A stretch of 64,000 bases of DNA from Gymnodinialimonas phycosphaerae (GTDB lineage: Bacteria > Pseudomonadota > Alphaproteobacteria > Rhodobacterales > Rhodobacteraceae): positions 4,058,001 through 4,122,000 of the forward strand of contig NZ_JAIMBW010000001.1 in the NCBI RefSeq assembly GCF_019195455.1, written 5' to 3'. The position numbers were made by a program, and so were the translations under genes. Of this stretch, positions 1 to 64,000 are shown one piece after another. Below the pieces are notes generated by a model that saw only the letters and a program-made list of their open reading frames with translations, made no database searches and was not told the origin of the DNA. Every line of letters starts with the position of its first letter. Position 1 is the first letter of the stretch.

Positions 1-1119
1 GGTGTGCTTCTGGGTTGGCCTGGGGCAGAGGGGCTGATCTGCGACATCGGCGGCTCGTCCATGGAACTGGCAGAGTTGTTGGGCGACGGCGTTGTAGGCG
101 CACGGCGCACGTCGGATCTGGGGCCGCTCAAGCTGATGGGCCTGAAGGGCGGCAAGAAGGCCATTCGCAAGCATATCAAAGAGAAAGTCGCGGCCTTGGT
201 GGAGGAATTTCCGACCAGACCCAAACGCCTGTTTCTGGTTGGGGGCTCCTGGCGGGCGATTGCCCGCGTCGACATGGTGCGCCGCGATTATCCGCTGCGG
301 GTGCTGCATGAATACCGGATGACGCCCAAGGCGATCATGAACACGATCAAGCACATCGGCGACGCGGATATGGACGCGCTGCGGGCCGAGACGGGAACCT
401 CGTCCGAGCGGATGCGATTGGTGCCGCTTGCGTCGCTGGTTCTGAAGGAACTGGTCCGGCAGGTGCGGCCCAAGGAGGTGGCGATCTCCAGCTACGGCAT
501 TCGCGAGGGGCTGCTTTATGACCAGATGTCCCACACCTTGCGCCACCGCGATCCCCTGATCGAGGCGGCGCGCCATGCCGAGGCCTCCTCGGCGCGACAT
601 CCGGGTTTCGGGCGGGCGCTTTACCGCTTTGTAGAGCCACTCTTCCCCGGTGCGCGCTACGACAAGAAGCGCCTGATCCGCGCGGCATGCCTTTTGCACG
701 ACGTCAGTTGGCGGGCGCATCCCGACTACCGGGCGGAGGTCTGCTTTGACAACGCGACCCGTGCCAACCTGGGCGGGTTGACCCATGGCGAGAGGGTCTA
801 TCTGGGTCTGGCCCTGCTGCACCGCTATAAATCCAACCGCGCGGGCACCGGCTTCAACGCGGATCTGCTGGATCTTCTGTCCGAGGCCCGCGTGCAGGAG
901 GCCGAGAACCTGGGCCGTGCCATGCGCTTTGGGGCCATGTTTGCCACTGCCAACCCGATTGACCATGGACGGCTGAAGTACCGCCCGCAGCGCAAGGAAT
1001 TGATCCTGACGCTGATATCCGACGAAGGGCGCGACCTGTTCGGAGAGGTGGCGCAATCGCGGTTCGACGCGCTGGCCACGGCGATGGGGGTGACGCCCAT
1101 CGTGAAAGGGGCGCGGTAA
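1..1119 (+). CDS. ppx: Exopolyphosphatase / Ppx-GppA phosphatase, C-terminal part (cut by window edge)
   Basis: The reading frame is open to the first base of the window, so the N-terminus lies outside; the GTG at base 4 is probably internal. The visible part has the ASKHA-fold phosphate-binding motif CDIGGSSMEL near its beginning and a second glycine motif FLVGGSWRAIARV, both typical of Ppx/GppA enzymes. The C-terminal half (HDVSW and flanking helices) matches the HD-like helical domain of Ppx. Family members hydrolyse inorganic polyphosphate processively, or pppGpp, in the cytoplasm. The following gene starts about 90 bases downstream. Ppx and GppA cannot be separated with certainty from this fragment; alphaproteobacterial members are usually called Ppx. 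Confidence 0.88.
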   Translation, partial: GVLLGWPGAEGLICDIGGSSMELAELLGDGVVGARRTSDLGPLKLMGLKGGKKAIRKHIKEKVAALVEEFPTRPKRLFLVGGSWRAIARVDMVRRDYPLRVLHEYRMTPKAIMNTIKHIGDADMDALRAETGTSSERMRLVPLASLVLKELVRQVRPKEVAISSYGIREGLLYDQMSHTLRHRDPLIEAARHAEASSARHPGFGRALYRFVEPLFPGARYDKKRLIRAACLLHDVSWRAHPDYRAEVCFDNATRANLGGLTHGERVYLGLALLHRYKSNRAGTGFNADLLDLLSEARVQEAENLGRAMRFGAMFATANPIDHGRLKYRPQRKELILTLISDEGRDLFGEVAQSRFDALATAMGVTPIVKGAR

Positions 1120-1209
1120 CCAAAGGGTAGGGATTCCCGCAATAGAGCGATGTCGCGCGATGCCCTAGATAGGGGTCATCGCAACTCAACGCCTCGAAGG
1201 AGACCTGCC

Positions 1210-1308
1210 ATGGCTGCCCTGAATACCATCGCCTGTTCAGCCGTCCTGCTGATCCTTGTGATGTTTTCTGTCATGGTTGCTGCCCCCGTCTCGGTCGGGG
1301 CGTTCTGA
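1210..1308 (+). CDS. Tiny hydrophobic peptide (32 aa)
   Basis: A 32-codon frame from ATG with a good ribosome site (AAGGAGA about 8 bases upstream). The product is almost entirely one hydrophobic segment (TIACSAVLLILVMFSVMVAA), so it should be a single-pass membrane peptide or a bare signal sequence. The gene is followed by a strong rho-independent hairpin, which supports a real short transcript. No family is recognised. A second short hydrophobic peptide gene lies just beyond the terminator, which suggests that small envelope peptides are a local theme. Confidence 0.5.
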   Translation: MAALNTIACSAVLLILVMFSVMVAAPVSVGAF

Positions 1309-1384
1309 AGCGATTTGTCCCTGACGGTGCGGCGGGCTTTGTCCCTTGTCCCGCTGCACCTGTTCTCCCTTGTTCACGACTTTC

Positions 1385-1412
1385 ACGGCCCCTTTCGAGG
1401 GGCCGTTTTTTT
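1385..1412 (+). terminator. Rho-independent terminator
   Basis: An 8-bp perfect stem (ACGGCCCC with GGGGCCGT) closes a TTTCGA loop and runs into seven T residues. It ends the transcript of the 32-aa peptide gene. Confidence 0.85.
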
Positions 1413-1428
1413 CGCGTGGGACAGGCAC

Positions 1429-1488
1429 AAAGGTAGGGCCAAAGGTAGGGCCAAAGGGAGGGCCAAAGGTAGGGCCAAAGGTAGGGAT
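1429..1488 (+). repeat. 12-bp tandem array (5 copies)
   Basis: Five consecutive copies of AAAGGTAGGGCC. The third copy has one substitution (T to G) and the last is incomplete in its final two bases. The array starts 17 bases after the terminator hairpin and ends about 65 bases before the next start codon. The array at 41044-41091 has the same 12-base period, the same position behind a terminator, and shares the core GGGCCAA on the opposite strand. Confidence 0.9.
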
Positions 1489-1554
1489 TGCCCCCATATC
1501 GGGCTGGTGTTGATGCAGCTAGGTTAAAGACATCGGAGAGAAGGAGCTGCCAAA

Positions 1555-1755
1555 ATGTCTACCATGAACGTGCTGTCCATTACCCTCATCGCCTTGATCC
1601 TGGCCACATGCCTCGCCCTGTTCTTCGGTGTTCGCGCCGCCCAGGCGGGCGTTTTGCAGACCCCCGCAGGAGGCTTTGGCGTCATCGACGCGCCCGCACC
1701 GGCCCCGCGCCCGGATGGGTTCACCTCGACCGCAGGCGGCGACCCCAACGTCTGA
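1555..1755 (+). CDS. Small exported or membrane-anchored peptide (66 aa)
   Basis: Short frame with a ribosome site (GAAGGAGC) about 9 bases before ATG. Residues 5-25 form a hydrophobic helix ending near VRAAQAG, which could be a signal peptide cleaved after AQA or a membrane anchor. The remaining roughly 35 residues are rich in Ala, Pro and Gly with no recognisable domain. It lies between the 12-bp array and proS. Function unknown. Frame use and ribosome site support expression, but no homologue is recognised. Confidence 0.5.
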   Translation: MSTMNVLSITLIALILATCLALFFGVRAAQAGVLQTPAGGFGVIDAPAPAPRPDGFTSTAGGDPNV

Positions 1756-1823
1756 GCCGCTTGTGAGCCTTTTGCCTTTGGCGTAGACCGCTGGGAACAC
1801 CCATTTCCCAAGGTCCCGTACCC

Positions 1824-3182
1824 ATGCGCCTCAGCCGCTACTTCCTGCCCGTCCTGAAAGAAACGCCGTCCGAGGCCCAGATCGTCAGCCACCGCCTGAT
1901 GCTGCGCGCGGGCATGATCAAGCAATCCAGCGCCGGGATCTATTCGTGGCTGCCACTCGGCTACAAGGTCCTCAAACGCATCGAGCTGATCGTCCACGAG
2001 GAACAGATCCGCGCCGGTCACATCCCCATGTTGATGCCCACGCTGCAGTCCGCCGATCTGTGGAAACAGTCGGGCCGCTATGATGCCTACGGGCCCGAGA
2101 TGCTGCGCCTGAAGGACCGGCACGACCGCGACATGCTGTACGGTCCCACGAATGAAGAGATGATCACCGACATGGTGGGCACCTTCGTTACCTCCTACAA
2201 ATCGCTGCCCCTCACGCTCTACCATATCCAGTGGAAGTTCCGCGATGAAGTGCGTCCCCGCTTTGGCGTGATGCGCGGGCGCGAGTTCCTGATGAAGGAC
2301 GGCTACAACTTCGACCTGACGAAGGAGGCGGCGCTGCATGCCTACAACCGCCACCTCGTGTCCTACCTGCGCACGTATGAGCGGATGGGGTTGCAGGCGA
2401 TCCCGATGCGCGCGGACAGCGGGCCGATTGGCGGAGATTACACCCATGAATTCCTTGTGTTGGCCGATACCGGCGAGTCGGAGGTCTTCTATGACGCCGA
2501 GATCACCGACCTGAAGTTCGGCGACCGTGAGATCGACTATGATGACTGGGATCAGTGCGAGGCGGTGTTGCAGGAGTTCACCTCTCGCTATGCGCGCACC
2601 GACGAGACCCACGACGAGGCCGAGTTCGCCGCCATCCCCGAGGTGCGCCGGAAGTCCGCGCGCGGTATCGAGGTTGGGCAGATCTTCTACTTCGGCACCG
2701 AGTATTCCGAGAAGATGGGTGCCCACGTCCAGAACGACGAAGGAGAGCGCGTGCCGCTTCACATGGGGTCACACGGGATCGGCGTGAGCCGCCTTCTGGG
2801 CGCGATCATCGAGGCGTCTCACGACGACAAGGGCATCATCTGGCCCGAAGGCGTGACGCCGTTCCACTGCGGTATCGTGAACCTCAAGCAGGGCGACGCG
2901 GAAGCGGATGCGGCCTGCGAGGCGCTTTATGCCGCGCTGGAGGGCCACGGGTTGGAGCCGCTTTACGATGACCGCGATGAGCGGGCGGGCGGCAAGTTCG
3001 CGACGATGGACCTGATCGGTCTGCCGTGGCGCATCACCGTGGGGCCGAGGGGCCTGAAAAATGGTGTGGTAGAGCTGACCAGCCGCCGTACAGGCGAGTC
3101 CGAAGAGATGACGCCCGAGGCCGCCGTGGCCCGCGTGGCCGAGATCTACGCGGCCCACAAGCCCGTCAACGCGGGGGTCTGA
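1824..3182 (+). CDS. proS: Prolyl-tRNA synthetase
   Basis: Charges tRNA-Pro with proline in the cytoplasm. The 452-aa length matches the short alphaproteobacterial ProRS, which lacks the inserted editing domain of the roughly 570-aa enterobacterial form. The class II catalytic core is clear: motif 1 region [17 protein letters not shown], the [10 protein letters not shown] segment, and motif 2 [21 protein letters not shown]. The C-terminal anticodon-binding domain starts around residue 345 ([12 protein letters not shown]). Probably transcribed alone; the start follows the preceding small gene by about 70 bases. Confidence 0.97.
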
Positions 3183-3275
3183 TGCAAGGGGCAACTCCCT
3201 GAAAAGGCGGGAAATCCGGTGTTTGAGAAGTCTGGGGGTGCGGGTAACGTTCTCGTTATTCAGAAAGGATCCCTT

Positions 3276-3437
3276 ATGACCAAAATTCTCATTCCACTCG
3301 CTCTTCTTGCCCTCTCGGCTTGTGTTCCTGTCTCGCCCTATGGCGGCGGATACGGCGGGCCTCAGGAGCCGGATATTTACGACCTGCCAGCCCATTGTTC
3401 CTACGACGCTTATGGGCAGGTAATCTGCAACAATTGA
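3276..3437 (+). CDS. Small lipoprotein (53 aa)
   Basis: A 53-residue protein with a classic lipoprotein signal: a short basic start (MTK), a hydrophobic core and the lipobox LSAC, so mature Cys15 would be acylated. The mature part is Gly/Tyr/Pro-rich and then CSYDAYGQVICNN, with two further Cys that could pair. Ribosome site AGAAAGGA lies 8 bases upstream. A hairpin with a T-run follows at 3462-3492. Unknown role in the envelope. Confidence 0.65.
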   Translation: MTKILIPLALLALSACVPVSPYGGGYGGPQEPDIYDLPAHCSYDAYGQVICNN

Positions 3438-3450
3438 GCCCGTTTCCCGG

Positions 3451-3708
3451 TTGGAAATTTGCGGCGTCGGCCTTTTGTCCGGCGCCGTTTTTCGTGGCGT
3501 TTCGCGCCGCTGCGCGCTGGCGGAACTCGCGCAGGCCTTGGCCGAAAAGGCCCCGGAACACGTCGCGGGGATGGATCAGCTGCGCTTGGCGTGTCCCATT
3601 GCTGCGGGGCTGGTCGCGTTCACCACTGCCAAGTTCATACAGGTGATCGCGGTCAATGACGGCGACACGCCTGACGCAGAGGCATGCCGCCTTCAAGCTA
3701 CTTCGTGA
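3451..3708 (+). CDS. Possible small CobE/CbiG-C-like protein or remnant
   Basis: An 85-codon frame starting at TTG. The translation has the general look of the CobE/CbiG C-terminal family used in cobalamin synthesis: GVGLLSGAV at the start, a helix ALAELAQALAEKA, an AAGLVAFTTAKFIQVIAV segment, then TPDAEA. It is shorter than usual (about 120-140 aa), lacks the glycine-rich end, and its first codons overlap the terminator hairpin. It overlaps the end of the convergent protease gene by about 10 bases. It may be a decayed copy or a chance frame; the resemblance is by eye only. Confidence 0.22.
   Translation: MEICGVGLLSGAVFRGVSRRCALAELAQALAEKAPEHVAGMDQLRLACPIAAGLVAFTTAKFIQVIAVNDGDTPDAEACRLQATS
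3462..3492 (+). terminator. Rho-independent terminator
   Basis: A 9-bp stem (CGGCGTCGG with CCGGCGCCG, one G.T wobble) with a CCTTTTGT loop, followed by a run of five to six T residues. It lies 25 bases after the lipoprotein stop codon. Confidence 0.75.
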
Positions 3709-4900
3709 CCGGGGCCGGGACGGCAGAAGCCGCAGGGCCGGTGCGCGTCAGGGCCTGATACTCGGCCACGATGTTGGCGACATACATGGCGACGTTCATA
3801 TCGAACTCCTGCTCGGGCTGGAAATTGGTATGGGATTCCACACCAATAAGCCGGTAGCCGGACGCGTCCTGGATGAATAACGGAGACCCGCTGTCGCCCT
3901 GCACCGTGTCGCATTCATGGACAAGGCGGTTCTGGCTGGCCAGTTCCACGAAGGGGCAGCTCAGGTTGCCGGTCAGGATGCCAGGGCGATCAGCGCTGTA
4001 GCCCGCTTGCAGGATATCGGGGCCGGTGCCATTGGCGAAGCCCGCAAGTTCCTGCGGTGTCAGGGTGCCGATGTTCATCCAGCCCAGGCGGTCGCCCAAA
4101 GGCTGGTCGAGGTAGAAGAACGCGAAGTCCATGCCCTCTTGCTCAGCCAGGCGCCACAACTCGGGCACATGGTAGCTGGTCACACCGGCTGTCGCCACGG
4201 ACGCGCCGTTCTGGTAGCCCGCGCTGAAGCGCATCGGCGGGTTGTCCTGCTCGCCCAGATTGGTGATGCAGTGGCCCCCTGTCAGCACGATATTCGGCGC
4301 GATCAGCGTGCCCGTACAGCTACCCGATTGCATCTCGACATAGCCAATCATGTTCCACGGCGCTTGCGTCACGTCCATCACCAGCCGGTCATCTTCGCCA
4401 AAGAACGAACGGCGGATCTGTGCTTCGAAGGGCTCCAACTGGGTGAAGGAAAGCTGCGCGCCGGGGTAGTCGCCTTGTGGGTCACCGTAGGTGCCGACCC
4501 AGATGTCATAGGTGCCGCTTTGTGCCGCCGCAAAGGTCACGGCACTGTCCAGGCCGTGGCTGTCATCGTTGCAATACCAACGCCCGTCGGGACCGTTGAT
4601 CAGCAGCACCGGATCATCATGGGACTCGGCGGTGATCGACAGGGGGCCCCCATCCGACGTGAACACCATGCGATAATCGGGGGCGTCGGCAAAGTAGCCC
4701 CGGCAAACGTCGCCGCTGATCGCATCGGTGAATGAGCGCTGCTCGAGACCGCCCGCCAAGAGATACACCCAGTTGGGATCGGTTGCGAAACCCGCCTGCA
4801 AGTCTTGCACGCCGAACGTGGGGTTCAGGGACGCGTCTTGCGCCGTTGCGTAGGTCAGCGGAGTTGCGATGAGGGCAGCGGTGAGAGCGAGGTGGCGCAT
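3698..4900 (-). CDS. Secreted trypsin-like serine protease (S1 family)
   Basis: Exported endopeptidase of about 400 aa. The start was placed at the ATG giving MRHLALTAALIATP, a normal signal peptide, rather than at an upstream Met. Residues about 25-160 form a beta-rich domain of unknown role with Cys pairs (DVCRGYF, WYCNDDS). The S1 domain follows with all three triad motifs: GTLIAPNIVLTGGHC (His), MDFAFFYL (Asp) and CDTVQGDSGSPL (Ser). Likely acts in the periplasm or outside the cell. A second, shorter S1 protease lies at 20171-20908. Confidence 0.85.
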   Translation of the reverse strand: MRHLALTAALIATPLTYATAQDASLNPTFGVQDLQAGFATDPNWVYLLAGGLEQRSFTDAISGDVCRGYFADAPDYRMVFTSDGGPLSITAESHDDPVLLINGPDGRWYCNDDSHGLDSAVTFAAAQSGTYDIWVGTYGDPQGDYPGAQLSFTQLEPFEAQIRRSFFGEDDRLVMDVTQAPWNMIGYVEMQSGSCTGTLIAPNIVLTGGHCITNLGEQDNPPMRFSAGYQNGASVATAGVTSYHVPELWRLAEQEGMDFAFFYLDQPLGDRLGWMNIGTLTPQELAGFANGTGPDILQAGYSADRPGILTGNLSCPFVELASQNRLVHECDTVQGDSGSPLFIQDASGYRLIGVESHTNFQPEQEFDMNVAMYVANIVAEYQALTRTGPAASAVPAPVTK

Positions 4901-5307
4901 GTTTGGCCTCCGAGTGGGAAATATCTGAGGGATAAGGTAGGCGCTGGGGGGGCGTTGGGGCAAGATTCTTTGGCGGGGAATAAGTTGGGATCAGGGACGG
5001 GAGGTCGGCTGATTGATTGGCGATTGCACATTAATGCGCATCTTTATCAAAGGCTTATGTGCGAATCTGCTGAATGCACCCGTCTTTTCCCCCAGGCTTT
5101 GGGACAGGAAATCCTTACCCTGATTGGACCGCCCCCAAAGCGATGCCACTGACAGTCAGCTAAGACAAACCGTGCGTATTGCCCCGTTTGATACCGCCCC
5201 AGATCGACGCGAAGCGGCGAATTGTAGACGACATTCTCAACGCGATCGCGATCAAGGGGCAGGTGCGCGCTATAGGCAGGACATCGCGTCACGCCGCGAC
5301 AGCGCGA
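4901..5307. other. 407-bp intergenic region without a supported gene
   Basis: It separates the protease gene (read leftward) from the end of carB. I see no open frame with a convincing ribosome site and no clear terminator for carB. The left end should carry the protease promoter. A short frame at 5047-5292 on the minus strand starts at GTG without a ribosome site and was not accepted. Confidence 0.5.
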
Positions 5308-8300
5308 CTACCCCTGCAACGCCCGCACAACCATCTCGCCTTCCCGCGCACTCACCATCGCTTGGGCCGCCGCGTGGGACCCGGCCAATGTCGTGAAATA
5401 CGGGATCTTGTCCATCAGCGTCACGCTGCGCATGCTCCGTGAGTCCTCGACCGCCTGCGCGCCTTCGGTGGTGTTCATCACCAGGTGCACGCCACCGTCC
5501 TTGAGGATGTCTACGATCGTCCGCCCGCCCTCGTATTGCTTGTTGACGGTGTCGCTTTCGATGCCGTGCTTGGCAAGGAACTTCGCCGTCCCGGAGGTGG
5601 CCAGGATGTGGAAGCCCAAAGATTTCAGCATCTTGCCGGTGTCCACAAGCTCTGCCGTCTTGTCAGCCTCTTTGATCGACAGGAAGACGGTGCCTTGTGT
5701 CGGTAGAACGGTGCCCGCGCCCAGTTGCGCTTTCAGGAAGGCGCGGGGGAAGGTGCGGTCCCAGCCCATGACCTCGCCGGTGGAGCGCATCTCGGGGCCC
5801 AGCAGCGTATCGACGCCGGGGAAGCGGGCAAACGGAAGCACGGCTTCCTTGACGCTGAACCATGGCGTGCGGAAGTCGGCAAGGCTCATGGGGTCGCCGG
5901 GGATGATCGGCGTGTCCTCGTCCACCGGAACGTGGGGCGTGGCTTTCGGGAAATCGGCCAGTTTCTCACCGGCCATGAGGCGCGCGGCGATCGACGCGAT
6001 GGCACTGTCGGTGGCCTTGGCGACGAAGGGAACGGTGCGGGAGGCGCGGGGGTTGACCTCGATCAGATAGATTTTATCGCCTTTCACGGCGAACTGGATG
6101 TTCATCAGGCCGACCACGTTCAGCGCCTTCGCCAGCGCCTCGGTCTGGGCGATGATCTGGTTCTGGATATCCACTGAGAGCGTGTGGGGCGGCAGGGAAC
6201 AGGCACTGTCGCCAGAGTGCACGCCCGCCTCTTCGATATGCTGCATGATGCCTGCGACGTGGACGTTTTCACCGTCACAAAGGGCATCTACATCCACCTC
6301 GACAGCGCCTTGCAGGTAACTGTCGAGAAGGACGGGACTGTCGCCGGAGACGACGACGGCGTCGCGGATGTAGCGGTCCAGCTGCGCGGTGTCGCGGACG
6401 ATTTCCATCGCTCGGCCACCGAGGACGTAGGAGGGGCGGATGACCAGCGGGTAGCCGAGTTTTTCCGCCGCCGCTTTGGCCTGCTCATCGGTGAAAGCGA
6501 TGGCGTTTTCGGGCTGCTCAAGCTTGAGCATCTGCACAAGGCCTTGAAAACGCTCACGATCTTCTGCCAAGTCAATCGCGTCGGGCGTGGTGCCAAGGAT
6601 CGGGATGCCGGCGTCCTGCAGGGCATTGGCAAGCTTCAGGGGCGTCTGTCCGCCGAACTGGACGATAACGCCGTGCAGCGTGCCGTTTTCCTGCTCCACC
6701 CGCAGGATTTCCAGCGTGTGCTCTAGCGTCAGCGGCTCAAAATAGAGACGGTCGGAGGTGTCGTAATCGGTCGAAACCGTCTCGGGGTTACAGTTGACCA
6801 TGATGGTCTCGTAGCCCGCGTCCGAAAGCGCGTAACAGGCGTGGCAGCAGCAATAGTCGAACTCGATCCCCTGACCGATGCGGTTCGGACCGCCGCCAAG
6901 GATGACGACCTTCTTTGCATTGCTGGGACGGGCCTCACACTCGGCCTCGCCCATCACCGGCGTCTCATAGGTCGAATACATGTAGGGCGTTTGGGCTTCG
7001 AACTCGGCGGCGCAGGTGTCGATGCGCTTGAACTGGGCGTGGACGCCCGCGGCGGTACGAGCGCGACGGACCTCGGCCTCGGTGATGCCGGTCAGCGTCG
7101 CCAGCCGCGCGTCGGAGAAGCCCATCATTTTCAACTTGCGCAGGCCATTGGCGTCGGTCGGCACGCCGCAGGCGCGGACGTCTGCCTCGACGTTGATGAT
7201 TTCGCGGATCCGGGCGAGGAACCACGGATCGAACTTGGTGACGGCGTGGATGTCATCATCAGAGAGGCCATGTCGCATGGCCTGGGCGATCACGCGGATG
7301 CGGTCGGGCGTTTGCTTGGCCAGCGCCTTGGTGATCGCGGCGGGATCTTCGCTTGCGCCGGGAATGTCGATCTCGTCGAAGCCCGTCAGCCCCGTTTCCA
7401 TCGACGCAAGCGCCTTTTGCATCGACTCGTGGAACGACCGCCCGATGGCCATGGCCTCGCCAACGGATTTCATCGCCGTGGTCAGGTGCGGCTCGGAGCC
7501 GGGGAATTTCTCGAACGCAAAGCGGGGGATCTTGGTGACGACATAGTCAATCGTCGGCTCGAACGAGGCGGGCGTGACCTTGGTGATGTCGTTGTCCAAC
7601 TCGTCCAGCGTGTAGCCCACGGCCAGTTTCGCGGCGATTTTGGCGATGGGGAAGCCGGTGGCCTTGGAGGCCAGCGCAGACGACCGTGAGACACGCGGGT
7701 TCATCTCGATCACGACCATGCGGCCATCTTCGGGGTTCATCGCCCATTGCACGTTGGAGCCGCCGGTTTCCACCCCGATCTCACGCAGCACGGCGATGGA
7801 GCCGTTGCGCATGATCTGGTATTCCTTGTCGGTCAGCGTCAGGGCAGGGGCCACGGTGATGCTGTCGCCGGTGTGCACGCCCATCGGGTCCACGTTTTCG
7901 ATGGCGCAGACGATGATGGCGTTGTCGGCCTTGTCGCGCACGACCTCCATCTCGAACTCTTTCCAGCCCAGAAGGCTTTCATCCACCAGGATCTGCGCCA
8001 TGGGCGAGGCTTCCATGCCCGAGCGGCAGAAAAATTCGTATTGCTCACGGTTGTAGGCCACGCCACCACCGGTGCCACCAAGGGTGAAGGCGGGGCGGAT
8101 GATGGCAGGCAGGCCTACGTACTCGATGGCGGCGATGGCTTCCTGCACGCCCGCGTTGATGTCGAACTTGCCGTTCTCGCCCTTTGGGGCGGTGATGATC
8201 GTGGCCTTGGGGTTTTCCAACCCGATCCGGTCCATCGCCTCGCGGAACAGTTTGCGATCCTCGGCCATTTCGATGGCGGGACGCTTGGCGCCGATCATCT

Positions 8301-8640
8301 CGACGCCGAATTTTTCCAGCACACCCATCTCTTCCAGCGCCAGAGAGGTGTTCAGGCCGGTCTGTCCGCCCATTGTGGGCAGCAGCGCATCGGGGCGCTC
8401 TTTCTCGATGATCTTGGCGACGACCTCGGGGGTAATCGGCTCAATGTAGGTGGCGTCGGCAAGTTCCGGGTCGGTCATGATCGTGGCCGGGTTAGAGTTC
8501 ACCAGAATGACCCGGTAGCCTTCCTCGCGCAGCGCCTTGCAGGCCTGCGCGCCAGAGTAGTCGAATTCGCAGGCTTGCCCGATAACGATGGGCCCCGCGC
8601 CGATGATCATGATGGATTGGATATCTGATCTTTTTGGCAT
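5308..8640 (-). CDS. carB: Carbamoyl-phosphate synthase large subunit
   Basis: Makes carbamoyl phosphate from bicarbonate, ammonia (delivered by CarA) and two ATP, feeding pyrimidine and arginine synthesis. The 1110-aa length is normal. The start is the ATG giving [22 protein letters not shown]; an upstream in-frame Met adds 14 unlikely residues. The two homologous ATP-grasp halves are visible ([17 protein letters not shown] and [17 protein letters not shown]), followed by the C-terminal MGS-like allosteric domain ([20 protein letters not shown]). carA is not next to it here. It is divergent from the HAD-like gene. Confidence 0.98.
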
Positions 8641-8893
8641 GGTGTCCCCCGACGGAATGTCGCCCAAAGAGGGCGCGGTCACAGTGTGGCCCGCTGGCCT
8701 GCGGGCAAACTGTCGGCGTTATAGACGGGCGACACGGGGGCGCAAGGGAGGAAGGGCGAGCAGCTTGGAAAAACGCTGCCTTTCGGCGCTGTGGGGCGAT
8801 TTGACCGGCAATTGCGCAAGAAATCATTGGAACCCAAAGCGCCCGCCCCATGTTGCCCGCCTGTACGTCATGCGCAGTCAAGGAGCCGCACCC

Positions 8894-9574
8894 ATGCCAA
8901 TTCTTCCCAAAGCCATCCTTTTCGGGGCCATCGGTACGTTGACGGAAACGTCCGATTTGCAGCGGCGCAGCTTCAATGCGGCGTTCCGGGATGCAGGCTT
9001 GCAATGGCATTGGGGACGAGAGGCCTACGCAGAGATGTTGCGCGCCCCAGGCGGCAAGGATCGCATTGCCGCCTATGCCAGGAAAAACGGCGACACCGTT
9101 GACGTGGCGCGACTGCATGCGGCGAAGGTCGCCTATTTCGCGGCCTACGCAGAGCAGGATGGGCTGACGCTTCGGTCCGGCGTGGCCGACGTGATCGCGC
9201 TTGCCAAACAATCCGGTGTCCGGCTGGGGTTTGCGACGACCACAGGATCGGACACGGTCGACCTGATTTTCGACAATCTGCAAGGCCAGGTAAGCCGCGA
9301 GGACTTTGCCTTCATTGGCGACCGCGATCTGGTAACGCGGTCCAAACCCTCGCCCGAGATCTATCGCCTTGCGATGTCTCACCTGGGGCTGTCCGCCCGG
9401 GATGCCGTCGCGATCGAAGATACGCCCGAAAGCGCGCGGGCCGCGATAGACGCGGGCATCCCCTGTGTGGGTTTTCCGGGCGAGGCGGCGCGCGGGCGCA
9501 CGTTTCCAACCGGGGTCAATCACATCGCGGACATGTTGGCCCCTGCTCACTTCGGCCTGCGCAGGGCGGCCTGA
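8894..9574 (+). CDS. HAD-superfamily CbbY-like protein lacking the catalytic aspartates
   Basis: A 226-aa protein with the fold and later motifs of beta-phosphoglucomutase/CbbY-type HAD hydrolases: motif II GFATTTGS, motif III lysine in SKPSPEIY, and motif IV AIEDTPES. Motif I, normally DxDGT, reads GAIGT (residues 11-15), so both the nucleophile and the general acid/base Asp are absent. The cap domain (QRRSFNAAFRDAGLQWHWG) is intact. A phosphoryl-transfer reaction by the normal mechanism is therefore unlikely; a binding or regulatory role is inferred. Ribosome site AAGGAG lies 8 bases upstream. Confidence 0.8.
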   Translation: MPILPKAILFGAIGTLTETSDLQRRSFNAAFRDAGLQWHWGREAYAEMLRAPGGKDRIAAYARKNGDTVDVARLHAAKVAYFAAYAEQDGLTLRSGVADVIALAKQSGVRLGFATTTGSDTVDLIFDNLQGQVSREDFAFIGDRDLVTRSKPSPEIYRLAMSHLGLSARDAVAIEDTPESARAAIDAGIPCVGFPGEAARGRTFPTGVNHIADMLAPAHFGLRRAA

Positions 9575-9709
9575 TTGCGCTCGCGTTTTTGGGTGCCGCA
9601 GGCGTAGGGGCTGACGTTTGCAGCCCTTGCGACGTCCGGCAGGGGCGTGATCGCAAGGGCCAGGTTACGGGTGTCGTCGCGTGACGTGCCCATGTGACGC
9701 CCGTTCCCG

Positions 9710-10939
9710 TTATTCAGCAGCGTGGTGCCGGGCGCTTGCATCGGCCGGGTAGAGGTAATCCCGCGTCAACGGCACGGCCTCTTGCCGACGTGCCATCTGG
9801 AACTGGAACACGCACTGGCGGTTGTAGCGGAAGGTGACTTCGGCCGCTTTCAGGTAATAGCGCCACATCCGGCAGAAGCGTTCGTCGAAAAGCGCGCGGG
9901 CTTCCTGCTCGCGGGCCGCGAAGCGCGCGGACCAATGGCGCAGCGTTTCGGCGTAATGCAGGCGCCAGACCTCGATATCGGTGGGATAGAGGTCTTCGTG
10001 TTCAACGGCGGCGGCCATCTCTGACAGCGAGGGACAATAGCCGCCGGGAAAGATGTATTTCTGGATCCATGGCGACGTGTGCCCCGGTGGATGGGCGCGA
10101 CCGATGGAGTGGATCAAGGCCACGCCATCCTCGGTCAGAAGGTCGTGGACGTGGCGGAAGTATTCGCGGAAGTGCGGCGCGCCCACGTGTTCGAACATGC
10201 CGATGGACACGATCCGGTCGAACTGCCCGGTCACATCGCGGTAGTCCTGCAGGCGAAAGGTCACGCGATTTTGCAGACCGGCCGCCTTGGCCCGTTCGGT
10301 CGCGATGCGGTGTTGTTCTTCGGACAGCGTGACGCCCAGAACCTCGACGCCATAATCGCGCGCCAGCGTCAGGGCCATACCGCCCCATCCGCAGCCGATC
10401 TCCAGCACCCGCATGCCGGGGCGCAGCAACAGCTTGCCCGCGATGTGGTGCTTCTTGGCGCGTTGGGCGGCGTCGAGGGACATCGACGGATCGGCGAAAT
10501 AGGCGCAGGAATACTGGCGGTCCTCGTCCAGGAACAGATCGTAAAGGGTTGAGGACAGGTCATAATGATGGGCCACGTTGGCGCGTGCCCTGTGGGCCGG
10601 GTTCCATTGGTCGAAGAGGCGCCGGACCTTGTGAAGGCGCGCCGAAAGTACCCGCCACCAGGCCTCATCGGCGCGCGCGATGTTCATCGTGGCAAGGCTT
10701 AGGAACCCGTCAAGATCGTCTTCGGCGAAGGTTATTGTGCCATCCATATAGCCCTCGCCCAGGGCCATGTCGGGGCTCAGCACCACGCGCCGGGGAAGCG
10801 CCTTGTCATGGAACGTCATCTCGATTTTCGGGGCTTGGCCATCGCCATAGGTGCGGCGGGTGCCATCGGGGTAGGTCAGGACAAAGGTCCCGACCTTCAC
10901 GAAATCCCGCATCATTCTGTCCAGAATCCAATTCCACAT
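9710..10939 (-). CDS. cfa: Cyclopropane-fatty-acyl-phospholipid synthase family methyltransferase
   Basis: SAM-dependent methyltransferase that modifies double bonds of membrane phospholipid acyl chains. The 409-aa protein has the family's N-terminal beta domain and then the Rossmann SAM site VLEIGCGWGGMALTLA. The family motif for the active-site region is seen in VSIGMFEHVG, followed by FPGGYCPSLSEM and the C-terminal signature RFCRMWRYYLKAAEVTFR. It is transcribed alone. Related enzymes make other methylated fatty acids, so the exact product is not certain. Confidence 0.92.
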   Translation of the reverse strand: MWNWILDRMMRDFVKVGTFVLTYPDGTRRTYGDGQAPKIEMTFHDKALPRRVVLSPDMALGEGYMDGTITFAEDDLDGFLSLATMNIARADEAWWRVLSARLHKVRRLFDQWNPAHRARANVAHHYDLSSTLYDLFLDEDRQYSCAYFADPSMSLDAAQRAKKHHIAGKLLLRPGMRVLEIGCGWGGMALTLARDYGVEVLGVTLSEEQHRIATERAKAAGLQNRVTFRLQDYRDVTGQFDRIVSIGMFEHVGAPHFREYFRHVHDLLTEDGVALIHSIGRAHPPGHTSPWIQKYIFPGGYCPSLSEMAAAVEHEDLYPTDIEVWRLHYAETLRHWSARFAAREQEARALFDERFCRMWRYYLKAAEVTFRYNRQCVFQFQMARRQEAVPLTRDYLYPADASARHHAAE

Positions 10940-11211
10940 GAACGGCCTCCATGACGATTTTGCCTATCGATTATGCCTCAGGTTGGCGCACTGGCAAAAT
11001 GGCGGATTGATCTTGCGCAATGATCGGCAGGAAAAAGCCGGGCGGGGGAAGGGGGACTTCCGGCCTCACAACGGCCTGTGCTTTCGGAGGGAGGGCCGTC
11101 GGATATCGCCCGCATCTTCCGCCCCAAAGGGGCGACCGCACGCGCGCCGAAGGCAAGCGTGCCCCCCGGATTGCGCAGCAAGGCGAAGTAGCTTGGCGTC
11201 GGCTGGGCCGC

Positions 11212-12348
11212 TTACGGCAGGAAGTCGGCCGGATTAACCGCCTCAAAGCCGCGCCGGACCTCGAAGTGCAGGAACGATGGGTCGCCGCCACCCACTTGCG
11301 CGACCGTCTGGCCCTGGCTGATCCGATCCCCGCGCGAGACCGCGATATTCTGGATGTTGGCATAGACCGTCAGCAGCCCGCCCGAATGCCGGATCACAAG
11401 GATCGGCACCTCGTCCGTGTCTTGGGTGATGGCCGCGACGGTGCCGTCGGCGGCGGCAACCACGGGCGTCCCGGCGGCGGCACCGATGTCGATGCCTTCA
11501 TTGCCGGATCCGTATCCCCGCAGGACCGAACCTGAAACGGGCCGGATCAGGGGCGCTGAAGACCGCGCCGGTGTGGGGGCAGCCGCCGCGGGGGCGGGCG
11601 CGGGTGTTCCGGTGCCGGCCCCTTCCAGATCCGGGAGGGCTGCCGTCTCGATACCAGCGGGCAGGGGATTGGCCGCCGAAGGGGGCAGGGGGGCCACGCT
11701 GTCGCCGGGTCGGCTGTCGTCGGCGGCCTCTGCCGTCTCGATCACAATGGGGATCAACAGGTATTGCCCCTCGCGCACGGCGAGGTCCGGCCCAAGGCCG
11801 TTCCACTCGGCCAGGCTGCGGACAGAAACGCCGTACAGGCGGGCGACGGAATAGGCTGTCTCACCACGGGAAATGCGGTGGCGCACGGGCTCTTGCCCGT
11901 CGGGCAATTGCGGTCCGGTTGTCGTGGGGTTGGCCCCGTTGGCGGCATCGATCGCGGCCCCGGCGATGGAGGTGATATCGCGTCCGCCGCCCGTGGCGGG
12001 CGTGGCGCCATCGACCCGGCGCGGCAAGGCAAGGACTTCACCCATGCGCATTTCATCCGCTTCGGCGCGGCCATTGAACGTCGCCAGTTCCGAGGCGGGT
12101 AGGCCGATCCGCGTGGCCACATCGGCCACGGTGTCGCCCCGGCGCGCAACGGCCACCTGGTAGCTGTCGTAAGAGATCAACCCGCGGCTGTCGGGGTCGG
12201 GCCTGTCGGCCACGGTGACGTTGCCTCGGGGGGCATTGGGGCGGAAGTCGAAATCCCATTCCGAGGGCGAGCCCACGCATGCTGCAAGAACCAATGGCGC
12301 CAGCAGGGTCAGCCTACGAGCCGGGAAATACTGTGTGATCAGGCGCAT
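11212..12348 (-). CDS. nlpD: NlpD/EnvC-like lipoprotein with two LysM domains and a degenerate M23 domain
   Basis: Envelope lipoprotein of 378 aa. The ATG used gives a lipoprotein signal ending LVLAAC and has a ribosome site AGGAAGG. Two LysM peptidoglycan-binding repeats follow (ARRGDTVADVATRIGLPA and HRISRGETAYSVARLYGV), then a Pro/Ala linker and a C-terminal M23 fold. The zinc motif HxxxD reads NEGID and the usual HLHFE reads SFLHFEV, so two zinc ligands are missing. This matches non-catalytic activators of cell-wall amidases (NlpD, EnvC). Its genomic partners pcm and surE lie beyond the RTX/Hint gene. Confidence 0.82.
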   Translation of the reverse strand: MRLITQYFPARRLTLLAPLVLAACVGSPSEWDFDFRPNAPRGNVTVADRPDPDSRGLISYDSYQVAVARRGDTVADVATRIGLPASELATFNGRAEADEMRMGEVLALPRRVDGATPATGGGRDITSIAGAAIDAANGANPTTTGPQLPDGQEPVRHRISRGETAYSVARLYGVSVRSLAEWNGLGPDLAVREGQYLLIPIVIETAEAADDSRPGDSVAPLPPSAANPLPAGIETAALPDLEGAGTGTPAPAPAAAAPTPARSSAPLIRPVSGSVLRGYGSGNEGIDIGAAAGTPVVAAADGTVAAITQDTDEVPILVIRHSGGLLTVYANIQNIAVSRGDRISQGQTVAQVGGGDPSFLHFEVRRGFEAVNPADFLP

Positions 12349-12592
12349 GGCGCTCGAACCTTCCTCAATGCTGGGGTGACGTGTCGATGACAGCACCCGC
12401 TTTTTTTGGCAGTTTACACTGTTGTGCATGATTTCGAAAGAGGCAGGCGGTGAAGCGGCGAAGCACCGCTAGGTGCTGCGCCTGGTCCTTCGAGTTTTAA
12501 GCAGTTTTTTCGCTGGTTTCCCATGGGTCTAAAAGCAAGGTTAACCCCCCGCCGATAGCACTGGACCCGAACCAACCGAAGGCCGCGTGTCC

Positions 12593-15151
12593 ATGGCAAT
12601 CTATACCGTTACCACGTCCAATTGGGACGATCCGTCGTTCTGGTCATCGATCAGCGAAACGGGAACCGGGAATGAGCTTGACTGCTCTTTCCTGCCCAGT
12701 GCGTTCACCGTTACCTTCGACGCCCCAAGTGGATTGGTCACGATCACCGACGGATCCACGACATTCACCATCGGGGATGCAACCTATGGCGGCAGCAGCG
12801 ATGCCAGCTTGGGCGGCAGCACCGAGTGGACCTTTTTCGACACCTACGTCACGTCCGACGGCGGGGATGATTACACCGGGGGCGATGGCGTCGACAGCGT
12901 GGAATCCGGTGACGGCGACGATACCCTGTCGGGCGGCGGTGGGGATGACTGGATTGATGGTTGGAACGGTGACGACAGCATCGATGGTGGCGACGGGAAC
13001 GATGAAATCTATGGCTACGACGGCAATGACACAATTGACGGCGATGCAGGAAACGACACGATAAAAGGAGAAGACGGCGACGATCTGCTTGATGGTGGAG
13101 CTGGCGACGACACTGTCGAGGGCGGGCAGGGTAACGACACGATGATCTCTGGCAACGATGCAGGTTCTGTTTCGGCGATCACCGTCAATGATGGCGATGA
13201 TCTGACAGGTACGTCGGGCGTCGATGCGTTTGAATGGGCGGGCGGCGCGGAAAACTCTGCGACGATCCGTTTCAACAACTCCCCCACCGCAGGCGATGGG
13301 GACGGCGAGGCGGATTTCGTCCACGTGACCACGACGGATGATGCGGGTACGCTGACCATCGGCGATTTTGACGTCGGCACCGACAAGATCTACGTGCAGG
13401 AAAGCTGGGTCGGGATGAGCGTGAGCAGCTCGCCCGGCTACGCGTATATCACGCTGACCTATGCCAACGGCAATCAGCAATCGTTCGAGATCTACCATGA
13501 CAATAGTGCGCCCTTCTCGACGTCGCTCGTGTTTTCGACCGCGATCCCACCGTCGCTTGAAAGCGGCAGTGACTCTCTGTCGGGAGGGGACGATGCGGAT
13601 ACCTTCATCGTGCAGGACGGTTTTGGAAATGACACCGTCGACGGTGGAAGTGGCGGCACGGACGACGACACGATTGACCTGTCCGCCCTGAGCGGGCCGG
13701 TGACGATTACCTATAATGATACCAGCGACGGCGCGATCATCGATGGCTCGGACACGATGACGTTTGAAGAGATCGAGAACATAATTGCGACGCATCAGGG
13801 CGATTCCATCGATGGCAGCGCGGATCAAACGGGGCTGATTGGTGATGCGCCGGGTGTCGATATCCTTGGCTTGGGCGGCGACGATACGATCACGGGCGGC
13901 CGTGGCGGGGACACGATTGATGGTGGCGAGGGTGCCGATTCCATCGTTGCAGGGTACGGCGACGACAGCGTGTTGGGCGGTGACGGCGCTGACACGCTTT
14001 ACGGCGATGGCCCGAACCCCGGTGATGTCGGCAACGACACGATCGAGGGGGGCGCGGGAAATGACTACATCGATGGTGGCGATCAAGCCGATACGCTCAG
14101 CGGCGGCGCGGACAATGACACGGTCTTGGGCGGCGAGGGCGACGATGAGATTTCGGGTGAAGATGGGCAGGACGTGCTGCAGGGCGGGTTTGGCGCCGAC
14201 ACGCTGGACGGCGGGGGCGGAAACGATGTCCTGACGGGCGGCGCGGGAGACGATACCTTCGTCTACCAGGTCGGCGATGGCCTCGACACGATCACGGATT
14301 TCAACACCGGCAACACCGGGGCGTTGGGCGACGGGGACCCTACCAACAACGATTTCATCGACCTCAGCAATTTCTATGACGACATCAACGAACTTCGCAA
14401 CGACTGGGCCGACGACGGGATCCTCAACCAATCCAATACGACCGGACCGGGGGCGGCCGATTATTCGGACAACACGCAGATGGCCGATGGTGAAGGGATC
14501 GCGTTTGAAGGCGCCTCGCCAGAAAGTTTCACGACCGACAACACCGGCGTCGTCTGCTTCACCCAAGGCACGGCTATCCGTACGCCCAAGGGTGATGTGC
14601 TGATCGAGGATTTGCGTGTGGGCGACCTGGTGTGCACCCTTGATAATGGCCCCCAAAGGCTCGTCTGGATCGGCAAACGGCGGGTGACGGCGTTGGAGTT
14701 GTCACTGCATCCCAACCTCCGCCCCATACGGATTCAGCGGGGTGTGCTGGATAACACGCGTAAAATGCTGGTCTCGCGCCAGCATGGGATGCTGTTGGAC
14801 CAGGACCATTTCGCGCGCGCCGTTCACCTGAGCAAGTCCCTGCGCGGTGTCGGCATCGTAAGCCCGGAAGGTGGCGTGACGTACGTCCACTTGCTGTTCG
14901 AAGCCCATCAGGTGATCTTCGCGGAAGGCATTCCAAGCGAAAGCTTCTTTCCGGGGCCGCAGGCCTTGGCGATGATGGATGCGGTCAGCAAGGCTGAGCT
15001 GAAAGCACATATCCCCTTGTTGGCGACGACAGCGCCGAACCTGTTGAATGCAAGGATCGCTTACGGTGCGCAGGCGAGGTTGTTCTGGGGAAAGCGCGAT
15101 GTCATGGAATGGGCCCGAATGGACATGCCGACGTTGGCCCTGGCCGGGTAG
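12593..15151 (+). CDS. RTX-repeat protein with C-terminal Hint domain
   Basis: Probable secreted calcium-binding protein of 852 aa; a GTG six bases upstream is an alternative start. There is no Sec signal. Blocks of GGxGxDxxx nonapeptides occur at about residues 85-185 and 430-570 and should bind calcium in a beta-roll. A beta-sandwich-like stretch separates the blocks. From Cys655 (VCFTQGTAIRTPKGDVLIED) to about residue 790 is a Hint_2 domain, a relative of intein/Hedgehog autoprocessing domains. Such proteins are common in Rhodobacteraceae and are presumed type I secretion substrates; no exporter is nearby. Cleavage at Cys655 is inferred only. Confidence 0.85.
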   Translation: MAIYTVTTSNWDDPSFWSSISETGTGNELDCSFLPSAFTVTFDAPSGLVTITDGSTTFTIGDATYGGSSDASLGGSTEWTFFDTYVTSDGGDDYTGGDGVDSVESGDGDDTLSGGGGDDWIDGWNGDDSIDGGDGNDEIYGYDGNDTIDGDAGNDTIKGEDGDDLLDGGAGDDTVEGGQGNDTMISGNDAGSVSAITVNDGDDLTGTSGVDAFEWAGGAENSATIRFNNSPTAGDGDGEADFVHVTTTDDAGTLTIGDFDVGTDKIYVQESWVGMSVSSSPGYAYITLTYANGNQQSFEIYHDNSAPFSTSLVFSTAIPPSLESGSDSLSGGDDADTFIVQDGFGNDTVDGGSGGTDDDTIDLSALSGPVTITYNDTSDGAIIDGSDTMTFEEIENIIATHQGDSIDGSADQTGLIGDAPGVDILGLGGDDTITGGRGGDTIDGGEGADSIVAGYGDDSVLGGDGADTLYGDGPNPGDVGNDTIEGGAGNDYIDGGDQADTLSGGADNDTVLGGEGDDEISGEDGQDVLQGGFGADTLDGGGGNDVLTGGAGDDTFVYQVGDGLDTITDFNTGNTGALGDGDPTNNDFIDLSNFYDDINELRNDWADDGILNQSNTTGPGAADYSDNTQMADGEGIAFEGASPESFTTDNTGVVCFTQGTAIRTPKGDVLIEDLRVGDLVCTLDNGPQRLVWIGKRRVTALELSLHPNLRPIRIQRGVLDNTRKMLVSRQHGMLLDQDHFARAVHLSKSLRGVGIVSPEGGVTYVHLLFEAHQVIFAEGIPSESFFPGPQALAMMDAVSKAELKAHIPLLATTAPNLLNARIAYGAQARLFWGKRDVMEWARMDMPTLALAG

Positions 15152-15157
15152 GGCGGG

Positions 15158-15823
15158 CTAGTCGCGGGCCGTGCCCTCAATCAGGGGCACGAAGCGGACG
15201 GGCATCAATTCGTCATAATCGAAACCACGCTCGGCCCGAGTGACCTTGATCAGGCTTTGCACAGTGTCGGATTGGCCGACGGGGACGACCATCACACCGC
15301 CCACCTTCAACTGTTGCAGCAAGGGGCCCGGCGGGTCCTCGGCGGCGGCGGTGACAAGAATGCGGTCGAAGGGGCCCTGATCCGGCAGCCCGAAAGATCC
15401 GTCGCGGGTCAGCACGGTGATGTTGGCCAGACCCATCTTGGTGAAGACGATCTCTGCCTCGCGGGTCAGGTTGCGGTGGCGGTCGATGGTGTAGACGCGG
15501 CGCGCCAGGTGGCTGAGGATCGCGGCCTGGTAGCCCGAGCCGGTGCCGATCTCCAGCACCGTGTCACGGGGTTGCACGTCCAGCGCCTGGGTCATCAGGC
15601 CCACGACGGAGGGCTGGCTGATGGTCTGGCCCGAGCTGATCGGAAGCGGCATGTCCTCGTAGGCGCGGGCGGCGAAATGGCCGCGCACGAAGGCACCTCG
15701 GTCGACACGCTCCATGGCGGTCAGCACGCGTTTGTCCATCACGCCTTTCTGGCGCAGGTAATAGAGGAACTGCATCTTGCGTTCCGCATCGAAGCCAGTT
15801 CCCTCGCCGCGTGCGTCAGTCAT
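15158..15823 (-). CDS. pcm: Protein-L-isoaspartate O-methyltransferase
   Basis: Repairs isomerised aspartyl residues in aged proteins by SAM-dependent methylation. The 221-aa length is usual. Family motifs are present: [20 protein letters not shown] for substrate contact and the SAM site [15 protein letters not shown]. Its start codon overlaps the surE stop (ATGA), so translation is coupled to surE. The RTX/Hint gene ends head-on only 6 bases from its stop codon. Confidence 0.96.
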
Positions 15824-16611
15824 TCTATGGCGTCTTTCAGGGTTTGCAGACGGTCATAGGCTGTCAGGTCCGCGCGCATGGGCGTGACCGAGACAAACCC
15901 GTCAAGGTTCGCCGTGGCGTCGGTATCTTCGCCCGAGGGCACGTTCTGGGGCGCGCCGGTAATCCACAGGAACTTGCGGCCGTTGGGCGCGATATCGGCC
16001 TTCATGCCCATGCCGGTGCCCCCCTCCCGGAAGCCCTGGGCCACGGCGCGGGTGCCCTTGACGGCTGCCGCCGGAACGGGCGGGAAATTGACGTTGTAAA
16101 ACAGCTTGTAGGGGTGGCTGTCGAACGCGCCGGGTGCGGCAAGGATCTTGCGGATCACATCGGCGCCGTGGGTGGCGGCGGCCTCGAACTGGTTGCGCAG
16201 GGCGATATTGCCCGGCCCATAGTATTGCGACAGGGCAATGGCGGGCAGGCCCTGTATCGCGGCCTCGATCGCCGCGCCGATGGTGCCGGAGTAAAGCGTA
16301 TTTTCCGCCGAATTGTTGCCCTTGTTCACCCCGGACAGGATCAGATCCGGTGGGCTGTCCTTCATGACGTCATGCAAGGCGGCGATGACGCAATCGGCGG
16401 GCGAGCCTTCGGCGGCAAAGCGGCGACGCCCGAACTCACTGATCATGGTGGGATGGGTGTAGGAAATGCAGTGGCCCACGCCGGATTGCTCAAACGCGGG
16501 CGCGACGGTCCAGACTTCGCCCGAGGCGCCGGCCAGGTCGGTGGCGATGGTGTGGAGGACCTCAAGGCCAGGGGCGTTGATGCCGTCGTCGTTGGTGATG
16601 AGTATGCGCAT
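15820..16611 (-). CDS. surE: 5'/3'-nucleotidase SurE
   Basis: Metal-dependent nucleoside monophosphate phosphatase with survival and stress roles, about 263 aa. The start is set at [10 protein letters not shown], where the NDD motif for metal binding sits at the amino terminus as in all SurE proteins; an upstream Met would add 27 atypical residues. Also visible are [19 protein letters not shown] and FYNVNFPP. It forms a coupled pair with pcm. The 100-bp gap before it contains a dispersed repeat. Confidence 0.96.
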
Positions 16612-16670
16612 GTTTGCGGGTGTATCTTGTGCCATCAAGGGCGGCAAGCGGTGGCGGGCTGCGGCGCCCT

Positions 16671-16705
16671 CCGGGGGGAGTTTTTCTGGCAAGATGAAAG
16701 GGGGG
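16671..16705 (+). repeat. Dispersed element, copy 1
   Basis: Contains the core GGAGTTTTTCTGGCAAGATG followed by AAAG and a G-run. Related copies lie at 42791-42819 and 47843-47872, all in the same orientation. This copy is between the TspO-like gene and surE, which are read on the other strand. Confidence 0.75.
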
Positions 16706-16713
16706 CGCGCGCG

Positions 16714-17442
16714 TCAGGACAGGGCGCGCATCCGCTTGACGGTGGCGAAGGCGAGGCCCGCGATGACGGCCATCGCGGTGATGCCGACGGTGTCCAGACC
16801 CGAGGCGAGGTTGGAGAAGACGATGCCTGCCAGCGCCCAGATCACGGCGGTGGCGTAGGGGATCGGGTGGTCGGTGGTGCGCACCACGGCCCCTGCAACG
16901 AAGGCCACGAGGAGAATGCCGCCAAGGCTGACACCCTGGGGGCTGAGGCCCGTATAGGCGGCCACCACGGTGGCACTGGCCACGACCGACGCTGCCGAGA
17001 GCCAGCCTGCGTAGAGCGCGATCGGGGCGGCGGCCCAGAGCGCTTCGGCGCGTGGGGCCCGGAAAAGCGCGATGAGGGCGGTGAGCAGCATGGCGATGAT
17101 CAGGAGCGTTGCGGGGACGGGGGCCGCAAGCGCCACGGGGATCCAGGTGGCGCCGATCACCAGCGACAGCAGCAGCGCGGGGCGCATGGCCTGCCAATCG
17201 GGCGCATCGGCGCGTTTGATCAGCCCGTAGGCGGCGCCCGCGATCAGCCACAGGTAGATGACGCCCCAGATTGCGAAGGCATAGCCGGCAGGCTGGATCG
17301 GCGGGTCGTCCACCGGGCGGGGCAGCTGGCTGGGATCAAAGCCCGAGAAGGGTTGTGTAAACACCGGAGAAAGTGCGAAAGCGATGGCGGCCACAAGCAC
17401 GAGCGCCGCCATCATCGTGCCGGACAGTCTAGGCAAGGGCAC
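16714..17442 (-). CDS. TspO/MBR-related membrane protein
   Basis: Polytopic protein of about 242 aa with seven or so hydrophobic helices. The stretch [19 protein letters not shown] resembles the hallmark of tryptophan-rich sensory proteins (TspO), although the protein is longer than the usual 150-160 aa. The GTG at 17442 lies inside the end of serS and touches its Shine-Dalgarno; a TTG at 17436 (codon 3) sits 6 bases from the GGAGG and may be the true start. In either case translation is coupled to serS. Ligand and function are unknown. Confidence 0.65.
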
Positions 17443-18721
17443 CCTCCGCCGTGATCTGGGTCTTACCCCCCAGCCAGGGATGCAGAGCCTCCGGGAGGCT
17501 CACGGAGCCGTCGGCGTTCTGGCCGTTCTCCAGCACCGCGATCAGGCAGCGGCCCACGGCTAGGCCGGAGCCGTTGAGCGTATGCACGAACTCGGGCTTG
17601 CCGCCGCCCGAGGGCTTGAACCGCGCGTTCATGCGGCGGGCCTGGAACGCGCCACAGGTGGAGACAGAGGAAATCTCGCGGTAGGTGTTCTGGCCCGGCA
17701 ACCACGCCTCGATATCAAAGGTGCGGGTCGCACCAAACCCCATGTCGCCCGCGCAGAGCAGTACGGTACGGTAGGGGATGTTCAGCTTGTCGAGGATGCC
17801 TTCCGCGCAGGCCAGCATGCGCAATTGCTCGGCGTCCGACTGATCGGGATGGGTGATGGAGACCATCTCGACCTTCTCGAACTGGTGCTGGCGCAGCATG
17901 CCGGAAGTGTCACGGCCCGCGCTGCCGGCTTCGCTGCGGAAGCACAGCGAATGGGCGGTGTAGCGGCGGGGCAGGGTGGCCTCGTCGATGGTGTTGCCCG
18001 CGTCCAGCGAGGTCAGCGTGACCTCGGAGGTGGGGATCAGCCACCAGCCATTGGTCGTCTGGTAGCTGTCTTCTGCGAATTTGGGCAGTTGACCGGTGCC
18101 ATACATGGTTTCGTCGCGGACCAGAACGGGGGCGTTGACCTCGGTCAGGCCGTTTTCCTCGGTATGCGTATCCAGCATGAATTGTGCCAGAGCCCTATGG
18201 ACGCGGGCAACGGCACCTTTGAGCGTGACAAAGCGCGCGCCGGAGAGTTTTGCGGCGGTCTCGAAATCCATGCCCGGTTTCACGCCTGCGATGTCGTAGT
18301 GCTCCACCGGCGTGAAGTCGAAGACGCGCGGGGTGCCGCGGCGGTGTTGTTCGACATTGTCGGCCTCGTCCGCGCCCTCGGGCACGTCCGAGGCGGGCAG
18401 GTTGGGCAGGGATTCTAGGATGGCCGTCAACTCGGCGTCGCGGGCCTTGGCCTCTTCATCGAGACGCGCAATTTCGTCCTTCTTGGCCGCAACCAACGTG
18501 CGCAGACGCTCAAACTCGGCCTCATCGCCGGAGGCCTTTGCTTTGCCCACCTCCTTGGAGGCCGCGTTACGGTCGGCCTGGGCCGTTTCGGCCTGGGTGA
18601 TCGCGGCGCGGCGGGCCTCGTCGATGGCGAGGATGTCGGAGGAGACAGGAGACAGGCCCCGAAGCGCCAAAGCGGCGTCAAAAGCAGCAGGGTTCTCGCG
18701 GATTGCGCGGATGTCATGCAT
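17429..18721 (-). CDS. serS: Seryl-tRNA synthetase
   Basis: Class II enzyme charging tRNA-Ser and, as SelC substrate, tRNA-Sec where present. The 430-aa protein has the N-terminal coiled-coil arm (residues about 30-105, rich in Glu, Lys and Ala), then catalytic motifs: [20 protein letters not shown] for motif 2 and [20 protein letters not shown] for motif 3. The TspO-like gene overlaps its 3' end. The promoter region is the 150-bp gap shared with the divergent P450 gene. Confidence 0.98.
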
Positions 18722-18868
18722 GGGGAGCCTCCTTTTTGCGGTTGCGCGCGGTATGCCGGAAAGCGGCGCGAGGGGGAAGGGTGTTGTGATCTGCGCCGCG
18801 ACGGCTTTCCTTCGCGTCCGGGTGCGTTACTGTCATGGGGCCTGCCAAGTCTTACCCGCGAGTGTCCC

Positions 18869-20059
18869 ATGCGCCAGATAGCCGACCTGCCCGACCTGGA
18901 TTTCAACTCGGCCGACTACGTAGCCGCGCCGTTCGCGACCCTGGCCGCCCATGGGCAGAAGTGGCCGCTGGCCCGCAGTGCGCGGGGCGTTGAAATTCTG
19001 GATTATGACCTGTGCCGCAAGGCCGTATTGGACCGTCAGCTGGGGACCGGGCACCCCAAGCTGATGAACGTTCTGGGCCTGCCGGAGGGCCGCCCGCTGA
19101 ACTACAAGCGACAGTCGATCTCGTTCCACAATCGCGGGCCACGCAGGCGAGATCTGCGCCTGCCGTTGGCCCGGCTGATGGGGCCGGAGGGCACGGAGAC
19201 GTTTCGCCGGGAGGTCGATGGCGTCGTCCAGCGGGTGATCGAGGCGATCCCGAAGGGCGAGCCCACGGACCTGATCGAGACGCTGTGCGACCCCACGCCC
19301 TCTGCCGTTTATTGCTACTGGATGGGCGCGCCGTTCGAGGATGCGGCCTTTGTCGCGCGGACCTCACACTCGGTGCAGAAGGTGCATACGCGCAACCCTG
19401 AATTCGCCGAAGAAATCATCAATGCCTTCGAGGCGTTGATCGATTTTGCCGAGGCGCGCATTGCCGCGTGCCGCGCAGCGCCGGGGGATAACCTGTTGAC
19501 GGACCTGATAAAAGCGGAAGAGGCCGGGCAGTTGGACGAGGATGATCTGCGCAATTGGGTGATCAAATTGGCAGAGGCGAATACTGACAATTCCTCGCAC
19601 CAGATCGGCATCGCGGTGATCGAACTGGCCTCGCGCCCCGAGGTCTGGGCGCGGTTGGGGCGCGACCCATCGCTGGTGCCCGCCGCGGTGCGCGAGGTGA
19701 TGCGGTATCACCCGCGCACGATTTCGACCTCACGCGAGGCGATGGAAGATATGGTGATCGCCGATGTGGCGATCCCCAAGGGCACGCCGGTCTTCGCCAA
19801 CATTGGCGCAACCCATTGGGACGAAAGATATTATGCGGAACCGGAAACGTTTGACATCGATCGCACAGACGAGCCGCCGCACCTGAATTTCGGGGGCGGC
19901 ATCTTCTCGTGCATCGGGCGCTATGCGGTCACGATGGAGGTGGAGCAGGTCATCAGCCACCTGGCGACGCGCTACCCGAATTTGGCCGTGGAGGACCATG
20001 GGTTCACCCATTCCCCGATGTTCACGTCGGTGTCGCGGCTGGTGGCGAGGCTGCAATAG
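18869..20059 (+). CDS. Cytochrome P450
   Basis: Heme monooxygenase of 396 aa, soluble, with no membrane anchor. The heme ligand is Cys348 in FGGGIFSCIG, and the K-helix ExxR is Glu276-Arg279. The I-helix segment, which normally reads AGxDT, is EANTDNSS (about residues 236-243), so the oxygen-activation groove is atypical. The start is the ATG after a short leader; upstream codons overlap the divergent serS region. No ferredoxin or reductase gene is adjacent, so electrons must come from elsewhere. Substrate unknown. Confidence 0.9.
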   Translation: MRQIADLPDLDFNSADYVAAPFATLAAHGQKWPLARSARGVEILDYDLCRKAVLDRQLGTGHPKLMNVLGLPEGRPLNYKRQSISFHNRGPRRRDLRLPLARLMGPEGTETFRREVDGVVQRVIEAIPKGEPTDLIETLCDPTPSAVYCYWMGAPFEDAAFVARTSHSVQKVHTRNPEFAEEIINAFEALIDFAEARIAACRAAPGDNLLTDLIKAEEAGQLDEDDLRNWVIKLAEANTDNSSHQIGIAVIELASRPEVWARLGRDPSLVPAAVREVMRYHPRTISTSREAMEDMVIADVAIPKGTPVFANIGATHWDERYYAEPETFDIDRTDEPPHLNFGGGIFSCIGRYAVTMEVEQVISHLATRYPNLAVEDHGFTHSPMFTSVSRLVARLQ

Positions 20060-20170
20060 CGGGTGTAATTGACCCGTAGTTTTCAGGCACACGATTTTCG
20101 CTCGGGTATCGCGCATTCCCAGCTTGTGGGTGTGTCTGTGCCGCCATGTGATGGGCAGGCACGCCCCGGC

Positions 20171-20908
20171 CTATTGGGCGGGGACGGCGGCGGGCGCAGG
20201 CAGGCCCAAGACATCGGCAAGCGCGCGCCAGTGCGCTGGATCAGGACGGGCGGCGAGGCTGCGGATCTCGGCGTCGCCGCCGAGTTGGGCCACGAGAATA
20301 CCAACCAGACGCGGGCCGTCTTCGGTGAACCGCACAAGCGCCCCGCCGGACTGGCCGTTGACGACATGGCAATCGCTGGCCAGCGGGCCGTCATCCAGCA
20401 CCTGCACCGCGCAGGGCGCGTGACCGCGAAGGACGTCGGCGGTGTCGCGGTTGTCAAATCCGTAGACACCATGGGGCAGGGCCGGATCGGGCGGCCCAAG
20501 GGGCATCGGCGTGGCGACGTCGGGCGACACAGGCCGGGCCAGCAGCAAGACGGCGAGGTCGGTGGTGTAGTCGGAGATGGCGAGTGCAGGGCGGCGCGCG
20601 GGCGTCGGATGGGAAAGGCGGGTGATCACGTCATGGCGCGCTGGCACGGCACCGGGAAAGATCACGACTTGCGGCGCGACAAGGGGCGCGCGGGCGCAAT
20701 GGGCGGCGGTCAGCACGGCCTGCGGCGCGACAAGCACGGCGGTGCAGCCCCCGCTGGCGGCATCGACCCCGCGCAGACGGGCAATGGCGGAAAGCTGTGC
20801 CTCGATGAACGCTGGCGGCGACAGCGGCGCGCCGGCGATATCGGCATGCACCGGCGCGGTGAGGGTGAGGGTGCAGAGGAGGAGGCCAGCACAGCGCAGG
20901 GGCGTCAT
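20171..20908 (-). CDS. Secreted trypsin-like serine protease (short S1 form)
   Basis: About 245 aa. A signal peptide (MTPLRCAGLLLCTLTLTAPVHA) is followed directly by the S1 domain. All catalytic motifs are present: VLTAAHC (His), DYTTDLAVLLL (Asp) and VVNGQSGGALV (Ser). The start is the ATG overlapping the stop of the upstream pentapeptide-repeat gene by ATGA, so the two are translationally coupled. Likely periplasmic or extracellular. It is more compact than the protease at 3698-4900 and has no extra N-terminal domain. Confidence 0.82.
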   Translation of the reverse strand: MTPLRCAGLLLCTLTLTAPVHADIAGAPLSPPAFIEAQLSAIARLRGVDAASGGCTAVLVAPQAVLTAAHCARAPLVAPQVVIFPGAVPARHDVITRLSHPTPARRPALAISDYTTDLAVLLLARPVSPDVATPMPLGPPDPALPHGVYGFDNRDTADVLRGHAPCAVQVLDDGPLASDCHVVNGQSGGALVRFTEDGPRLVGILVAQLGGDAEIRSLAARPDPAHWRALADVLGLPAPAAVPAQ

Positions 20909-22413
20909 GGGGGCGGTCGGCCATAGTCGGGCGCGATGGCGACGGGCGGGTCGAGGGAAGCAGCGAAGGCGCGCCATTGGGTGAGGAAGTCACTTTCTCC
21001 CAACTCGTTTGCTTCAATTGACAATCGCTCTTCTGACCAGTGCGTTGGCCACGTCGGATTGAAGTGTTCGCCAATGGTTCCCTTTAGCTGCCGAACTAGA
21101 ATTTCAAACGACCGCTTACTTGTACCATCGGTGAAAAAACTCTCAGCTACCGATGACAAGGCCCCGATTGTGGTTGGCGAAGCTTCGCGAATGGCGCTCC
21201 CTGAAAAGTCGCTGAGCGCAATAGGAGCAGCTCCAAAAGAGGTTGAGCCAAACCACGCTCTTTCAAAAAAGCAACCTATGAACGAAGAATTATTGAATGC
21301 GCTGCCTGAGAATTGGCAGCTTTGGAAAGTACAATGACGAAACGCAGATCCAGAGAAAATCGCAAACCCAAAGTCAGTGTGCCGAAACGTCATTCCTGAG
21401 ACTTCAACGTTGCTCAAGTTGCAATTTGTAAGATTTGCACCGTCGAAGTCCGCTGATTGAATTTTGCTTTGGGACAAGCTGGAGTTGCATAAGTTTGCGA
21501 AAGCAAGCAAAGCACCCGAGAATTCAAGACTGGACAGATCAAAACCCTGTAGGTTGCAGCGGCGCAGGTCAATGTTGGCGGGACCAAAGGCGGCGCGCTG
21601 TGCCTTATCTTTAGGATTGATACGCCCAAGGCTTTGGGCAGCTCGGTGCATGTCGGGTCGGATTGGGGTAAGTGTTCCGGCCCACGTACGAATGTCGCCC
21701 GAAGCTAAGTTTTGGGACCTGTTCTGCGGCGGGTAGGCGCGGCTGAGCTCCTGCAAGTAGATGGAAAGCATGCGGGCGATGCGCTGAGCAGGGGGATAAT
21801 CGCCGCGTGCCATGGCTTCGAGTGCGAGGCCCTCCAGCCGGTCAATGGCGGCGGCGCGGGTGACGAGGTCGTCTTCCCAGAAATCCTGATGCTTTTCGTA
21901 GCTTCCGCCGGGCGCAACGGCTTTGGTCACTTGCCGCCGCGCTGCGAGGTCTTGGGCGGCGGCGTTGATCTTGTCGTTGAACAGGCTCTCTTCCGCCACT
22001 GCCGTTTGCTTGGCCGCGATCCACGAGCGCCAGATGATGAAGGGCGCGCCGAGGATGGCGGCAAGGAGTGTGCCGAAAGCAAGGCCTGCGCGGGGTTGGG
22101 TGGGGGCTGTGACATCGGTGTTTGCAACCAGAAGGATGCCACCCAGCGCGCGCAGAGAGATGATGGCGGCGAAGGCGAAAACGACGGCATAGACGCAGAT
22201 GACGAGGAACAGGAGCATGGCTTCGAAAGATCCGGTCAGACGAAACCCAAGGCTGGTGGCTAGGCGGTCTATGGGGTTGTTGCGCGGCGGGTTATCGGAC
22301 TTCGGGAGCACCGCAAAGATCACGTAGCTTGCAAGGCCCAAGCCGAACAATACCAAGAGGATCATCAAGGTATCCGGCGGAAGGGGCAGGGTTATCGTGG
22401 TTGTCGCGTCCAT
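20905..22413 (-). CDS. Membrane protein with pentapeptide repeats
   Basis: About 502 aa from the preferred ATG (MDATTTITLPLPPDTL); an ATG 18 bases upstream is possible, and neither has a strong ribosome site. Two or three membrane helices occupy roughly residues 10-30, 60-90 and 105-130. A basic/helical stretch follows, and then from about residue 280 a run of pentapeptide-type repeats (DLRRCNLQGFDLSSLEFSGA) that should fold into a beta-helix. The repeat half of the gene (about 20990-21720) is clearly poorer in GC than the membrane half; one sampled line is 48 percent. Coupled to the downstream protease. Function unknown; the beta-helix may bind partners near the membrane. Confidence 0.75.
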   Translation of the reverse strand: MDATTTITLPLPPDTLMILLVLFGLGLASYVIFAVLPKSDNPPRNNPIDRLATSLGFRLTGSFEAMLLFLVICVYAVVFAFAAIISLRALGGILLVANTDVTAPTQPRAGLAFGTLLAAILGAPFIIWRSWIAAKQTAVAEESLFNDKINAAAQDLAARRQVTKAVAPGGSYEKHQDFWEDDLVTRAAAIDRLEGLALEAMARGDYPPAQRIARMLSIYLQELSRAYPPQNRSQNLASGDIRTWAGTLTPIRPDMHRAAQSLGRINPKDKAQRAAFGPANIDLRRCNLQGFDLSSLEFSGALLAFANLCNSSLSQSKIQSADFDGANLTNCNLSNVEVSGMTFRHTDFGFAIFSGSAFRHCTFQSCQFSGSAFNNSSFIGCFFERAWFGSTSFGAAPIALSDFSGSAIREASPTTIGALSSVAESFFTDGTSKRSFEILVRQLKGTIGEHFNPTWPTHWSEERLSIEANELGESDFLTQWRAFAASLDPPVAIAPDYGRPPP

Positions 22414-22620
22414 TCCCAGCACCGTCACCATTTTGCACCGATTGCGCAACCGAAACGGCGCCGGGCCCAGGCTCGGGCACCGGGGCCTCTTGCAGCCCAC
22501 GCCCGTTGCGCCCATCTGGCCCATAGCACCCGTTGCACTTGCCCCGGCGCGCAACTAGGGTGCGCCAACTTTTCAACAGGGCTGCGTCGCGCGGCCACAT
22601 CAACCAAAGGACGCAAGCCC

Positions 22621-22902
22621 ATGGAAGCCTTCGGCCAGGTCGTTCCGCTGATCCTGATCCTCGTGATCATGTATTTCTTCCTTATCCGCCCTCAGCAGAA
22701 GAAGGTGAAGGACCATCAGGCGATGGTCGAGGCGCTCCGGCGCGGGGATGAGGTTGTCACCCAGGGCGGGTTGATCGGCAAGATCACCAAGGTCAAGGAC
22801 GAGACCGAGGTCGAGGTCGAGATCGCGAAAGACGTGAAGATCCGCGTGTTGCGGCCGACGATTGCGCAGGTCCGCTCCAAGACCGAGCCTGCCAACGACT
22901 GA
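22621..22902 (+). CDS. yajC: Preprotein translocase subunit YajC
   Basis: Small inner-membrane accessory of the Sec translocon. It has one N-terminal membrane helix (VVPLILILVIMYFFLIRPQQ), then the typical basic QQKKVKDHQAMVEAL and a small KOW-like beta domain (GDEVVTQGGLIGKI). The 93-aa length is slightly below average but within range. It is followed 36 bases later by secD on the same strand. Confidence 0.95.
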   Translation: MEAFGQVVPLILILVIMYFFLIRPQQKKVKDHQAMVEALRRGDEVVTQGGLIGKITKVKDETEVEVEIAKDVKIRVLRPTIAQVRSKTEPAND

Positions 22903-22938
22903 TACCGCGTGTTTGCGCGACGTTAAGGAACCTCCTCC

Positions 22939-24609
22939 ATGCTGCAGATCCCTCTCTGGAACCGGCTGTTCATTGTTCTGACGGTTCTTGTGGGCCTGAG
23001 TTTCGCGATGCCGAACTTCTTCTACGGCACGGTAGAGCGGCACAACGATGCGCTGGCCGAGATCGAGCGGACGGGCATCGAGACGCCCGAGCAGACGGCA
23101 GATATCGCGGCCTGGCCAAGCTTTCTGCCGGCGACGCTGGTGAACCTGGGTCTGGACCTGCGCGGCGGTGCGCATCTGCTCGCGGAAGTGCGGGTCGAAG
23201 ACGTCTACGTGCAGCGGATGGACAGCCTGTGGCCAGAGGTGCGCGACGCGCTGCGGGAGTTGCGCGACGTTGTCGGCACGATCCGCCGTATCGATGCAGA
23301 GCCGGGCTTGATGCAGGTGCGCATCAGCCAGCCCGAGGGGATGCCTTCGGCCCTGGCCGCCGTGCGGGAGTTGGGCCAGCCCGTGGTCAGCCTGACGGGC
23401 GGCTTTGGCGAAAGCACGCTGGATGTCAGCGGGTCTGGCGACATCATCACGGTACGCCTCAGCGAGGCAGAGCAGGCAGCGACCAACGACCGGACGTTGC
23501 AGCAAAGCATCGAGATCGTGCGCCGCCGCGTAGACGAGGCGGGCACGCGGGAGCCGACCATTCAACGCCAGGGCGCGGACCGCATCCTGATCCAGGTGCC
23601 GGGGATCGGGTCGGCGCAGGAGTTGAAAGAGCTGATAGGGACGACCGCTCGGCTGACATTCCACCCCGTCGTGGGCCGCGCCAGCGGGCCCGATGAGGAC
23701 GTGGAAAGCCGCCAGATCATCCTGCCCTCCATCGAGGAAGGCGAAGGGTACTACATCCTGGAAGAGACGCCCGTGGTGTCGGGCGATGACCTTGTGGACA
23801 GCCAGCCAGGGTTCGACCAACAGACCGGCGAAGCGATCGTCACCTTCCGCTTCAACCCCTCGGGCGCGCGGGCGTTTGGCGATTACACGGCGGCCAATAT
23901 CGGCGCGCCCTTCGCCATTGTCCTCGATAACGAGGTGATCAGCGCGCCGGTGATCCGGTCGGCGATCACGGGCGGTGCGGGGCAGATCAGCGGCAACTTC
24001 ACCGTGGAAGGCTCCACCGAGCTGGCAATCCTGCTGCGCGCGGGCGCACTGCCTGCGGAAATGACGTTCCTGGAAGAGCGCACCATCGGGCCGGAACTGG
24101 GTGCCGACAGCGTGCAGGCGGGCCAGACAGCGGCGCTGATCGCGTTTGCCGCCGTGCTGATCTTCATGATCGCCAGCTACGGGTTGTTCGGCGTGTTCGC
24201 CAGCATCGCACTTGTCCTGAACGTGGGGCTGATTTTCGGCGTGCTGTCGTTGATCGGGGCCACGTTGACGCTGCCGGGCATCGCGGGGATCGTGTTGACC
24301 ATCGGTATGGCGGTGGACGCCAACGTGCTGGTGTTCGAGCGGATCCGCGAAGAACTCAAGACCGCCAAGGGCCCGGCAAGGGCCATCGAACTAGGCTACG
24401 AGCGCGCCCTGAGCGCCATCATCGACGCCAACATCACCACCTTCATCATCGCGACGATCCTGTTTGTTCTGGGCTCTGGCCCCGTGCGCGGATTCTCGGT
24501 CACGCTGGGGATCGGCATTGCCACCTCGGTCTTCACGGCCATCTACGTCACGCGCCTGCTGCTTGTGTTCTGGTTCGAACGCCGCCGCCCCAAAACGATC
24601 GAGGTCTGA
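22939..24609 (+). CDS. secD: Protein translocase subunit SecD
   Basis: Inner-membrane RND-type subunit that uses the proton gradient to help pull exported proteins into the periplasm. The 556-aa protein has helix 1 at the N-terminus, the first periplasmic domain after LVNLGLDLRGGAHLLAEV (family motif), and then five C-terminal helices including GIVLTIGMAVDANVLVFERI. It lies three bases before secF. Gene order yajC-secD-secF is conserved. Confidence 0.97.
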   Translation: MLQIPLWNRLFIVLTVLVGLSFAMPNFFYGTVERHNDALAEIERTGIETPEQTADIAAWPSFLPATLVNLGLDLRGGAHLLAEVRVEDVYVQRMDSLWPEVRDALRELRDVVGTIRRIDAEPGLMQVRISQPEGMPSALAAVRELGQPVVSLTGGFGESTLDVSGSGDIITVRLSEAEQAATNDRTLQQSIEIVRRRVDEAGTREPTIQRQGADRILIQVPGIGSAQELKELIGTTARLTFHPVVGRASGPDEDVESRQIILPSIEEGEGYYILEETPVVSGDDLVDSQPGFDQQTGEAIVTFRFNPSGARAFGDYTAANIGAPFAIVLDNEVISAPVIRSAITGGAGQISGNFTVEGSTELAILLRAGALPAEMTFLEERTIGPELGADSVQAGQTAALIAFAAVLIFMIASYGLFGVFASIALVLNVGLIFGVLSLIGATLTLPGIAGIVLTIGMAVDANVLVFERIREELKTAKGPARAIELGYERALSAIIDANITTFIIATILFVLGSGPVRGFSVTLGIGIATSVFTAIYVTRLLLVFWFERRRPKTIEV

Positions 24610-24612
24610 TCC

Positions 24613-25599
24613 ATGCGCCTTCGTCTAGTCCCGCAAGAGACCAACTTCGACTTCTTCAAATATGCCCGCGCGACCTTCGGGGCGTCCGTCGTGGCCGTCA
24701 TCGCCTCGCTCGCGATCTGGCTTTTGGTCGGCCTCAACTTCGGGATCGACTTCCTGGGGGGCACCACGATCCGCACCGATAGCACGGTGCAGGTGGATGT
24801 GGCCGACTACCGCGCGGCGCTGGAGCCTTTGGGCCTGGGCGATGTGGTGATCTCGGAAGTGTTCGACCCGAACTTCGCCGATGACCAGCACGTCGTCACG
24901 GTCCGCATTCAGGCGCAAGAGGGCGCGGAGGCGGTCACGCCCGAGATCATCGCCGCCATCGAGGCGGCGTTGCAGGCCTCCGTTGACCCCGCCATGACCT
25001 TTCCCAGCGTTGAGTCCGTGGGCCCCAAGGTTTCGGGTGAGTTGATCCAGACGGCCATCCTTGCCGTGCTGGCGTCCCTTGGCGCGATCCTTGTCTACAT
25101 CTGGCTGCGGTTCGAGTGGCAGTTCTCGGTCGGCGCGGTCGCGGCCCTGATCCATGACGTGATTCTGACCATCGGCGTTTTCAGCCTGTTCCAGATCCGC
25201 TTTGACCTGGCCACCATCGCCGCGCTGCTGACCATCGTGGGCTATTCGATCAACGACACGGTGGTGATCTTCGACCGCCTGCGCGAGAACCTGATCAAGT
25301 ACAAGCAAACGGCCCTGCGCGATGTGATGAACCTGTCGGCGAACGAGACCCTCAGCCGCACGTTGATGACGTCGGGCACCACGCTGATCGCGCTGATCGC
25401 GCTGCTGGTTCTGGGCGGTGACGTGATCCGGGGTTTTGTCTTTGCCATTGCCTGGGGTGTGATCGTGGGAACGTATTCGTCGATCTACGTGGCCAAGAAT
25501 GTCGTCCTGATGATCGGCGTGAAGCGCGATTGGTCGAAGCCCTCGGATGGGGGCGCGGGCGGCCCGGGCGGGACGCAATTCGCCAACATCGATGCCTGA
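24613..25599 (+). CDS. secF: Protein translocase subunit SecF
   Basis: Partner of SecD, 328 aa with six membrane helices. The family motif NFGIDFLGGTTIRTDS follows helix 1, and IVGYSINDTVVIFDRLREN lies in the C-terminal half. The C-terminus is Gly-rich. Its last 8 bases overlap the start of the TauE/SafE gene, so translational coupling is likely. Confidence 0.97.
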   Translation: MRLRLVPQETNFDFFKYARATFGASVVAVIASLAIWLLVGLNFGIDFLGGTTIRTDSTVQVDVADYRAALEPLGLGDVVISEVFDPNFADDQHVVTVRIQAQEGAEAVTPEIIAAIEAALQASVDPAMTFPSVESVGPKVSGELIQTAILAVLASLGAILVYIWLRFEWQFSVGAVAALIHDVILTIGVFSLFQIRFDLATIAALLTIVGYSINDTVVIFDRLRENLIKYKQTALRDVMNLSANETLSRTLMTSGTTLIALIALLVLGGDVIRGFVFAIAWGVIVGTYSSIYVAKNVVLMIGVKRDWSKPSDGGAGGPGGTQFANIDA

Positions 25600-26347
25600 G
25601 GCCCTCGCGCTGGCCTTGGCGACCCCGGGGTTGCTATGGGTCTGCGCGGCGGCGTGTCTATCCGGGCTGGTCTACGGTTTTGCGGGCTTCGGCTCGGCCC
25701 TTGTCTTCATGCCCTTGGCGGTGATCTTCCTGCCGCCGCCCCTGGCGATTGCCGCCTTCTCTCTGTCGGCGCTGGCCTCGTTATTCACGATGATCCCCAA
25801 GGCCTGGCCCAAGGCGGACCAGCGCCAGACGATCCTGATGGTCGCGGCCTCGCTGGTGACGATGCCGCTTGGCGTGGCGCTGTTGCGCTGGACGCCCGAA
25901 GTGACGATCCGCGCCTGCGTCTGTGGCCTGACCCTGCTGACGCTGGCCGCGCTGGTGGCCGGGTGGAAGGTGCCCCTGCGTGGCGGCACGCCGCTGCGCG
26001 CGGCGGTGGGGGCGATGTCGGGGATCACGGGCGGCTCCACCGGGCTGAACGGCCCGCCGGTCATCCTGTTCAACCTTGGCACCGATCAACCGGTAGAGGT
26101 GACGCGCGCCAATCTGGCCTGTTTCCTGACCTTCAACGCCCTGTTCCTGATGCCGATGATGTATATTCAAGGCGCCATCGACGGGTTTGCCGTTTGGGTC
26201 GGCGCGCTGATGCTGCTGCCCTATGCGGCGGGCACGATGATCGGGACGGCGCTGTTTCGCCCCGAGGCGGCTGGTGTCTACAAGACGGCGGCCTATATTC
26301 TGATCGCACTGGCGGGCATCATGGGCCTGCCGATTTGGGGAGCGTGA
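25592..26347 (+). CDS. TauE/SafE family membrane exporter
   Basis: About 251 aa with seven to eight hydrophobic helices and the family pattern GLVYGFAGFGSALVFMPL near the start and GMSGITGGSTGLNGPPVIL-type second half (residues about 130-155). The family includes putative sulfite or organosulfonate exporters, but the substrate here is unknown. The ATG chosen overlaps the secF stop; an in-frame upstream Met lies inside secF and is unlikely. Confidence 0.85.
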   Translation: MPEALALALATPGLLWVCAAACLSGLVYGFAGFGSALVFMPLAVIFLPPPLAIAAFSLSALASLFTMIPKAWPKADQRQTILMVAASLVTMPLGVALLRWTPEVTIRACVCGLTLLTLAALVAGWKVPLRGGTPLRAAVGAMSGITGGSTGLNGPPVILFNLGTDQPVEVTRANLACFLTFNALFLMPMMYIQGAIDGFAVWVGALMLLPYAAGTMIGTALFRPEAAGVYKTAAYILIALAGIMGLPIWGA

Positions 26348-26348
26348 C

Positions 26349-26702
26349 ATGCGTATGAACGAAGTGCAGTTTGACGACTCGGCGCCTGTCGATGGCTACG
26401 GCCCCGGTTTCTTCCGGGTCGGGAGTGAGGTGTTCAACGGTGCGGTGCTGCTGCTGCCGTCGGGGGCCAAGGGGTGGGCCGGGTTCGAGGATACGGGCGC
26501 GTTGGTGGCTGCGGCGTCCGAGGTCGACGTGCTTCTGTTGGGCACCGGGGCCGAGATCGCGCATCCCCCCGTGGCCTTGCGCCAGGCGGTGGAAGCGGCC
26601 GGGATGGGGCTGGAGGTCATGGCCTCGCCCGCCGCGTGCCGGACGTACAACGTGCTGCTGGCCGAAGGGCGCCGCGTGGGCGTAGCGATGTTGCCCGTTT
26701 AG
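26349..26702 (+). CDS. Mth938-like domain protein (DUF498)
   Basis: A 117-aa single-domain protein. The pattern GYGPGFFRVGSEVFNGAVLL and EVDVLLLGTGAEIAHPP followed by SPAACRTYNVLLAEGRRV is characteristic of the Mth938/NDUFAF3-like family. In alphaproteobacteria this gene is commonly found near secF. Bacterial function is not settled. The start sits one base after the TauE/SafE stop. It ends with a 4-base overlap with the convergent DUF1194 gene. Confidence 0.88.
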   Translation: MRMNEVQFDDSAPVDGYGPGFFRVGSEVFNGAVLLLPSGAKGWAGFEDTGALVAAASEVDVLLLGTGAEIAHPPVALRQAVEAAGMGLEVMASPAACRTYNVLLAEGRRVGVAMLPV

Positions 26703-27409
26703 GGCGAAAGGGGCGGCGGGGACGCCTCCCCAAAAATCATCGCCCGCAATTCCCGCTCCAGCTTGCGGCGCATGGCTTCGGCGAAGTCGTCGTGGTTCAG
26801 GGCGTATTCCACGAAGGCACCGGGGCCGTGGATGACCTCGGCGGCGTAGTATTCCTCGATCTCGCGGGAGGCGCCGCCGATGGCCAGGCCATTGACCGTG
26901 ACGCCGTTGAAATCAAAGTGCTCGTAGGCCGCGACGGGGGGGAAGCCGTCGTTGTTTTGTCCATCGCCCGAGATGTCGAGGGTCTGGAACAGGCACACCG
27001 GCGCTTCGCGGAACCGGGTGGCGGCAAAGCCAAGGGCGTAGCCAAGGGCCGTGGGGAAATCCTGGCTGCCACGGGTGGCAGAGGCGACCCGCTCGGCCAC
27101 GGCCAGCAGATCGGCCTCGGTCCGGATCAGCGTCCAATCAATGATGACCTCCTGCTGGAAGCGCCCGGACCATTCGAAGATCGACAGGGCGACGGGGCCG
27201 GGGCCGTTCAGGAACGCCTCGGTCACGACGGGGTCCAGAAGCGCCGCTGCCAAGCCGTCGGCCTGCAACCGGTATTCCGCCTGATCGACGGAGGCCGAGA
27301 CATCCAGCCCCAATTGAAGCGCCAGCCGACACTGGTCCTGCGCCGCACCCGGAGATGCGGCGAAGAGGCACGCGGCCGCAGCCATAGCGCCGAGGGGCAG
27401 GTGGGCCAT
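26699..27409 (-). CDS. DUF1194 (von Willebrand A-like) exported protein
   Basis: About 236 aa. The start is the ATG overlapping the upstream gene by ATGA and giving a signal peptide (AMAAAACLFAASPGAAQ). The mature part matches DUF1194, a VWA-like fold common in Rhodobacteraceae, with the opening LGLDVSASVDQAEYRLQ (a MIDAS-like DxSxS motif) and TLDISGDGQNNDG. Probably periplasmic metal-dependent binding; partner unknown. Confidence 0.85.
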   Translation of the reverse strand: MAHLPLGAMAAAACLFAASPGAAQDQCRLALQLGLDVSASVDQAEYRLQADGLAAALLDPVVTEAFLNGPGPVALSIFEWSGRFQQEVIIDWTLIRTEADLLAVAERVASATRGSQDFPTALGYALGFAATRFREAPVCLFQTLDISGDGQNNDGFPPVAAYEHFDFNGVTVNGLAIGGASREIEEYYAAEVIHGPGAFVEYALNHDDFAEAMRRKLERELRAMIFGEASPPPLSP

Positions 27410-27837
27410 CACCAGTGCCCTGTATTCTCCATCGAGGCCCAAGGCTCGGCCGGGGCCAGCGCCTCCCCCTCCTGCAACAGCTCGATCGAGATGTTGTCGG
27501 GCGAGCGCACGAAGGCCATGTGCCCATCGCGCGGCGGGCGGTTGATGGTGACGCCGTTGTCCTGGAGGTGCTGGCACATGGCGTAGATGTCATCGACGCG
27601 GTAGGCGAGGTGCCCGAAATGGCGACTGTCGCTTGGCAGGCCTTCGTCGCCGTCCCAGTTGTAGGTCAGCTCCACATGGGCGTTTTCCTGGCCCGGCGGC
27701 GTCATGAACACCAAGGTGAAGCGCCCGCCTTCGCTGTCCATGCGGCGGGTTTCCTCCAGCCCCAGAAGCTTGAAAAACGCGATGGAGGCGTCGAGGTCTT
27801 TGACCCGCACCATGGTGTGAAGGTATTTGATCGTCAT
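27409..27837 (-). CDS. VOC family protein, lactoylglutathione lyase-like
   Basis: A 142-aa glyoxalase-I-type protein. LHTMVRVKDLDASIAFF is the usual beginning, with putative metal ligands His (LHTMV), Glu (HVELTYNW), His (HFGHLAYRV) and Glu (SIELLQ) in the expected places. This fits GloA, which isomerises the methylglyoxal-glutathione adduct. Two ATG codons six bases apart are possible; the second has better spacing to GGGGAG. Coupled to the downstream DUF1194 gene. Confidence 0.85.
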   Translation of the reverse strand: MTIKYLHTMVRVKDLDASIAFFKLLGLEETRRMDSEGGRFTLVFMTPPGQENAHVELTYNWDGDEGLPSDSRHFGHLAYRVDDIYAMCQHLQDNGVTINRPPRDGHMAFVRSPDNISIELLQEGEALAPAEPWASMENTGHW

Positions 27838-27905
27838 TGTCATATCTCCCCGTGGTCTGAAGATAGCTTAACGCGGTGGGCGGGTATGACCAGCCTGTGC
27901 GTCAG

Positions 27906-28751
27906 TCAATTTCGCGTGGGGGCAATTCCGCGTGAAGGCGCGTGGATCGGGTGCGGGTGCATCGCATCGCGCACCACCAGCGTGACCGTGACGAAGGCCA
28001 CGAACAGCAACAGGTACCACGACCCGAACTTGCCGATATCCACCAACCCATAGTCGCCCTGCACCTCGTAGGTCCAGGTCCGGGTGAAGGTGCCCACGTT
28101 CTCAGCCACCCACAAAAGCCATGCCGACAGGAACGCGCCCACGGGCAGGCGGATGGCGCGGGGCGTGTCGCGGATGAAGAACCAGATCCGCGTGCGCCAG
28201 AACAGGACCAGCGTGGCGGCGAACAGGACCCACCGAATGTCGTAGGTGTAGTGGTGGGTGTAGAAATTCACGTAGATGGCGACGGCCAGCAGATACGTCA
28301 TCCAAAACGCCGGGTAGGGCGCGAACTGGATGTGAAAAAGCCGGATGGACCGCGCGATGAAGCTGCCCACGCTGGCATACATGAACCCCGAAAACAGCGG
28401 CACGCCGCCGATTTCCAGAATGCCCTGATCGGGATAGTCCCAGGACCCTTGCGCCAGCTTGAAGATCTCCATCAACGTGCCGGTGATGTGGAAGATCGCG
28501 ATGACTTTCGCCTCCTCCCACGTCTCCAGCCCGCGCCAGATGAACACGATCTGCGTGACGACGGCAAAGATCACCAGCGCGTCGTAGCGCGCCAGCGCCC
28601 AGTCCGGGTTCCAGATCAATCGGGTCAGGATGATCGCGCTCAGGATCATCACGCCAAACAGCGCCGCATAGAGAAGTTTGGCGAAAAACACCACGAACCC
28701 GAGCGCGCGCGCCGTGATTCGTTCCAGTTTCGCAACGCCCGTGTCAGCCAT
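27906..28751 (-). CDS. DUF817 family integral membrane protein
   Basis: A 281-aa protein with about eight hydrophobic helices. Blocks such as [28 protein letters not shown] and [16 protein letters not shown] are the conserved core of DUF817, a family of membrane proteins without assigned function. It is transcribed divergently from thyX across a 93-bp gap. Confidence 0.85.
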
Positions 28752-28844
28752 GGCCCCTCATCATCTTGCGGGTGGTCCCTCGCGTGGGGCAATATATGGC
28801 ATCTTACCGCCGCCCCACCCGATTCCTCCACAAGGACTAGTTTC

Positions 28845-29750
28845 ATGCCGCTGACCCCTGAACAACTGCAGGATATCCAGAACGCCCGCGCCAATCCCCA
28901 GCCGACCCTGCGCGCGGTGTCCCCGGGGATGGAACAGCACCTCTACGAGGCCAAGCCGGTGCTGGACCACGGCTTCGTGCGGGTGATCGACTATATGGGC
29001 GACGACAGCGCCATCGTGCAGGCCGCCCGCGTGTCCTACGGGGCGGGGACCAAGCATGTGTCCAATGACGAGGGGCTGATCCGCTACCTGATGCGGCACT
29101 GGCATTCGACCCCGTTCGAGATGTGCGAAATCAAGCTGCACGTGAAACTGCCCGTTTTCGTGGCGCGGCAGTGGATCAGGCACCGGACGGCGAATGTGAA
29201 CGAGTACTCGGCGCGCTATTCGATCCTGGACCGGGAGTTCTACATCCCGAGGGTGGAGGATCTGGCGGCGCAGTCCGTGGTCAACAACCAGGGCCGGGGC
29301 GAGGCGCTGACCGGCGAAGAGGCCGAGCGTGTGCTGCGCTACCTCAAGGACGACGCGGGGCGGGCCTATGATCACTATGAAGAGATGATCTCGGATGAAG
29401 GCCAACAAGGTTTGGCGCGCGAGTTGGCGCGGATGAACCTGCCCGCGAACATCTACACCCAATGGTACTGGAAGGTGGACCTGCACAACCTGTTCCATTT
29501 CCTGCGGCTGCGGGCGGATAGCCACGCGCAATACGAGATCCGCGTCTACGCCGATGCGATCTGCGAAATGGTCAAGGACTGGGTCCCAGCGGCTTATGGC
29601 GCGTTTGAGGACTACCGCATGGGCGGGGTCCAGTTGTCTGGGAAGGGCGTCGAGGTGTTGAAGCGGCGTCTGGCGGGCGAGGCGGTGACGCAGGAGACGT
29701 CAGGGATGAGCAAGGGGGAATGGCGGGAGTTTGAGGGGGTGTTTGGGTGA
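28845..29750 (+). CDS. thyX: Flavin-dependent thymidylate synthase
   Basis: Makes dTMP from dUMP with methylene-tetrahydrofolate and FADH2. The ThyX signature RHRxxxxNEYSARY is present ([15 protein letters not shown]), as are [20 protein letters not shown] and [19 protein letters not shown]. At 301 aa it is typical for the alphaproteobacterial form. The chosen ATG follows a divergent promoter region. The next gene begins at its stop codon (TGATG) but has very different base composition. Confidence 0.97.
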
Positions 29751-30769
29751 TGGACTCAGAATTGACACTTCAAGTTGAGGCAGACCTCGCGCGTGTGCAA
29801 GAATTTGACCCTGAAACTCTAGTGCAGCGTGAGCGGCTTGGTGAGGCATTTTCTTTCGAGCCGGCTGTGGAGCCAGCGAGGCGTCTTATTGCACTGTTTA
29901 AAAAAATTCCAACAAGTGCTTTGAATGAGTTTCCCGAGCAGCCGCTTTCAAAGATCCAATCGGCAAGTAAGTCAGTATTTAACATTTTTGAAAGTATCTT
30001 ATCTTTCAATTCCAGAAGTCCTGAGGCGGAAAGCCAACATACCAATTTGATTTCCGAACTAGAGGCGGCTTACCAACCAAACTTCACGAATTTGTTCCCC
30101 TTCATTTCCTATGCTGTTGCGAGAACAGTGGACTTCAATAGGTTGGAAGCCGAAGGGCGCGCCGCAGTTCAGACTGTTCGCGATGAGACCAAGAAAGTTG
30201 TGGATGAACTAGATCAGACCTCTAAAAGCGCAAATTTAGTTCTGGAAGAGGTTCGATCAGCAGCAGCAGAGCAGGGAGTGAACAAAGAAGCGATACTCTT
30301 CAAAAATGAAGCTGAAAGCCACGAGACTGCATCAATTCGATGGTTGATTACATCGGTCGTGATGATAGCAGTAGTTTTGGCATACTCTATCCTCTCACTC
30401 TTTTTTCCAAGTATCCCGATACTCCGGGCTGAAAGTCTTTCCGAGTCTATCCAATTGACTGCTAGCAAGCTTCTGATATTTTTTGTTCTAGCTTTTGGCC
30501 TTTTCCAGTGCATTAGAAACTTTAGCGCTCACAAACACAACGCGGTTACAAACAGACATCGTCAAAATGCGTTGATGACTTACCGGACACTGGCAGAAGC
30601 TGGTGGCACACAGGAGGCAAGAGATACCATTCTTCAGCACGCTGCGGCGGCCGTATATTCACCCAATGACTCAGGCTACTTAAAGGGTGAAGAAAGAGGG
30701 TATGGTGGCAGTCCAATTGTTGGATTTAGTCCAAAACTGCCCGCGTCAGGAGGTCTGGGAGACGGTTAG
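29750..30769 (+). CDS. Unrecognised two-helix membrane protein, AT-rich
   Basis: A 339-aa protein starting at the ATG that overlaps the thyX stop (a GTG three bases earlier is possible). Residues 1-190 are soluble and helical, with a likely coiled coil around 140-190 (AVQTVRDETKKVVDELDQTS). Two membrane helices follow at about 200-225 and 245-265. A cytosolic tail contains KHNAVTNRHRQNALMTY and ends with AAAAVYSPNDSGYLK. I recall similar tails in hypothetical two-helix proteins from accessory regions, but no function. Base composition is far below its surroundings (one sampled line 38 percent GC), indicating horizontal acquisition. Confidence 0.75.
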   Translation: MDSELTLQVEADLARVQEFDPETLVQRERLGEAFSFEPAVEPARRLIALFKKIPTSALNEFPEQPLSKIQSASKSVFNIFESILSFNSRSPEAESQHTNLISELEAAYQPNFTNLFPFISYAVARTVDFNRLEAEGRAAVQTVRDETKKVVDELDQTSKSANLVLEEVRSAAAEQGVNKEAILFKNEAESHETASIRWLITSVVMIAVVLAYSILSLFFPSIPILRAESLSESIQLTASKLLIFFVLAFGLFQCIRNFSAHKHNAVTNRHRQNALMTYRTLAEAGGTQEARDTILQHAAAAVYSPNDSGYLKGEERGYGGSPIVGFSPKLPASGGLGDG

Positions 30770-31240
30770 AATTCCCTCCCGCCCCCGAGCGAATCAAGGC
30801 CGCAGGCCGCCGCGCATCGACGGGCCGCCCCCCGGCACCCCTCTCGGCATCTTTTGCGGGGCAAAAGAGCCTGCCGGGCAACGGGCGATTTGGCTAAGGC
30901 TTGGCGCAACGAAAACGCGTCGAGCTACCATGGCTGGCATAAAGTGAATCAAACGACCGTCGGATCGCCGTACCGCGGCCCGTCGATGCACGGCTTGTGC
31001 GTTTGTTGATGGAGCGAGGAGAGGCGGCTCGGTGGCTTGACAACGCTCGCCGCACCGCGACCCGTCGATCGGTTTGCAAAAGGTTAATGAAATACATTTT
31101 CCATTGAAAAACAGATACTTAAAGGCTTGCTCAAGCTTGAGCAGCGCGGCTTGGCTCCAGAGAAGCGGCGTAAAAATCCATGTCACCCGCGCCGAGGGTC
31201 GGGGTGGCGCGGGGGCATTTTCAGCCGAGGGAGCCGCCTC
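30770..31240. other. 471-bp non-coding tract after the AT-rich gene
   Basis: No frame with plausible protein character was found. It carries inverted and degenerate short repeats (described separately), a 12-bp inverted pair GAGAGGCGGCTC (31019-31030) and GAGCCGCCTCTC (31231-31242), and a locally AT-rich patch near 31080-31125. It separates the AT-rich gene from the end of the cold-shock gene. Confidence 0.6.
30815..31070. repeat. Dispersed short inverted repeats CATCGACGGGCCGC
   Basis: CATCGACGGGCCGC occurs at 30815-30828. Its exact reverse complement is at 30975-30988 and a two-mismatch reverse copy at 31057-31070. The perfect pair could form a long-loop hairpin or mark the ends of a decayed mobile or palindromic element. 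Confidence 0.6.
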
Positions 31241-31447
31241 TCAGATCTTCACCAACTCCACCGCACTCTCCCGGCCATCCCGGCCCTCGCGCAGCTCATA
31301 TTGCAGTTTCGTGTCGTCGGGCAGGTCGCTCCAGCCCGCGCGCTCGACGGCGGAGATGTGGACGAAAACGTCCTTGCCGCCCTCATCGGGGGCGATGAAT
31401 CCAAATCCTTTCGTGGTGTTGAACCACTTCACAGTTCCGCTCGGCAT
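31241..31447 (-). CDS. Cold-shock protein
   Basis: A 68-aa single OB-fold nucleic-acid-binding protein. Both RNP motifs are intact: KGFGFIAPD (RNP1) and DVFVHISAV (RNP2), after the standard GTVKWFNTTKG opening. It likely acts as an RNA chaperone. The start is the ATG giving MPSGTVKWF; a long upstream extension in frame is not protein-like. Confidence 0.95.
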   Translation of the reverse strand: MPSGTVKWFNTTKGFGFIAPDEGGKDVFVHISAVERAGWSDLPDDTKLQYELREGRDGRESAVELVKI

Positions 31448-31632
31448 AGTCCCGTGTCTCTCTTTCAGATCCCGCCCACAGTCGTTGCGGCGGTGTGATG
31501 CGCGGTCGCGTGCAGCGCATGGGCAAAATGATGGGGCGTTCGAACGCAAACTCAAGCCCCGCGCGCGGGGCTGTGGCGCAGTGGCATGAGTTTGCTTATG
31601 TACTGCGCCAAAGGTGACGAAAGGGTGAGAAA

Positions 31633-31944
31633 ATGCGCATTTTTGGGTTGAAGGCCTGTGACACGTGCCGAAAAGCGGCGAAAGCGTTGGGCGCAGAGTT
31701 GGTGGACATCCGTGCGACGCCGCTGGATCCGGTGCAGATCGCGGCGTTCCACGCGGCGTTCGGAGAGGCGCTGGTCAACAAACGCTCCACCACATGGCGG
31801 GAGTTGTCGGAGGCGGAGCGCGCGATGGACCCGGTGGCGCTGGTCACGGCGCATCCGGCGGTGATGAAACGCCCGGTGATCGAGAAGGGCGGCGCGTTGA
31901 CGCTGGGGTGGACCAAGGACGTGCAGGCGCACTACGGGGTCTGA
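31633..31944 (+). CDS. ArsC/Spx-family thioredoxin-fold protein (YffB-like)
   Basis: A 103-aa protein with an N-terminal CDTC motif (FGLKACDTCRKAAKAL) and the family's later block TTWRELSEAERA plus VMKRPVIEKGGALTLGW. It belongs to the ArsC/Spx/YffB group of glutathione- or thioredoxin-linked reductases. True arsenate reduction is unlikely without the usual C-terminal arginine set and an ars context. It is transcribed divergently from the cold-shock gene. Confidence 0.85.
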   Translation: MRIFGLKACDTCRKAAKALGAELVDIRATPLDPVQIAAFHAAFGEALVNKRSTTWRELSEAERAMDPVALVTAHPAVMKRPVIEKGGALTLGWTKDVQAHYGV

Positions 31945-32043
31945 GGGGCGTCTGAAGGGGGGAAAGGGCGCGCGGATTTCACCCTCGTGACGCACAGCGC
32001 GCCTCCCCATCTGAAAGTGACCACAATTATTCGGAGAGACCAC

Positions 32044-32412
32044 ATGCGCAACGCGGCCCTAGTCCTTGGCTTGATCGGAGGCACACTTGCGATGATCGTG
32101 GGATTCTTCGTCTACGGCTACACGGTTTTCATCGATTGGTTCGGAGAGATCCCGGACCTGGCCTATCAGGTTGATAACCCGCGGCTCTACCGGACCATGG
32201 CGTTCATCTCGCCGCTGCTGGCGATTGCGGGGGGCGCGATGGCCAAGGCTCGGGCGTTGTGGGGCGGCATCCTGATGCTGCTGGCGGCAGGGGGCATGTT
32301 TTACGCCTTCGGGTTCGGCGTCTTCACCATGTTCCCCATCGCCATGTGCGGGTTGGGCGGGGTCTTGGCGATCGCCGCAGGGCGCCCGGACGAGGAAAAG
32401 GCGCACTTCTGA
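32044..32412 (+). CDS. Small four-helix membrane protein
   Basis: About 122 aa with four hydrophobic segments (roughly residues 3-27, 50-67, 71-90, 94-111). The start has a good ribosome site (GGAGAG 8 bases upstream). The distribution of helices recalls DUF4064-type proteins, but the assignment is weak. The C-terminus is short and charged (GRPDEEKAHF). Function unknown. Confidence 0.65.
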   Translation: MRNAALVLGLIGGTLAMIVGFFVYGYTVFIDWFGEIPDLAYQVDNPRLYRTMAFISPLLAIAGGAMAKARALWGGILMLLAAGGMFYAFGFGVFTMFPIAMCGLGGVLAIAAGRPDEEKAHF

Positions 32413-32483
32413 CGCGACTGCTAAACGCGCAGGGCTCCTGTTTCCTTCTCCCGTGTGCAGACAAGTGTGCCAGCGGCGGTTGG

Positions 32484-33080
32484 TCAGGCGCGAATGGGTC
32501 TGAAAACCCGGATCTCGTGCACCAGCTTGGGGACGCGGCATGACCTGTCGGCGTCGCTACGGTCCTCGCGGCACAGTTCCAGCCAGATGTTGCCAGCGCA
32601 GATTTCTTGCGGGGTCGCGAAAAGCAGCCGGATATAATGGATGCCGTCCTCGGGAATGACGCGGCGGATCAGTCCGCCGTCACAGAAGGCACGGGCGGGG
32701 AAGTGGTCAATGCCGTTCGCGCCTTCGGCCCAGGCGATGGGGCAATCCGGGGACACAAGCGTTGCGGTGTCTTCCGGCATCCCGGGCAACGCGCCGGGAT
32801 CGAAACGGATCGGGGCGAGGTCCGGGGTGTCCTGAAGCTGGCACGTGGTGAAATGGGCGTGGATGATCCCGGTGATCGGCTGAAACGTGCCCGCGCGGGT
32901 CTTCACCTTCTCGCCAACCGTAAGGTATTGCAGTGGGCGCATCCCGGTGGCGGTTTCGATCAGGGTATCGGCGGCAAGGGATTGCCGCGCCGGATCGGGC
33001 GAGCAAGTCACCTCCGCGGTGTCCGATGGGGACGGGACGGGGACCTTCGCGGCCTTCAATACTGTGTTTTGTGACTGCAT
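32484..33080 (-). CDS. Stand-alone Hint-domain protein, degenerate
   Basis: A 198-aa protein homologous over most of its length to the Hint_2 domain seen at the end of the RTX protein: SLAADTLIETATGMRPLQYLTVGEKVKT, FQPITGIIHAHF, the VSPDCPIAW block and HYIRLLF followed by EICAGNIW. The position of the nucleophilic Cys of CFTPGT-type motifs is occupied by Ala (SLAADT), so self-cleavage should not occur. There is no passenger domain, RTX repeat or signal peptide. It may be a decayed or repurposed Hint module. Confidence 0.7.
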   Translation of the reverse strand: MQSQNTVLKAAKVPVPSPSDTAEVTCSPDPARQSLAADTLIETATGMRPLQYLTVGEKVKTRAGTFQPITGIIHAHFTTCQLQDTPDLAPIRFDPGALPGMPEDTATLVSPDCPIAWAEGANGIDHFPARAFCDGGLIRRVIPEDGIHYIRLLFATPQEICAGNIWLELCREDRSDADRSCRVPKLVHEIRVFRPIRA

Positions 33081-33236
33081 ACTCGATACCTACTGCGCGC
33101 CGTTATGTCCGGCGTCACTGGGTGTATACAGGTTCACATCGGACGGAACGCTGGCCGAAATGTGTTCTTTCCGCGATAGTTTCCTACCAAACGATTAATG
33201 TCGCCCGCCCCCGGGAGAGGGGGCGAGCGAGGTGCC

Positions 33237-35183
33237 TTAGCGTTGATCCGGCGCGACGGCCTCGGCCGAGAGTGTCTCGACCACCTCGTCCATCGGCACA
33301 ACCTGCGTCTGCTTTTCACCCAAGCGGCGGAGCGTCACGGTGCGGTTCTCCACCTCTTGCCGACCCACGGCGAGGATCACGGGAACCTTGCCGACGGAAT
33401 GCTCGCGCACCTTGAAGTTGATCTTCTCGTTGCGGGTATCGGCCTCGGCCCGGACACCAGCGGCGCGCAGGGCGGCGACGGTTTCTTCAACAAACTCATC
33501 GGCATCCGAGACGATGGAGGCCACGACAACCTGACGCGGGGCCAGCCAGAACGGCAGCTTGCCTTCCGAGTTCTCGATCAGGATGCCGATGAACCGCTCG
33601 AAGCTGCCAAGGCAGGCGCGGTGCAGCATCAGGGGGCGGTGCTTGTCGCCGTCCGCCCCGATGTAGGCGGCGTCCAGACGCTCGGGCAGGTTGGGGTCCA
33701 CTTGGAACGTTCCACACTGCCACGTCCGCCCGATGGCATCGGTCAGGTAGAAGTCCAGCTTCGGGCCGTAGAACGCGCCGTCGCCTTCCTCCAACCGGTA
33801 GGCGTTGCCGGTCGATTTGATTGCCGCTTCAAGCGCGCCTTCGACGTAATCCCAGCTCTCGTCGGAGCCGACGCGCTTTTCAGGGCGGGTGGCGAAGGCG
33901 ATCTCGAACTCCGGGAAGCCGAGGTCGGCATAGACGCCCGCAAGGAAGGTGATGAACTTGGCGCATTCGGCCTCGATCTGGTCCTCGGTGCAGAAGATGT
34001 GGGCGTCGTCCTGGGTGAAGCCACGCACCCGCATGATGCCGTGCAGCGCACCCGAAGGCTCATACCGCGAACACGATCCGAATTCCGCCATCCGCAGGGG
34101 CAGGTCACGGTAGGATTTGAGGCCCTGGTTGAACACCTGAACGTGGCAGGGGCAGTTCATCGGCTTCAAAGCGTTGATCGCCTTGTCGCGGGCGTGATCT
34201 TCGTCAACCTCGACGATGAACATGTGTTCCTGGTACTTGTCCCAATGGCCGGATTTCTCCCACAGCGTCCGGTTGACCAGCTGCGGGGTATTCACCTCCA
34301 CATAGCCATCGGCGCGCTGCTTGCGGCGCATGTAGTCCTGCAAGGTGGTGTAGATGGTCCAGCCGTTGGGATGCCAGAACACTTGGCCCGGCGCCTCTTC
34401 CTGCATGTGGAACAGGTCCATCTCTCGGCCCAGACGCCGGTGGTCGCGCTTTTCGGCTTCCTCCAGGAAATGCAGGTGTTTCTTGAGGTCATCGCGGTTC
34501 TTGAACGCCACGCCGTAGATGCGTTGCAGCATGGGGCGGGTGTTGTCGCCGAGCCAATAGGCGGCGGCCACGGACATCAGTTTGAAGGCATCGGCGGGCA
34601 CTTGGCCGGTGTGCTGCAAATGCGGCCCGCGGCAGAGGTCCATCCACTCGCCGTGCCAGTACATGCGGATCGGCTCATCACCCGGAATGCGGTCGAGGAG
34701 TTCGACCTTATAGGGCTCATTCGTCGCCTCGTAATGGGCGCGCACGCGGTCGCGGTCCCAGACTTCGGTGCGCACAGCGTCGCGGGCGTTGATGATCTGC
34801 TTCATCCGCTCTTCAATCGCGCCGAGGTCTTCGGGCGTGAAAGGCTCTTCGCGGTCGAAATCGTAGAACCAACCCTGATCGCGGATCGGGCCGATGGTGA
34901 CTTTGACGTCAGGGAACAGTTCCTGCACCGCGCGGGCCATGATGTGGGCGCAGTCGTGGCGGATCAGTTCCAGCGCCTGTGCGTCGTCCTTCAGCGTGTG
35001 GATCGCAACGGTTGCGTCTTCATCGATCGGCCATTGCAGGTCATGATGCATGCCGTTGACGGTGGCCGAGATGGCCTTCTTGGCCAGCGAGTTGGAAATA
35101 CCAGCGGCGACTTCGGCGGGCGTGATGCCAGCGGGGAAATCGCGTGCGTTGCCATCGGGGAAGGTAAGGGAGATTTGGGCCAT
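33237..35183 (-). CDS. thrS: Threonyl-tRNA synthetase
   Basis: Charges tRNA-Thr. The 648-aa protein has the TGS domain ([21 protein letters not shown]), the editing domain with [16 protein letters not shown], and the class II core, including [20 protein letters not shown] and the zinc-ligand Cys. The C-terminal anticodon-binding domain starts at [11 protein letters not shown]. The start is the ATG giving [11 protein letters not shown], with ribosome site GAGGAG; a longer in-frame extension is rejected. The divergent MFS gene begins 115 bases away. Confidence 0.97.
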
Positions 35184-35298
35184 CAAAGGGCTCCTCGTCA
35201 GTTTGGCGCCTACGAAACGCCCGGTTGCGGGTATGTGCTCGGGTGCTATTTGGCGACGTCCGGCGGGCAAGTCAACGGCAGAGCAGGAAGGGACAACG

Positions 35299-36582
35299 AT
35301 GAGCAGCGAATTTGAAGAGAGCGTCTTCGAAGCAGTATTCGACACGCAAGAGGAGGGCGAATTACCAGACGCCGCCGCAAACGCGGAACCTGCAAGCGCC
35401 GTGCGTCATTCCGGAAGCCTGTCGACGACGAAACTGGCAGACGGATTGATCGACCCCAAGCTGGTGTTGTCGTGGCTGCTGACGAGCCTGGGCGCGCCCG
35501 CCTGGTTGGTGGGCCTGCTGGTCCCGATCCGGGAAGCGGGCGCGCTGTTGCCGCAATTGTTCACCGCCGATTGGGTCCATTCGCTGGCCGTGCGCAAGTG
35601 GGTCTGGGTCGGCGGCGCGGCGGTGCAGGGTCTGTCGGCGGCCGGGATCGTCGCGGTCGGGCTGACGTTGGACGGGGTCGCGGCGGGCGCGATCATCTGC
35701 GCGCTTCTGGCGGTATTGGCCGTCGCGCGCAGCCTGTGTTCGGTGTCCTACAAAGACATCCTGGGCAAGACCGTGGGCAAGACCCGGCGCGGGACGGTGA
35801 CGGGGTTGGCCAGTTCCGTGGCCTCTGTCGGCGTGATCATCTTCGCGGGCCTTTTGATCAGCGGATGGGCCCCGAGGTTTGCGCTGGTCGTGGGGGCGAT
35901 CAGCCTGGCCGCCGCCCTGTGGTTGGTGGCCGCCGCCGTCTTCGCGACCCTGCCCGAGGCGCGGTCCGAGGACACCCAAGCGCCTTCCGGCAACCCGCTG
36001 CGGCATCTGGCGTTACTGCGAGAGGATCCGCAATTGGTGCGGTTCATCGCCGTGCGCGGGTTGTTGACGGCCACGGCCCTTGCGCCGCCGTTCCTGGTGC
36101 TGATGGCCAGCGATGGGGGCGGCGGCGCGTTCGAGCAGTTGGGCGCGCTTGTCCTGGCGTCGTCGCTGGCATCATTCCTGTCGTCCTACATCTGGGGGCG
36201 GTTCTCGGACCGGTCGTCACGCCAGGTCTTGATGACGGCGGGCGGCGTGGGCGCGCTTGCGCTGGGGGCTGCGGTGGCCCTGTCGGCGGCGGGGCTGTTC
36301 GGGCAGTTGTGGGCCGTGGCGGGCACGTTGTTCGTGTTGATGATCGCCTATCACGGTGTCCGCTCGGGGCGGTCGACGTATCTGGTGGACATGGCGCCCG
36401 AGGGTAACCGTGCGGGGTATACGGCGGTTTCCAACACGGTGATCGGGACGATCCTGTTGGCCTCGGGCGTGTTCGGTGCCCTGGCCAATGTGTTGGGTCC
36501 GGTCTGGGCCGTGGGCCTTTTCGCGGTGATGAGCCTTGTCGCTACGGTCGTCGCGATGGGGCTGGAAGAAGTGGAACAATAG
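35299..36582 (+). CDS. MFS transporter
   Basis: A 427-aa major facilitator with a roughly 45-residue acidic cytosolic N-terminus and then 10-12 hydrophobic helices. The conserved loop after helix 2 is weak; the second-half equivalent is [18 protein letters not shown]. Ribosome site AGGAAGG lies about 8 bases before the ATG. The substrate cannot be inferred. It is transcribed divergently from thrS and has no evident operon partner, with the next gene 113 bases downstream. Confidence 0.82.
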
Positions 36583-36695
36583 GCGCGCCGTATCGCGTCC
36601 CTTATGGCGAGGCTCCGCCCATCGCGGGCGCGTGGGATTGCAGCCCAAGGCGCTACGGGGCAGGGTCACGCGCGACGAAATTGGAAGGATAATCC

Positions 36696-37445
36696 ATGGG
36701 CGAAACGCAGTATCTTGAAACCAACGCCGGGCGCAGGTTGGCTTACAACAAGTTCTCGGGCCGGCGGACGGGCGTGGTGTTTCTGGGCGGGCTGCGGTCG
36801 GACATGAGCGGCTCCAAGGCGATGCATCTGGAGGCCTGGGCGCGGCGCAGCGGGCGCGAGTTCCTGCGCTTCGACTACTCGGGCCACGGGGAATCCTCAG
36901 GCGAATTCACCGACGGCTGCATCGGCGATTGGGCCGAGGACGCGATGGCCGCGATCGATGCCTTGACCGAGGGGCCGCAGGTGATCGTCGGCTCCAGCAT
37001 GGGCGGGTGGATCAGCCTGCTGATGGCCAAGCACAGGCCGGACTGCTTGGCGGGCCTTGTGACCATCGCCGCAGCACCTGATTTCACCGAGAACGGCTAT
37101 TGGAAGGTCTGGGACGAGGCCAAACGCAAGACGGTGATGGAAGAGGGCCAAGTCGCGCTGCCGTCGGAATACGGCGACGCGATGATCATCACCAAGCGCC
37201 TGATCGAAGATGGGCGCGATCATCTGGTGCTGACCGAGCCGCTGCGCATCGACGTGCCGGTGCGGATGTTGCAAGGCACGGCGGATGTGGATGTCACCAT
37301 GGATGTGGCACTTGGCCTGCTGGACCATCTGGAAGGGCCCGATGTGCGGCTGGAACTGGTGAAGGATGCCGATCATCGCTTCTCGGATGACGCGTGTCTG
37401 GCGACGATCACGCGGGCGGTGGAGGAAGTTCTGGCCCATGCGTAG
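36696..37445 (+). CDS. Alpha/beta hydrolase
   Basis: A 249-aa soluble hydrolase of the ABHD10/acyl-thioesterase-like type. The opening FLGGLRSDMSGSKA provides the oxyanion region. FDYSGHGESSG precedes the nucleophile elbow IVGSSMGGW. The acid is probably Asp in GTADVDV and the base His in DADHRF. It overlaps the next hydrolase by 8 bases, forming a two-gene unit. Physiological ester or thioester substrate unknown. Confidence 0.85.
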   Translation: MGETQYLETNAGRRLAYNKFSGRRTGVVFLGGLRSDMSGSKAMHLEAWARRSGREFLRFDYSGHGESSGEFTDGCIGDWAEDAMAAIDALTEGPQVIVGSSMGGWISLLMAKHRPDCLAGLVTIAAAPDFTENGYWKVWDEAKRKTVMEEGQVALPSEYGDAMIITKRLIEDGRDHLVLTEPLRIDVPVRMLQGTADVDVTMDVALGLLDHLEGPDVRLELVKDADHRFSDDACLATITRAVEEVLAHA

Positions 37446-38424
37446 GGTGCTGCGCGCCTTGCTGCGGGTGGTTTTCGTCGGGGCGATTGGTGTCATTTCA
37501 GCGCACTATTTCGTCCCGCGTGAGCAGATGGCGCGTTACATGCTGATTGACGGCCCGGACCTCGATGCGCCCGCCGAATGGCTGGCCGAGCGCGAGGCGC
37601 GTTTTGATGACATCACGCCGGGCGCGGAGGCACGGATTGTCTGGGCCGGGGAGGAAGGCGCGGCGAGTGACGTCGTTATTGTCTACCTTCATGGCTTTTC
37701 GGCCACGGCGCAGGAAATCCGCCCGGTGCCCGACCGCGTGGCCGAGGCCCTGGGCGCGAACCTGATCTTCGCGCGGCTTCCGGGGCATGGCCGATCCGGG
37801 GCCGCCATGGGCGCGCCGCGCGCGGGTGATTGGCGGGATGAAACGGCGCGCATGTTGCACCTGGCGCGCGGGATCGGAAACCGGGTCGTGATCATCGGCA
37901 CCTCTACCGGGGGCACATTGGCGTCTTATGCGGCCACCGACACCGACATGGCCCGCGACCTCGCGGCGGTGGTGCTGATCTCACCGAATTACGAGCTGGC
38001 AAATCCGTTGGGCTGGATGCTGGAGATGCCCTTTGCGCGGCTTTTGGTGCCCTTGGTGGCCGGGACGGAGCGGCGGTTTGATCCGATCAACGCGGACCAC
38101 AATACCTTTTGGACGACGGCCTATCCGACGTCGGCAACCGTGACGCTTGGCACGTTGCTGCGCACGACCCGCGCGCGGGACGTCAGCGGGGTCAGCACGC
38201 CTGCGCTGTTCCTGTTTTCCGACGCCGATCAGGTAATTTCGGCCCCTGCCGTGCGCGACTTTGCGGCGCGCTGGGGCGGGTCCACGACGCTGATCCCCAT
38301 CGCTGTGCCAGAAGAGGGGGGCGACCCGTTCAACCACGTGATCGCAGGCGATATCCTGAGCCCGGCCCTGACCGACCGGGTGGCTGAAGACATCACGGAT
38401 TGGCTGCGCGAGACCTTGCAATAG
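37438..38424 (+). CDS. Membrane-anchored alpha/beta hydrolase
   Basis: A 328-aa hydrolase. The ATG overlapping the previous stop gives an N-terminal hydrophobic segment (RVLRALLRVVFVGAIGVIS) that probably anchors the protein on the periplasmic side. Catalytic motifs are YLHGFSATAQE (oxyanion loop), IIGTSTGGTLAS (nucleophile Ser) and FSDADQVIS (acid); the base is probably the late His in FNHVIAG. It is coupled to the preceding hydrolase. Confidence 0.82.
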   Translation: MRRVLRALLRVVFVGAIGVISAHYFVPREQMARYMLIDGPDLDAPAEWLAEREARFDDITPGAEARIVWAGEEGAASDVVIVYLHGFSATAQEIRPVPDRVAEALGANLIFARLPGHGRSGAAMGAPRAGDWRDETARMLHLARGIGNRVVIIGTSTGGTLASYAATDTDMARDLAAVVLISPNYELANPLGWMLEMPFARLLVPLVAGTERRFDPINADHNTFWTTAYPTSATVTLGTLLRTTRARDVSGVSTPALFLFSDADQVISAPAVRDFAARWGGSTTLIPIAVPEEGGDPFNHVIAGDILSPALTDRVAEDITDWLRETLQ

Positions 38425-38482
38425 GGCGACGCTACAACCTCCGCTTGCGGCGATCGGCGCTGCAAGGGAAACATTGCCCTTG

Positions 38483-38498
38483 CCGAAACCGGTTTCGG
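38483..38498 (+). promoter_or_regulatory. LacI-family operator palindrome
   Basis: CCGAAACCGGTTTCGG, a perfect 16-bp palindrome with the central CG step typical of LacI-family sites, 30 bases before the LacI start. Its position suggests autoregulation of this gene, and possibly control of the adjoining transport operon. Confidence 0.7.
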
Positions 38499-38527
38499 AA
38501 CTGAAGTTGGGATTCGGGAGGACTGGG

Positions 38528-39604
38528 ATGAACCGTATCGGGACATCATCGACGCAAGGCGCGCGGGTCACGATAAATGACCTTGCGAGCGCGTTGGGCC
38601 TTGCGAAAGGCACGGTAAGCCGGGCGTTGAACGGCTACCCCGATATTGCCGAATCCACCCGCCTTCGCGTCAGTCGCGCGGCCGAGCGGATGGGCTATCG
38701 TCCGCTGGCCCAGGCGCAGGCGATCCGCACCGGGCGGGCGCGGGCGCTGGGGCTGATCCTGAACACCGGCAACGCCGATCTGCACCGCCCGTTTCTGACC
38801 GATTTTCTTGATGGCATAAGCCGTGCCGCCTCGGAAGAGACATGGACGTTGACCGTGGCGACGGCCACGGGGACACAGGACGAGGTCGCCTCCATGACCC
38901 GTCTGATTGACGACCGAAAGGCCGACGGCTTCATCCTGCCGCGCGCGATGTGGGACGACCCGCGTGTCGCGCTGTGCCGGGCGCGCGGCGTGCCGTTCAT
39001 TCTTTACGGGCGCACCGGCGATGCCGCCGATTGTGCGTGGTTCGACATCTCGGGCGAACACGCCATGCAGCGCGCCGTGGCGCGGTTGGCGGGCTTCGGG
39101 CACCGACGCATCGGCTTCATCAACGGATCGCGCGACTACACCTACGCGCATCTGCGACACGACGGGTTTCTGGCGGGCATGGAAGAGGCGGGTCTGCCGG
39201 TTGACCCGGCCCTGATGGCCGAGGGCGTACTGGACATCGCTGGGGGCGAAGTGGCGGGCCGTGCCGTGCTGGCCCACAACCCAACGGCGGTTGTCTGTGC
39301 GCTGGATCTGGCGGCGCTGGGGCTTTACCGCGCGGCCGCCGCCATGGGGCGGACCGTGGGCCAGGACCTTGCCGTCATCGCCTACGACGGCATCCCCGAG
39401 GCCGCGACGGCGCAGCCGCCGCTGACCACCTTCTCGGTCGATAACCGCGCCGCAGGCCAGCGGCTTGCGAAGCTGTTGATCGCCCGTATTCGCGGCACCG
39501 ACCCGGCGCATCTTCGTGAACTCGCGCCCGCGCGGCTGATTGAACGGGCCTCGGACCGACTGCCCGATTTCGACGACACAACACTCAACGAAACACTTGC
39601 CTGA
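38528..39604 (+). CDS. LacI-family transcriptional regulator (AglR-like)
   Basis: A 358-aa repressor. The helix-turn-helix lies at about residues 14-37 (VTINDLASALGLAKGTVSRA) with the hinge region around residue 60. The rest is a periplasmic-binding-protein-like effector domain (ALGLILNTGNADLHRPF, GHRRIGFINGS, DLAVIAYDGIPEA). A perfect operator precedes it and the ABC operon starts 20 bases after its stop, so it most likely senses the transported sugar and controls that operon. The chosen ATG has GGGAGG upstream. Confidence 0.9.
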   Translation: MNRIGTSSTQGARVTINDLASALGLAKGTVSRALNGYPDIAESTRLRVSRAAERMGYRPLAQAQAIRTGRARALGLILNTGNADLHRPFLTDFLDGISRAASEETWTLTVATATGTQDEVASMTRLIDDRKADGFILPRAMWDDPRVALCRARGVPFILYGRTGDAADCAWFDISGEHAMQRAVARLAGFGHRRIGFINGSRDYTYAHLRHDGFLAGMEEAGLPVDPALMAEGVLDIAGGEVAGRAVLAHNPTAVVCALDLAALGLYRAAAAMGRTVGQDLAVIAYDGIPEAATAQPPLTTFSVDNRAAGQRLAKLLIARIRGTDPAHLRELAPARLIERASDRLPDFDDTTLNETLA

Positions 39605-39624
39605 AAACTAATGGGAGGATTGGC

Positions 39625-40983
39625 ATGACTATCATCACCACCGCAAAACGGACGGCACTTCTTGCGGCCGTCTCCAGCCTGGCACTTGCCAGCGCGGCAG
39701 CGGCCCAGGACAGCATCCGCTTCTGGACCACGGAAGAGCAGCCCGAGCGTCTGGCCCTGCAAGAGGCCATGGCGGCCGACTTCACGGCCGCATCGGGCAT
39801 CGAGGTTGAGGTCATCCCGGTCACGGAAAGTGACCTTGGCACCCGCGCCACGGCGGCCTTTGCCGCAGGCGATCTGCCCGACGTGATCTACCACCCGCTG
39901 CAATACGCGCTGCCGTGGTTCGAGGCCGGCATTCTGGACAGTGACGCGGCCACGGACATTGTAGAGAACCTGGGCGGCGGCACCTTCGCCGATGGCCCCC
40001 TGGCCATGGCCGCCGTGGACGGGGGCTACGCCGCCGTGCCGGTCGATGGCTGGACCCAGATGATCGTCTACCGCGCCGACCTGTTTGAAGAGAACGGGCT
40101 AGAGCCGCCGTCGACCTACGCCAACGTGCTGGCCGCCATCGACGCGCTGCACAACCCGCCCGAGATGTACGGTTTCGTCGCCGCCACCAAGGTGGACGAA
40201 AACTTCATGTCCCAGGTGTTGGAGCATGTCTTCCTGGCAAACGGCGTCTCTCCGGTGGACGAGAACGGCTTCGCACCGCTTGATGAGGCCGCGACGACCG
40301 AGGTGCTGGAATTCTACCGCGCCATCGCCCAGGCCTCGCCGGAGGGAGAGCTTTATTGGGATCAGTCCCGCACGCTCTATTTCTCGGGCAACGCGGCGAT
40401 GATCATCTGGTCGCCCTTCATCCTTGATGAACTGGCCGGTCTGCGCGACAGCGCCCCGCCCACGATCAACGACGACCCAATGACCCGCGATCTGGCGGCG
40501 GCCACGGGCATTGTCACCAACTTCGCCGGTCCGTCGAACCCCGATGGGGCCGCCTGGGGCGATGTGCGCTACTTCGGCATCACCGCCGATGCGGACACCG
40601 ATAATGCCATGGCCTTCGTGGAATACTCCATGTCCGACGGCTACACCCAGACCTTGGCCATCGCGCCCGAAGGCAAGTTCCCCGTGCGCCGCGGCACGGA
40701 AGCGAACCCGACCGAGTTCGTCGAAGCCTGGTCCATGCTGGACGTGGGCGTCGACCGCCGCGCGCCCTTGGGTGAGTTGTACGAGCAGTCGATGATCGAT
40801 GAGATCGTCGGCGGGTTGGACGTCGCGCAGCGCTGGGGTGTGGAAGAGGGCCAGCTGGCGCTCGCCTCTCGGATCATCAACAGCCAGATCATCAACCGTC
40901 TGGTGCGTGAATACATCGACGGCGTCCGCGACGCGGCCGAGACGGTCGCGCTGATGAACGACGAGCTGTCTGGCATCGAGTAA
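39625..40983 (+). CDS. Sugar ABC transporter, periplasmic binding protein (AglE-like)
   Basis: A 452-aa family 1 solute-binding protein. It has a Sec signal (about residues 1-27, cut after AAAAQ) without a lipobox, so it should be free in the periplasm. The pattern IRFWTTEEQPERLALQ and YAAVPVDGWTQMIVYRADLF is typical of sugar binders of the MalE/UgpB type; the gene context points to an alpha-glucoside or glycosyl-glycerate ligand. Ribosome site GGGAGG precedes the ATG. The gene is followed by a hairpin that probably keeps its transcript more abundant than those of the permeases. Confidence 0.9.
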   Translation: MTIITTAKRTALLAAVSSLALASAAAAQDSIRFWTTEEQPERLALQEAMAADFTAASGIEVEVIPVTESDLGTRATAAFAAGDLPDVIYHPLQYALPWFEAGILDSDAATDIVENLGGGTFADGPLAMAAVDGGYAAVPVDGWTQMIVYRADLFEENGLEPPSTYANVLAAIDALHNPPEMYGFVAATKVDENFMSQVLEHVFLANGVSPVDENGFAPLDEAATTEVLEFYRAIAQASPEGELYWDQSRTLYFSGNAAMIIWSPFILDELAGLRDSAPPTINDDPMTRDLAAATGIVTNFAGPSNPDGAAWGDVRYFGITADADTDNAMAFVEYSMSDGYTQTLAIAPEGKFPVRRGTEANPTEFVEAWSMLDVGVDRRAPLGELYEQSMIDEIVGGLDVAQRWGVEEGQLALASRIINSQIINRLVREYIDGVRDAAETVALMNDELSGIE

Positions 40984-41008
40984 GCGATATCGCTTCTGAA
41001 GACAGAAC

Positions 41009-41031
41009 GGGGCCGCCCGCGCGGTGGCCCC
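41009..41031 (+). terminator. Intra-operon hairpin / partial terminator
   Basis: A 9-bp stem GGGGCCGCC with GGTGGCCCC (one G.T pair) and a CGCGC loop, followed by only three T. It lies 26 bases after the binding-protein stop. A leaky terminator or mRNA-stabilising stem is usual at this place in ABC operons. Confidence 0.65.
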
Positions 41032-41043
41032 TTTCTCGCCCCA

Positions 41044-41091
41044 TGATTGGCCCACTGATTGGCGCACTGATTGGCCCCGTGAATCGCCCCG
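41044..41091 (+). repeat. 12-bp tandem array (4 copies)
   Basis: Four copies of a 12-base unit, TGATTGGCCCAC, TGATTGGCGCAC, TGATTGGCCCCG and TGAATCGCCCCG, starting 12 bases after the hairpin and ending 15 bases before the permease start. Reverse-complemented, the unit reads GGGCCAATCAGT, sharing GGGCCAA with the array at 1429-1488. Confidence 0.85.
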
Positions 41092-41106
41092 CGACCGGAG
41101 ACTGAC

Positions 41107-42336
41107 ATGACCACCGCGACACCCCCCAAAGGCACCGGACCGCTGGCAAAGCGCGAAGCCCGTCTGGCGTGGGGATTGCTGTTGCCGACGCTGACCGCCG
41201 TGATGCTGGTCGTGTTGCTGCCGCTGATCGCGATCCTCTGGATCTCGTTCAAGCCGGTCAGTCTCGCGGATTTGAGGGCGGCGGAACCTGTCGTGCGCGA
41301 GGATCTGCGCAACGCGGGCGAGCCGGATCAGTTGGTGCGCTACCGGATCAGGAACTCCAGCCAGACGGATACGATTTTTGATGTGGTCCTGACCGATGTG
41401 CTGCCCGAGGGCGCGACCCTGTCCGAGTTGCCCGAGATCTGCTCGGTTTCAGGTGCGGATTTGACCTGTGTTGTCGGAGAGCTTCCGGCGGGGGAGCGGT
41501 TGACGCTGGAAATCCCCATCGCCCTGGACGGCGATCTTGAAGACGCCCTGGAAGATGACACGCCCGTGCAGATCACGGGCGAGGCGACCAACGTTCTGAC
41601 CAGTGGAGAGTTCACGCTGGACAATTTCCGTGACGTGTTCAGCGCGCGGGAATTCTGGACGGTGATCTGGGCCACGCTGTTCTACACGATCGTCGGCACC
41701 ATCGGCGCGCTGGTCGTGGGCCTGTTCGCGGCGCTTTTGCTGAACAAGAGTTTCAAGGGGCAGGGGATGCTGCGGGGGCTTTATCTGTTTCCCTACGTGG
41801 CACCTGTCATTGCGGTGGCGTTTTCCTGGGTGATCCTGCTGGACCCAAGCTCGGGCTCGATCAACGCGCTTCTGGTGCAGATGGGCGTGGTCGACAGCCC
41901 GATCAATTTCTTCGGCACACGGCCGTTGGCACTGATCATGGTGACGGTGTTCGAGATCTGGCGCTACTTCCCGCTGTCGTTCCTGTTCATCCTGGCCCGG
42001 ATGCAGTCGATCGACACGGATATGTACGAGGCCGCGGATGTGGACGGCGCGACGCCGTTCCAGAAGTTCCGCTACCTTTCGCTGCCGATGCTGATGGGTA
42101 TCCTGTCGGTGCTGTTCCTGCTGCGCTTCATTTGGACCTTCAACAAGTTCGACGACATCTTCCTGTTGACGGGGGGCAATGCGGGCACGCGGACGTTGAC
42201 GGTGAACGTCTATGAGCAGGCCTTTGCGGTCAGCAATATCGGCGCGGGCGCGGCGGTGGCCGTGGTGATCCTGTGCTGTTTGCTGGTGTTTTCCTGGGCG
42301 TTCTTCCGGTTCATGTCGAAGGAGGAGGGGTTGTGA
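41107..42336 (+). CDS. Sugar ABC transporter permease (AglF-like) with periplasmic DUF11-like insertion
   Basis: A 409-aa inner-membrane permease. Helix 1 spans about residues 22-48. Residues 50-168 then form a periplasmic insertion containing a DUF11-like beta-sandwich: YRIRNSSQTDTIFDVVLTDV, LPEGATLSELPEICSV, LTCVVGELPAGERLTLEI, with Cys112 and Cys121 placed for a disulfide. Five further helices follow, with the EAA loop YEAADVDGATPFQKFRYLSL for ATPase contact. Ordinary family 1 permeases have about 290-300 aa, so the insertion accounts for the excess. The stop codon lies inside the first 72-bp repeat. Confidence 0.9.
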   Translation: MTTATPPKGTGPLAKREARLAWGLLLPTLTAVMLVVLLPLIAILWISFKPVSLADLRAAEPVVREDLRNAGEPDQLVRYRIRNSSQTDTIFDVVLTDVLPEGATLSELPEICSVSGADLTCVVGELPAGERLTLEIPIALDGDLEDALEDDTPVQITGEATNVLTSGEFTLDNFRDVFSAREFWTVIWATLFYTIVGTIGALVVGLFAALLLNKSFKGQGMLRGLYLFPYVAPVIAVAFSWVILLDPSSGSINALLVQMGVVDSPINFFGTRPLALIMVTVFEIWRYFPLSFLFILARMQSIDTDMYEAADVDGATPFQKFRYLSLPMLMGILSVLFLLRFIWTFNKFDDIFLLTGGNAGTRTLTVNVYEQAFAVSNIGAGAAVAVVILCCLLVFSWAFFRFMSKEEGL

Positions 42337-42560
42337 GCGGTTCAGCGAAGCTGGCAATCGGTCCAGTGGACCGATTGAGGGAACAACGGGCGGAGCCCCG
42401 ACTTGTGAGCGGTTCAGCGAAGCTGGCAATCGGTCCAGTGGACCGATTGAGGGAACAACGGGCGGAGCCCCGACTTGTGAGCGGTTCAGCGAAGCTGACA
42501 ATCGGTCCAGTGGACCGATTGATGGAACAACGGGCGGAGCCCCGATTTGTGAGCGGTTCG
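42331..42560 (+). repeat. 72-bp tandem repeat (3 copies plus a fragment)
   Basis: Units start at 42331, 42403, 42475 and, partially, 42547. Each begins TTGTGAGCGGTTC, and each full unit contains a perfect 23-base palindrome of 11-bp arms around one base (CAATCGGTCCA g TGGACCGATTG; first copy 42355-42377). The permease stop codon is supplied by the first unit. Because 72 is a multiple of three, another frame stays open and encodes a 24-aa repeat (GSAKLAIGPVDRLREQRAEP). Confidence 0.92.
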
Positions 42561-42650
42561 GCAGGACGATCCACGTGGCGACGGTCGGGACTTCGGGACG
42601 CTAAGGTTTGTTTCGCCCCAGCCTGCCTTGCGACAGGCCGGGGCGACCAA

Positions 42651-42791
42651 TGCGAGAGGGGCAAGCCCCCCTCGCGCTCCCCCCAACCATGCGAGGGGGG
42701 GCTGCCCCCCTCGCGCTCCCCCCAACCTTGCGAGGGGGGACTGCCCCCCTCGCGCTCCCCCCGGTACGAGGGGCCAGCCCCTCGCGCTCCC
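42651..42791 (+). repeat. 39-bp hairpin tandem repeat (3 copies plus a shorter fourth)
   Basis: Units start at 42651, 42690 and 42729, with a shortened copy from about 42765. Each contains complementary G- and C-runs flanked by GCGAG/CTCGC and should form a stable hairpin. The preceding 42614-42645 is an imperfect GC-rich hairpin (CGCCCC...GGGGCG). The repeats continue the open frame of the 72-bp units. They lie between the two permease genes and could affect mRNA stability. Confidence 0.88.
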
Positions 42792-42819
42792 CGGAGTTTA
42801 TTTGGCAAGATGAAAGGGG
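42791..42819 (+). repeat. Dispersed element, copy 2
   Basis: CCGGAGTTTATTTGGCAAGA followed by TGAAAGGGG, matching 16671-16705 and 47843-47872. It ends 8 bases before the second permease start codon. Confidence 0.75.
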
Positions 42820-42826
42820 CGCGGAG

Positions 42827-44041
42827 ATGAGCGTGGTGCGCAATGGCTTTGTGACGGGCCCCGTGCTTGGCATCCTTTGGGCCTTGGTCGTCGCGACGAC
42901 CGTGGCGGTGGTGATGTCGTTCTCGACCGGGGAAGCGCTTCGGCCCGGCCTGATCGGGTGCACCGTGCTTGGGGCTTTGGCGGCGGTTGTGAAGTTGCGC
43001 ATCTCGTCGGAGTTTCTTGGCGGTTTGATCGTGGCCGTGGCGGCCGGTGTGTTGTTATTCACGCCGATCAGCGCGGTTCATGTGAGCGACGCCTTGGGGT
43101 TGCCCGGGCATCTCATAACGGCTGTTTTCCTGGCCGTGCCCTTGTTTTTCGGGCTTTCGCTGATGTTGCGCGGCGCGCCGTGGGGCCAGATGACCCGCCA
43201 TGAGTGGGAGGAGGCGGTGATCCGCTTCCTGACCGGGTTCGGCTTTGTGTTCTTTACCGCCGTCGTGGCGATCCCCTTCTACGTCATGGTGATGACCTCG
43301 CTGAAAACCCAAGGGCAGTTGCTGGCCAATCCGCTCGATTACTCCATCGATCTGACCCAGGGGTGGAGCCTGTTCCGCAGCTACCAGGAGCTGTTCGCGG
43401 ATTTCAATTTCGGCCGTTACATGTGGACGAGCTTCTATATCTCGGTGATCACCGTGCTGATCACGCTCTTGTTCAGCGTGCCGGGCGCCTATGCGGTGGC
43501 GCGCCTGCGGTTCAAGGGGCAAAAGGCGCTGAGCCGGTCGATCCTGCTGGTCTACATGGTGCCGATGATCGTGCTGGCGCTGCCGATCTACATCGCGTTT
43601 TCCATGACCGGCCTGCGCAACACGATCGTGGGCATCGTGATGATCTACCCGGTCACGACGATCCCCGTGGCGCTTTACATGTTGCAAGGCTACTTCCGGG
43701 GGCTTCCGGCGGAGGTCGAGGAGGCGGGGTTGATGGACGGCCTCAACCGCCTGCAGGTGATCTGGAAGATCACCTTGCCGCTATCGCTGCCCGCGATGGT
43801 GTCGGTCTCGCTTTACGTCTTCATGATCGCCTGGAACGAGTTTCTGCTGGCGTTCATGTTGCTGGATGATCCGTCGATCTTCACGTTGACGCGGGGGATT
43901 GCCTCGCTCAACTCGTCCGAGATCCCCAGACAGCACCTGATGGCGGGCGCGGTGATCGCCACGCTGCCGGTGATGATCCTGTTCCTGGGGCTGGAGAAAT
44001 TCATGACAAAGGGCCTGACGGCGGGCTCGGTGAAAGGATGA
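42827..44041 (+). CDS. Sugar ABC transporter permease (AglG-like)
   Basis: A 404-aa inner-membrane permease. An N-terminal block of about 130 residues carries four extra hydrophobic helices before the six-helix transport domain. The EAA loop is EEAGLMDGLNRLQVIWKITL. The start is the ATG with GGAG close upstream; the long in-frame extension through the repeats is not accepted as coding. Its stop overlaps the glycoside hydrolase start by ATGA. With the AglF-like subunit it should form the heterodimeric channel. Confidence 0.9.
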   Translation: MSVVRNGFVTGPVLGILWALVVATTVAVVMSFSTGEALRPGLIGCTVLGALAAVVKLRISSEFLGGLIVAVAAGVLLFTPISAVHVSDALGLPGHLITAVFLAVPLFFGLSLMLRGAPWGQMTRHEWEEAVIRFLTGFGFVFFTAVVAIPFYVMVMTSLKTQGQLLANPLDYSIDLTQGWSLFRSYQELFADFNFGRYMWTSFYISVITVLITLLFSVPGAYAVARLRFKGQKALSRSILLVYMVPMIVLALPIYIAFSMTGLRNTIVGIVMIYPVTTIPVALYMLQGYFRGLPAEVEEAGLMDGLNRLQVIWKITLPLSLPAMVSVSLYVFMIAWNEFLLAFMLLDDPSIFTLTRGIASLNSSEIPRQHLMAGAVIATLPVMILFLGLEKFMTKGLTAGSVKG

Positions 44042-45345
44042 AAGACATGTCAGATCGCGACATCGCCGCGCTGGACGCCGAGGCGCGGCGGATCCTGCAA
44101 CTCAACGACAAGGGCGGCTACACGGTGCCGACGGCGGGGCTTTATCCCTACCAGTGGAACTGGGACAGCGCCTTTGCCGCCCTGGGCTTTGCCACCTTCG
44201 ACATCGACCGCGCGTGGCGCGAGATCGAGACGCTGTTCAGTGGCCAGTGGGATAACGGCATGGTGCCCCACATCCTGTTCCATGTGATGGATGAGGGGTA
44301 TTTCCCAAGCTATGACACCTGGGGCACGGCGGACGCCGTGGGGCGGGGGGCTTGCACCCTGCCGTCCTCGGGGATCTCTCAGCCGCCGGTGGCCGCGTCC
44401 TTGGCGTGGGAGGTCTACAGGGCGAACCCGGCGGCAGGGGACGGGCGCCTGCGCGCGCTATACCCCAAGCTTTTGGCCTACCACCGCTGGATCATGGACG
44501 CGCGGGCCGAGACGGGGGCCGTCGTGATCACCCATCCGTGGGAGGCGGGCCGCGACAATGCGCCCGATTGGGACGAGGCGATGGCGGGCATCGACCCGGC
44601 GGGCGTCCAGCCCTACACGCGCCGCGACACCGGCCATGTGGATGCGCGGATGCGGCCCACGAAGGACGACTACGACCGCTACATCTGGCTGGTGCAATTC
44701 GGGCGGGACCGGAAGTGGGACGATTCGCAGATCGCGGCGGAAAGCCCGTTCCGCGTGGCGGACCCGACGATGACCTTCACCGCCCTGCGCTCGACCCGCG
44801 ATCTGGCGTTGATGGCGGATCTTGTAGGAGAAGACCGGACCGAGATCGACGGTTGGATCGCCCGACTGGAAGAGGGGGCGCGGGGCCTCTGGAATCCCGA
44901 AACGCGAAGCTATGATGCGATCAACCTGCGCACCGGCAACCGCGCGGGATCGGTATCGAACGCCGGGTTCCTGGCATGGTGGGGCGGTTTGCGCGATGAG
45001 CGCGCGTTGCCGGTTTTGCGCGACGTGCTGGACCGCAGCACCTATGCCGTTCCCAGCTATGACCCGGCGGGGCCTCAGTTCGACAGCCTGCGCTATTGGC
45101 GCGGGCCGGTCTGGGCGGTGATGAATTTCATGGTGGGCAACGGCCTGGCCGAAGCCGGGCAGGCAGAGCTTGCGGCGCGGGTGCGCGGGGATACCGCGCG
45201 GATGATCGCGGACCATGGGTTTGCCGAGTATTTCGACCCGCTGGACGGCACGCCCGCGGGCGGGGGGACATTCACCTGGACGGCGGCGGTGTGGCTGGCC
45301 TGGGCCAGCCCGTCGGCGGTCGACCGATCTGAAGGGACGCAATGA
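44038..45345 (+). CDS. GH63-type glycoside hydrolase (MGH1-like, glucosylglycerate/mannosylglycerate hydrolase-like)
   Basis: A 435-aa cytoplasmic hydrolase with an (alpha/alpha)6-barrel pattern. [26 protein letters not shown] and [17 protein letters not shown] are hallmarks of the family that hydrolyses glucosylglycerate and mannosylglycerate. Candidate catalytic residues are Asp173 in GRDNAPDW and the Glu in AEYFDPLDG near the C-terminus, by analogy with GH63. It has no signal peptide, so it acts on imported substrate. It overlaps the upstream permease (ATGA) and sits one base before the ATPase gene, so it is an integral part of the uptake operon. Confidence 0.82.
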
Positions 45346-45346
45346 C

Positions 45347-46369
45347 ATGGGCGCGATAGAACTGAAGGCCGTCGAGAAATGGTTTGGTGACGTTCAGGTC
45401 ATCAAGGGCGTGGACCTGAGCATCCAGGACGGCGAATTCGTGATCTTCGTGGGCCCCTCGGGCTGCGGCAAGTCCACGCTTCTGCGGATGATCGCCGGGC
45501 TGGAAGAGACATCACGCGGGCAGGTGATGATCGACGGGCGCGATGCGACGGCAGAGCCGCCCTCCAAGCGCGGGCTGGCAATGGTGTTTCAAAGCTACGC
45601 CTTGTATCCGCATATGTCCGTGGCCGAGAACATGGGGTTTTCTCTGAAGACCGCCGGTGCCTCCAAGGCCGAGCAGGCGGAAAAGGTGGCCGAGGCGGCG
45701 CGCGCGCTGCGGCTTGAAGACTACATGGACCGCAGGCCCAAGGACCTGAGCGGCGGGCAACGGCAGCGGGTGGCGATTGGCCGGTCCATCGTGCGCGACC
45801 CCACGGCGTTCCTGTTTGATGAGCCGCTGTCGAACCTCGACGCCTCCCTGCGGGTGGAAATGCGCTACGAGATCGCCAAACTGCACCAGCAGTTGGCCTC
45901 CACGATGGTCTACGTCACCCATGACCAGGTCGAGGCGATGACGCTGGCTGACCGAATCGTCGTGTTGAGCGCGGGGATCATCGAGCAGGTGGGCGCGCCC
46001 AAGACGCTTTATGAGCGTCCCGATAACCTGTTCGTCGCGCAGTTCATCGGCTCGCCCAAGATGAACGTCATCGCCTTGCCCTGCGACGGCTTGCGCCTGG
46101 AGGGCGCGCCTGCGAACGCGGCGCATCTGGGCATTCGGCCCGAGGCGATAACCATCGGTTCCAAAGGCCAGGGCGAGATCGACGGCACCGTGGACGTGGC
46201 CGAATACCTTGGCGCGGATATCTTCCTGATCGTGGATTGTGGTGCGGCGGGCAAGCTGACGGTGCGGACCCATGGCGAAGATGAGCTGCGCCCTGGTGCG
46301 GAGGTCGGGCTTTCTTTCACGCCGGAGAAACGCCACTTCTTCGACGGGGCGGGGTTGGCGATCCGCTAG
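45347..46369 (+). CDS. Sugar ABC transporter ATP-binding protein (MalK/UgpC/AglK type)
   Basis: A 340-aa ATPase energising the two permeases. Walker A is GPSGCGKST (residues 36-44), the signature is LSGGQRQR, Walker B is [11 protein letters not shown], and the H-loop is VTHDQVE. After residue 235 comes the OB-fold/TOBE domain of carbohydrate transporters ([12 protein letters not shown]). The ATG is two bases after the hydrolase stop. Probably the last gene of the operon, with the next gene 85 bases away. Confidence 0.95.
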
Positions 46370-46454
46370 ACGGACTTGCAATCGTATGCAGTTTTCCCTT
46401 GAAGCGGGTTGAAGCCCTAGTATCCTTGCACCCAATCATGGGGGAGGATCGGCA

Positions 46455-47780
46455 ATGGCTGAATATCTGAAACGGGGCAAACCGGCGGACGAGCGCGCCG
46501 AAGACGATGCGAAGGTGCGCGGCACGGTCGAGGGCATCCTTGCCGATATCGAGGCACGCGGCGATGCGGCGGTGCGCGACCTCTCCGCGAAGTTCGACGG
46601 CTATTGCCCCGACGCGTTTCGCCTGACCCCCTCCGAGATCGAGGCGGCGATGCAGAAGGTGTCGACCCGAGAGATGGCCGACATCCGTTTTGCGCAGACC
46701 CAGATCCGCCAATTCGCGCAGGCACAACGCGCCTCGATGACGGATATCGAGGTGGAAACGATGCCAGGCGTGATCCTGGGCCACAAAAATATCCCGGTGA
46801 ATTCAGTGGGCTGCTACGTGCCCGGTGGCAAGTTCCCGATGGTGGCTTCGGCGCATATGTCGGTGCTGACGGCGAAGGTGGCGGGCGTCAAGCGGGTAGT
46901 GGCCTCGGCCCCGCCGATGAAAGGCGCGCCGCATCCGGCGATTGTGGCCGCGATGCATGAAGGCGGCGCGGACGAGATCCTGTGCCTTGGCGGTGTGCAG
47001 GCGGTGGGCGCCATGGCGATTGGCACGGAGACGGTGAAACCCGTCGATATGCTGGTCGGCCCCGGCAATGCCTTCGTGGCCGAAGCCAAACGGCAGCTCT
47101 TTGGGCGCGTGGGCATCGATCTGTTCGCAGGCCCGACCGAGACCTGCGTGATCGCCGATGAGACCGTGGACGCCGAAATGTGCGCCACGGATCTGCTGGG
47201 GCAGGCAGAGCATGGCTATAATTCTCCGGCGGTTCTGATCACCAACTCGCGCAGATTGGCCGAAGCGACCCTGGCCGAGATTGACCGGATCCTTCAGATC
47301 CTGCCCACCGCCGAGACCGCGCGGGCGTCGTGGGAGGATTATGGCGAGGTGATCGTCTGCGACGGCTATGACGAGATGCTGGCGGTCTCCGAAGAGATCG
47401 CGTCCGAGCATATTCAGGTGATGACGGACCGTGACGATTGGTTCCTGGAGAACATGACCAGTTACGGCGCGCTGTTCCTGGGGCCGCGCACCAACGTGGC
47501 CAACGGTGACAAGGTGATTGGCACCAACCACACGCTGCCGACGAAGAAGGCGGGCCGCTATACGGGCGGGCTGTGGGTTGGCAAATTCCTGAAAACCCAT
47601 TCCTATCAGAAGATTGTGACCGATGAGGCGGCGACACTGGTGGGCGAATATGGCTCTAGGTTGTGCATGTTGGAGGGCTTTGTGGGCCATGCCGAGCAAT
47701 GCAACGTCCGGGTGCGACGCTACGGCGGCGTGAATGTGCCTTACGGCGAGGGCGCGCCTTACCGGGAGGCGGCGGAATAG
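46455..47780 (+). CDS. Histidinol-dehydrogenase-family enzyme (HpsN/sulfopropanediol dehydrogenase-like)
   Basis: A 441-aa NAD- and zinc-dependent dehydrogenase of the HisD superfamily. Zinc and catalytic features are kept: Gln250 and His253 in GQAEHG, Glu318-His319 in ASEHIQ, and a late His in GFVGHAEQ. Substrate-site blocks differ from true HisD ([18 protein letters not shown]), as in sulfopropanediol 3-dehydrogenase HpsN, which I recall from roseobacters. It lies outside any histidine operon. A GC hairpin with a T-run follows, so it may be transcribed separately from the next gene. Substrate is inferred only to be a primary or secondary alcohol. Confidence 0.85.
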
Positions 47781-47791
47781 GTTTGGGGGGA

Positions 47792-47819
47792 GGCGGGCCC
47801 CGCCCGCCCACCCCTTTTT
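47792..47819 (+). terminator. Terminator-like hairpin after the HisD-like gene
   Basis: Stem GGCGGG with CCCGCC, then CCACCCC and five T. A second perfect hairpin GTGGGGGC-CA-GCCCCCAC follows at 47821-47838. Confidence 0.6.
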
Positions 47820-47842
47820 AGTGGGGGCCAGCCCCCACACCC

Positions 47843-47872
47843 CCGGAGTTTTTCTCGCAAGATGAAAGAGGG
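47843..47872 (+). repeat. Dispersed element, copy 3
   Basis: CCGGAGTTTTTCTCGCAAGA followed by TGAAAGAGGG, matching the copies at 16671 and 42791. It ends 3 bases before the start codon of the NTF2-like gene and may supply its ribosome site. Confidence 0.75.
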
Positions 47873-47875
47873 TGC

Positions 47876-48826
47876 ATGTCGACGGTTGAAGCTGCTGCAA
47901 AGGAATGTGTGAGCGCGTTTCGCCGGACCGGGCGATTGGACGGTTTGGCCGGGACGGACTGCGTTGTGCAGTTGGCGCATCCGTTCGAGACGCTGGATGT
48001 GGCGGAATACCACGGTGTGGTGGATCAATTGGCGACGGCCTTCCCGGATCTGGAGCGGCGCGTGACGATTGAACTCGCGGGGCGCGACGGTCACGGGCAA
48101 ATGTGGGTCGGTCAGTGCGGCTACTGGTGCGGCGCGTTCGAGGCGCCGTTTCTGGACATTCCGCCGACGCGCCGGATGGCGGCGATGCGGTTCCATGATT
48201 TCCTGCGCGTCGAAGGCGGGCGGGTCTTGGAGGTGCAGTCCCTGTGGGATCTGCCGGAGTTGATGATGCAGGCCGGCGTCTGGCCTTTGTCGCCGTCGCT
48301 TGGGCGCGAGTGGCAGGTGCCGGGGCCCGCGACGCAGGACGGGTTGCGTGTGGCTGGCGATGGGGCGGAGGCCTTGCGGATCGTGGGCGACATGCTGGCG
48401 GGGCTTGGCAATGACCCGGCAGGCACGCCACGAGAGGTAATGGCGCGGTACTGGCACGAGGGATGTTCGTGGTACGGGCCCTCCGGCATTGGCACAGCGC
48501 GTGGCATCGACGGGTTTCGCAAGCATCACCAGGCGCCGTTCCTGGGCGCGATGCCGGACCGTCAGGGCTTTGTGGAGCGGGGCCATTTCTTTGGCCAAGG
48601 CGATTACGTCGGCTTCACCGCCTGGCCGGGGATGGCGATGACGTTGTCGGGGGGCACATGGTTGGGGATCCCCGGCGCGGGGCAAGAGATCACCATGCGG
48701 AGCCTTGATTTCTGGCGCGTGGACGCGGGCAGAATTGCCGAGAATTGGGTTCTGGTAGACCTGTTGCATGTCTACGCTCAACTGGGTGTGGACGTGCTGG
48801 CACGGATGCGGGAGGTGGCTGGATGA
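47876..48826 (+). CDS. Double NTF2/SnoaL-like protein 1
   Basis: A 316-aa soluble protein built of two NTF2-like (SnoaL) domains, about residues 5-145 and 160-316. The first has WVGQCGYWCGAFEAPFLDIP, the second YWHEGCSWYGPSGIGTARGI and the domain end RIAENWVLVDLLHVYAQLG. The family includes cyclases, dehydratases and isomerases that use a deep pocket, and many uncharacterised members. A second protein of the same design lies in the cluster at 50722-51702. Function unknown; a small-molecule enzyme is inferred. Confidence 0.78.
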   Translation: MSTVEAAAKECVSAFRRTGRLDGLAGTDCVVQLAHPFETLDVAEYHGVVDQLATAFPDLERRVTIELAGRDGHGQMWVGQCGYWCGAFEAPFLDIPPTRRMAAMRFHDFLRVEGGRVLEVQSLWDLPELMMQAGVWPLSPSLGREWQVPGPATQDGLRVAGDGAEALRIVGDMLAGLGNDPAGTPREVMARYWHEGCSWYGPSGIGTARGIDGFRKHHQAPFLGAMPDRQGFVERGHFFGQGDYVGFTAWPGMAMTLSGGTWLGIPGAGQEITMRSLDFWRVDAGRIAENWVLVDLLHVYAQLGVDVLARMREVAG

Positions 48827-48850
48827 CTGGGGCCTGCTTGTACAAAAGCC

Positions 48851-48874
48851 TGATACTCACAGGCTTATCCACAG
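48851..48874 (-). repeat. DnaA-box-containing motif, site A
   Basis: Read on the minus strand: CTGTGGATAAGCCTGTGAGT then ATCA. It contains a perfect DnaA box (TTATCCACA, 48865-48873 on the plus strand) and matches site B at 54930 in 21 of the first 22 bases. It lies between the first NTF2-like gene and the SDR gene. Confidence 0.75.
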
Positions 48875-48926
48875 ATTTTTCGGACTGAATAACACATATG
48901 GAACCAATTTCTGAAGGAACGCTATC

Positions 48927-49682
48927 ATGACCCTGCCCCGTACGCCGTCGTTTTCGCTGGCGGGAAAGCGCGCCTTCGTCCCGGGTGGGTCGCGCGGCAT
49001 TGGCCTTGGCTGCGCCGTGGCGCTGGCCGAGGCGGGCGCCCATGTGGTGATCGCCGCGCGCGGGCAAGACGCTGTTGACGCGGCCGTGGCCGAGATGACC
49101 GCAGCTGGGTTTTCGGCCGAAGGGCTGGCGCTGGACATCACCGATATCGAGGCCACGCGCGCCGCCATCGCGGCCATGGGGCGGCTGGATGTTCTGTGCA
49201 ATTCGGCCGGTCTGGCGCGCCACAGCGCGGCGATGGACACAACCCCCGAGGATTACGACGCAGTCACCAACATCAACGTGCGGGCGGCGTACTTCTTGGC
49301 CCAGGCAGCGGCGAGGTCGATGACGGACGGGGGATCGATCATCCAGGTCTCGTCGCAGATGGGCCATGTCGGCGGCATCGAAAGGGCGGTCTATTGCGCC
49401 ACGAAACACGCGGTGGAGGGCATGACCAAGTCGATGGCGATTGAATGGGGCCCCCGCAACATCCGCGTCAACACGCTGTGCCCGACGTTCATCCGCACGC
49501 CGCTGTCGGCACCCACCTTCGCGGACCCCGAAAAGCGTGCCTGGATCGAGGCCAAGATCAAGTTGCCCCGGGTGGCCGAGGTCGAAGATATCATGGGGGC
49601 GGTGCTGTTCCTGGCCTCGGACGCCAGCGCGATGGTGACAGGAACGTCGATCCTGGTCGACGGCGGCTGGACGGCGGGATGA
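48927..49682 (+). CDS. SDR-family oxidoreductase
   Basis: A 251-aa short-chain dehydrogenase/reductase. The cofactor loop reads VPGGSRGIGLG (the first Thr of TGxxxGIG is Pro19). NSAG is present (LCNSAGLARH), the active-site Ser is in IIQVSSQMGHVGG, and Tyr-Lys in YCATKHAVEG. It probably oxidises or reduces an alcohol/ketone in the pathway of this cluster. Its end overlaps the LacI gene (ATGA). The start has GAAGGAAC upstream. Confidence 0.92.
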   Translation: MTLPRTPSFSLAGKRAFVPGGSRGIGLGCAVALAEAGAHVVIAARGQDAVDAAVAEMTAAGFSAEGLALDITDIEATRAAIAAMGRLDVLCNSAGLARHSAAMDTTPEDYDAVTNINVRAAYFLAQAAARSMTDGGSIIQVSSQMGHVGGIERAVYCATKHAVEGMTKSMAIEWGPRNIRVNTLCPTFIRTPLSAPTFADPEKRAWIEAKIKLPRVAEVEDIMGAVLFLASDASAMVTGTSILVDGGWTAG

Positions 49683-50725
49683 CAGAACGCGCCCCCAGCG
49701 GTGCCGGATCCGGCAAGGTCACGTCCATCGACGTGGCGCAGCGGGCAGGCGTCAGCCAATCTGCCGTCAGCCGTGTGTTCACCCCGGGGGCCAGCGTGTC
49801 GAAGAAGATGGCGGCGCGGGTGCGGGCCGCGGCCGATGATCTGGGTTATCGGCCCAACGTGCTGGCGCGGTCGCTGATCACCGGGCGCTCGCGGATCATC
49901 GGCCTTGTCGTGGCCTACCTCGATAACCCGTTCTACCCAGACGCGCTGGAGAAACTCAGCGAAGCGCTTCAGGCCAAGGGTTACCACATCCTGATCTTCA
50001 TGGCGGGAAATTCGGGCGATGACGTGGACAGCGTGATCCATGATCTGATGGATTATCAAGTGGATGGTATCATCACCGCCTCCATCAACCTTAGCGGAGA
50101 ATTGACAGACCGCTGCCGTGCGGCGCGGTTGCCGGTGGTGCTGTTCAATCGCGGGATCGAGGGATCGGGCCTTAGTGCGGTCACCTCCGCCAACCGCGTT
50201 GGCGGGGCAAAGGTGGCGGACGCTTTGCTGGACGCGGGGCATGGGCGGATCGCGACGATCTCGGGGTGGATGGGCGCGTCGACCGGGCGCGACCGGCGTG
50301 ATGGGTTCGTGGCGGCGCTGACCGCGCGCGGGGCATCGTTGCACGCCGAGGCTGATGGCATGTTCAACCGCCACACCGCCGCCGATGCCGCCCGCGCGAT
50401 GATGGAAAGCCCCACGCCGCCCGATGCGATTTTCGTGGGCAACGACCACATGGCTTTGTCGGTCATGGATACCCTGCGCCATCAGATGGGGGTGGATGTG
50501 CCGGGCGATGTCTCGATCATCGGCTATGACGATGTGCCGATGGCGGCTTGGCCGTCCTATGCGCTGACCACCCTGCGCCAGCCGGTGAACCGGATGGTAG
50601 AGGCCACGATTGACACGCTGCTGGATGAAATCGAAACCGGGCGCGCGCCCGGCACCCGGATCGAGATCGAGGGAGAGTTGATCCCCCGCACCTCGGCCCG
50701 CCTGACAAAAGGACTGACCCCATGA
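49679..50725 (+). CDS. LacI-family transcriptional regulator
   Basis: A 348-aa regulator with N-terminal HTH (VTSIDVAQRAGVSQSAVSRV, about residues 14-35), hinge RPNVLARSLITGRS and a sugar-binding-protein-like effector domain (IIGLVVAYLDNPFYPDALEK, FVGNDHMALSVMDTLR, VSIIGYDDVPMAAWP). It is embedded between SDR and NTF2-like genes with ATGA overlaps on both sides, so it surely belongs to this operon and likely responds to the pathway substrate. I found no perfect operator near it comparable to 38483-38498. Confidence 0.93.
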   Translation: MTERAPSGAGSGKVTSIDVAQRAGVSQSAVSRVFTPGASVSKKMAARVRAAADDLGYRPNVLARSLITGRSRIIGLVVAYLDNPFYPDALEKLSEALQAKGYHILIFMAGNSGDDVDSVIHDLMDYQVDGIITASINLSGELTDRCRAARLPVVLFNRGIEGSGLSAVTSANRVGGAKVADALLDAGHGRIATISGWMGASTGRDRRDGFVAALTARGASLHAEADGMFNRHTAADAARAMMESPTPPDAIFVGNDHMALSVMDTLRHQMGVDVPGDVSIIGYDDVPMAAWPSYALTTLRQPVNRMVEATIDTLLDEIETGRAPGTRIEIEGELIPRTSARLTKGLTP

Positions 50726-51702
50726 AGGGTTTTGACGCCAAGTTTCGCGATTTTCCCGACTATATCGTCGGCATCACCAAGGAGATCTGGGAAGATCGCG
50801 GCATCGCGACCCTGCACCAGTATTACGCCGATGATATCGTCGTGCGGTCCCCTGCCTCGGTCGTGGTGGGAAATCAGGGGGTGATCGCCGCAACCATGGC
50901 GACCTTGGCCGAATTTCCCGACCGCGTGCTTTTGGGCGAGGATGTGATCTGGTCCGGCACGCCGGAAGACGGCATGCTGTCCTCGCACCGCATCATCAGC
51001 CAGGCGACCCATGCGGGCGATGGCGTTTACGGCGCGGCCACGGGCAAGCGGCTGGAATACCGGATCCTCGCCGATTGCCACGCGAAGAATAACACCATCG
51101 ACGATGAATGGCTGATCCGCGATCAGGGGGCCATCGTGCGCCAGATGGGTTGGAGCCCGCGCGACTACGCCGCCGATTTGATCGCGCGTGAAGGCGGGCC
51201 AGGGGCCTGCGTGCAACCGCTGACGCCCGACACGGACAAGCCCGGCCCCTACAAGGGGCGCGGTAACGACAACCCTTGGGGCCAGCAGTTGGCGGATGTG
51301 CTGACCCGGATCATGGGCGCCGATATGGCTGCGATCCCCGAGGTCTATGACCGCGCCTGCCACCTGGAATACCCTGGCCATGTCACCGCCCACGGGCCGG
51401 ACGCAGCGGACAGGTTCTGGATGTCGCTACGCGCCGCCTTCCCGAATGCCACGTTCACCATCGACCACCAGATCGGCCGCGACGATCCCCACATGTGCCC
51501 CCGCGCCGCCGTAAGGTGGAGCCTTCATGGCACCCATGAGGGCTGGGGCGGTTTCGGCCAGCCCACCGGCGCGATGGTCTATATCGTCGGCATCACCCAT
51601 GCCGAGTTCGGGCAGGTCGGCAGTGCCGAACCGAAGCTGCGGCGCGAGTACACGCTGTTTGACGAGACGTCCGTGTGGAAGCAGATTCTGCTGGCTGGAT
51701 AA
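50722..51702 (+). CDS. Double NTF2/SnoaL-like protein 2
   Basis: A 326-aa protein with two NTF2-like domains, about residues 5-150 and 190-320. Typical features are YYADDIVVRSPASVVVGNQG, DEWLIRDQGAIVRQMGW and, in the second domain, MSLRAAFPNATFTIDHQ with FDETSVWKQILLAG at the end. It differs clearly from the homologue at 47876 and probably acts on another intermediate or forms a complex with it. Start overlaps the LacI stop (ATGA). Function unknown. Confidence 0.78.
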   Translation: MKGFDAKFRDFPDYIVGITKEIWEDRGIATLHQYYADDIVVRSPASVVVGNQGVIAATMATLAEFPDRVLLGEDVIWSGTPEDGMLSSHRIISQATHAGDGVYGAATGKRLEYRILADCHAKNNTIDDEWLIRDQGAIVRQMGWSPRDYAADLIAREGGPGACVQPLTPDTDKPGPYKGRGNDNPWGQQLADVLTRIMGADMAAIPEVYDRACHLEYPGHVTAHGPDAADRFWMSLRAAFPNATFTIDHQIGRDDPHMCPRAAVRWSLHGTHEGWGGFGQPTGAMVYIVGITHAEFGQVGSAEPKLRREYTLFDETSVWKQILLAG

Positions 51703-51725
51703 GTTTGTGAGTTACCTGGGGATAA
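51693..51725 (+). repeat. DnaA-box-like motif, site C
   Basis: Contains CTGGATAAGTTTGTGAGTTA and then TGGGGATAA. It is a weaker relative of sites A and B (shared GGATAA and TGTGAGT). The stop codon of the second NTF2-like gene is part of it. Confidence 0.5.
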
Positions 51726-51730
51726 GCCAC

Positions 51731-52756
51731 ATGAATGTTGGCATCTATCCCCCTGAGGAGATTGAAAAAATGACCCCCGCTGAAATGGAATCCCGCATCG
51801 TCCGATATGGTGATCTGATGCCCTGCAAGACCGCCTTCATCGATGCCCATACGCCGGGCTCGGACCAGAAGGAGAACTTCACGATCATCGGCGGCGGGGT
51901 CAGTGAATCACCCGATCAGCATGTGCATATCGCCGAGGCGCACGGCTTCAACATCGGCGCGGCGGGGCAGCCGCCCAAGTGTCGCAACTCGCTCCATTCC
52001 CACCGCACGGCCGAGGTGTTCTTCGTGCTCTCGGGCCGCTGGCGGTTCTTCTGGGGCCGCCACGGCACCGCCGGAGAGGTCACGCTGGAGCGTGGCGATA
52101 TCTTCAACATCCCCACCGATATCTTTCGCGGGTTCGAGAATATCGGCAATGACTACGGAATGATCATGGCCGTGCTGGGGGGCGACGACGCGGGGGGCGG
52201 CGTGATCTGGGCACCGCAGGTGATCCGCGACGCCGCCGATCATGGGCTGGTGCTGGCCGAGACCGGCAAGCTCTACGATACCAAGAAGGGCGAACGCCTG
52301 CCCGAAGGCGTGGCCCCGATGCCGGTGATGTCCGATGCCGAGGCTGATGCCTACCCGGCCCCCACCACGGCGGATGTCATCCCGAATTACGTGGCCCGCT
52401 ATTGGGACATCGTCGCGCTGGCCGATCGCAAGCCGGTGAAGGTCATCGGCGCGACAGGCATGCTGCGCGACAAGCCGGGGTTCGAGGTGGATCTGATCAC
52501 CCGCGCCTCTGCCACGGAGGCGATGCACCGCCATGACCGCCAGTCCGTTCTGATGCCGGTGACGGGCCATTGGCGCGTGAGTTGGTCTGCGAACGAGACC
52601 TATCGCGCCGGCACAACGACCCTGGCCCCCGGGGACACGATGTCCGTGCCCGCGGGGCTCGACCATTCCGCCGTCCCCTCCATGACCGGCGAAGCGGCGC
52701 TTTATCACATCATCGGCACCGACGATGCGGCGGGGCCAACCTGGAGTGCGTCATGA
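51731..52756 (+). CDS. Bicupin protein (gentisate dioxygenase-like fold)
   Basis: About 341 aa with two cupin domains. The first (about residues 50-150) has SLHSHRTAEVFFVLSGRWRF, giving His-His-Glu metal ligands and a later FENIGN stretch. The second (about 235-335) has AMHRHDRQSVLMPVTGHWRV and GDTMSVPAGLDHS, with a less complete ligand set. The ATG at 51731 is used; an ATG at 51770 has a better ribosome site (GAGGAG, 9 bases) and would remove 13 residues. Likely a metal-dependent dioxygenase, isomerase or lyase, or a sensor; the substrate is unknown. Confidence 0.8.
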   Translation: MNVGIYPPEEIEKMTPAEMESRIVRYGDLMPCKTAFIDAHTPGSDQKENFTIIGGGVSESPDQHVHIAEAHGFNIGAAGQPPKCRNSLHSHRTAEVFFVLSGRWRFFWGRHGTAGEVTLERGDIFNIPTDIFRGFENIGNDYGMIMAVLGGDDAGGGVIWAPQVIRDAADHGLVLAETGKLYDTKKGERLPEGVAPMPVMSDAEADAYPAPTTADVIPNYVARYWDIVALADRKPVKVIGATGMLRDKPGFEVDLITRASATEAMHRHDRQSVLMPVTGHWRVSWSANETYRAGTTTLAPGDTMSVPAGLDHSAVPSMTGEAALYHIIGTDDAAGPTWSAS

Positions 52757-53763
52757 AGAAACTCGCCTGCGGCCTTGCCCTCGCCCTTTCGGCCACGCCC
52801 CTGACCGCACAGACCTGGACGGCCAACACCTTCGCGAATGAATCGCTTCTGTTTGCCGGTGTCTCTCCGCCCGAGCCCTCGATGCACTTCGGCTGCACCG
52901 CTCCGGCGCCGGAAAACCGACCGCTGATCGAGACCGGAAGCCATGAAAGCCACCGGACAGAGGCGTTCGAGACCACGGTCGGTTTCTTCGACCCGCTGTT
53001 CGAATGGTCGCCGCCCTATGTGATCAGCGGCATCGTGATCACCGTGGACGGGACCTCTTACCAACTGCCGCCGCTGGAACTGAACGAGCTTCAGGGATCA
53101 GCCATCTATCTGCCGATGACGGATCCGTTCATCCTCTCCTTGTTCACCGCGCAAAGCCTGACCTTCGATACCGGGCAAGGCACGGCCTATGCCTACCCCG
53201 TCGACGGTCTGGCGGACGGGTTGCGTGAGGCCTTCGGCTATTGCAACGCGCGCTGGGTCGAACTTGGCACGCCGATGCCGCCCGCCCTTGCGGCGGTGAT
53301 GGGCGACGCGCCATTGGCCCCTTCCGCGCCTGCCTCCGCGTCGCTACCGGCCCCGATTGTGCAACAGGCGGCCGCGTCTTGCATGAATGGCGCAGGCACA
53401 ATCACCCGCGAGGATCTGCAAACGGCTGATTTCGACGGTGACGGGCAGGAGGATTTCATCCTCAACCACGCCTCCGTCACCTGTACGGACGGCATGAGCG
53501 GCTTTTGCGGTGCCGCAAATTGCTCGATCGACGTGTTCTTGTCGTCGCTGGCCTACCAGCAACCGCGAGAGCTTCTTGGCATCGGAGCAGAGATCGTCCC
53601 CCTCGCCGATGGACGCACGGGCATTCAGATTGCAGGCAGTTTTTCGCTTTGCGGCCAGGACGGTTTGTGTCCGGGGCCGCAGGTTTGGGATGGCACGTCC
53701 TTTGTTCTCTTCGATGGGGGCGCCGTGCAATCTGCCCCAACACCCACTGTTCCCAAAGACTGA
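52753..53763 (+). CDS. Secreted protein of unknown function with FG-GAP/EF-like calcium motif
   Basis: A 336-aa protein with a signal peptide (MKKLACGLALALSATPLTAQ). The N-terminal half has no recognisable domain; a Pro/Ala/Ser-rich linker follows at about residues 185-200. The C-terminal part has TADFDGDGQEDFIL, a DxDxDG-type calcium loop, and several Cys (CMNG, CTDG, CGAANC, CGQDGLC) that could form disulfides. It overlaps the cupin stop by ATGA although it does not look metabolic, so its position inside the cluster is odd. Confidence 0.7.
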   Translation: MKKLACGLALALSATPLTAQTWTANTFANESLLFAGVSPPEPSMHFGCTAPAPENRPLIETGSHESHRTEAFETTVGFFDPLFEWSPPYVISGIVITVDGTSYQLPPLELNELQGSAIYLPMTDPFILSLFTAQSLTFDTGQGTAYAYPVDGLADGLREAFGYCNARWVELGTPMPPALAAVMGDAPLAPSAPASASLPAPIVQQAAASCMNGAGTITREDLQTADFDGDGQEDFILNHASVTCTDGMSGFCGAANCSIDVFLSSLAYQQPRELLGIGAEIVPLADGRTGIQIAGSFSLCGQDGLCPGPQVWDGTSFVLFDGGAVQSAPTPTVPKD

Positions 53764-53777
53764 ATTGGACCTCTGAC

Positions 53778-54908
53778 ATGACCATCAAAACCACCCACGT
53801 CGGCAGCCTCCCGCGCACGCAGGAGGTCGTGGATTTCATTTTCGCCCGAGAAAACGCCGAAAGCTATGACGCGGACGCCTTTGACGCCGCAATGACGAAG
53901 GCGGTCGATGCGACCGTGGCCAAGCAGGTGGCGGCGGGCATCGATATCGTCTCCGACGGCGAAACCTCCAAGATCTCCTACGCGACCTACGTGAAGGATC
54001 GCTACACCGGGTTTTCGGGCGACAGCCCGCGCAATGCCCCGGCGGACCTCAAGAAGTTCCCCTCGTTCCTCAAGCGCCTGGCCGATGACGGCGGCACGCC
54101 GCAATACGCGCGGCCCATGTGCACCGGGGAGGTGCGGTCGAAAGGGCAGGGGGAATTGGGCAAGGACATCGCCAATCTGAAGGCCGCGATGGCCAAGCAT
54201 GGGGCGACGGAAGGCTTCATGAACGCCGCCTCGCCCGGCGTGATCTCGCTGTTTCTACAGAACGATTTCTACCCGACCCGCGACGCCTATCTGGCCGCTC
54301 TGGCCGATGCCATGGCCGAGGAATATCGCACCATCGTCGACGCCGGGTTGATGCTGCAACTCGATTGCCCCGACCTCGCGCTGTCACGGCACATGCTGTT
54401 CAATGACCTTTCGGATGCAGAGTTCCTGAAGATCGCGATCGCCCATGTGGAGGCGCTCAACCACGCGCTGTCGGGCATCGATCCGGCGCGGGTGCGGGTG
54501 CACATCTGCTGGGGCAATTACGAGGGGCCTCACGTCTGCGACGTGCCAATGGACACGGTGTTCTCCACCTTCATGTCGGTGGGCGCGAACCAGCTGTTGT
54601 TCGAGACGTCGAACCCCCGCCATGCCCACGAGTGGACCGTGTTCCGCGACCGCGCGGCAGAGATCCCCGATGACAAGATCCTTGTGCCCGGTGTCGTCGA
54701 TACGACGACCAATTTCGTGGAACACCCCGAGTTGGTGGCCGAACGGATTGCCAAGTTCACCGGCATCGTCGGCGCGGATCGGGTGATCGCCGGAAGCGAC
54801 TGTGGTTTCGGCACTTTCGCGGGCTTCGGGGCGGTCGATCCCGAGATCGCCTATGCCAAGCTGGAGGCCTTGGCCCAAGGCGCGGCTTTGGCGAACGCGC
54901 GGGGATAG
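53778..54908 (+). CDS. MetE-like / epoxyalkane:CoM transferase-like zinc alkyltransferase
   Basis: A 376-aa protein of the cobalamin-independent methionine synthase C-terminal (MetE/EaCoMT) superfamily. It opens with TTHVGSLPR and keeps the zinc set: His242 and Cys244 in VHICWGNYEG, and Cys342 in GSDCGFGTF. The N-terminal half of MetE, needed to bind folate substrates in tandem, is absent. Such paralogues transfer an alkyl group to or from a thiol; the substrate here is unknown. It starts 14 bases after the secreted-protein gene and is the last gene of the cluster. Confidence 0.85.
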   Translation: MTIKTTHVGSLPRTQEVVDFIFARENAESYDADAFDAAMTKAVDATVAKQVAAGIDIVSDGETSKISYATYVKDRYTGFSGDSPRNAPADLKKFPSFLKRLADDGGTPQYARPMCTGEVRSKGQGELGKDIANLKAAMAKHGATEGFMNAASPGVISLFLQNDFYPTRDAYLAALADAMAEEYRTIVDAGLMLQLDCPDLALSRHMLFNDLSDAEFLKIAIAHVEALNHALSGIDPARVRVHICWGNYEGPHVCDVPMDTVFSTFMSVGANQLLFETSNPRHAHEWTVFRDRAAEIPDDKILVPGVVDTTTNFVEHPELVAERIAKFTGIVGADRVIAGSDCGFGTFAGFGAVDPEIAYAKLEALAQGAALANARG

Positions 54909-54929
54909 GTCAAGGAAAGCAGTAATATC

Positions 54930-54953
54930 CTGTGGATAACCCTGTGAGTATAT
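54930..54953 (+). repeat. DnaA-box-containing motif, site B
   Basis: CTGTGGATAACCCTGTGAGT then ATAT, with a perfect DnaA box (TGTGGATAA). Nearly identical to site A on the other strand. It lies 22 bases after the MetE-like stop, before an ATCGC-AAAA-GCGAT hairpin. Confidence 0.75.
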
Positions 54954-54969
54954 CGCAAAAGCGATAGTC

Positions 54970-55536
54970 CTAGGCGTGTCCGGCATCCTTGGGAAGCACC
55001 ACCGGCGGCACAACGGGCTGCCCGGTTTCCACGTCGAAGAACGGCGTGTCGCGCCACCTGCCAGAGGTCAGCGCCGACGCGCTGCGGGCCATCAGGGCGA
55101 TGATCGCGGGCATTAGCCGGATGTGTTTGTCCGGCCCACCGGGCTGCGGCACATAGGCGTGGGTGCGCGCGCGACCCAGCGGCGAAGGGTCCGCGAAGAT
55201 GGTTTGAACCGGGCTGAAGAAGGCGAATTTCGGGGTCGTGGAGGACACGCCAAGCTGTGTGTTGCAGCATGTGGTGAACCACCGGTAGCTGCCCTTGGGC
55301 GTCAAACGCCCGAGGCCCAGATGCGCCGTCCCTTCGACAATCGAGAAGCGGTCCGGCGTGGTCTGGAACAGCGCGACGCCCTCGGCCCGTGTGGCCTCTA
55401 CCCCGAAGTGGCGTTGCGCGCGCACGCAGCTTTCGCAATGGCAGATGGCGGGCGTGCCCGCGCCCCGTTCAACCCTCAGTGTCCCGTGGACCGCCCCGCA
55501 GCGACAAGACCACGGCAGGGCTATGGTGGCGGCCAT
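54970..55536 (-). CDS. DUF6151 / GFA-like zinc protein
   Basis: A 188-aa protein with the Cys pattern of glutathione-dependent formaldehyde-activating (GFA) folds: SCRCGAVHG near the start, CHCESCVRA about residue 32, then TTCCNTQLG. These should bind zinc. The long C-terminal part fits the DUF6151 family as I recall it. It is separated from the MetE-like gene by convergent ends and is read in the same direction as phaZ, which lies upstream. Function unknown. Confidence 0.72.
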   Translation of the reverse strand: MAATIALPWSCRCGAVHGTLRVERGAGTPAICHCESCVRAQRHFGVEATRAEGVALFQTTPDRFSIVEGTAHLGLGRLTPKGSYRWFTTCCNTQLGVSSTTPKFAFFSPVQTIFADPSPLGRARTHAYVPQPGGPDKHIRLMPAIIALMARSASALTSGRWRDTPFFDVETGQPVVPPVVLPKDAGHA

Positions 55537-55541
55537 GAAGC

Positions 55542-56843
55542 TTAGACCGCGACGTTTTCGACGGGGTCATCTTCGACCAGACGCGGCGCGTGGGGCTTGG
55601 CGTGCTTCTCGTCGCCGGAATTGGCGTCAATGAACTCCAGCACCAGGGGCCGGATGTTGTTACGCCAGGACTTGCCCGCGAAGATACCGTAGTGCCCGGC
55701 TTCGGGCTCGATGTAGTTGGCCTTCTTCTCGTCCGGCAGACCGGTCAGCATGTCCAGCGCGGCCACGCATTGGCCGGGGGCCGAGATGTCGTCCTTGCCG
55801 CCTTCGACCGTTTTCACGGCGACGGAAGTGATCTTGCCGATATCCACCTGCTTGCCGTCGACCACGAAGATGTTTTTCGCGATCTCGCGGTTCTTGAAGA
55901 TCCGCTCCACGGTCGAGAGGTAGAATTCCGCCGTCATGTCCATGACCGCCAGGTATTCGTCGTAGAAGATGTTGTGCTTGTCATGGTCGCTGGCCTCGCC
56001 CTTGGACACGGCGACGACTTGATCGGTGAAGGCCTTGGCGTGGGTCTCGGCGTTCATCGCCATGAAGGACGCCAACTGCTGGATGCCCGGATAGACGAGG
56101 CGGCCCGCGCCAGCGTATTTGAAGCCCACGCGCTGGATCACGAATTTCTCCAGGCTGCCCATCGTGACGCGGCGGCCGAAGTCCGTCACATCCGTGGCGG
56201 CGGCGTCGGGGTCGATCGGCCCGCCGATCAGGGTCAGGGTGCGGGGCTGTGCCTTGGGGTCTTCCTCGGCCAGGTAGGCCGTGGCGGCCAGCGCCAGGGG
56301 CGCGGGCTGGCAGACGGCGATGACATTGGTATCAGGCCCCATCTCGCGCATGAAATCGACAAGGTAGTGGGTGTAGTCCTCGATATCGAACTTGCCCTCG
56401 CTGACCGGAATGTCGCGCGCATTGTGCCAATCGGTTATGTAGACGTCGCAATCGGGCAGCAGCGATTTCACGGTCTTGCGCAGCAGCGTCGCGTAGTGGC
56501 CGGACATTGGCGCAACAAGCAGGATCTTGCGGCCCGTGGGCTCTCGGCCCTGAACGTCGAAGCGGATCAGGTCGCCGAAGGGGCGCTCCATCACCGTCTC
56601 GATGGTGACCACGTGGTCACGGCCATCGTCGCCGGGGATCGAACTGATGCCCCAATCGGGCTTGGCCGCCATGCGCGCGAACGAGCGCTCGGTCACTTCG
56701 CCCCAGGCGGCGGTAAGCTGGATGAAGGGGTTCGCGGAAAGGCCCAGTTGTGGGTAACTGCACAACGCGCGGGCCGATGCGCCCATCCATTGGTTGGTGA
56801 CGCGCATTGATTCCATTAGGTCATAGGTGAGAAGCTGTCGCAT
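55542..56843 (-). CDS. phaZ: Intracellular polyhydroxyalkanoate depolymerase
   Basis: Degrades stored polyhydroxybutyrate. The 433-aa protein starts at the ATG with a TTGGAG ribosome site (MRQLLTYDLMESMR), preferred over a Met 18 codons upstream. The family's Cys nucleophile is Cys178 in VIAVCQPAPLAL, replacing the Ser of ordinary lipase boxes. APMSGHYATLLRKTV gives the oxyanion region, and the final EAGHYGIFAGKSW holds the catalytic His. It diverges from phaC across 136 bases, so synthesis and mobilisation genes share a control region. Confidence 0.95.
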   Translation of the reverse strand: MRQLLTYDLMESMRVTNQWMGASARALCSYPQLGLSANPFIQLTAAWGEVTERSFARMAAKPDWGISSIPGDDGRDHVVTIETVMERPFGDLIRFDVQGREPTGRKILLVAPMSGHYATLLRKTVKSLLPDCDVYITDWHNARDIPVSEGKFDIEDYTHYLVDFMREMGPDTNVIAVCQPAPLALAATAYLAEEDPKAQPRTLTLIGGPIDPDAAATDVTDFGRRVTMGSLEKFVIQRVGFKYAGAGRLVYPGIQQLASFMAMNAETHAKAFTDQVVAVSKGEASDHDKHNIFYDEYLAVMDMTAEFYLSTVERIFKNREIAKNIFVVDGKQVDIGKITSVAVKTVEGGKDDISAPGQCVAALDMLTGLPDEKKANYIEPEAGHYGIFAGKSWRNNIRPLVLEFIDANSGDEKHAKPHAPRLVEDDPVENVAV

Positions 56844-56947
56844 AGTTACTCCAAGCGTCGGGCCTGCCGCTGTCACAGCGGTGTCAGGCCGGATCATTTC
56901 GTCACGTGGACCACCTCACCAAGGTCCCCGTATGAATTGCGTTATTA

Positions 56948-56960
56948 TGCAGATGCAGCA
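56948..56960 (+). promoter_or_regulatory. TGC-rich PhaR-type site in the phaZ-phaC intergenic region
   Basis: TGCAGATGCAGCA, 20 bases before phaC. It resembles PhaR-binding TGC-rich sequences but does not meet the strict CTGC-N3-GCAG pattern seen before phaP. Confidence 0.35.
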
Positions 56961-56979
56961 TTGAGCCGGGGAAATCAAG

Positions 56980-58818
56980 GTGCCAGACGACAAGACAGAC
57001 AATAGTGCGACAGATGGTGGCGCTCCGGATGGGGCGGAAGCCCTTGAAAGACTGAACGCAAACCTTGCCAAGGTCGAGGGGCTGTCAAAACGCCTCGTGG
57101 CGGCATTGGGGCAGCGCGCGCCTTCGGATCAAGGGCTTCAGGGCCCCAGCCAAGAGCTTTACCTGAAGGCAGGTGCGGCCTATTGGGCCGACGCCATCGC
57201 CAACCCATCCAAGCTGTTGGAACAGCAGGCGCAGTATTGGGCGCAAGCCATGACCCAGTTCATGGAGATGCAGGACGCAATCGCCACGGGCAAGATGCCC
57301 CTGCTGGATGATGACGACCTGCCCGCCGATCTTGCGGGCGACAAGCGTTTTGCCAACCCGCTCTGGCGCACGCATCCCTACTTCAACTTCGTTCGCCACC
57401 AATACGTCCTTGGCTCGGACGCGATTCGCAAGGCGGTGGCCGAGTTGGAGGGGCTGGACGCCAAGGACAAGCAGCGCGTCGAATTCTTCGCCACCCAGGT
57501 GATCGAGCTGTTTTCGCCCACCAACTACTTCGCCACCAATCCCGACGCGCTTGAAAAGGCGGTCGAGACCGAGGGCGAAAGCCTTGTGCACGGGCTGGAA
57601 AACCTGGTGCGTGACATCGAAGCCCACGGCGGGGAAATCCTTCCGACCCTTGCGGATCCCGATGCCTTCGAGGTCGGCAAGAACATCGGCACCAGCGAAG
57701 GCAGCGTCGTCTACCGCAACCGCATGATGGAGCTGATCCAGTACGCCCCCACCACCGAGACGGTCCACAAGACCCCGCTGATCATCTTCCCGCCCTGGAT
57801 CAACAAGTTCTATATCCTTGATCTCAAACCGCAAAACAGCCTGATCAAATGGATTGTGGAACAGGGCTACACGTTGTTCGTGGTCAGCTGGAAGAACCCC
57901 GATGACAGCTACGCCGATGTGGGCCTGGAGGATTACGTCGAGGACGGCTACCTGGCCGCCATCGAACAGGTGAAGGAGATCACCGGTCAAAAGCAGGTCA
58001 ACGCCGTGGGCTATTGCATCGCGGGCACGACGCTGAACCTGACGCTTGCGCTGATGAAAAAGCGGGGCGACAAATCGGTGAAATCCGCGACCTTCTTCAC
58101 CACGCTCACCGACTTTTCGCAGCAGGGCGAATTCACGCCCTTCCTGCAGGATGATTTCGTCGATGCGATTGAACGCCAGATCAATCAGGACGGCGTGCTC
58201 AACAGCTATTTCATGTCCAAGACGATGTCGTTTCTGCGCTCCAAGGACCTGATCTATCAGCCTGCCGTGCGCTCTTACATGATGGGCGAGGCGCCGCCGG
58301 CGTTTGACCTGCTGTACTGGAACGGCGACGGCACCAATCTGCCCGGCAAGATGACGAAGCAGTATCTGCGGGGCCTGTGCCAGGGCAACCAACTTGCCGA
58401 TGAGGGGTTCGAGTTGTGCGGCGAAAGCCTGTCGCTCAAGGACGTCACCGTGCCACTGTGTGCGGTGGCCTGCAAGACGGACCACATCGCCCCTTGGGTC
58501 GATTGCTTTCGGGGCGTGACCAAGATGGGATCGCGCAACAAGACGTTCATCCTGTCGGAATCCGGCCACATCGCGGGGATCGTGAACCCGCCGTCGAAGA
58601 AGAAATACGGCCACTTCACGAATGCGGACGTGAAAGGGGAAGCCGCCGATTGGTTTGAGGGGGCCAGCTTCAACGAAGGGTCCTGGTGGCCGCAATGGGA
58701 AGCATGGCTTGCAAAGCGGTCAGGGGCGCAGATTGCTGCACGTGCACCGGGTGAGGGGGGGCGCGAGATTCTGGCCCCGGCCCCCGGTACCTACGTGTCG
58801 GAAGGCAAGAAACACTGA
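56980..58818 (+). CDS. phaC: Class I polyhydroxyalkanoate synthase
   Basis: Polymerises hydroxyacyl-CoA into storage polyester at the granule surface. The 612-aa protein starts at GTG with GGGGA upstream. The catalytic triad is evident: Cys346 in GYCIAGT, Asp501 in TDHIAPW and His530 in SGHIAGI. The N-terminal roughly 100 residues are the variable class I region. It is followed 133 bases later by phaP, whose promoter carries PhaR operators. Confidence 0.97.
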   Translation: MPDDKTDNSATDGGAPDGAEALERLNANLAKVEGLSKRLVAALGQRAPSDQGLQGPSQELYLKAGAAYWADAIANPSKLLEQQAQYWAQAMTQFMEMQDAIATGKMPLLDDDDLPADLAGDKRFANPLWRTHPYFNFVRHQYVLGSDAIRKAVAELEGLDAKDKQRVEFFATQVIELFSPTNYFATNPDALEKAVETEGESLVHGLENLVRDIEAHGGEILPTLADPDAFEVGKNIGTSEGSVVYRNRMMELIQYAPTTETVHKTPLIIFPPWINKFYILDLKPQNSLIKWIVEQGYTLFVVSWKNPDDSYADVGLEDYVEDGYLAAIEQVKEITGQKQVNAVGYCIAGTTLNLTLALMKKRGDKSVKSATFFTTLTDFSQQGEFTPFLQDDFVDAIERQINQDGVLNSYFMSKTMSFLRSKDLIYQPAVRSYMMGEAPPAFDLLYWNGDGTNLPGKMTKQYLRGLCQGNQLADEGFELCGESLSLKDVTVPLCAVACKTDHIAPWVDCFRGVTKMGSRNKTFILSESGHIAGIVNPPSKKKYGHFTNADVKGEAADWFEGASFNEGSWWPQWEAWLAKRSGAQIAARAPGEGGREILAPAPGTYVSEGKKH

Positions 58819-58853
58819 TATAAAACAGTTTTTCCGGTTGGCGGCGACTTATG

Positions 58854-58901
58854 CTGCAGCGCAGAAAAAACCTTGACTTTCTGCATTGCAGCATTCATAT
58901 T
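58854..58901 (+). promoter_or_regulatory. phaP promoter with two PhaR operators
   Basis: Two perfect CTGC-N3-GCAG sites: CTGCAGCGCAG (58854-58864) and CTGCATTGCAG (58881-58891). A sigma70-like promoter is embedded, with -35 TTGACT (58873-58878) and -10 CATATT (58896-58901) at 17-bp spacing. The second operator lies between the two boxes, ideal for repression. PhaR is known to release such sites when polymer or oligomer appears. Confidence 0.75.
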
Positions 58902-58951
58902 GGGTCCATCACCACACCGCCCGATGCGGGCAACACAATCGGAGAATTCCA

Positions 58952-59404
58952 ATGGCAAAAGCTGCAACCCCCGACTTCTCGAAGTACATGACCGAAATGA
59001 TGGCATCGTTCCCGATGGACATGTCCGCCATGACCGAAGCCTTCAAATCCCAGGCCGCCGTGTCCGAGAAGATGTCCAAAGTGGTTCTCGAAGCCGCCGA
59101 GAAATCCACCGAGATTTCCTCCAAGTGGACCAAAGACACCATCGCCAAGGTTGGTGACATCTCTTCCGCCAAGGACGAGCCCGCCGACTACACCAAATCC
59201 ATGACCGATTTCGCCTCCGCTCAGGCCGAGATGGCTGCCGAGAACATGGCCGCTTTCGCCGAGATCGCGAAAAAAGTGCAGATGGAAACGGTTGAGCTGA
59301 TGATGGCTGCCGGCAAAGAAGCTTCCGAAGAAGCAACCGCCGCCGTCAAGAAAGCAACTGCTGACGTGACGACTGCTGCCAAGAAAGCCGCAACCGCCAA
59401 GTAA
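58952..59404 (+). CDS. phaP: Phasin
   Basis: A 150-aa granule-coating protein. It is almost wholly helical and amphipathic, with no membrane segment, and has the phasin core SQAAVSEKMSKVVLEAAEKS and AEMAAENMAAFAEIAKKVQ. The C-terminus is an Ala/Lys-rich tail (AAKKAATAK), as in PhaP proteins. The ATG has GGAG 8 bases upstream; an earlier in-frame Met lies inside the promoter. The gene is followed by a strong terminator, so it is a separate, highly inducible unit. Confidence 0.92.
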   Translation: MAKAATPDFSKYMTEMMASFPMDMSAMTEAFKSQAAVSEKMSKVVLEAAEKSTEISSKWTKDTIAKVGDISSAKDEPADYTKSMTDFASAQAEMAAENMAAFAEIAKKVQMETVELMMAAGKEASEEATAAVKKATADVTTAAKKAATAK

Positions 59405-59489
59405 GCGCGGATCGCGCCGCCTCCCATGCGCGACAGCTTTCACATACCGCGACGAAGGGGTCCTCCCCCCCGACCGTCGCGGGCCTTGG

Positions 59490-59524
59490 AAAAGGCGGGC
59501 CTCCACGCAATCGGCCCGCCTTTT
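59490..59524 (+). terminator. Rho-independent terminator of phaP
   Basis: A perfect 12-bp stem AAAAGGCGGGCC with GGCCCGCCTTTT. The right arm ends in the T-run. Confidence 0.88.
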
Positions 59525-59625
59525 CTGATTCTCGGAGGCTGCGCAGCGCAGGCCTTTTCCTTCTATAAGAACTGCCCTCAAAACGCCCGTTTGCATTTCT
59601 GTACAAGCAGCGTAGGCTGGCAATG

Positions 59626-59636
59626 CTGCACCGCAA
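59626..59636 (+). promoter_or_regulatory. Candidate PhaR operator before phaR
   Basis: CTGCACCGCAA matches CTGC-N3-GCAG in 10 of 11 bases. It lies 37 bases before phaR and would allow autoregulation. Confidence 0.5.
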
Positions 59637-59672
59637 AACGCCCAGAGAGGGCACCAGAGGAGGGCCAGCGCG

Positions 59673-60224
59673 ATGACCGATACACCCAAGCCGCTTCTCA
59701 TCAAGCGCTACGCCAGTCGGCGGCTCTATAATACAGAGACGTCGGACTATGTGACGTTGGAAGATATCGCCGGTTTCATCCGCGATGGGCGCGAGGTTCA
59801 GATCGTCGATCTCAAGTCCGGCGATGACCTGACCCGCCAGTATCTTCTGCAAATTGTGGCCGATCACGAATCACGCGGGGAATCGGTGCTGCCGATTGCC
59901 GTGTTGACCGATCTGGTGCGCAGCTACACGACCCAGGCCCAATCTGTGGTGCCCGAATTCCTCGCCTCCAGCTTCGAGATGTTGCAGCAGGGGCAATCCA
60001 AGATGATGGACAATATGGCGGCGATCCATCCCATGGCCTCCATGCCCGGCTTCGATGCCATGCGCGCGCAGCAACAGGCCTTTTTCGCTGCCATGACCGG
60101 GGGGATGCCGTCCCCGTCCGATCCAGAAGCAGAGGCCACCCCGGACGACGCGTCCCCGTCGGAAGAGCTTGACGCCATCAAGCGACAACTTGCGGACCTG
60201 CAGAACAAACTCAGCAAGATGTGA
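59673..60224 (+). CDS. phaR: Polyhydroxyalkanoate synthesis repressor
   Basis: A 183-aa regulator. The N-terminal PHB/PHA accumulation DNA-binding domain is intact (IKRYASRRLYNTETSDYVTLEDIAGFIRDG in outline, residues about 10-40), followed by the PHB_acc domain (DLTRQYLLQIVADHESRGES). The C-terminal third is a Met/Gln-rich linker and a short coiled coil. It represses phaP and itself until polymer binds it. It overlaps the following lipoprotein gene (TGATG). Confidence 0.95.
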   Translation: MTDTPKPLLIKRYASRRLYNTETSDYVTLEDIAGFIRDGREVQIVDLKSGDDLTRQYLLQIVADHESRGESVLPIAVLTDLVRSYTTQAQSVVPEFLASSFEMLQQGQSKMMDNMAAIHPMASMPGFDAMRAQQQAFFAAMTGGMPSPSDPEAEATPDDASPSEELDAIKRQLADLQNKLSKM

Positions 60225-60535
60225 TGCCCGTGCTTCGCATTCTCTCCGCCGTTCTCGTGATTTCCACCACTGCTTCCTGTTCCATCCTTGCGCCGCTTTT
60301 CGGCGGCGGGGACCGGGCCGAGGACGCAAGCCCCTATGCCGCCGCCATGGCGGATTTCTCGCTGTGCGAAACGGCCTCCAGCGAGGCCGAGCGCGCCGCC
60401 GCTGCCGCCCGCCTTGCCGCCGCGGCGGGCACGATGTCTTCGGTCAGCCAGCCGTCGAACACGGATCATTTCTACGAGATGGATCGGGTCGTGGCCGCCC
60501 ACGACCGCTGTCAGGCCGTCCTGTCATCGCGCTAG
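60224..60535 (+). CDS. Small lipoprotein after phaR
   Basis: A 103-aa protein with a lipobox (STTASC), so the mature protein starts at a lipid-modified Cys. The mature part is Ala-rich and helical, with two further Cys (LCETAS, HDRCQAV). The start codon overlaps the phaR stop; a GTG three bases upstream is possible. It has no known domain. Whether it serves polymer metabolism is not evident. Confidence 0.6.
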   Translation: MPVLRILSAVLVISTTASCSILAPLFGGGDRAEDASPYAAAMADFSLCETASSEAERAAAAARLAAAAGTMSSVSQPSNTDHFYEMDRVVAAHDRCQAVLSSR

Positions 60536-60616
60536 GGCGCTGCTTCTCCTGCCGCGACAGCCACGACGGTGCCCTGGCCTTTGAAAGCCAGGGGCGTCCC
60601 GCCGCGACAGGCGTCC

Positions 60617-61978
60617 TCAGGTGATCTCTGCGAAGACCTTGCGCAGGGCTGCATCAAGCTTTTCGCACATCTCGTCCATCTGCGCGTCGGTCAGGGTGAA
60701 CGCCGGGCACAGGACCACCGCTTGTCCCAGCGGACGGCAGATCAGCCCGTGGTCGGTGCAGGTGTTGGCGATGCGTTCACTGACGGACAGAGTGCCCTCG
60801 AACGGCGTCTTGCCCTCGCGCACCGCTTCCAGCGCCCACATGTAGCCCACGCCGCGCAGCTCGCCGATGTTGGGATGCTTGGCGATCTCTCGCAGCCCCG
60901 CTTCCATCCGGCCCGTGCCCGCGTGGACCATGTCCATCAGGCCCTCTTCCAGCACCACGTCGATCGCCTTCAGCGCCACCGCACAGCCCACCGGGTGGCC
61001 CGAGGCGGTGAAGCCGTGGGGGAACTCCTCGATCGGGTCGATGGCCGCTTGCAGGCGGTCCGTCATCTGCGGCCCAAGCATCACGGCGCCCATCGGAAAA
61101 TACCCCGCCGTCAACGCCTTGGAAGAGATGATGGCATCGGGAATGAAGTCATAGGTCTGGCACCCCCAGGTGTTCCCGGTACGCCCGAAACCGCAAATCA
61201 CCTCGTCTGAAATCAGTGGGATGTCGTGGCGCTTCAACACGGCTTGCATGGCCTGGAAGTAGCCGGCAGGCGGCGGGATCACCCCGCCCGCGCCCAGAAC
61301 GGGCTCTGCAAAGAAGCCCGCAATCGTGTCAGCGCCTTCGCGGGCGATGACGTCTTCCAACTCTTGCGCCAGCCGCTTGGTGAAGTCGGCCTCGCTTTCC
61401 CCGTCGCGCCCTTCGCGCCAGTAGTGCGGGCAGGTCAGGTGGATGAAACCGGGCAGGGGCAGCCCGAAGACCTCGTTATAGGGCTTCGCGGTCATCGATG
61501 CGCTGACCGCTGTCACCCCGTGGTAGGCATTGCCGCGCGTCAGGATCTTGCGCTTCTTTGGTGCCCCCTCTGCGCGGCCCATGAACCACAGCATCTTCAC
61601 CATGGTGTCGTTCGCCTCGCTGCCCGAGTTGGTGTAGAACACCTTGCCCCGATCCCAGGGGCTGACCTCGATCAACCGCTCGGACAGTTGCACCGTCTGG
61701 TCGGACATGCGCCCGAAAAACGCGTGGTAGCCCGGGAAGCGGTCGTATTGCGCCTTGGCGGCCTCGGCCAGGCCCTTGTGGTCAAACCCCGCCACCATGT
61801 TCCAAAGCCCGGAATTGCTGTCGAGGTACTTTTTGCCATTGGTATCAAAGATATAAGGCCCCTCGCCGTGGGTGACGACCACGGTGCCGCGGTCGCGGAT
61901 CGAGGGGAGGTCGGTGAAGCCGTAAAGCGAGAATTCCTCGGCGCGGGCTTCCCAGGAATTGGGGGCGTAGTGGGTCAT
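60617..61978 (-). CDS. Class III aminotransferase (omega-aminotransferase)
   Basis: A 453-aa PLP enzyme. The pyridoxal lysine is in IISSKALTAGYFPMG, the GSGSEAND-type phosphate site reads TNSGSEANDTMVKML, and EVICGFGRTGNTWG carries the cofactor Asp region. Very similar proteins (opening YGFTDLPS-RDRGTVVVTHGEG) are annotated as aspartate- or beta-alanine:pyruvate-type transaminases. Substrate is not decided by sequence. Convergent with the phaR-lipoprotein unit, and divergent from the PRC-barrel gene. Confidence 0.9.
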   Translation of the reverse strand: MTHYAPNSWEARAEEFSLYGFTDLPSIRDRGTVVVTHGEGPYIFDTNGKKYLDSNSGLWNMVAGFDHKGLAEAAKAQYDRFPGYHAFFGRMSDQTVQLSERLIEVSPWDRGKVFYTNSGSEANDTMVKMLWFMGRAEGAPKKRKILTRGNAYHGVTAVSASMTAKPYNEVFGLPLPGFIHLTCPHYWREGRDGESEADFTKRLAQELEDVIAREGADTIAGFFAEPVLGAGGVIPPPAGYFQAMQAVLKRHDIPLISDEVICGFGRTGNTWGCQTYDFIPDAIISSKALTAGYFPMGAVMLGPQMTDRLQAAIDPIEEFPHGFTASGHPVGCAVALKAIDVVLEEGLMDMVHAGTGRMEAGLREIAKHPNIGELRGVGYMWALEAVREGKTPFEGTLSVSERIANTCTDHGLICRPLGQAVVLCPAFTLTDAQMDEMCEKLDAALRKVFAEIT

Positions 61979-62169
61979 GTCGGGCTCTCCATGCGCGATG
62001 TGTCGGGAACGCTACGCCTGCCTGCGCCGCCACACAATTGGCATTTGCAAGGCCGCCTCACCTTACGCCAGGGCAAGGCCGGTTTCAGGCAAAGAAACGG
62101 ATTTTTAGGGAACCCGCACAGCAAACCTCGCGTTGCTTCACTACCAACTCACAAAGAGGAGAGCCACAT

Positions 62170-62643
62170 ATGACACGCTTCAAGACACTCGCCGCCACCG
62201 CCGCCCTCGCCACCGTGATGGCCCCCGGTTTCGCCCTTGCCGATGCCCATGCGCCTGCCGAGATGAACTCTGGCCGCGTCGGTGCCGACACGATGGAAAA
62301 CCTGATCCGCTCGTCCAACCTGATCGGCGGCACGGTCTACACCGCCACCGGCGAAGGCGCCATGGGCGAGACCGATTGGTTTGAGATCAACATGTACGAC
62401 GGCGTCGGTGATGGTTGGGAAATGATCGGCACGGTCGAAGATGTCGTGCTGTCGCGTGACGGCCAACTGACGGGCTTCGTCGTGGAAGACGCCGGTTTCC
62501 TGGGCTTCGGGGACGACAGCGTTCTGATCGAGATGAGCAGCCTGCGCATGATCGACGACGGCTCCGGTGACATCCACTGGGTGACGAACATCACCGAAGA
62601 GCAGTTCGAGAACATGGAAGAAGTCGAAGAAAACTGGTACTGA
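62170..62643 (+). CDS. Exported PRC-barrel domain protein
   Basis: A 157-aa protein with a clear signal peptide (MTRFKTLAATAALATVMAPG, cut near ALADA) and one PRC-barrel domain: SSNLIGGTVYTATGEGAMGE, IGTVEDVVLSRDGQLTGFVV and DSVLIEMSSLRM. The C-terminus is acidic (EEQFENMEEVEENWY). Periplasmic PRC-barrel proteins are common in Rhodobacteraceae and lack assigned functions. Ribosome site AGAGGAGAG lies just upstream. It ends in a strong terminator. Confidence 0.85.
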   Translation: MTRFKTLAATAALATVMAPGFALADAHAPAEMNSGRVGADTMENLIRSSNLIGGTVYTATGEGAMGETDWFEINMYDGVGDGWEMIGTVEDVVLSRDGQLTGFVVEDAGFLGFGDDSVLIEMSSLRMIDDGSGDIHWVTNITEEQFENMEEVEENWY

Positions 62644-62666
62644 ACCAGTCTGTTCTGACACGGGAA

Positions 62667-62694
62667 AGCGGGGGCCATTGTGCCCCCGCTTTTC
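62667..62694 (+). terminator. Rho-independent terminator
   Basis: Stem AGCGGGGGC with GCCCCCGCT, loop CATTGT, followed by four T. Confidence 0.85.
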
Positions 62695-62725
62695 GTTTGT
62701 GCCCCGTTATTTATTCACGATGCCC

Positions 62726-63949
62726 TCAGGTGCCGTAGGCGCGCACCTCGGATTTCACGTCCTCGGCTGCCGCCAGCAGGGCGCTTGCGATGAAGTCCAG
62801 GTCCTCGCGGCTCAGCCGTGCGGGCAGGCGCACGTCGCAGGCGCGCATCAGCATGGCGCGGGTCTGTGGCAGGTCGGGTGTGTCGCCTGGAATGAATTGC
62901 CAGTTCCAGAAGGCCCGCGCGTTGTCGGTGGACAGGCCGAAGATCTGCACCTTTACGCCACGAGCGCTGGCGGCCTCGGCAAAGGCGCGGGCCTCGGTGT
63001 CTGTCTCGAAGCCTTGCAGGTTGAACTGGATCGAATCCGGCGCGCGTTCTTCCGGCCCCAGCGGGTCGGGAACCGTCAGCCACGGAGAGGTGTTCAGCAC
63101 GCCCGCCACATAGTCGTGGTTCGCGCGCCCATCGCGCACGCGGCGCGCCACTTCGGGCAACTGCGGGCGGATGACCGCCGCGCTCAGGTTCTGCATCCGC
63201 AGGTTGTACAGCGGCAGCTTGTTCTGCCAGCGCCCGAAGGCCAGTTCCAACTCTGGATCGTTCTGGCCTTGCGGGCCCTTGTGCTTCTTCCACGCATGCT
63301 CATAGGCGCCCGACATGATCACCGCACGCGCCACAAGGTCTGCGTCGTCGGTGATCAGGATGCCGCCTTCGCCCGCGTTCACCAGTTTGTAGGACTGGAA
63401 ACTGAAGCAGCCGACGCGGCCAATCGTGCCAATCTTGCGGCCGTGCCACTCGGTCCCCAACGAATGGGCCGCATCCTCGATCAGAGGCACACCGGCCGCG
63501 TTGCATGCGGCCTCGATCGCGTCCATGTCCGAGGTGTGGCCCCGCATATGGCTGATCATCACCGCATCGATGCCCGGCAACTTCGCCATGAAATCATTCA
63601 TATCCACGCGGTAATTCTCACCCACTTCGCACAGCACCGGCGTCATGCCCGCATGGACGATGGACGATGGCACAGCGGCAAAGGTGAAGGCCGGGATCAT
63701 CACGCGCGCGCCCTTGGGCAGACCCAGGGCCTCCAGCGACAGGAACAGCGCGGCCGAGCAGCTGGACACCGCCAGCGCGTATTTCGTGCCCATCATTACT
63801 GCGAATTCCCGCTCCAACAGGGCCACGGGCGCATCCTCGGGGGCGGTATAACGGAACAGGTCGCCGCTTTGCAGCAGCCGGTCAATCTCGGCGCGGGCAG
63901 CTTCGGGGATGGGTTCGGCGTCGTAGACGTTTGGCGCGGTCGGGGACAT
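62726..63949 (-). CDS. DegT/DnrJ/EryC1-family PLP aminotransferase
   Basis: A 407-aa sugar-aminotransferase-fold protein. The PLP lysine is in FSFQSYKLVNAGEGG; EDAAHSLGTEW and MIPAFTFAAVPSS are the other family blocks. DegT members transfer an amino group to keto-sugars of surface glycans or natural products; no sugar-nucleotide genes are visible in the window, so the role is open. A perfect 19-bp palindrome lies 12 bases before its start codon, which indicates repression by an unlinked or just-outside regulator. Confidence 0.88.
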   Translation of the reverse strand: MSPTAPNVYDAEPIPEAARAEIDRLLQSGDLFRYTAPEDAPVALLEREFAVMMGTKYALAVSSCSAALFLSLEALGLPKGARVMIPAFTFAAVPSSIVHAGMTPVLCEVGENYRVDMNDFMAKLPGIDAVMISHMRGHTSDMDAIEAACNAAGVPLIEDAAHSLGTEWHGRKIGTIGRVGCFSFQSYKLVNAGEGGILITDDADLVARAVIMSGAYEHAWKKHKGPQGQNDPELELAFGRWQNKLPLYNLRMQNLSAAVIRPQLPEVARRVRDGRANHDYVAGVLNTSPWLTVPDPLGPEERAPDSIQFNLQGFETDTEARAFAEAASARGVKVQIFGLSTDNARAFWNWQFIPGDTPDLPQTRAMLMRACDVRLPARLSREDLDFIASALLAAAEDVKSEVRAYGT

Positions 63950-63961
63950 TGTTTCACCATT

Positions 63962-63980
63962 TCAAAATATGATATTTTGA
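63962..63980. promoter_or_regulatory. Perfect AT-rich operator palindrome
   Basis: TCAAAATAT-G-ATATTTTGA, 9-bp arms around one base, 12 bases upstream of the DegT-family start. Such a site is unexpected in GC-rich DNA and looks like a GntR- or TetR-type operator. A regulator gene may lie just beyond the window. Confidence 0.65.
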
Positions 63981-64000
63981 TTTTCTTATTAAGTCAGATG

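Follow-up and report, generated by a model that had tools for sequence, protein, structure and literature searches.

A conserved gene cluster of Gymnodinialimonas phycosphaerae as the probable enzyme core of a LacI-controlled regulon for taking up and degrading a family of small polar compounds

A gene cluster in the window (the whole stretch of 64,000 nucleotides from Gymnodinialimonas phycosphaerae that was analyzed) raises the question of which compound its enzymes serve. A sequence-only reading had held that the set matches no known pathway; our literature searches turned up no described match and no description of this gene set. Open reading frames and Pfam searches agreed with that reading on gene order and families. 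All genes lie on the + strand and encode a HisD-family dehydrogenase of the GKFPM subtype, predicted to convert an alcohol to an acid with NAD (46455..47780; PF00815, 448 bits), a double SnoaL/NTF2-like protein, NTF2a (47876..48826; PF07366 in two stretches), a short-chain dehydrogenase/reductase, SDR (48927..49682; PF13561, 203 bits), a LacI-family repressor, the presumed operator reader (49679..50725; PF00356, PF13377), a second double SnoaL/NTF2-like protein, NTF2b (50722..51702; PF07366 in two stretches), a bicupin, predicted to be a metalloenzyme (51731..52756; PF07883; N-terminal cupin site H89, H91, E95), a secreted-type protein of no family (52753..53763), and a MetE-like protein, a predicted zinc thiol-transferase corresponding to core MetE without the N-terminal domain (53778..54908; PF01717). 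The reported ATGA overlaps between SDR and LacI, between LacI and NTF2b, and between bicupin and secreted protein proved exact, as did the gap of 14 bases upstream of the MetE-like gene. The two NTF2-like proteins scored 86.5 and 73.7 bits with PF07366 against a gathering score of 28.4. Of the curated cut-offs in the NCBIfam models listed (the best 25 of 229 in the case of the SDR), window proteins reached that of hisD only.

The cluster is a conserved unit, beyond chance. In a sample of 198 genomes from the family, each from a different genus, strong matches numbered 79 for the bicupin, 81 for the MetE-like protein and 99 for the HisD subtype, excluding four genomes whose bicupin hits were all weak (G035, G065, G084, G185) and matches worse than 1e-60 (MetE-like) or 1e-170 (HisD). 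Bicupin and MetE-like protein occurred together in 74 genomes, i.e., in 74 of the 79 with a strong bicupin (Fisher p 1.5e-39, with one genome per genus and shared ancestry uncorrected), and all three in 72. The association also holds where the two genes do not adjoin; they were more than 6 kb apart in 16 genomes, of which at least two (G195, G157) resemble assembly breaks. We then considered 60 loci fetched from the 82 strong bicupin places in this sample. HisD, SDR, LacI, NTF2b, bicupin and MetE-like protein were all found in 36 loci, and at least five of them in 47. The bicupin was present in 60/60 because it was the bait; relatives of LacI were found in 52, NTF2b in 49, SDR in 46, MetE-like in 44 and NTF2a in 38. 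Since the MetE-like protein was missing from 16/60 loci and from 5/79 bicupin genomes, the methyl step proposed below may be optional. The secreted-protein gene, which had been counted as a cluster member, is not conserved (2/60 loci) and is probably a passenger. These tblastn counts, which exclude hits covering less than half of the query and under identity cut-offs, are independent of the codon-score gene caller, which gave no genes for at least four fetched loci (L074, L076, L217, L218) and missed partial genes. In unannotated loci many names were read from sequence starts, namely those of transporter types, of PHA genes beyond the window, and of Otn, GMC, glycine cleavage and folate genes; a further 80 named loci served for organism names only. 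In a phylum-wide sample of 398 genomes, 31 had a bicupin match; the 16 with a strong one (E below 1e-180) all belonged to the same family, Rhodobacteraceae, and the other 15 were distant relatives. The enzyme families thus co-occur elsewhere, as the sequence-only reading had asked to be checked, and the absence of co-occurrence that it had named as counting against it was therefore not what we found.

Further evidence came from the promoters. A palindrome, TTGCAWWSSWWTGCAA, occurs at promoters of cluster loci, upstream of HisD, transporter, bicupin and MetE-like genes, and a near copy in the window, the LacI-type operator candidate TTGCAATCGTATGCAG (46376..46391, no strand assigned), lies 63 bases upstream of the HisD start codon. 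It scored 20.9 with a matrix built from 32 sites at other loci, window excluded (training minimum 18.0); the best score in the reversed window was 12.0. A second window site, at 21485 and inside an ORF, scored 18.3. A single-pattern scan allowing up to 3 mismatches gave 2 matches in the window, which is chance level (mean 1.85). A strict search of 61 genomes found 30 sites, 23 at regulon loci and 7 away from regulon genes, and its reversed control found zero; the perfect palindrome was missing in 7 of the 20 bicupin genomes of this sample. The degenerate palindrome had 7 perfect matches in the 4.3-Mb genome of the organism itself, 6 of them at regulon loci, and the scan led to transporter genes at two unlinked sites, near 2.43 and 1.42 Mb. 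Thus there are both a regulator gene and a palindromic operator common to several promoters, and the window LacI presumably reads the palindrome.

The catalytic residues of the enzymes are conserved. In HisD, Q250, H253, D352, H412, E318 and H319 were invariant among 10 aligned sequences; by alignment with HpsN, the HisD-type set corresponds to Gln248, His251, Asp352 and His411 (zinc) and Glu318/His319 (catalytic). H89, H91, E95 and R133 of the bicupin were invariant in a 23-row alignment, and the first three reached at least 90% in a 25-row alignment. Its fold model (mean pLDDT 88.5) aligned on bicupins over residues 11-332 with the second barrel visible, so that model and alignment together indicate a pair of cupin barrels of which one bears a metal site; the fold matches listed fit dioxygenases, decarboxylases and storage proteins equally and do not single out a reaction. 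H242, C244, E276 and C342 of the MetE-like protein, which we take to be the zinc ligands His, Cys, Glu and Cys, were invariant in 14 sequences, and its best NCBIfam score was 96.4 bits against 406, below every cut-off listed. The MetE-like gene is the one pointer to a methylated substrate, which is a possibility. Folate and C1 genes near the cluster were considered as support for demethylation and not counted, because three such loci among more than 100 inspected may be chance by a rough estimate; they are L216 (formate-THF ligase and FolD downstream of the MetE-like gene, by eye), L087 (pterin-binding and URO-D-type genes) and L238 (glycine cleavage genes, by eye).

Loci of relatives additionally carry a CUT1 transporter, further SnoaL-like proteins, an alpha/beta-hydrolase and an RraA- or HpaI-type aldolase; some relatives also have an amidase. 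Neither hydrolase nor RraA lies beside the window cluster, and another copy of the cluster, near 2.49 Mb in the same genome, would supply both. Catalytic residues of RraA and hydrolase are conserved, as they are in HisD and the MetE-like protein. On plasmids of Klebsiella, Deinococcus and Roseomonas, an HpaI-family aldolase stands where RraA would be. Both aldolases are present in some loci (L177, L190), which weakens the idea of mutual replacement. The relatives that PDB sequence searches listed for two binding proteins were all generic, of the CUT1 and TRAP types.

Taken together, we consider it quite probable that the cluster supplies the central enzymes of a regulon, under LacI control, by which a family of small, polar, hydroxymethyl-bearing compounds is taken up and degraded. 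The best reading is that this catabolism is oxidative and aldolytic and that the compound is perhaps methylated; the likeliest substrate class is sugar- or cyclitol-like. The scheme that follows is inferred in each of its reactions, in their sequence and in the methyl group. The compound would enter through the CUT1 ABC transporter, whose genes lie at another place in the genome and likewise follow the palindrome. The GKFPM-type HisD would oxidize a CH2OH group to COOH with NAD, a four-electron step, and the SDR would oxidize a neighboring secondary alcohol. The SnoaL/NTF2-like proteins, which are multiplied in the regulon, may act on variant rings or side chains by isomerizing or opening them. 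The MetE-like zinc enzyme may move a methyl group of the substrate to a thiol, and the bicupin may open or break the carbon skeleton. The alpha/beta-hydrolase and the RraA-type (elsewhere HpaI-type) aldolase, supplied by the copy near 2.49 Mb, would then yield pyruvate-type products.

An ordinary pathway for a sugar, polyol or sugar acid, of the non-phosphorylative Entner-Doudoroff type, is a possibility of some weight, with the balance leaning against it; it overlaps our preferred explanation, being a sugar version of it without the methyl step. HisD would here form an aldonate and the SDR either a keto acid or a lactone; the hydrolase would be a lactonase, the bicupin a dehydratase or isomerase, and RraA/HpaI a 2-keto-3-deoxy-acid aldolase, with the MetE-like protein in a side function. 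CUT1 transporters and a LacI regulator suit such a pathway, and the aldolases scored best with the HpaI, GarL and 2-keto-3-deoxy-L-rhamnonate aldolase models, all under cut-off. Besides, a 3-oxo-tetronate kinase and partners lie beside a related cupin-aldolase-hydrolase set on a Thioclava plasmid and, judged by eye, in L176, L177 and L190, and in genomes of the same genus transporter, bicupin and RraA form minimal loci (L188, and L187, which also has one SnoaL-like gene). However, the MetE-like protein, which tracks the bicupin across genomes, and the multiplied SnoaL proteins are left unexplained, and no kinase or known sugar-acid dehydratase was recognized in families of at least four loci in the 60 loci and the window (labels by Pfam for ten families, otherwise by similarity or eye). 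The SnoaL-like proteins, whose family includes polyketide cyclases, could also suggest a biosynthetic polyketide-like cluster. We give this hardly any credence, as no polyketide synthase gene was seen in the cluster and the palindrome is common to uptake transporter genes.

The sequence-only reading had taken HpsN kinship and an alkyl transferase as hints of a sulfonated or methylated compound. HpsN (8v35) is indeed the closest solved relative of the window HisD. According to the published account, HpsN has the motif G-R-Y-A/S-H, whose His (His126) binds sulfonate (PMC11382572). At this position the window HisD has G-K-F-P-M, as do 48 of 52 core HisD proteins (the regex did not capture the remaining 4), and the genome encodes a separate GRYSH-motif protein (L209). 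GK-type rows grouped apart from the GRYSH row in the HisD tree with 99/97 support, the GRYSH row being long-branched and unsure in placement. We therefore dropped kinship with HpsN as a pointer to sulfonate, and a pathway for DHPS or another sulfonate, in which HisD would play the part of HpsN, appears extremely unlikely. Judged by motif, the window protein is not a histidinol dehydrogenase either: G-S-A-P-L is absent, G-K-F-P-M standing instead, despite a TIGR00069 (hisD) score of 431.6 bits against a cut-off of 243.8. Another HisD-family gene of the genome (L211) has YVPGGLASYPSS at the motif position and groups apart. Supply by the neighboring sugar operon, also proposed earlier, would suggest catabolism of glucosyl- or mannosylglycerate or glucosylglycerol, which we consider very unlikely. 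This GH63/sugar ABC operon, which includes a gene for an MGH-type hydrolase (PF22422, 368 bits), ends 85 bases upstream of HisD. However, its GH63, LacI, binding protein, permease and ATPase genes had counterparts in 0/60 loci at the cut-offs used, the palindrome lies downstream of it, and transporter genes of the cluster family stand under the same palindrome near 2.43 and 1.42 Mb. Two hydrolase genes upstream of the operon (36696-38424) adjoin the cluster directly in L034, L055 and L062, so that the operon looks inserted; we discarded it as the supplier. Operon components also had weaker matches (21-48%) to the other transporters. What stands of the earlier interpretation is a catabolic-looking LacI system that co-occurs elsewhere; the sulfonate hint and the supply by the adjacent operon do not.

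Within the proposed regulon function, one more specific and improbable suggestion is that the substrates are methoxylated, hydroxymethylated cyclohexenones of the gadusol or mycosporine-like amino acid type, which are sunscreens of algae. HisD would convert the C5 hydroxymethyl, beside a tertiary alcohol, to a carboxylate, SnoaL proteins, or the amidase of some relatives, would strip the varied amino substituents, the MetE-like enzyme would take the O-methyl, and the SDR would oxidize a ring alcohol. The bicupin might cleave the resulting enediol ring, and hydrolase and RraA might complete the route through an acid resembling 4-carboxy-4-hydroxy-2-oxoadipate, the kind of compound on which RraA-fold aldolases act. 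If true, each conserved gene would have a role. Roseobacters rank among the main consumers of algal exudate, and only some of the compounds that they use for growth are known. About 40% of sampled family genera have a strong bicupin match (79/198), and a dedicated, sometimes multi-copy system suggests, with diets thus partly known, that the substrate is likely common in the sea. The palindrome offers a handle on regulator, transporter and dispersed members, and narrows the substrate search to defined tests.

Several known systems share parts of this set. In DHPS catabolism, a HisD-fold NAD enzyme oxidizes a terminal alcohol to a carboxylate alongside an SDR and a transporter (PMC11131964, PMC11382572), and the roseobacter version (HpsN, HpsO, HpsP) resembles our cluster in these components; the cluster differs in having GKFPM instead of GRY(A/S)H, and in its bicupin, MetE-like, SnoaL, hydrolase and aldolase proteins. 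In 3-oxo-tetronate pathways, related cupin, HpaI aldolase and hydrolase genes adjoin an annotated OtnK on a Thioclava plasmid, and in the organism's own genome (L177) they lie, with RraA, beside Otn look-alike genes (by eye), whereas the window cluster is without Otn genes and has HisD, SDR and MetE-like proteins in addition. Quercetin dioxygenase and oxalate decarboxylase are bicupins as well, at 13-16% identity in the rows listed; in the window bicupin, the His of the second cupin motif is replaced by Arg. Core MetE, the folate-independent methionine synthases (Mes families) and epoxyalkane:CoM transferase are related known systems that share PF01717 and the four zinc ligands with the MetE-like protein. 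The latter differs in scoring below the listed NCBIfam cut-offs and in its tie to a catabolic-looking regulon, and a MetE-family enzyme tied to catabolism may be new for the family.

All eight genes of the window cluster (46455-54908, plus strand) have the positions and families given in the sequence-only reading, the reported ATGA overlaps of SDR with LacI, LacI with NTF2b and bicupin with the secreted-protein gene proved exact, and so did the 14-base gap ahead of the MetE-like start. Hydrolase and RraA genes are absent from the window locus. The window corresponds to G000:C1:4058001-4122000; its closest MetE-like proteins carry names that place the genome close to Jannaschia and Gymnodinialimonas, from which Rhodobacteraceae was adopted as its family. 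With the bicupin as bait in 198 genomes of the Rhodobacteraceae family, one per genus, matches were found in 83 genomes and were strong in 79, at 82 places, 60 of which were fetched with flanking sequence and are the basis of the per-locus counts. HisD occurred in 54 of these 60 loci, LacI in 52, NTF2b in 49, SDR in 46, the MetE-like gene in 44 and NTF2a in 38; an alpha/beta-hydrolase was present in 39, a CUT1 permease of one family in 34, an RraA-family protein in 32 and a small SnoaL protein in 28. HisD, SDR, LacI, NTF2b, bicupin and MetE-like were all found together in 36 loci. The window cluster genes are a conserved unit. At the cut-offs used, the secreted-protein gene had a counterpart in 2 of the 60 loci, and the genes of the neighboring GH63/ABC operon in none.

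That operon (38528-46369) encodes a LacI regulator and a GH63 hydrolase of MGH type (PF22422, 368 bits) alongside a solute-binding protein, two permeases and an ATPase. It resembles a system for taking up glucosyl- or mannosylglycerate and seems to have been inserted between HisD and the hydrolase pair at 36696-38424. A short tandem repeat lies between its permease genes at about 42340-42500, where a spurious minus-strand ORF encodes a repetitive peptide. On the other side, PHB depolymerase and synthase genes (55542-58818, by Pfam) adjoin the MetE-like gene. By eye, such genes were also seen beside MetE-like (and hydrolase) genes in the fetched stretches L212, L214, L233, L234, L239, L240, L242 and L245; this adjacency spans several genera, even with the bicupin elsewhere, and may reflect a functional link or old synteny.

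Co-occurrence in other genomes, which the sequence-only reading had proposed as a check, was borne out by the locus counts and by independent HisD and MetE-like baits run on the same 198 genomes (matches in 99 and 81, respectively). Bicupin and MetE-like co-occurred in 74 genomes (odds ratio 237, uncorrected for shared ancestry), and, likewise uncorrected, bicupin and HisD in 77 and all three in 72. The bicupin and MetE-like genes were at most 6 kb apart in 58 of the 74 genomes and separated in 16 (other contigs in 15, distant in 1). At least two separated cases (genomes G157 and G195) resemble assembly breaks; the remainder suggest that the MetE-like gene tracks the pathway and not place alone. 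HisD was found without a strong bicupin in 22 of the 198 genomes, and in some of those fetched HisD and SDR adjoin apparent TRAP, TAXI or ribose-type transporters.

The usual gene order is CUT1 transporter, small SnoaL, HisD, NTF2a, SDR, LacI, NTF2b, bicupin, MetE-like, alpha/beta-hydrolase and RraA, with a SAM methyltransferase between bicupin and MetE-like in 11 of the 60 loci. A second copy in the same genome (~2.48-2.51 Mb) has HisD, SDR, LacI, three NTF2b, bicupin, hydrolase, RraA and transporters, its MetE-like gene being a mere 42-position remnant. The two copies could complement each other, with MetE-like from the window and hydrolase and RraA from the second copy. This genome has 29 SnoaL-domain matches, 23 of them within the window cluster or other palindrome-bearing loci.

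Promoter regions of the fetched loci share a palindrome. A matrix built from 32 training sites, window excluded (training minimum 18.0), gave the window site (46376-46391) a score of 20.9; the maximum was 12.0 in the reversed window, and 642 kb from 42 loci, likewise reversed, gave nothing as high as 15. Taken alone, the two window matches to the plain pattern with three mismatches would be no more than chance; the case for this putative operator rests on the matrix, its position and the other loci. A degenerate pattern had seven perfect matches in the 4.3-Mb genome, six at regulon loci and the seventh at 3550571; with one mismatch it had 22 sites, including the window site, versus 2 for the reversed pattern. 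An own-genome pattern scan (12 forward matches versus 6 in the control) placed palindromes at 2.43 Mb, between an SBP-permF-permG operon (64, 69 and 75% identity to the cluster transporter) and an NTF2a-like gene, and at 1.42 Mb, between an ATPase and small SnoaL (76 and 86% identity to the cluster counterparts) and another NTF2a-like gene, as well as at an inositol-type locus and other places. The genes at 2.43 and 1.42 Mb correspond to the parts missing from the window cluster.

Over 61 genomes, a strict pattern had 30 sites (reversed control, 0): 17 had a HisD or bicupin match no more than 9 kb away, 6 were at cluster-type transporter, HisD-family or SnoaL genes, and 7 were away from regulon-type genes. 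Strict sites were found in 13 of the 20 strong-bicupin genomes and in 3 of 31 having neither the HisD subtype nor a strong bicupin. The palindrome lies 24-41 bases upstream of a lone bicupin (genome G001) and of the bicupin of G072, where HisD is on a different contig, and ~90-105 bases upstream of MetE-like genes apart from the bicupin (L234, L243). Among 16 MetE-like-centered loci, mostly away from bicupin, 6 had a site scoring above 20, not always immediately before MetE-like. Minimal versions in same-genus genomes (L187, L188), consisting of CUT1 transporter, bicupin and RraA, have palindromes scoring 24.0 and 22.5, respectively; L187 has one SnoaL-like gene, and L188 a histidinol-type HisD at greater distance. 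A second HisD subtype (GRYPL/GRFPL; L031:5068-6363, L047, L064, L065, L203), often close to an amidase gene, has the same palindrome upstream in the window's own genome, at 2482987.

In a phylum-wide sample, the bicupin matched in 31 of 398 genomes, and all 16 strong matches were in the same family. Named records outside the family that carry the system came from Oricola and, on plasmids, from Sinorhizobium medicae, Martelella and Roseibium; MetE-like was absent in the three plasmid stretches viewed. Distant plasmid-borne versions in Klebsiella, Roseomonas and Deinococcus retain cupin and hydrolase, with an HpcH/HpaI-family aldolase where RraA would be; those of Klebsiella and Deinococcus also retain HisD, SDR and LacI. 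Since two unrelated aldolase folds (RraA, HpaI) occupy one slot, a retro-aldol step is suggested, although the presence of both in L177 and L190 counts against the one-slot argument. In L177 (G000:C1:2989000-3006500, own genome), L176 and L190, a related cupin occurs together with an HpaI aldolase, a CUT1 transporter and look-alikes of 3-oxo-tetronate genes, with hydrolase and RraA additionally in L177 and L190, and this set may be a second, as yet unassigned pathway of the acid-sugar type. L279 (G000:C1:1726000-1740000) and L221 contain a single-domain bicupin relative and an NTF2b relative (58%) amid TRAP-like, deacetylase-like and xanthine-dehydrogenase-like genes; one relative has HisD and SDR amid similar genes.

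These observations fit best a dedicated uptake-and-breakdown regulon for one compound family. HisD chemistry would require a terminal alcohol next to a group able to bind zinc, and hydrolase plus RraA/HpaI aldolase a keto acid late in the route. A methyl group on the substrate is hinted at by the MetE-like gene, missing from 16 of the 60 loci, and the several binding proteins and more than 10 SnoaL proteins of one genome hint that one core structure comes in many variants. Searches of the open-licence PMC literature listed no description of this gene set, and the regulon is therefore regarded as uncharacterized. Compared with known systems, it is best classed as a putative LacI-controlled catabolic regulon that draws on known enzyme families and includes one clearly marked HisD subtype.
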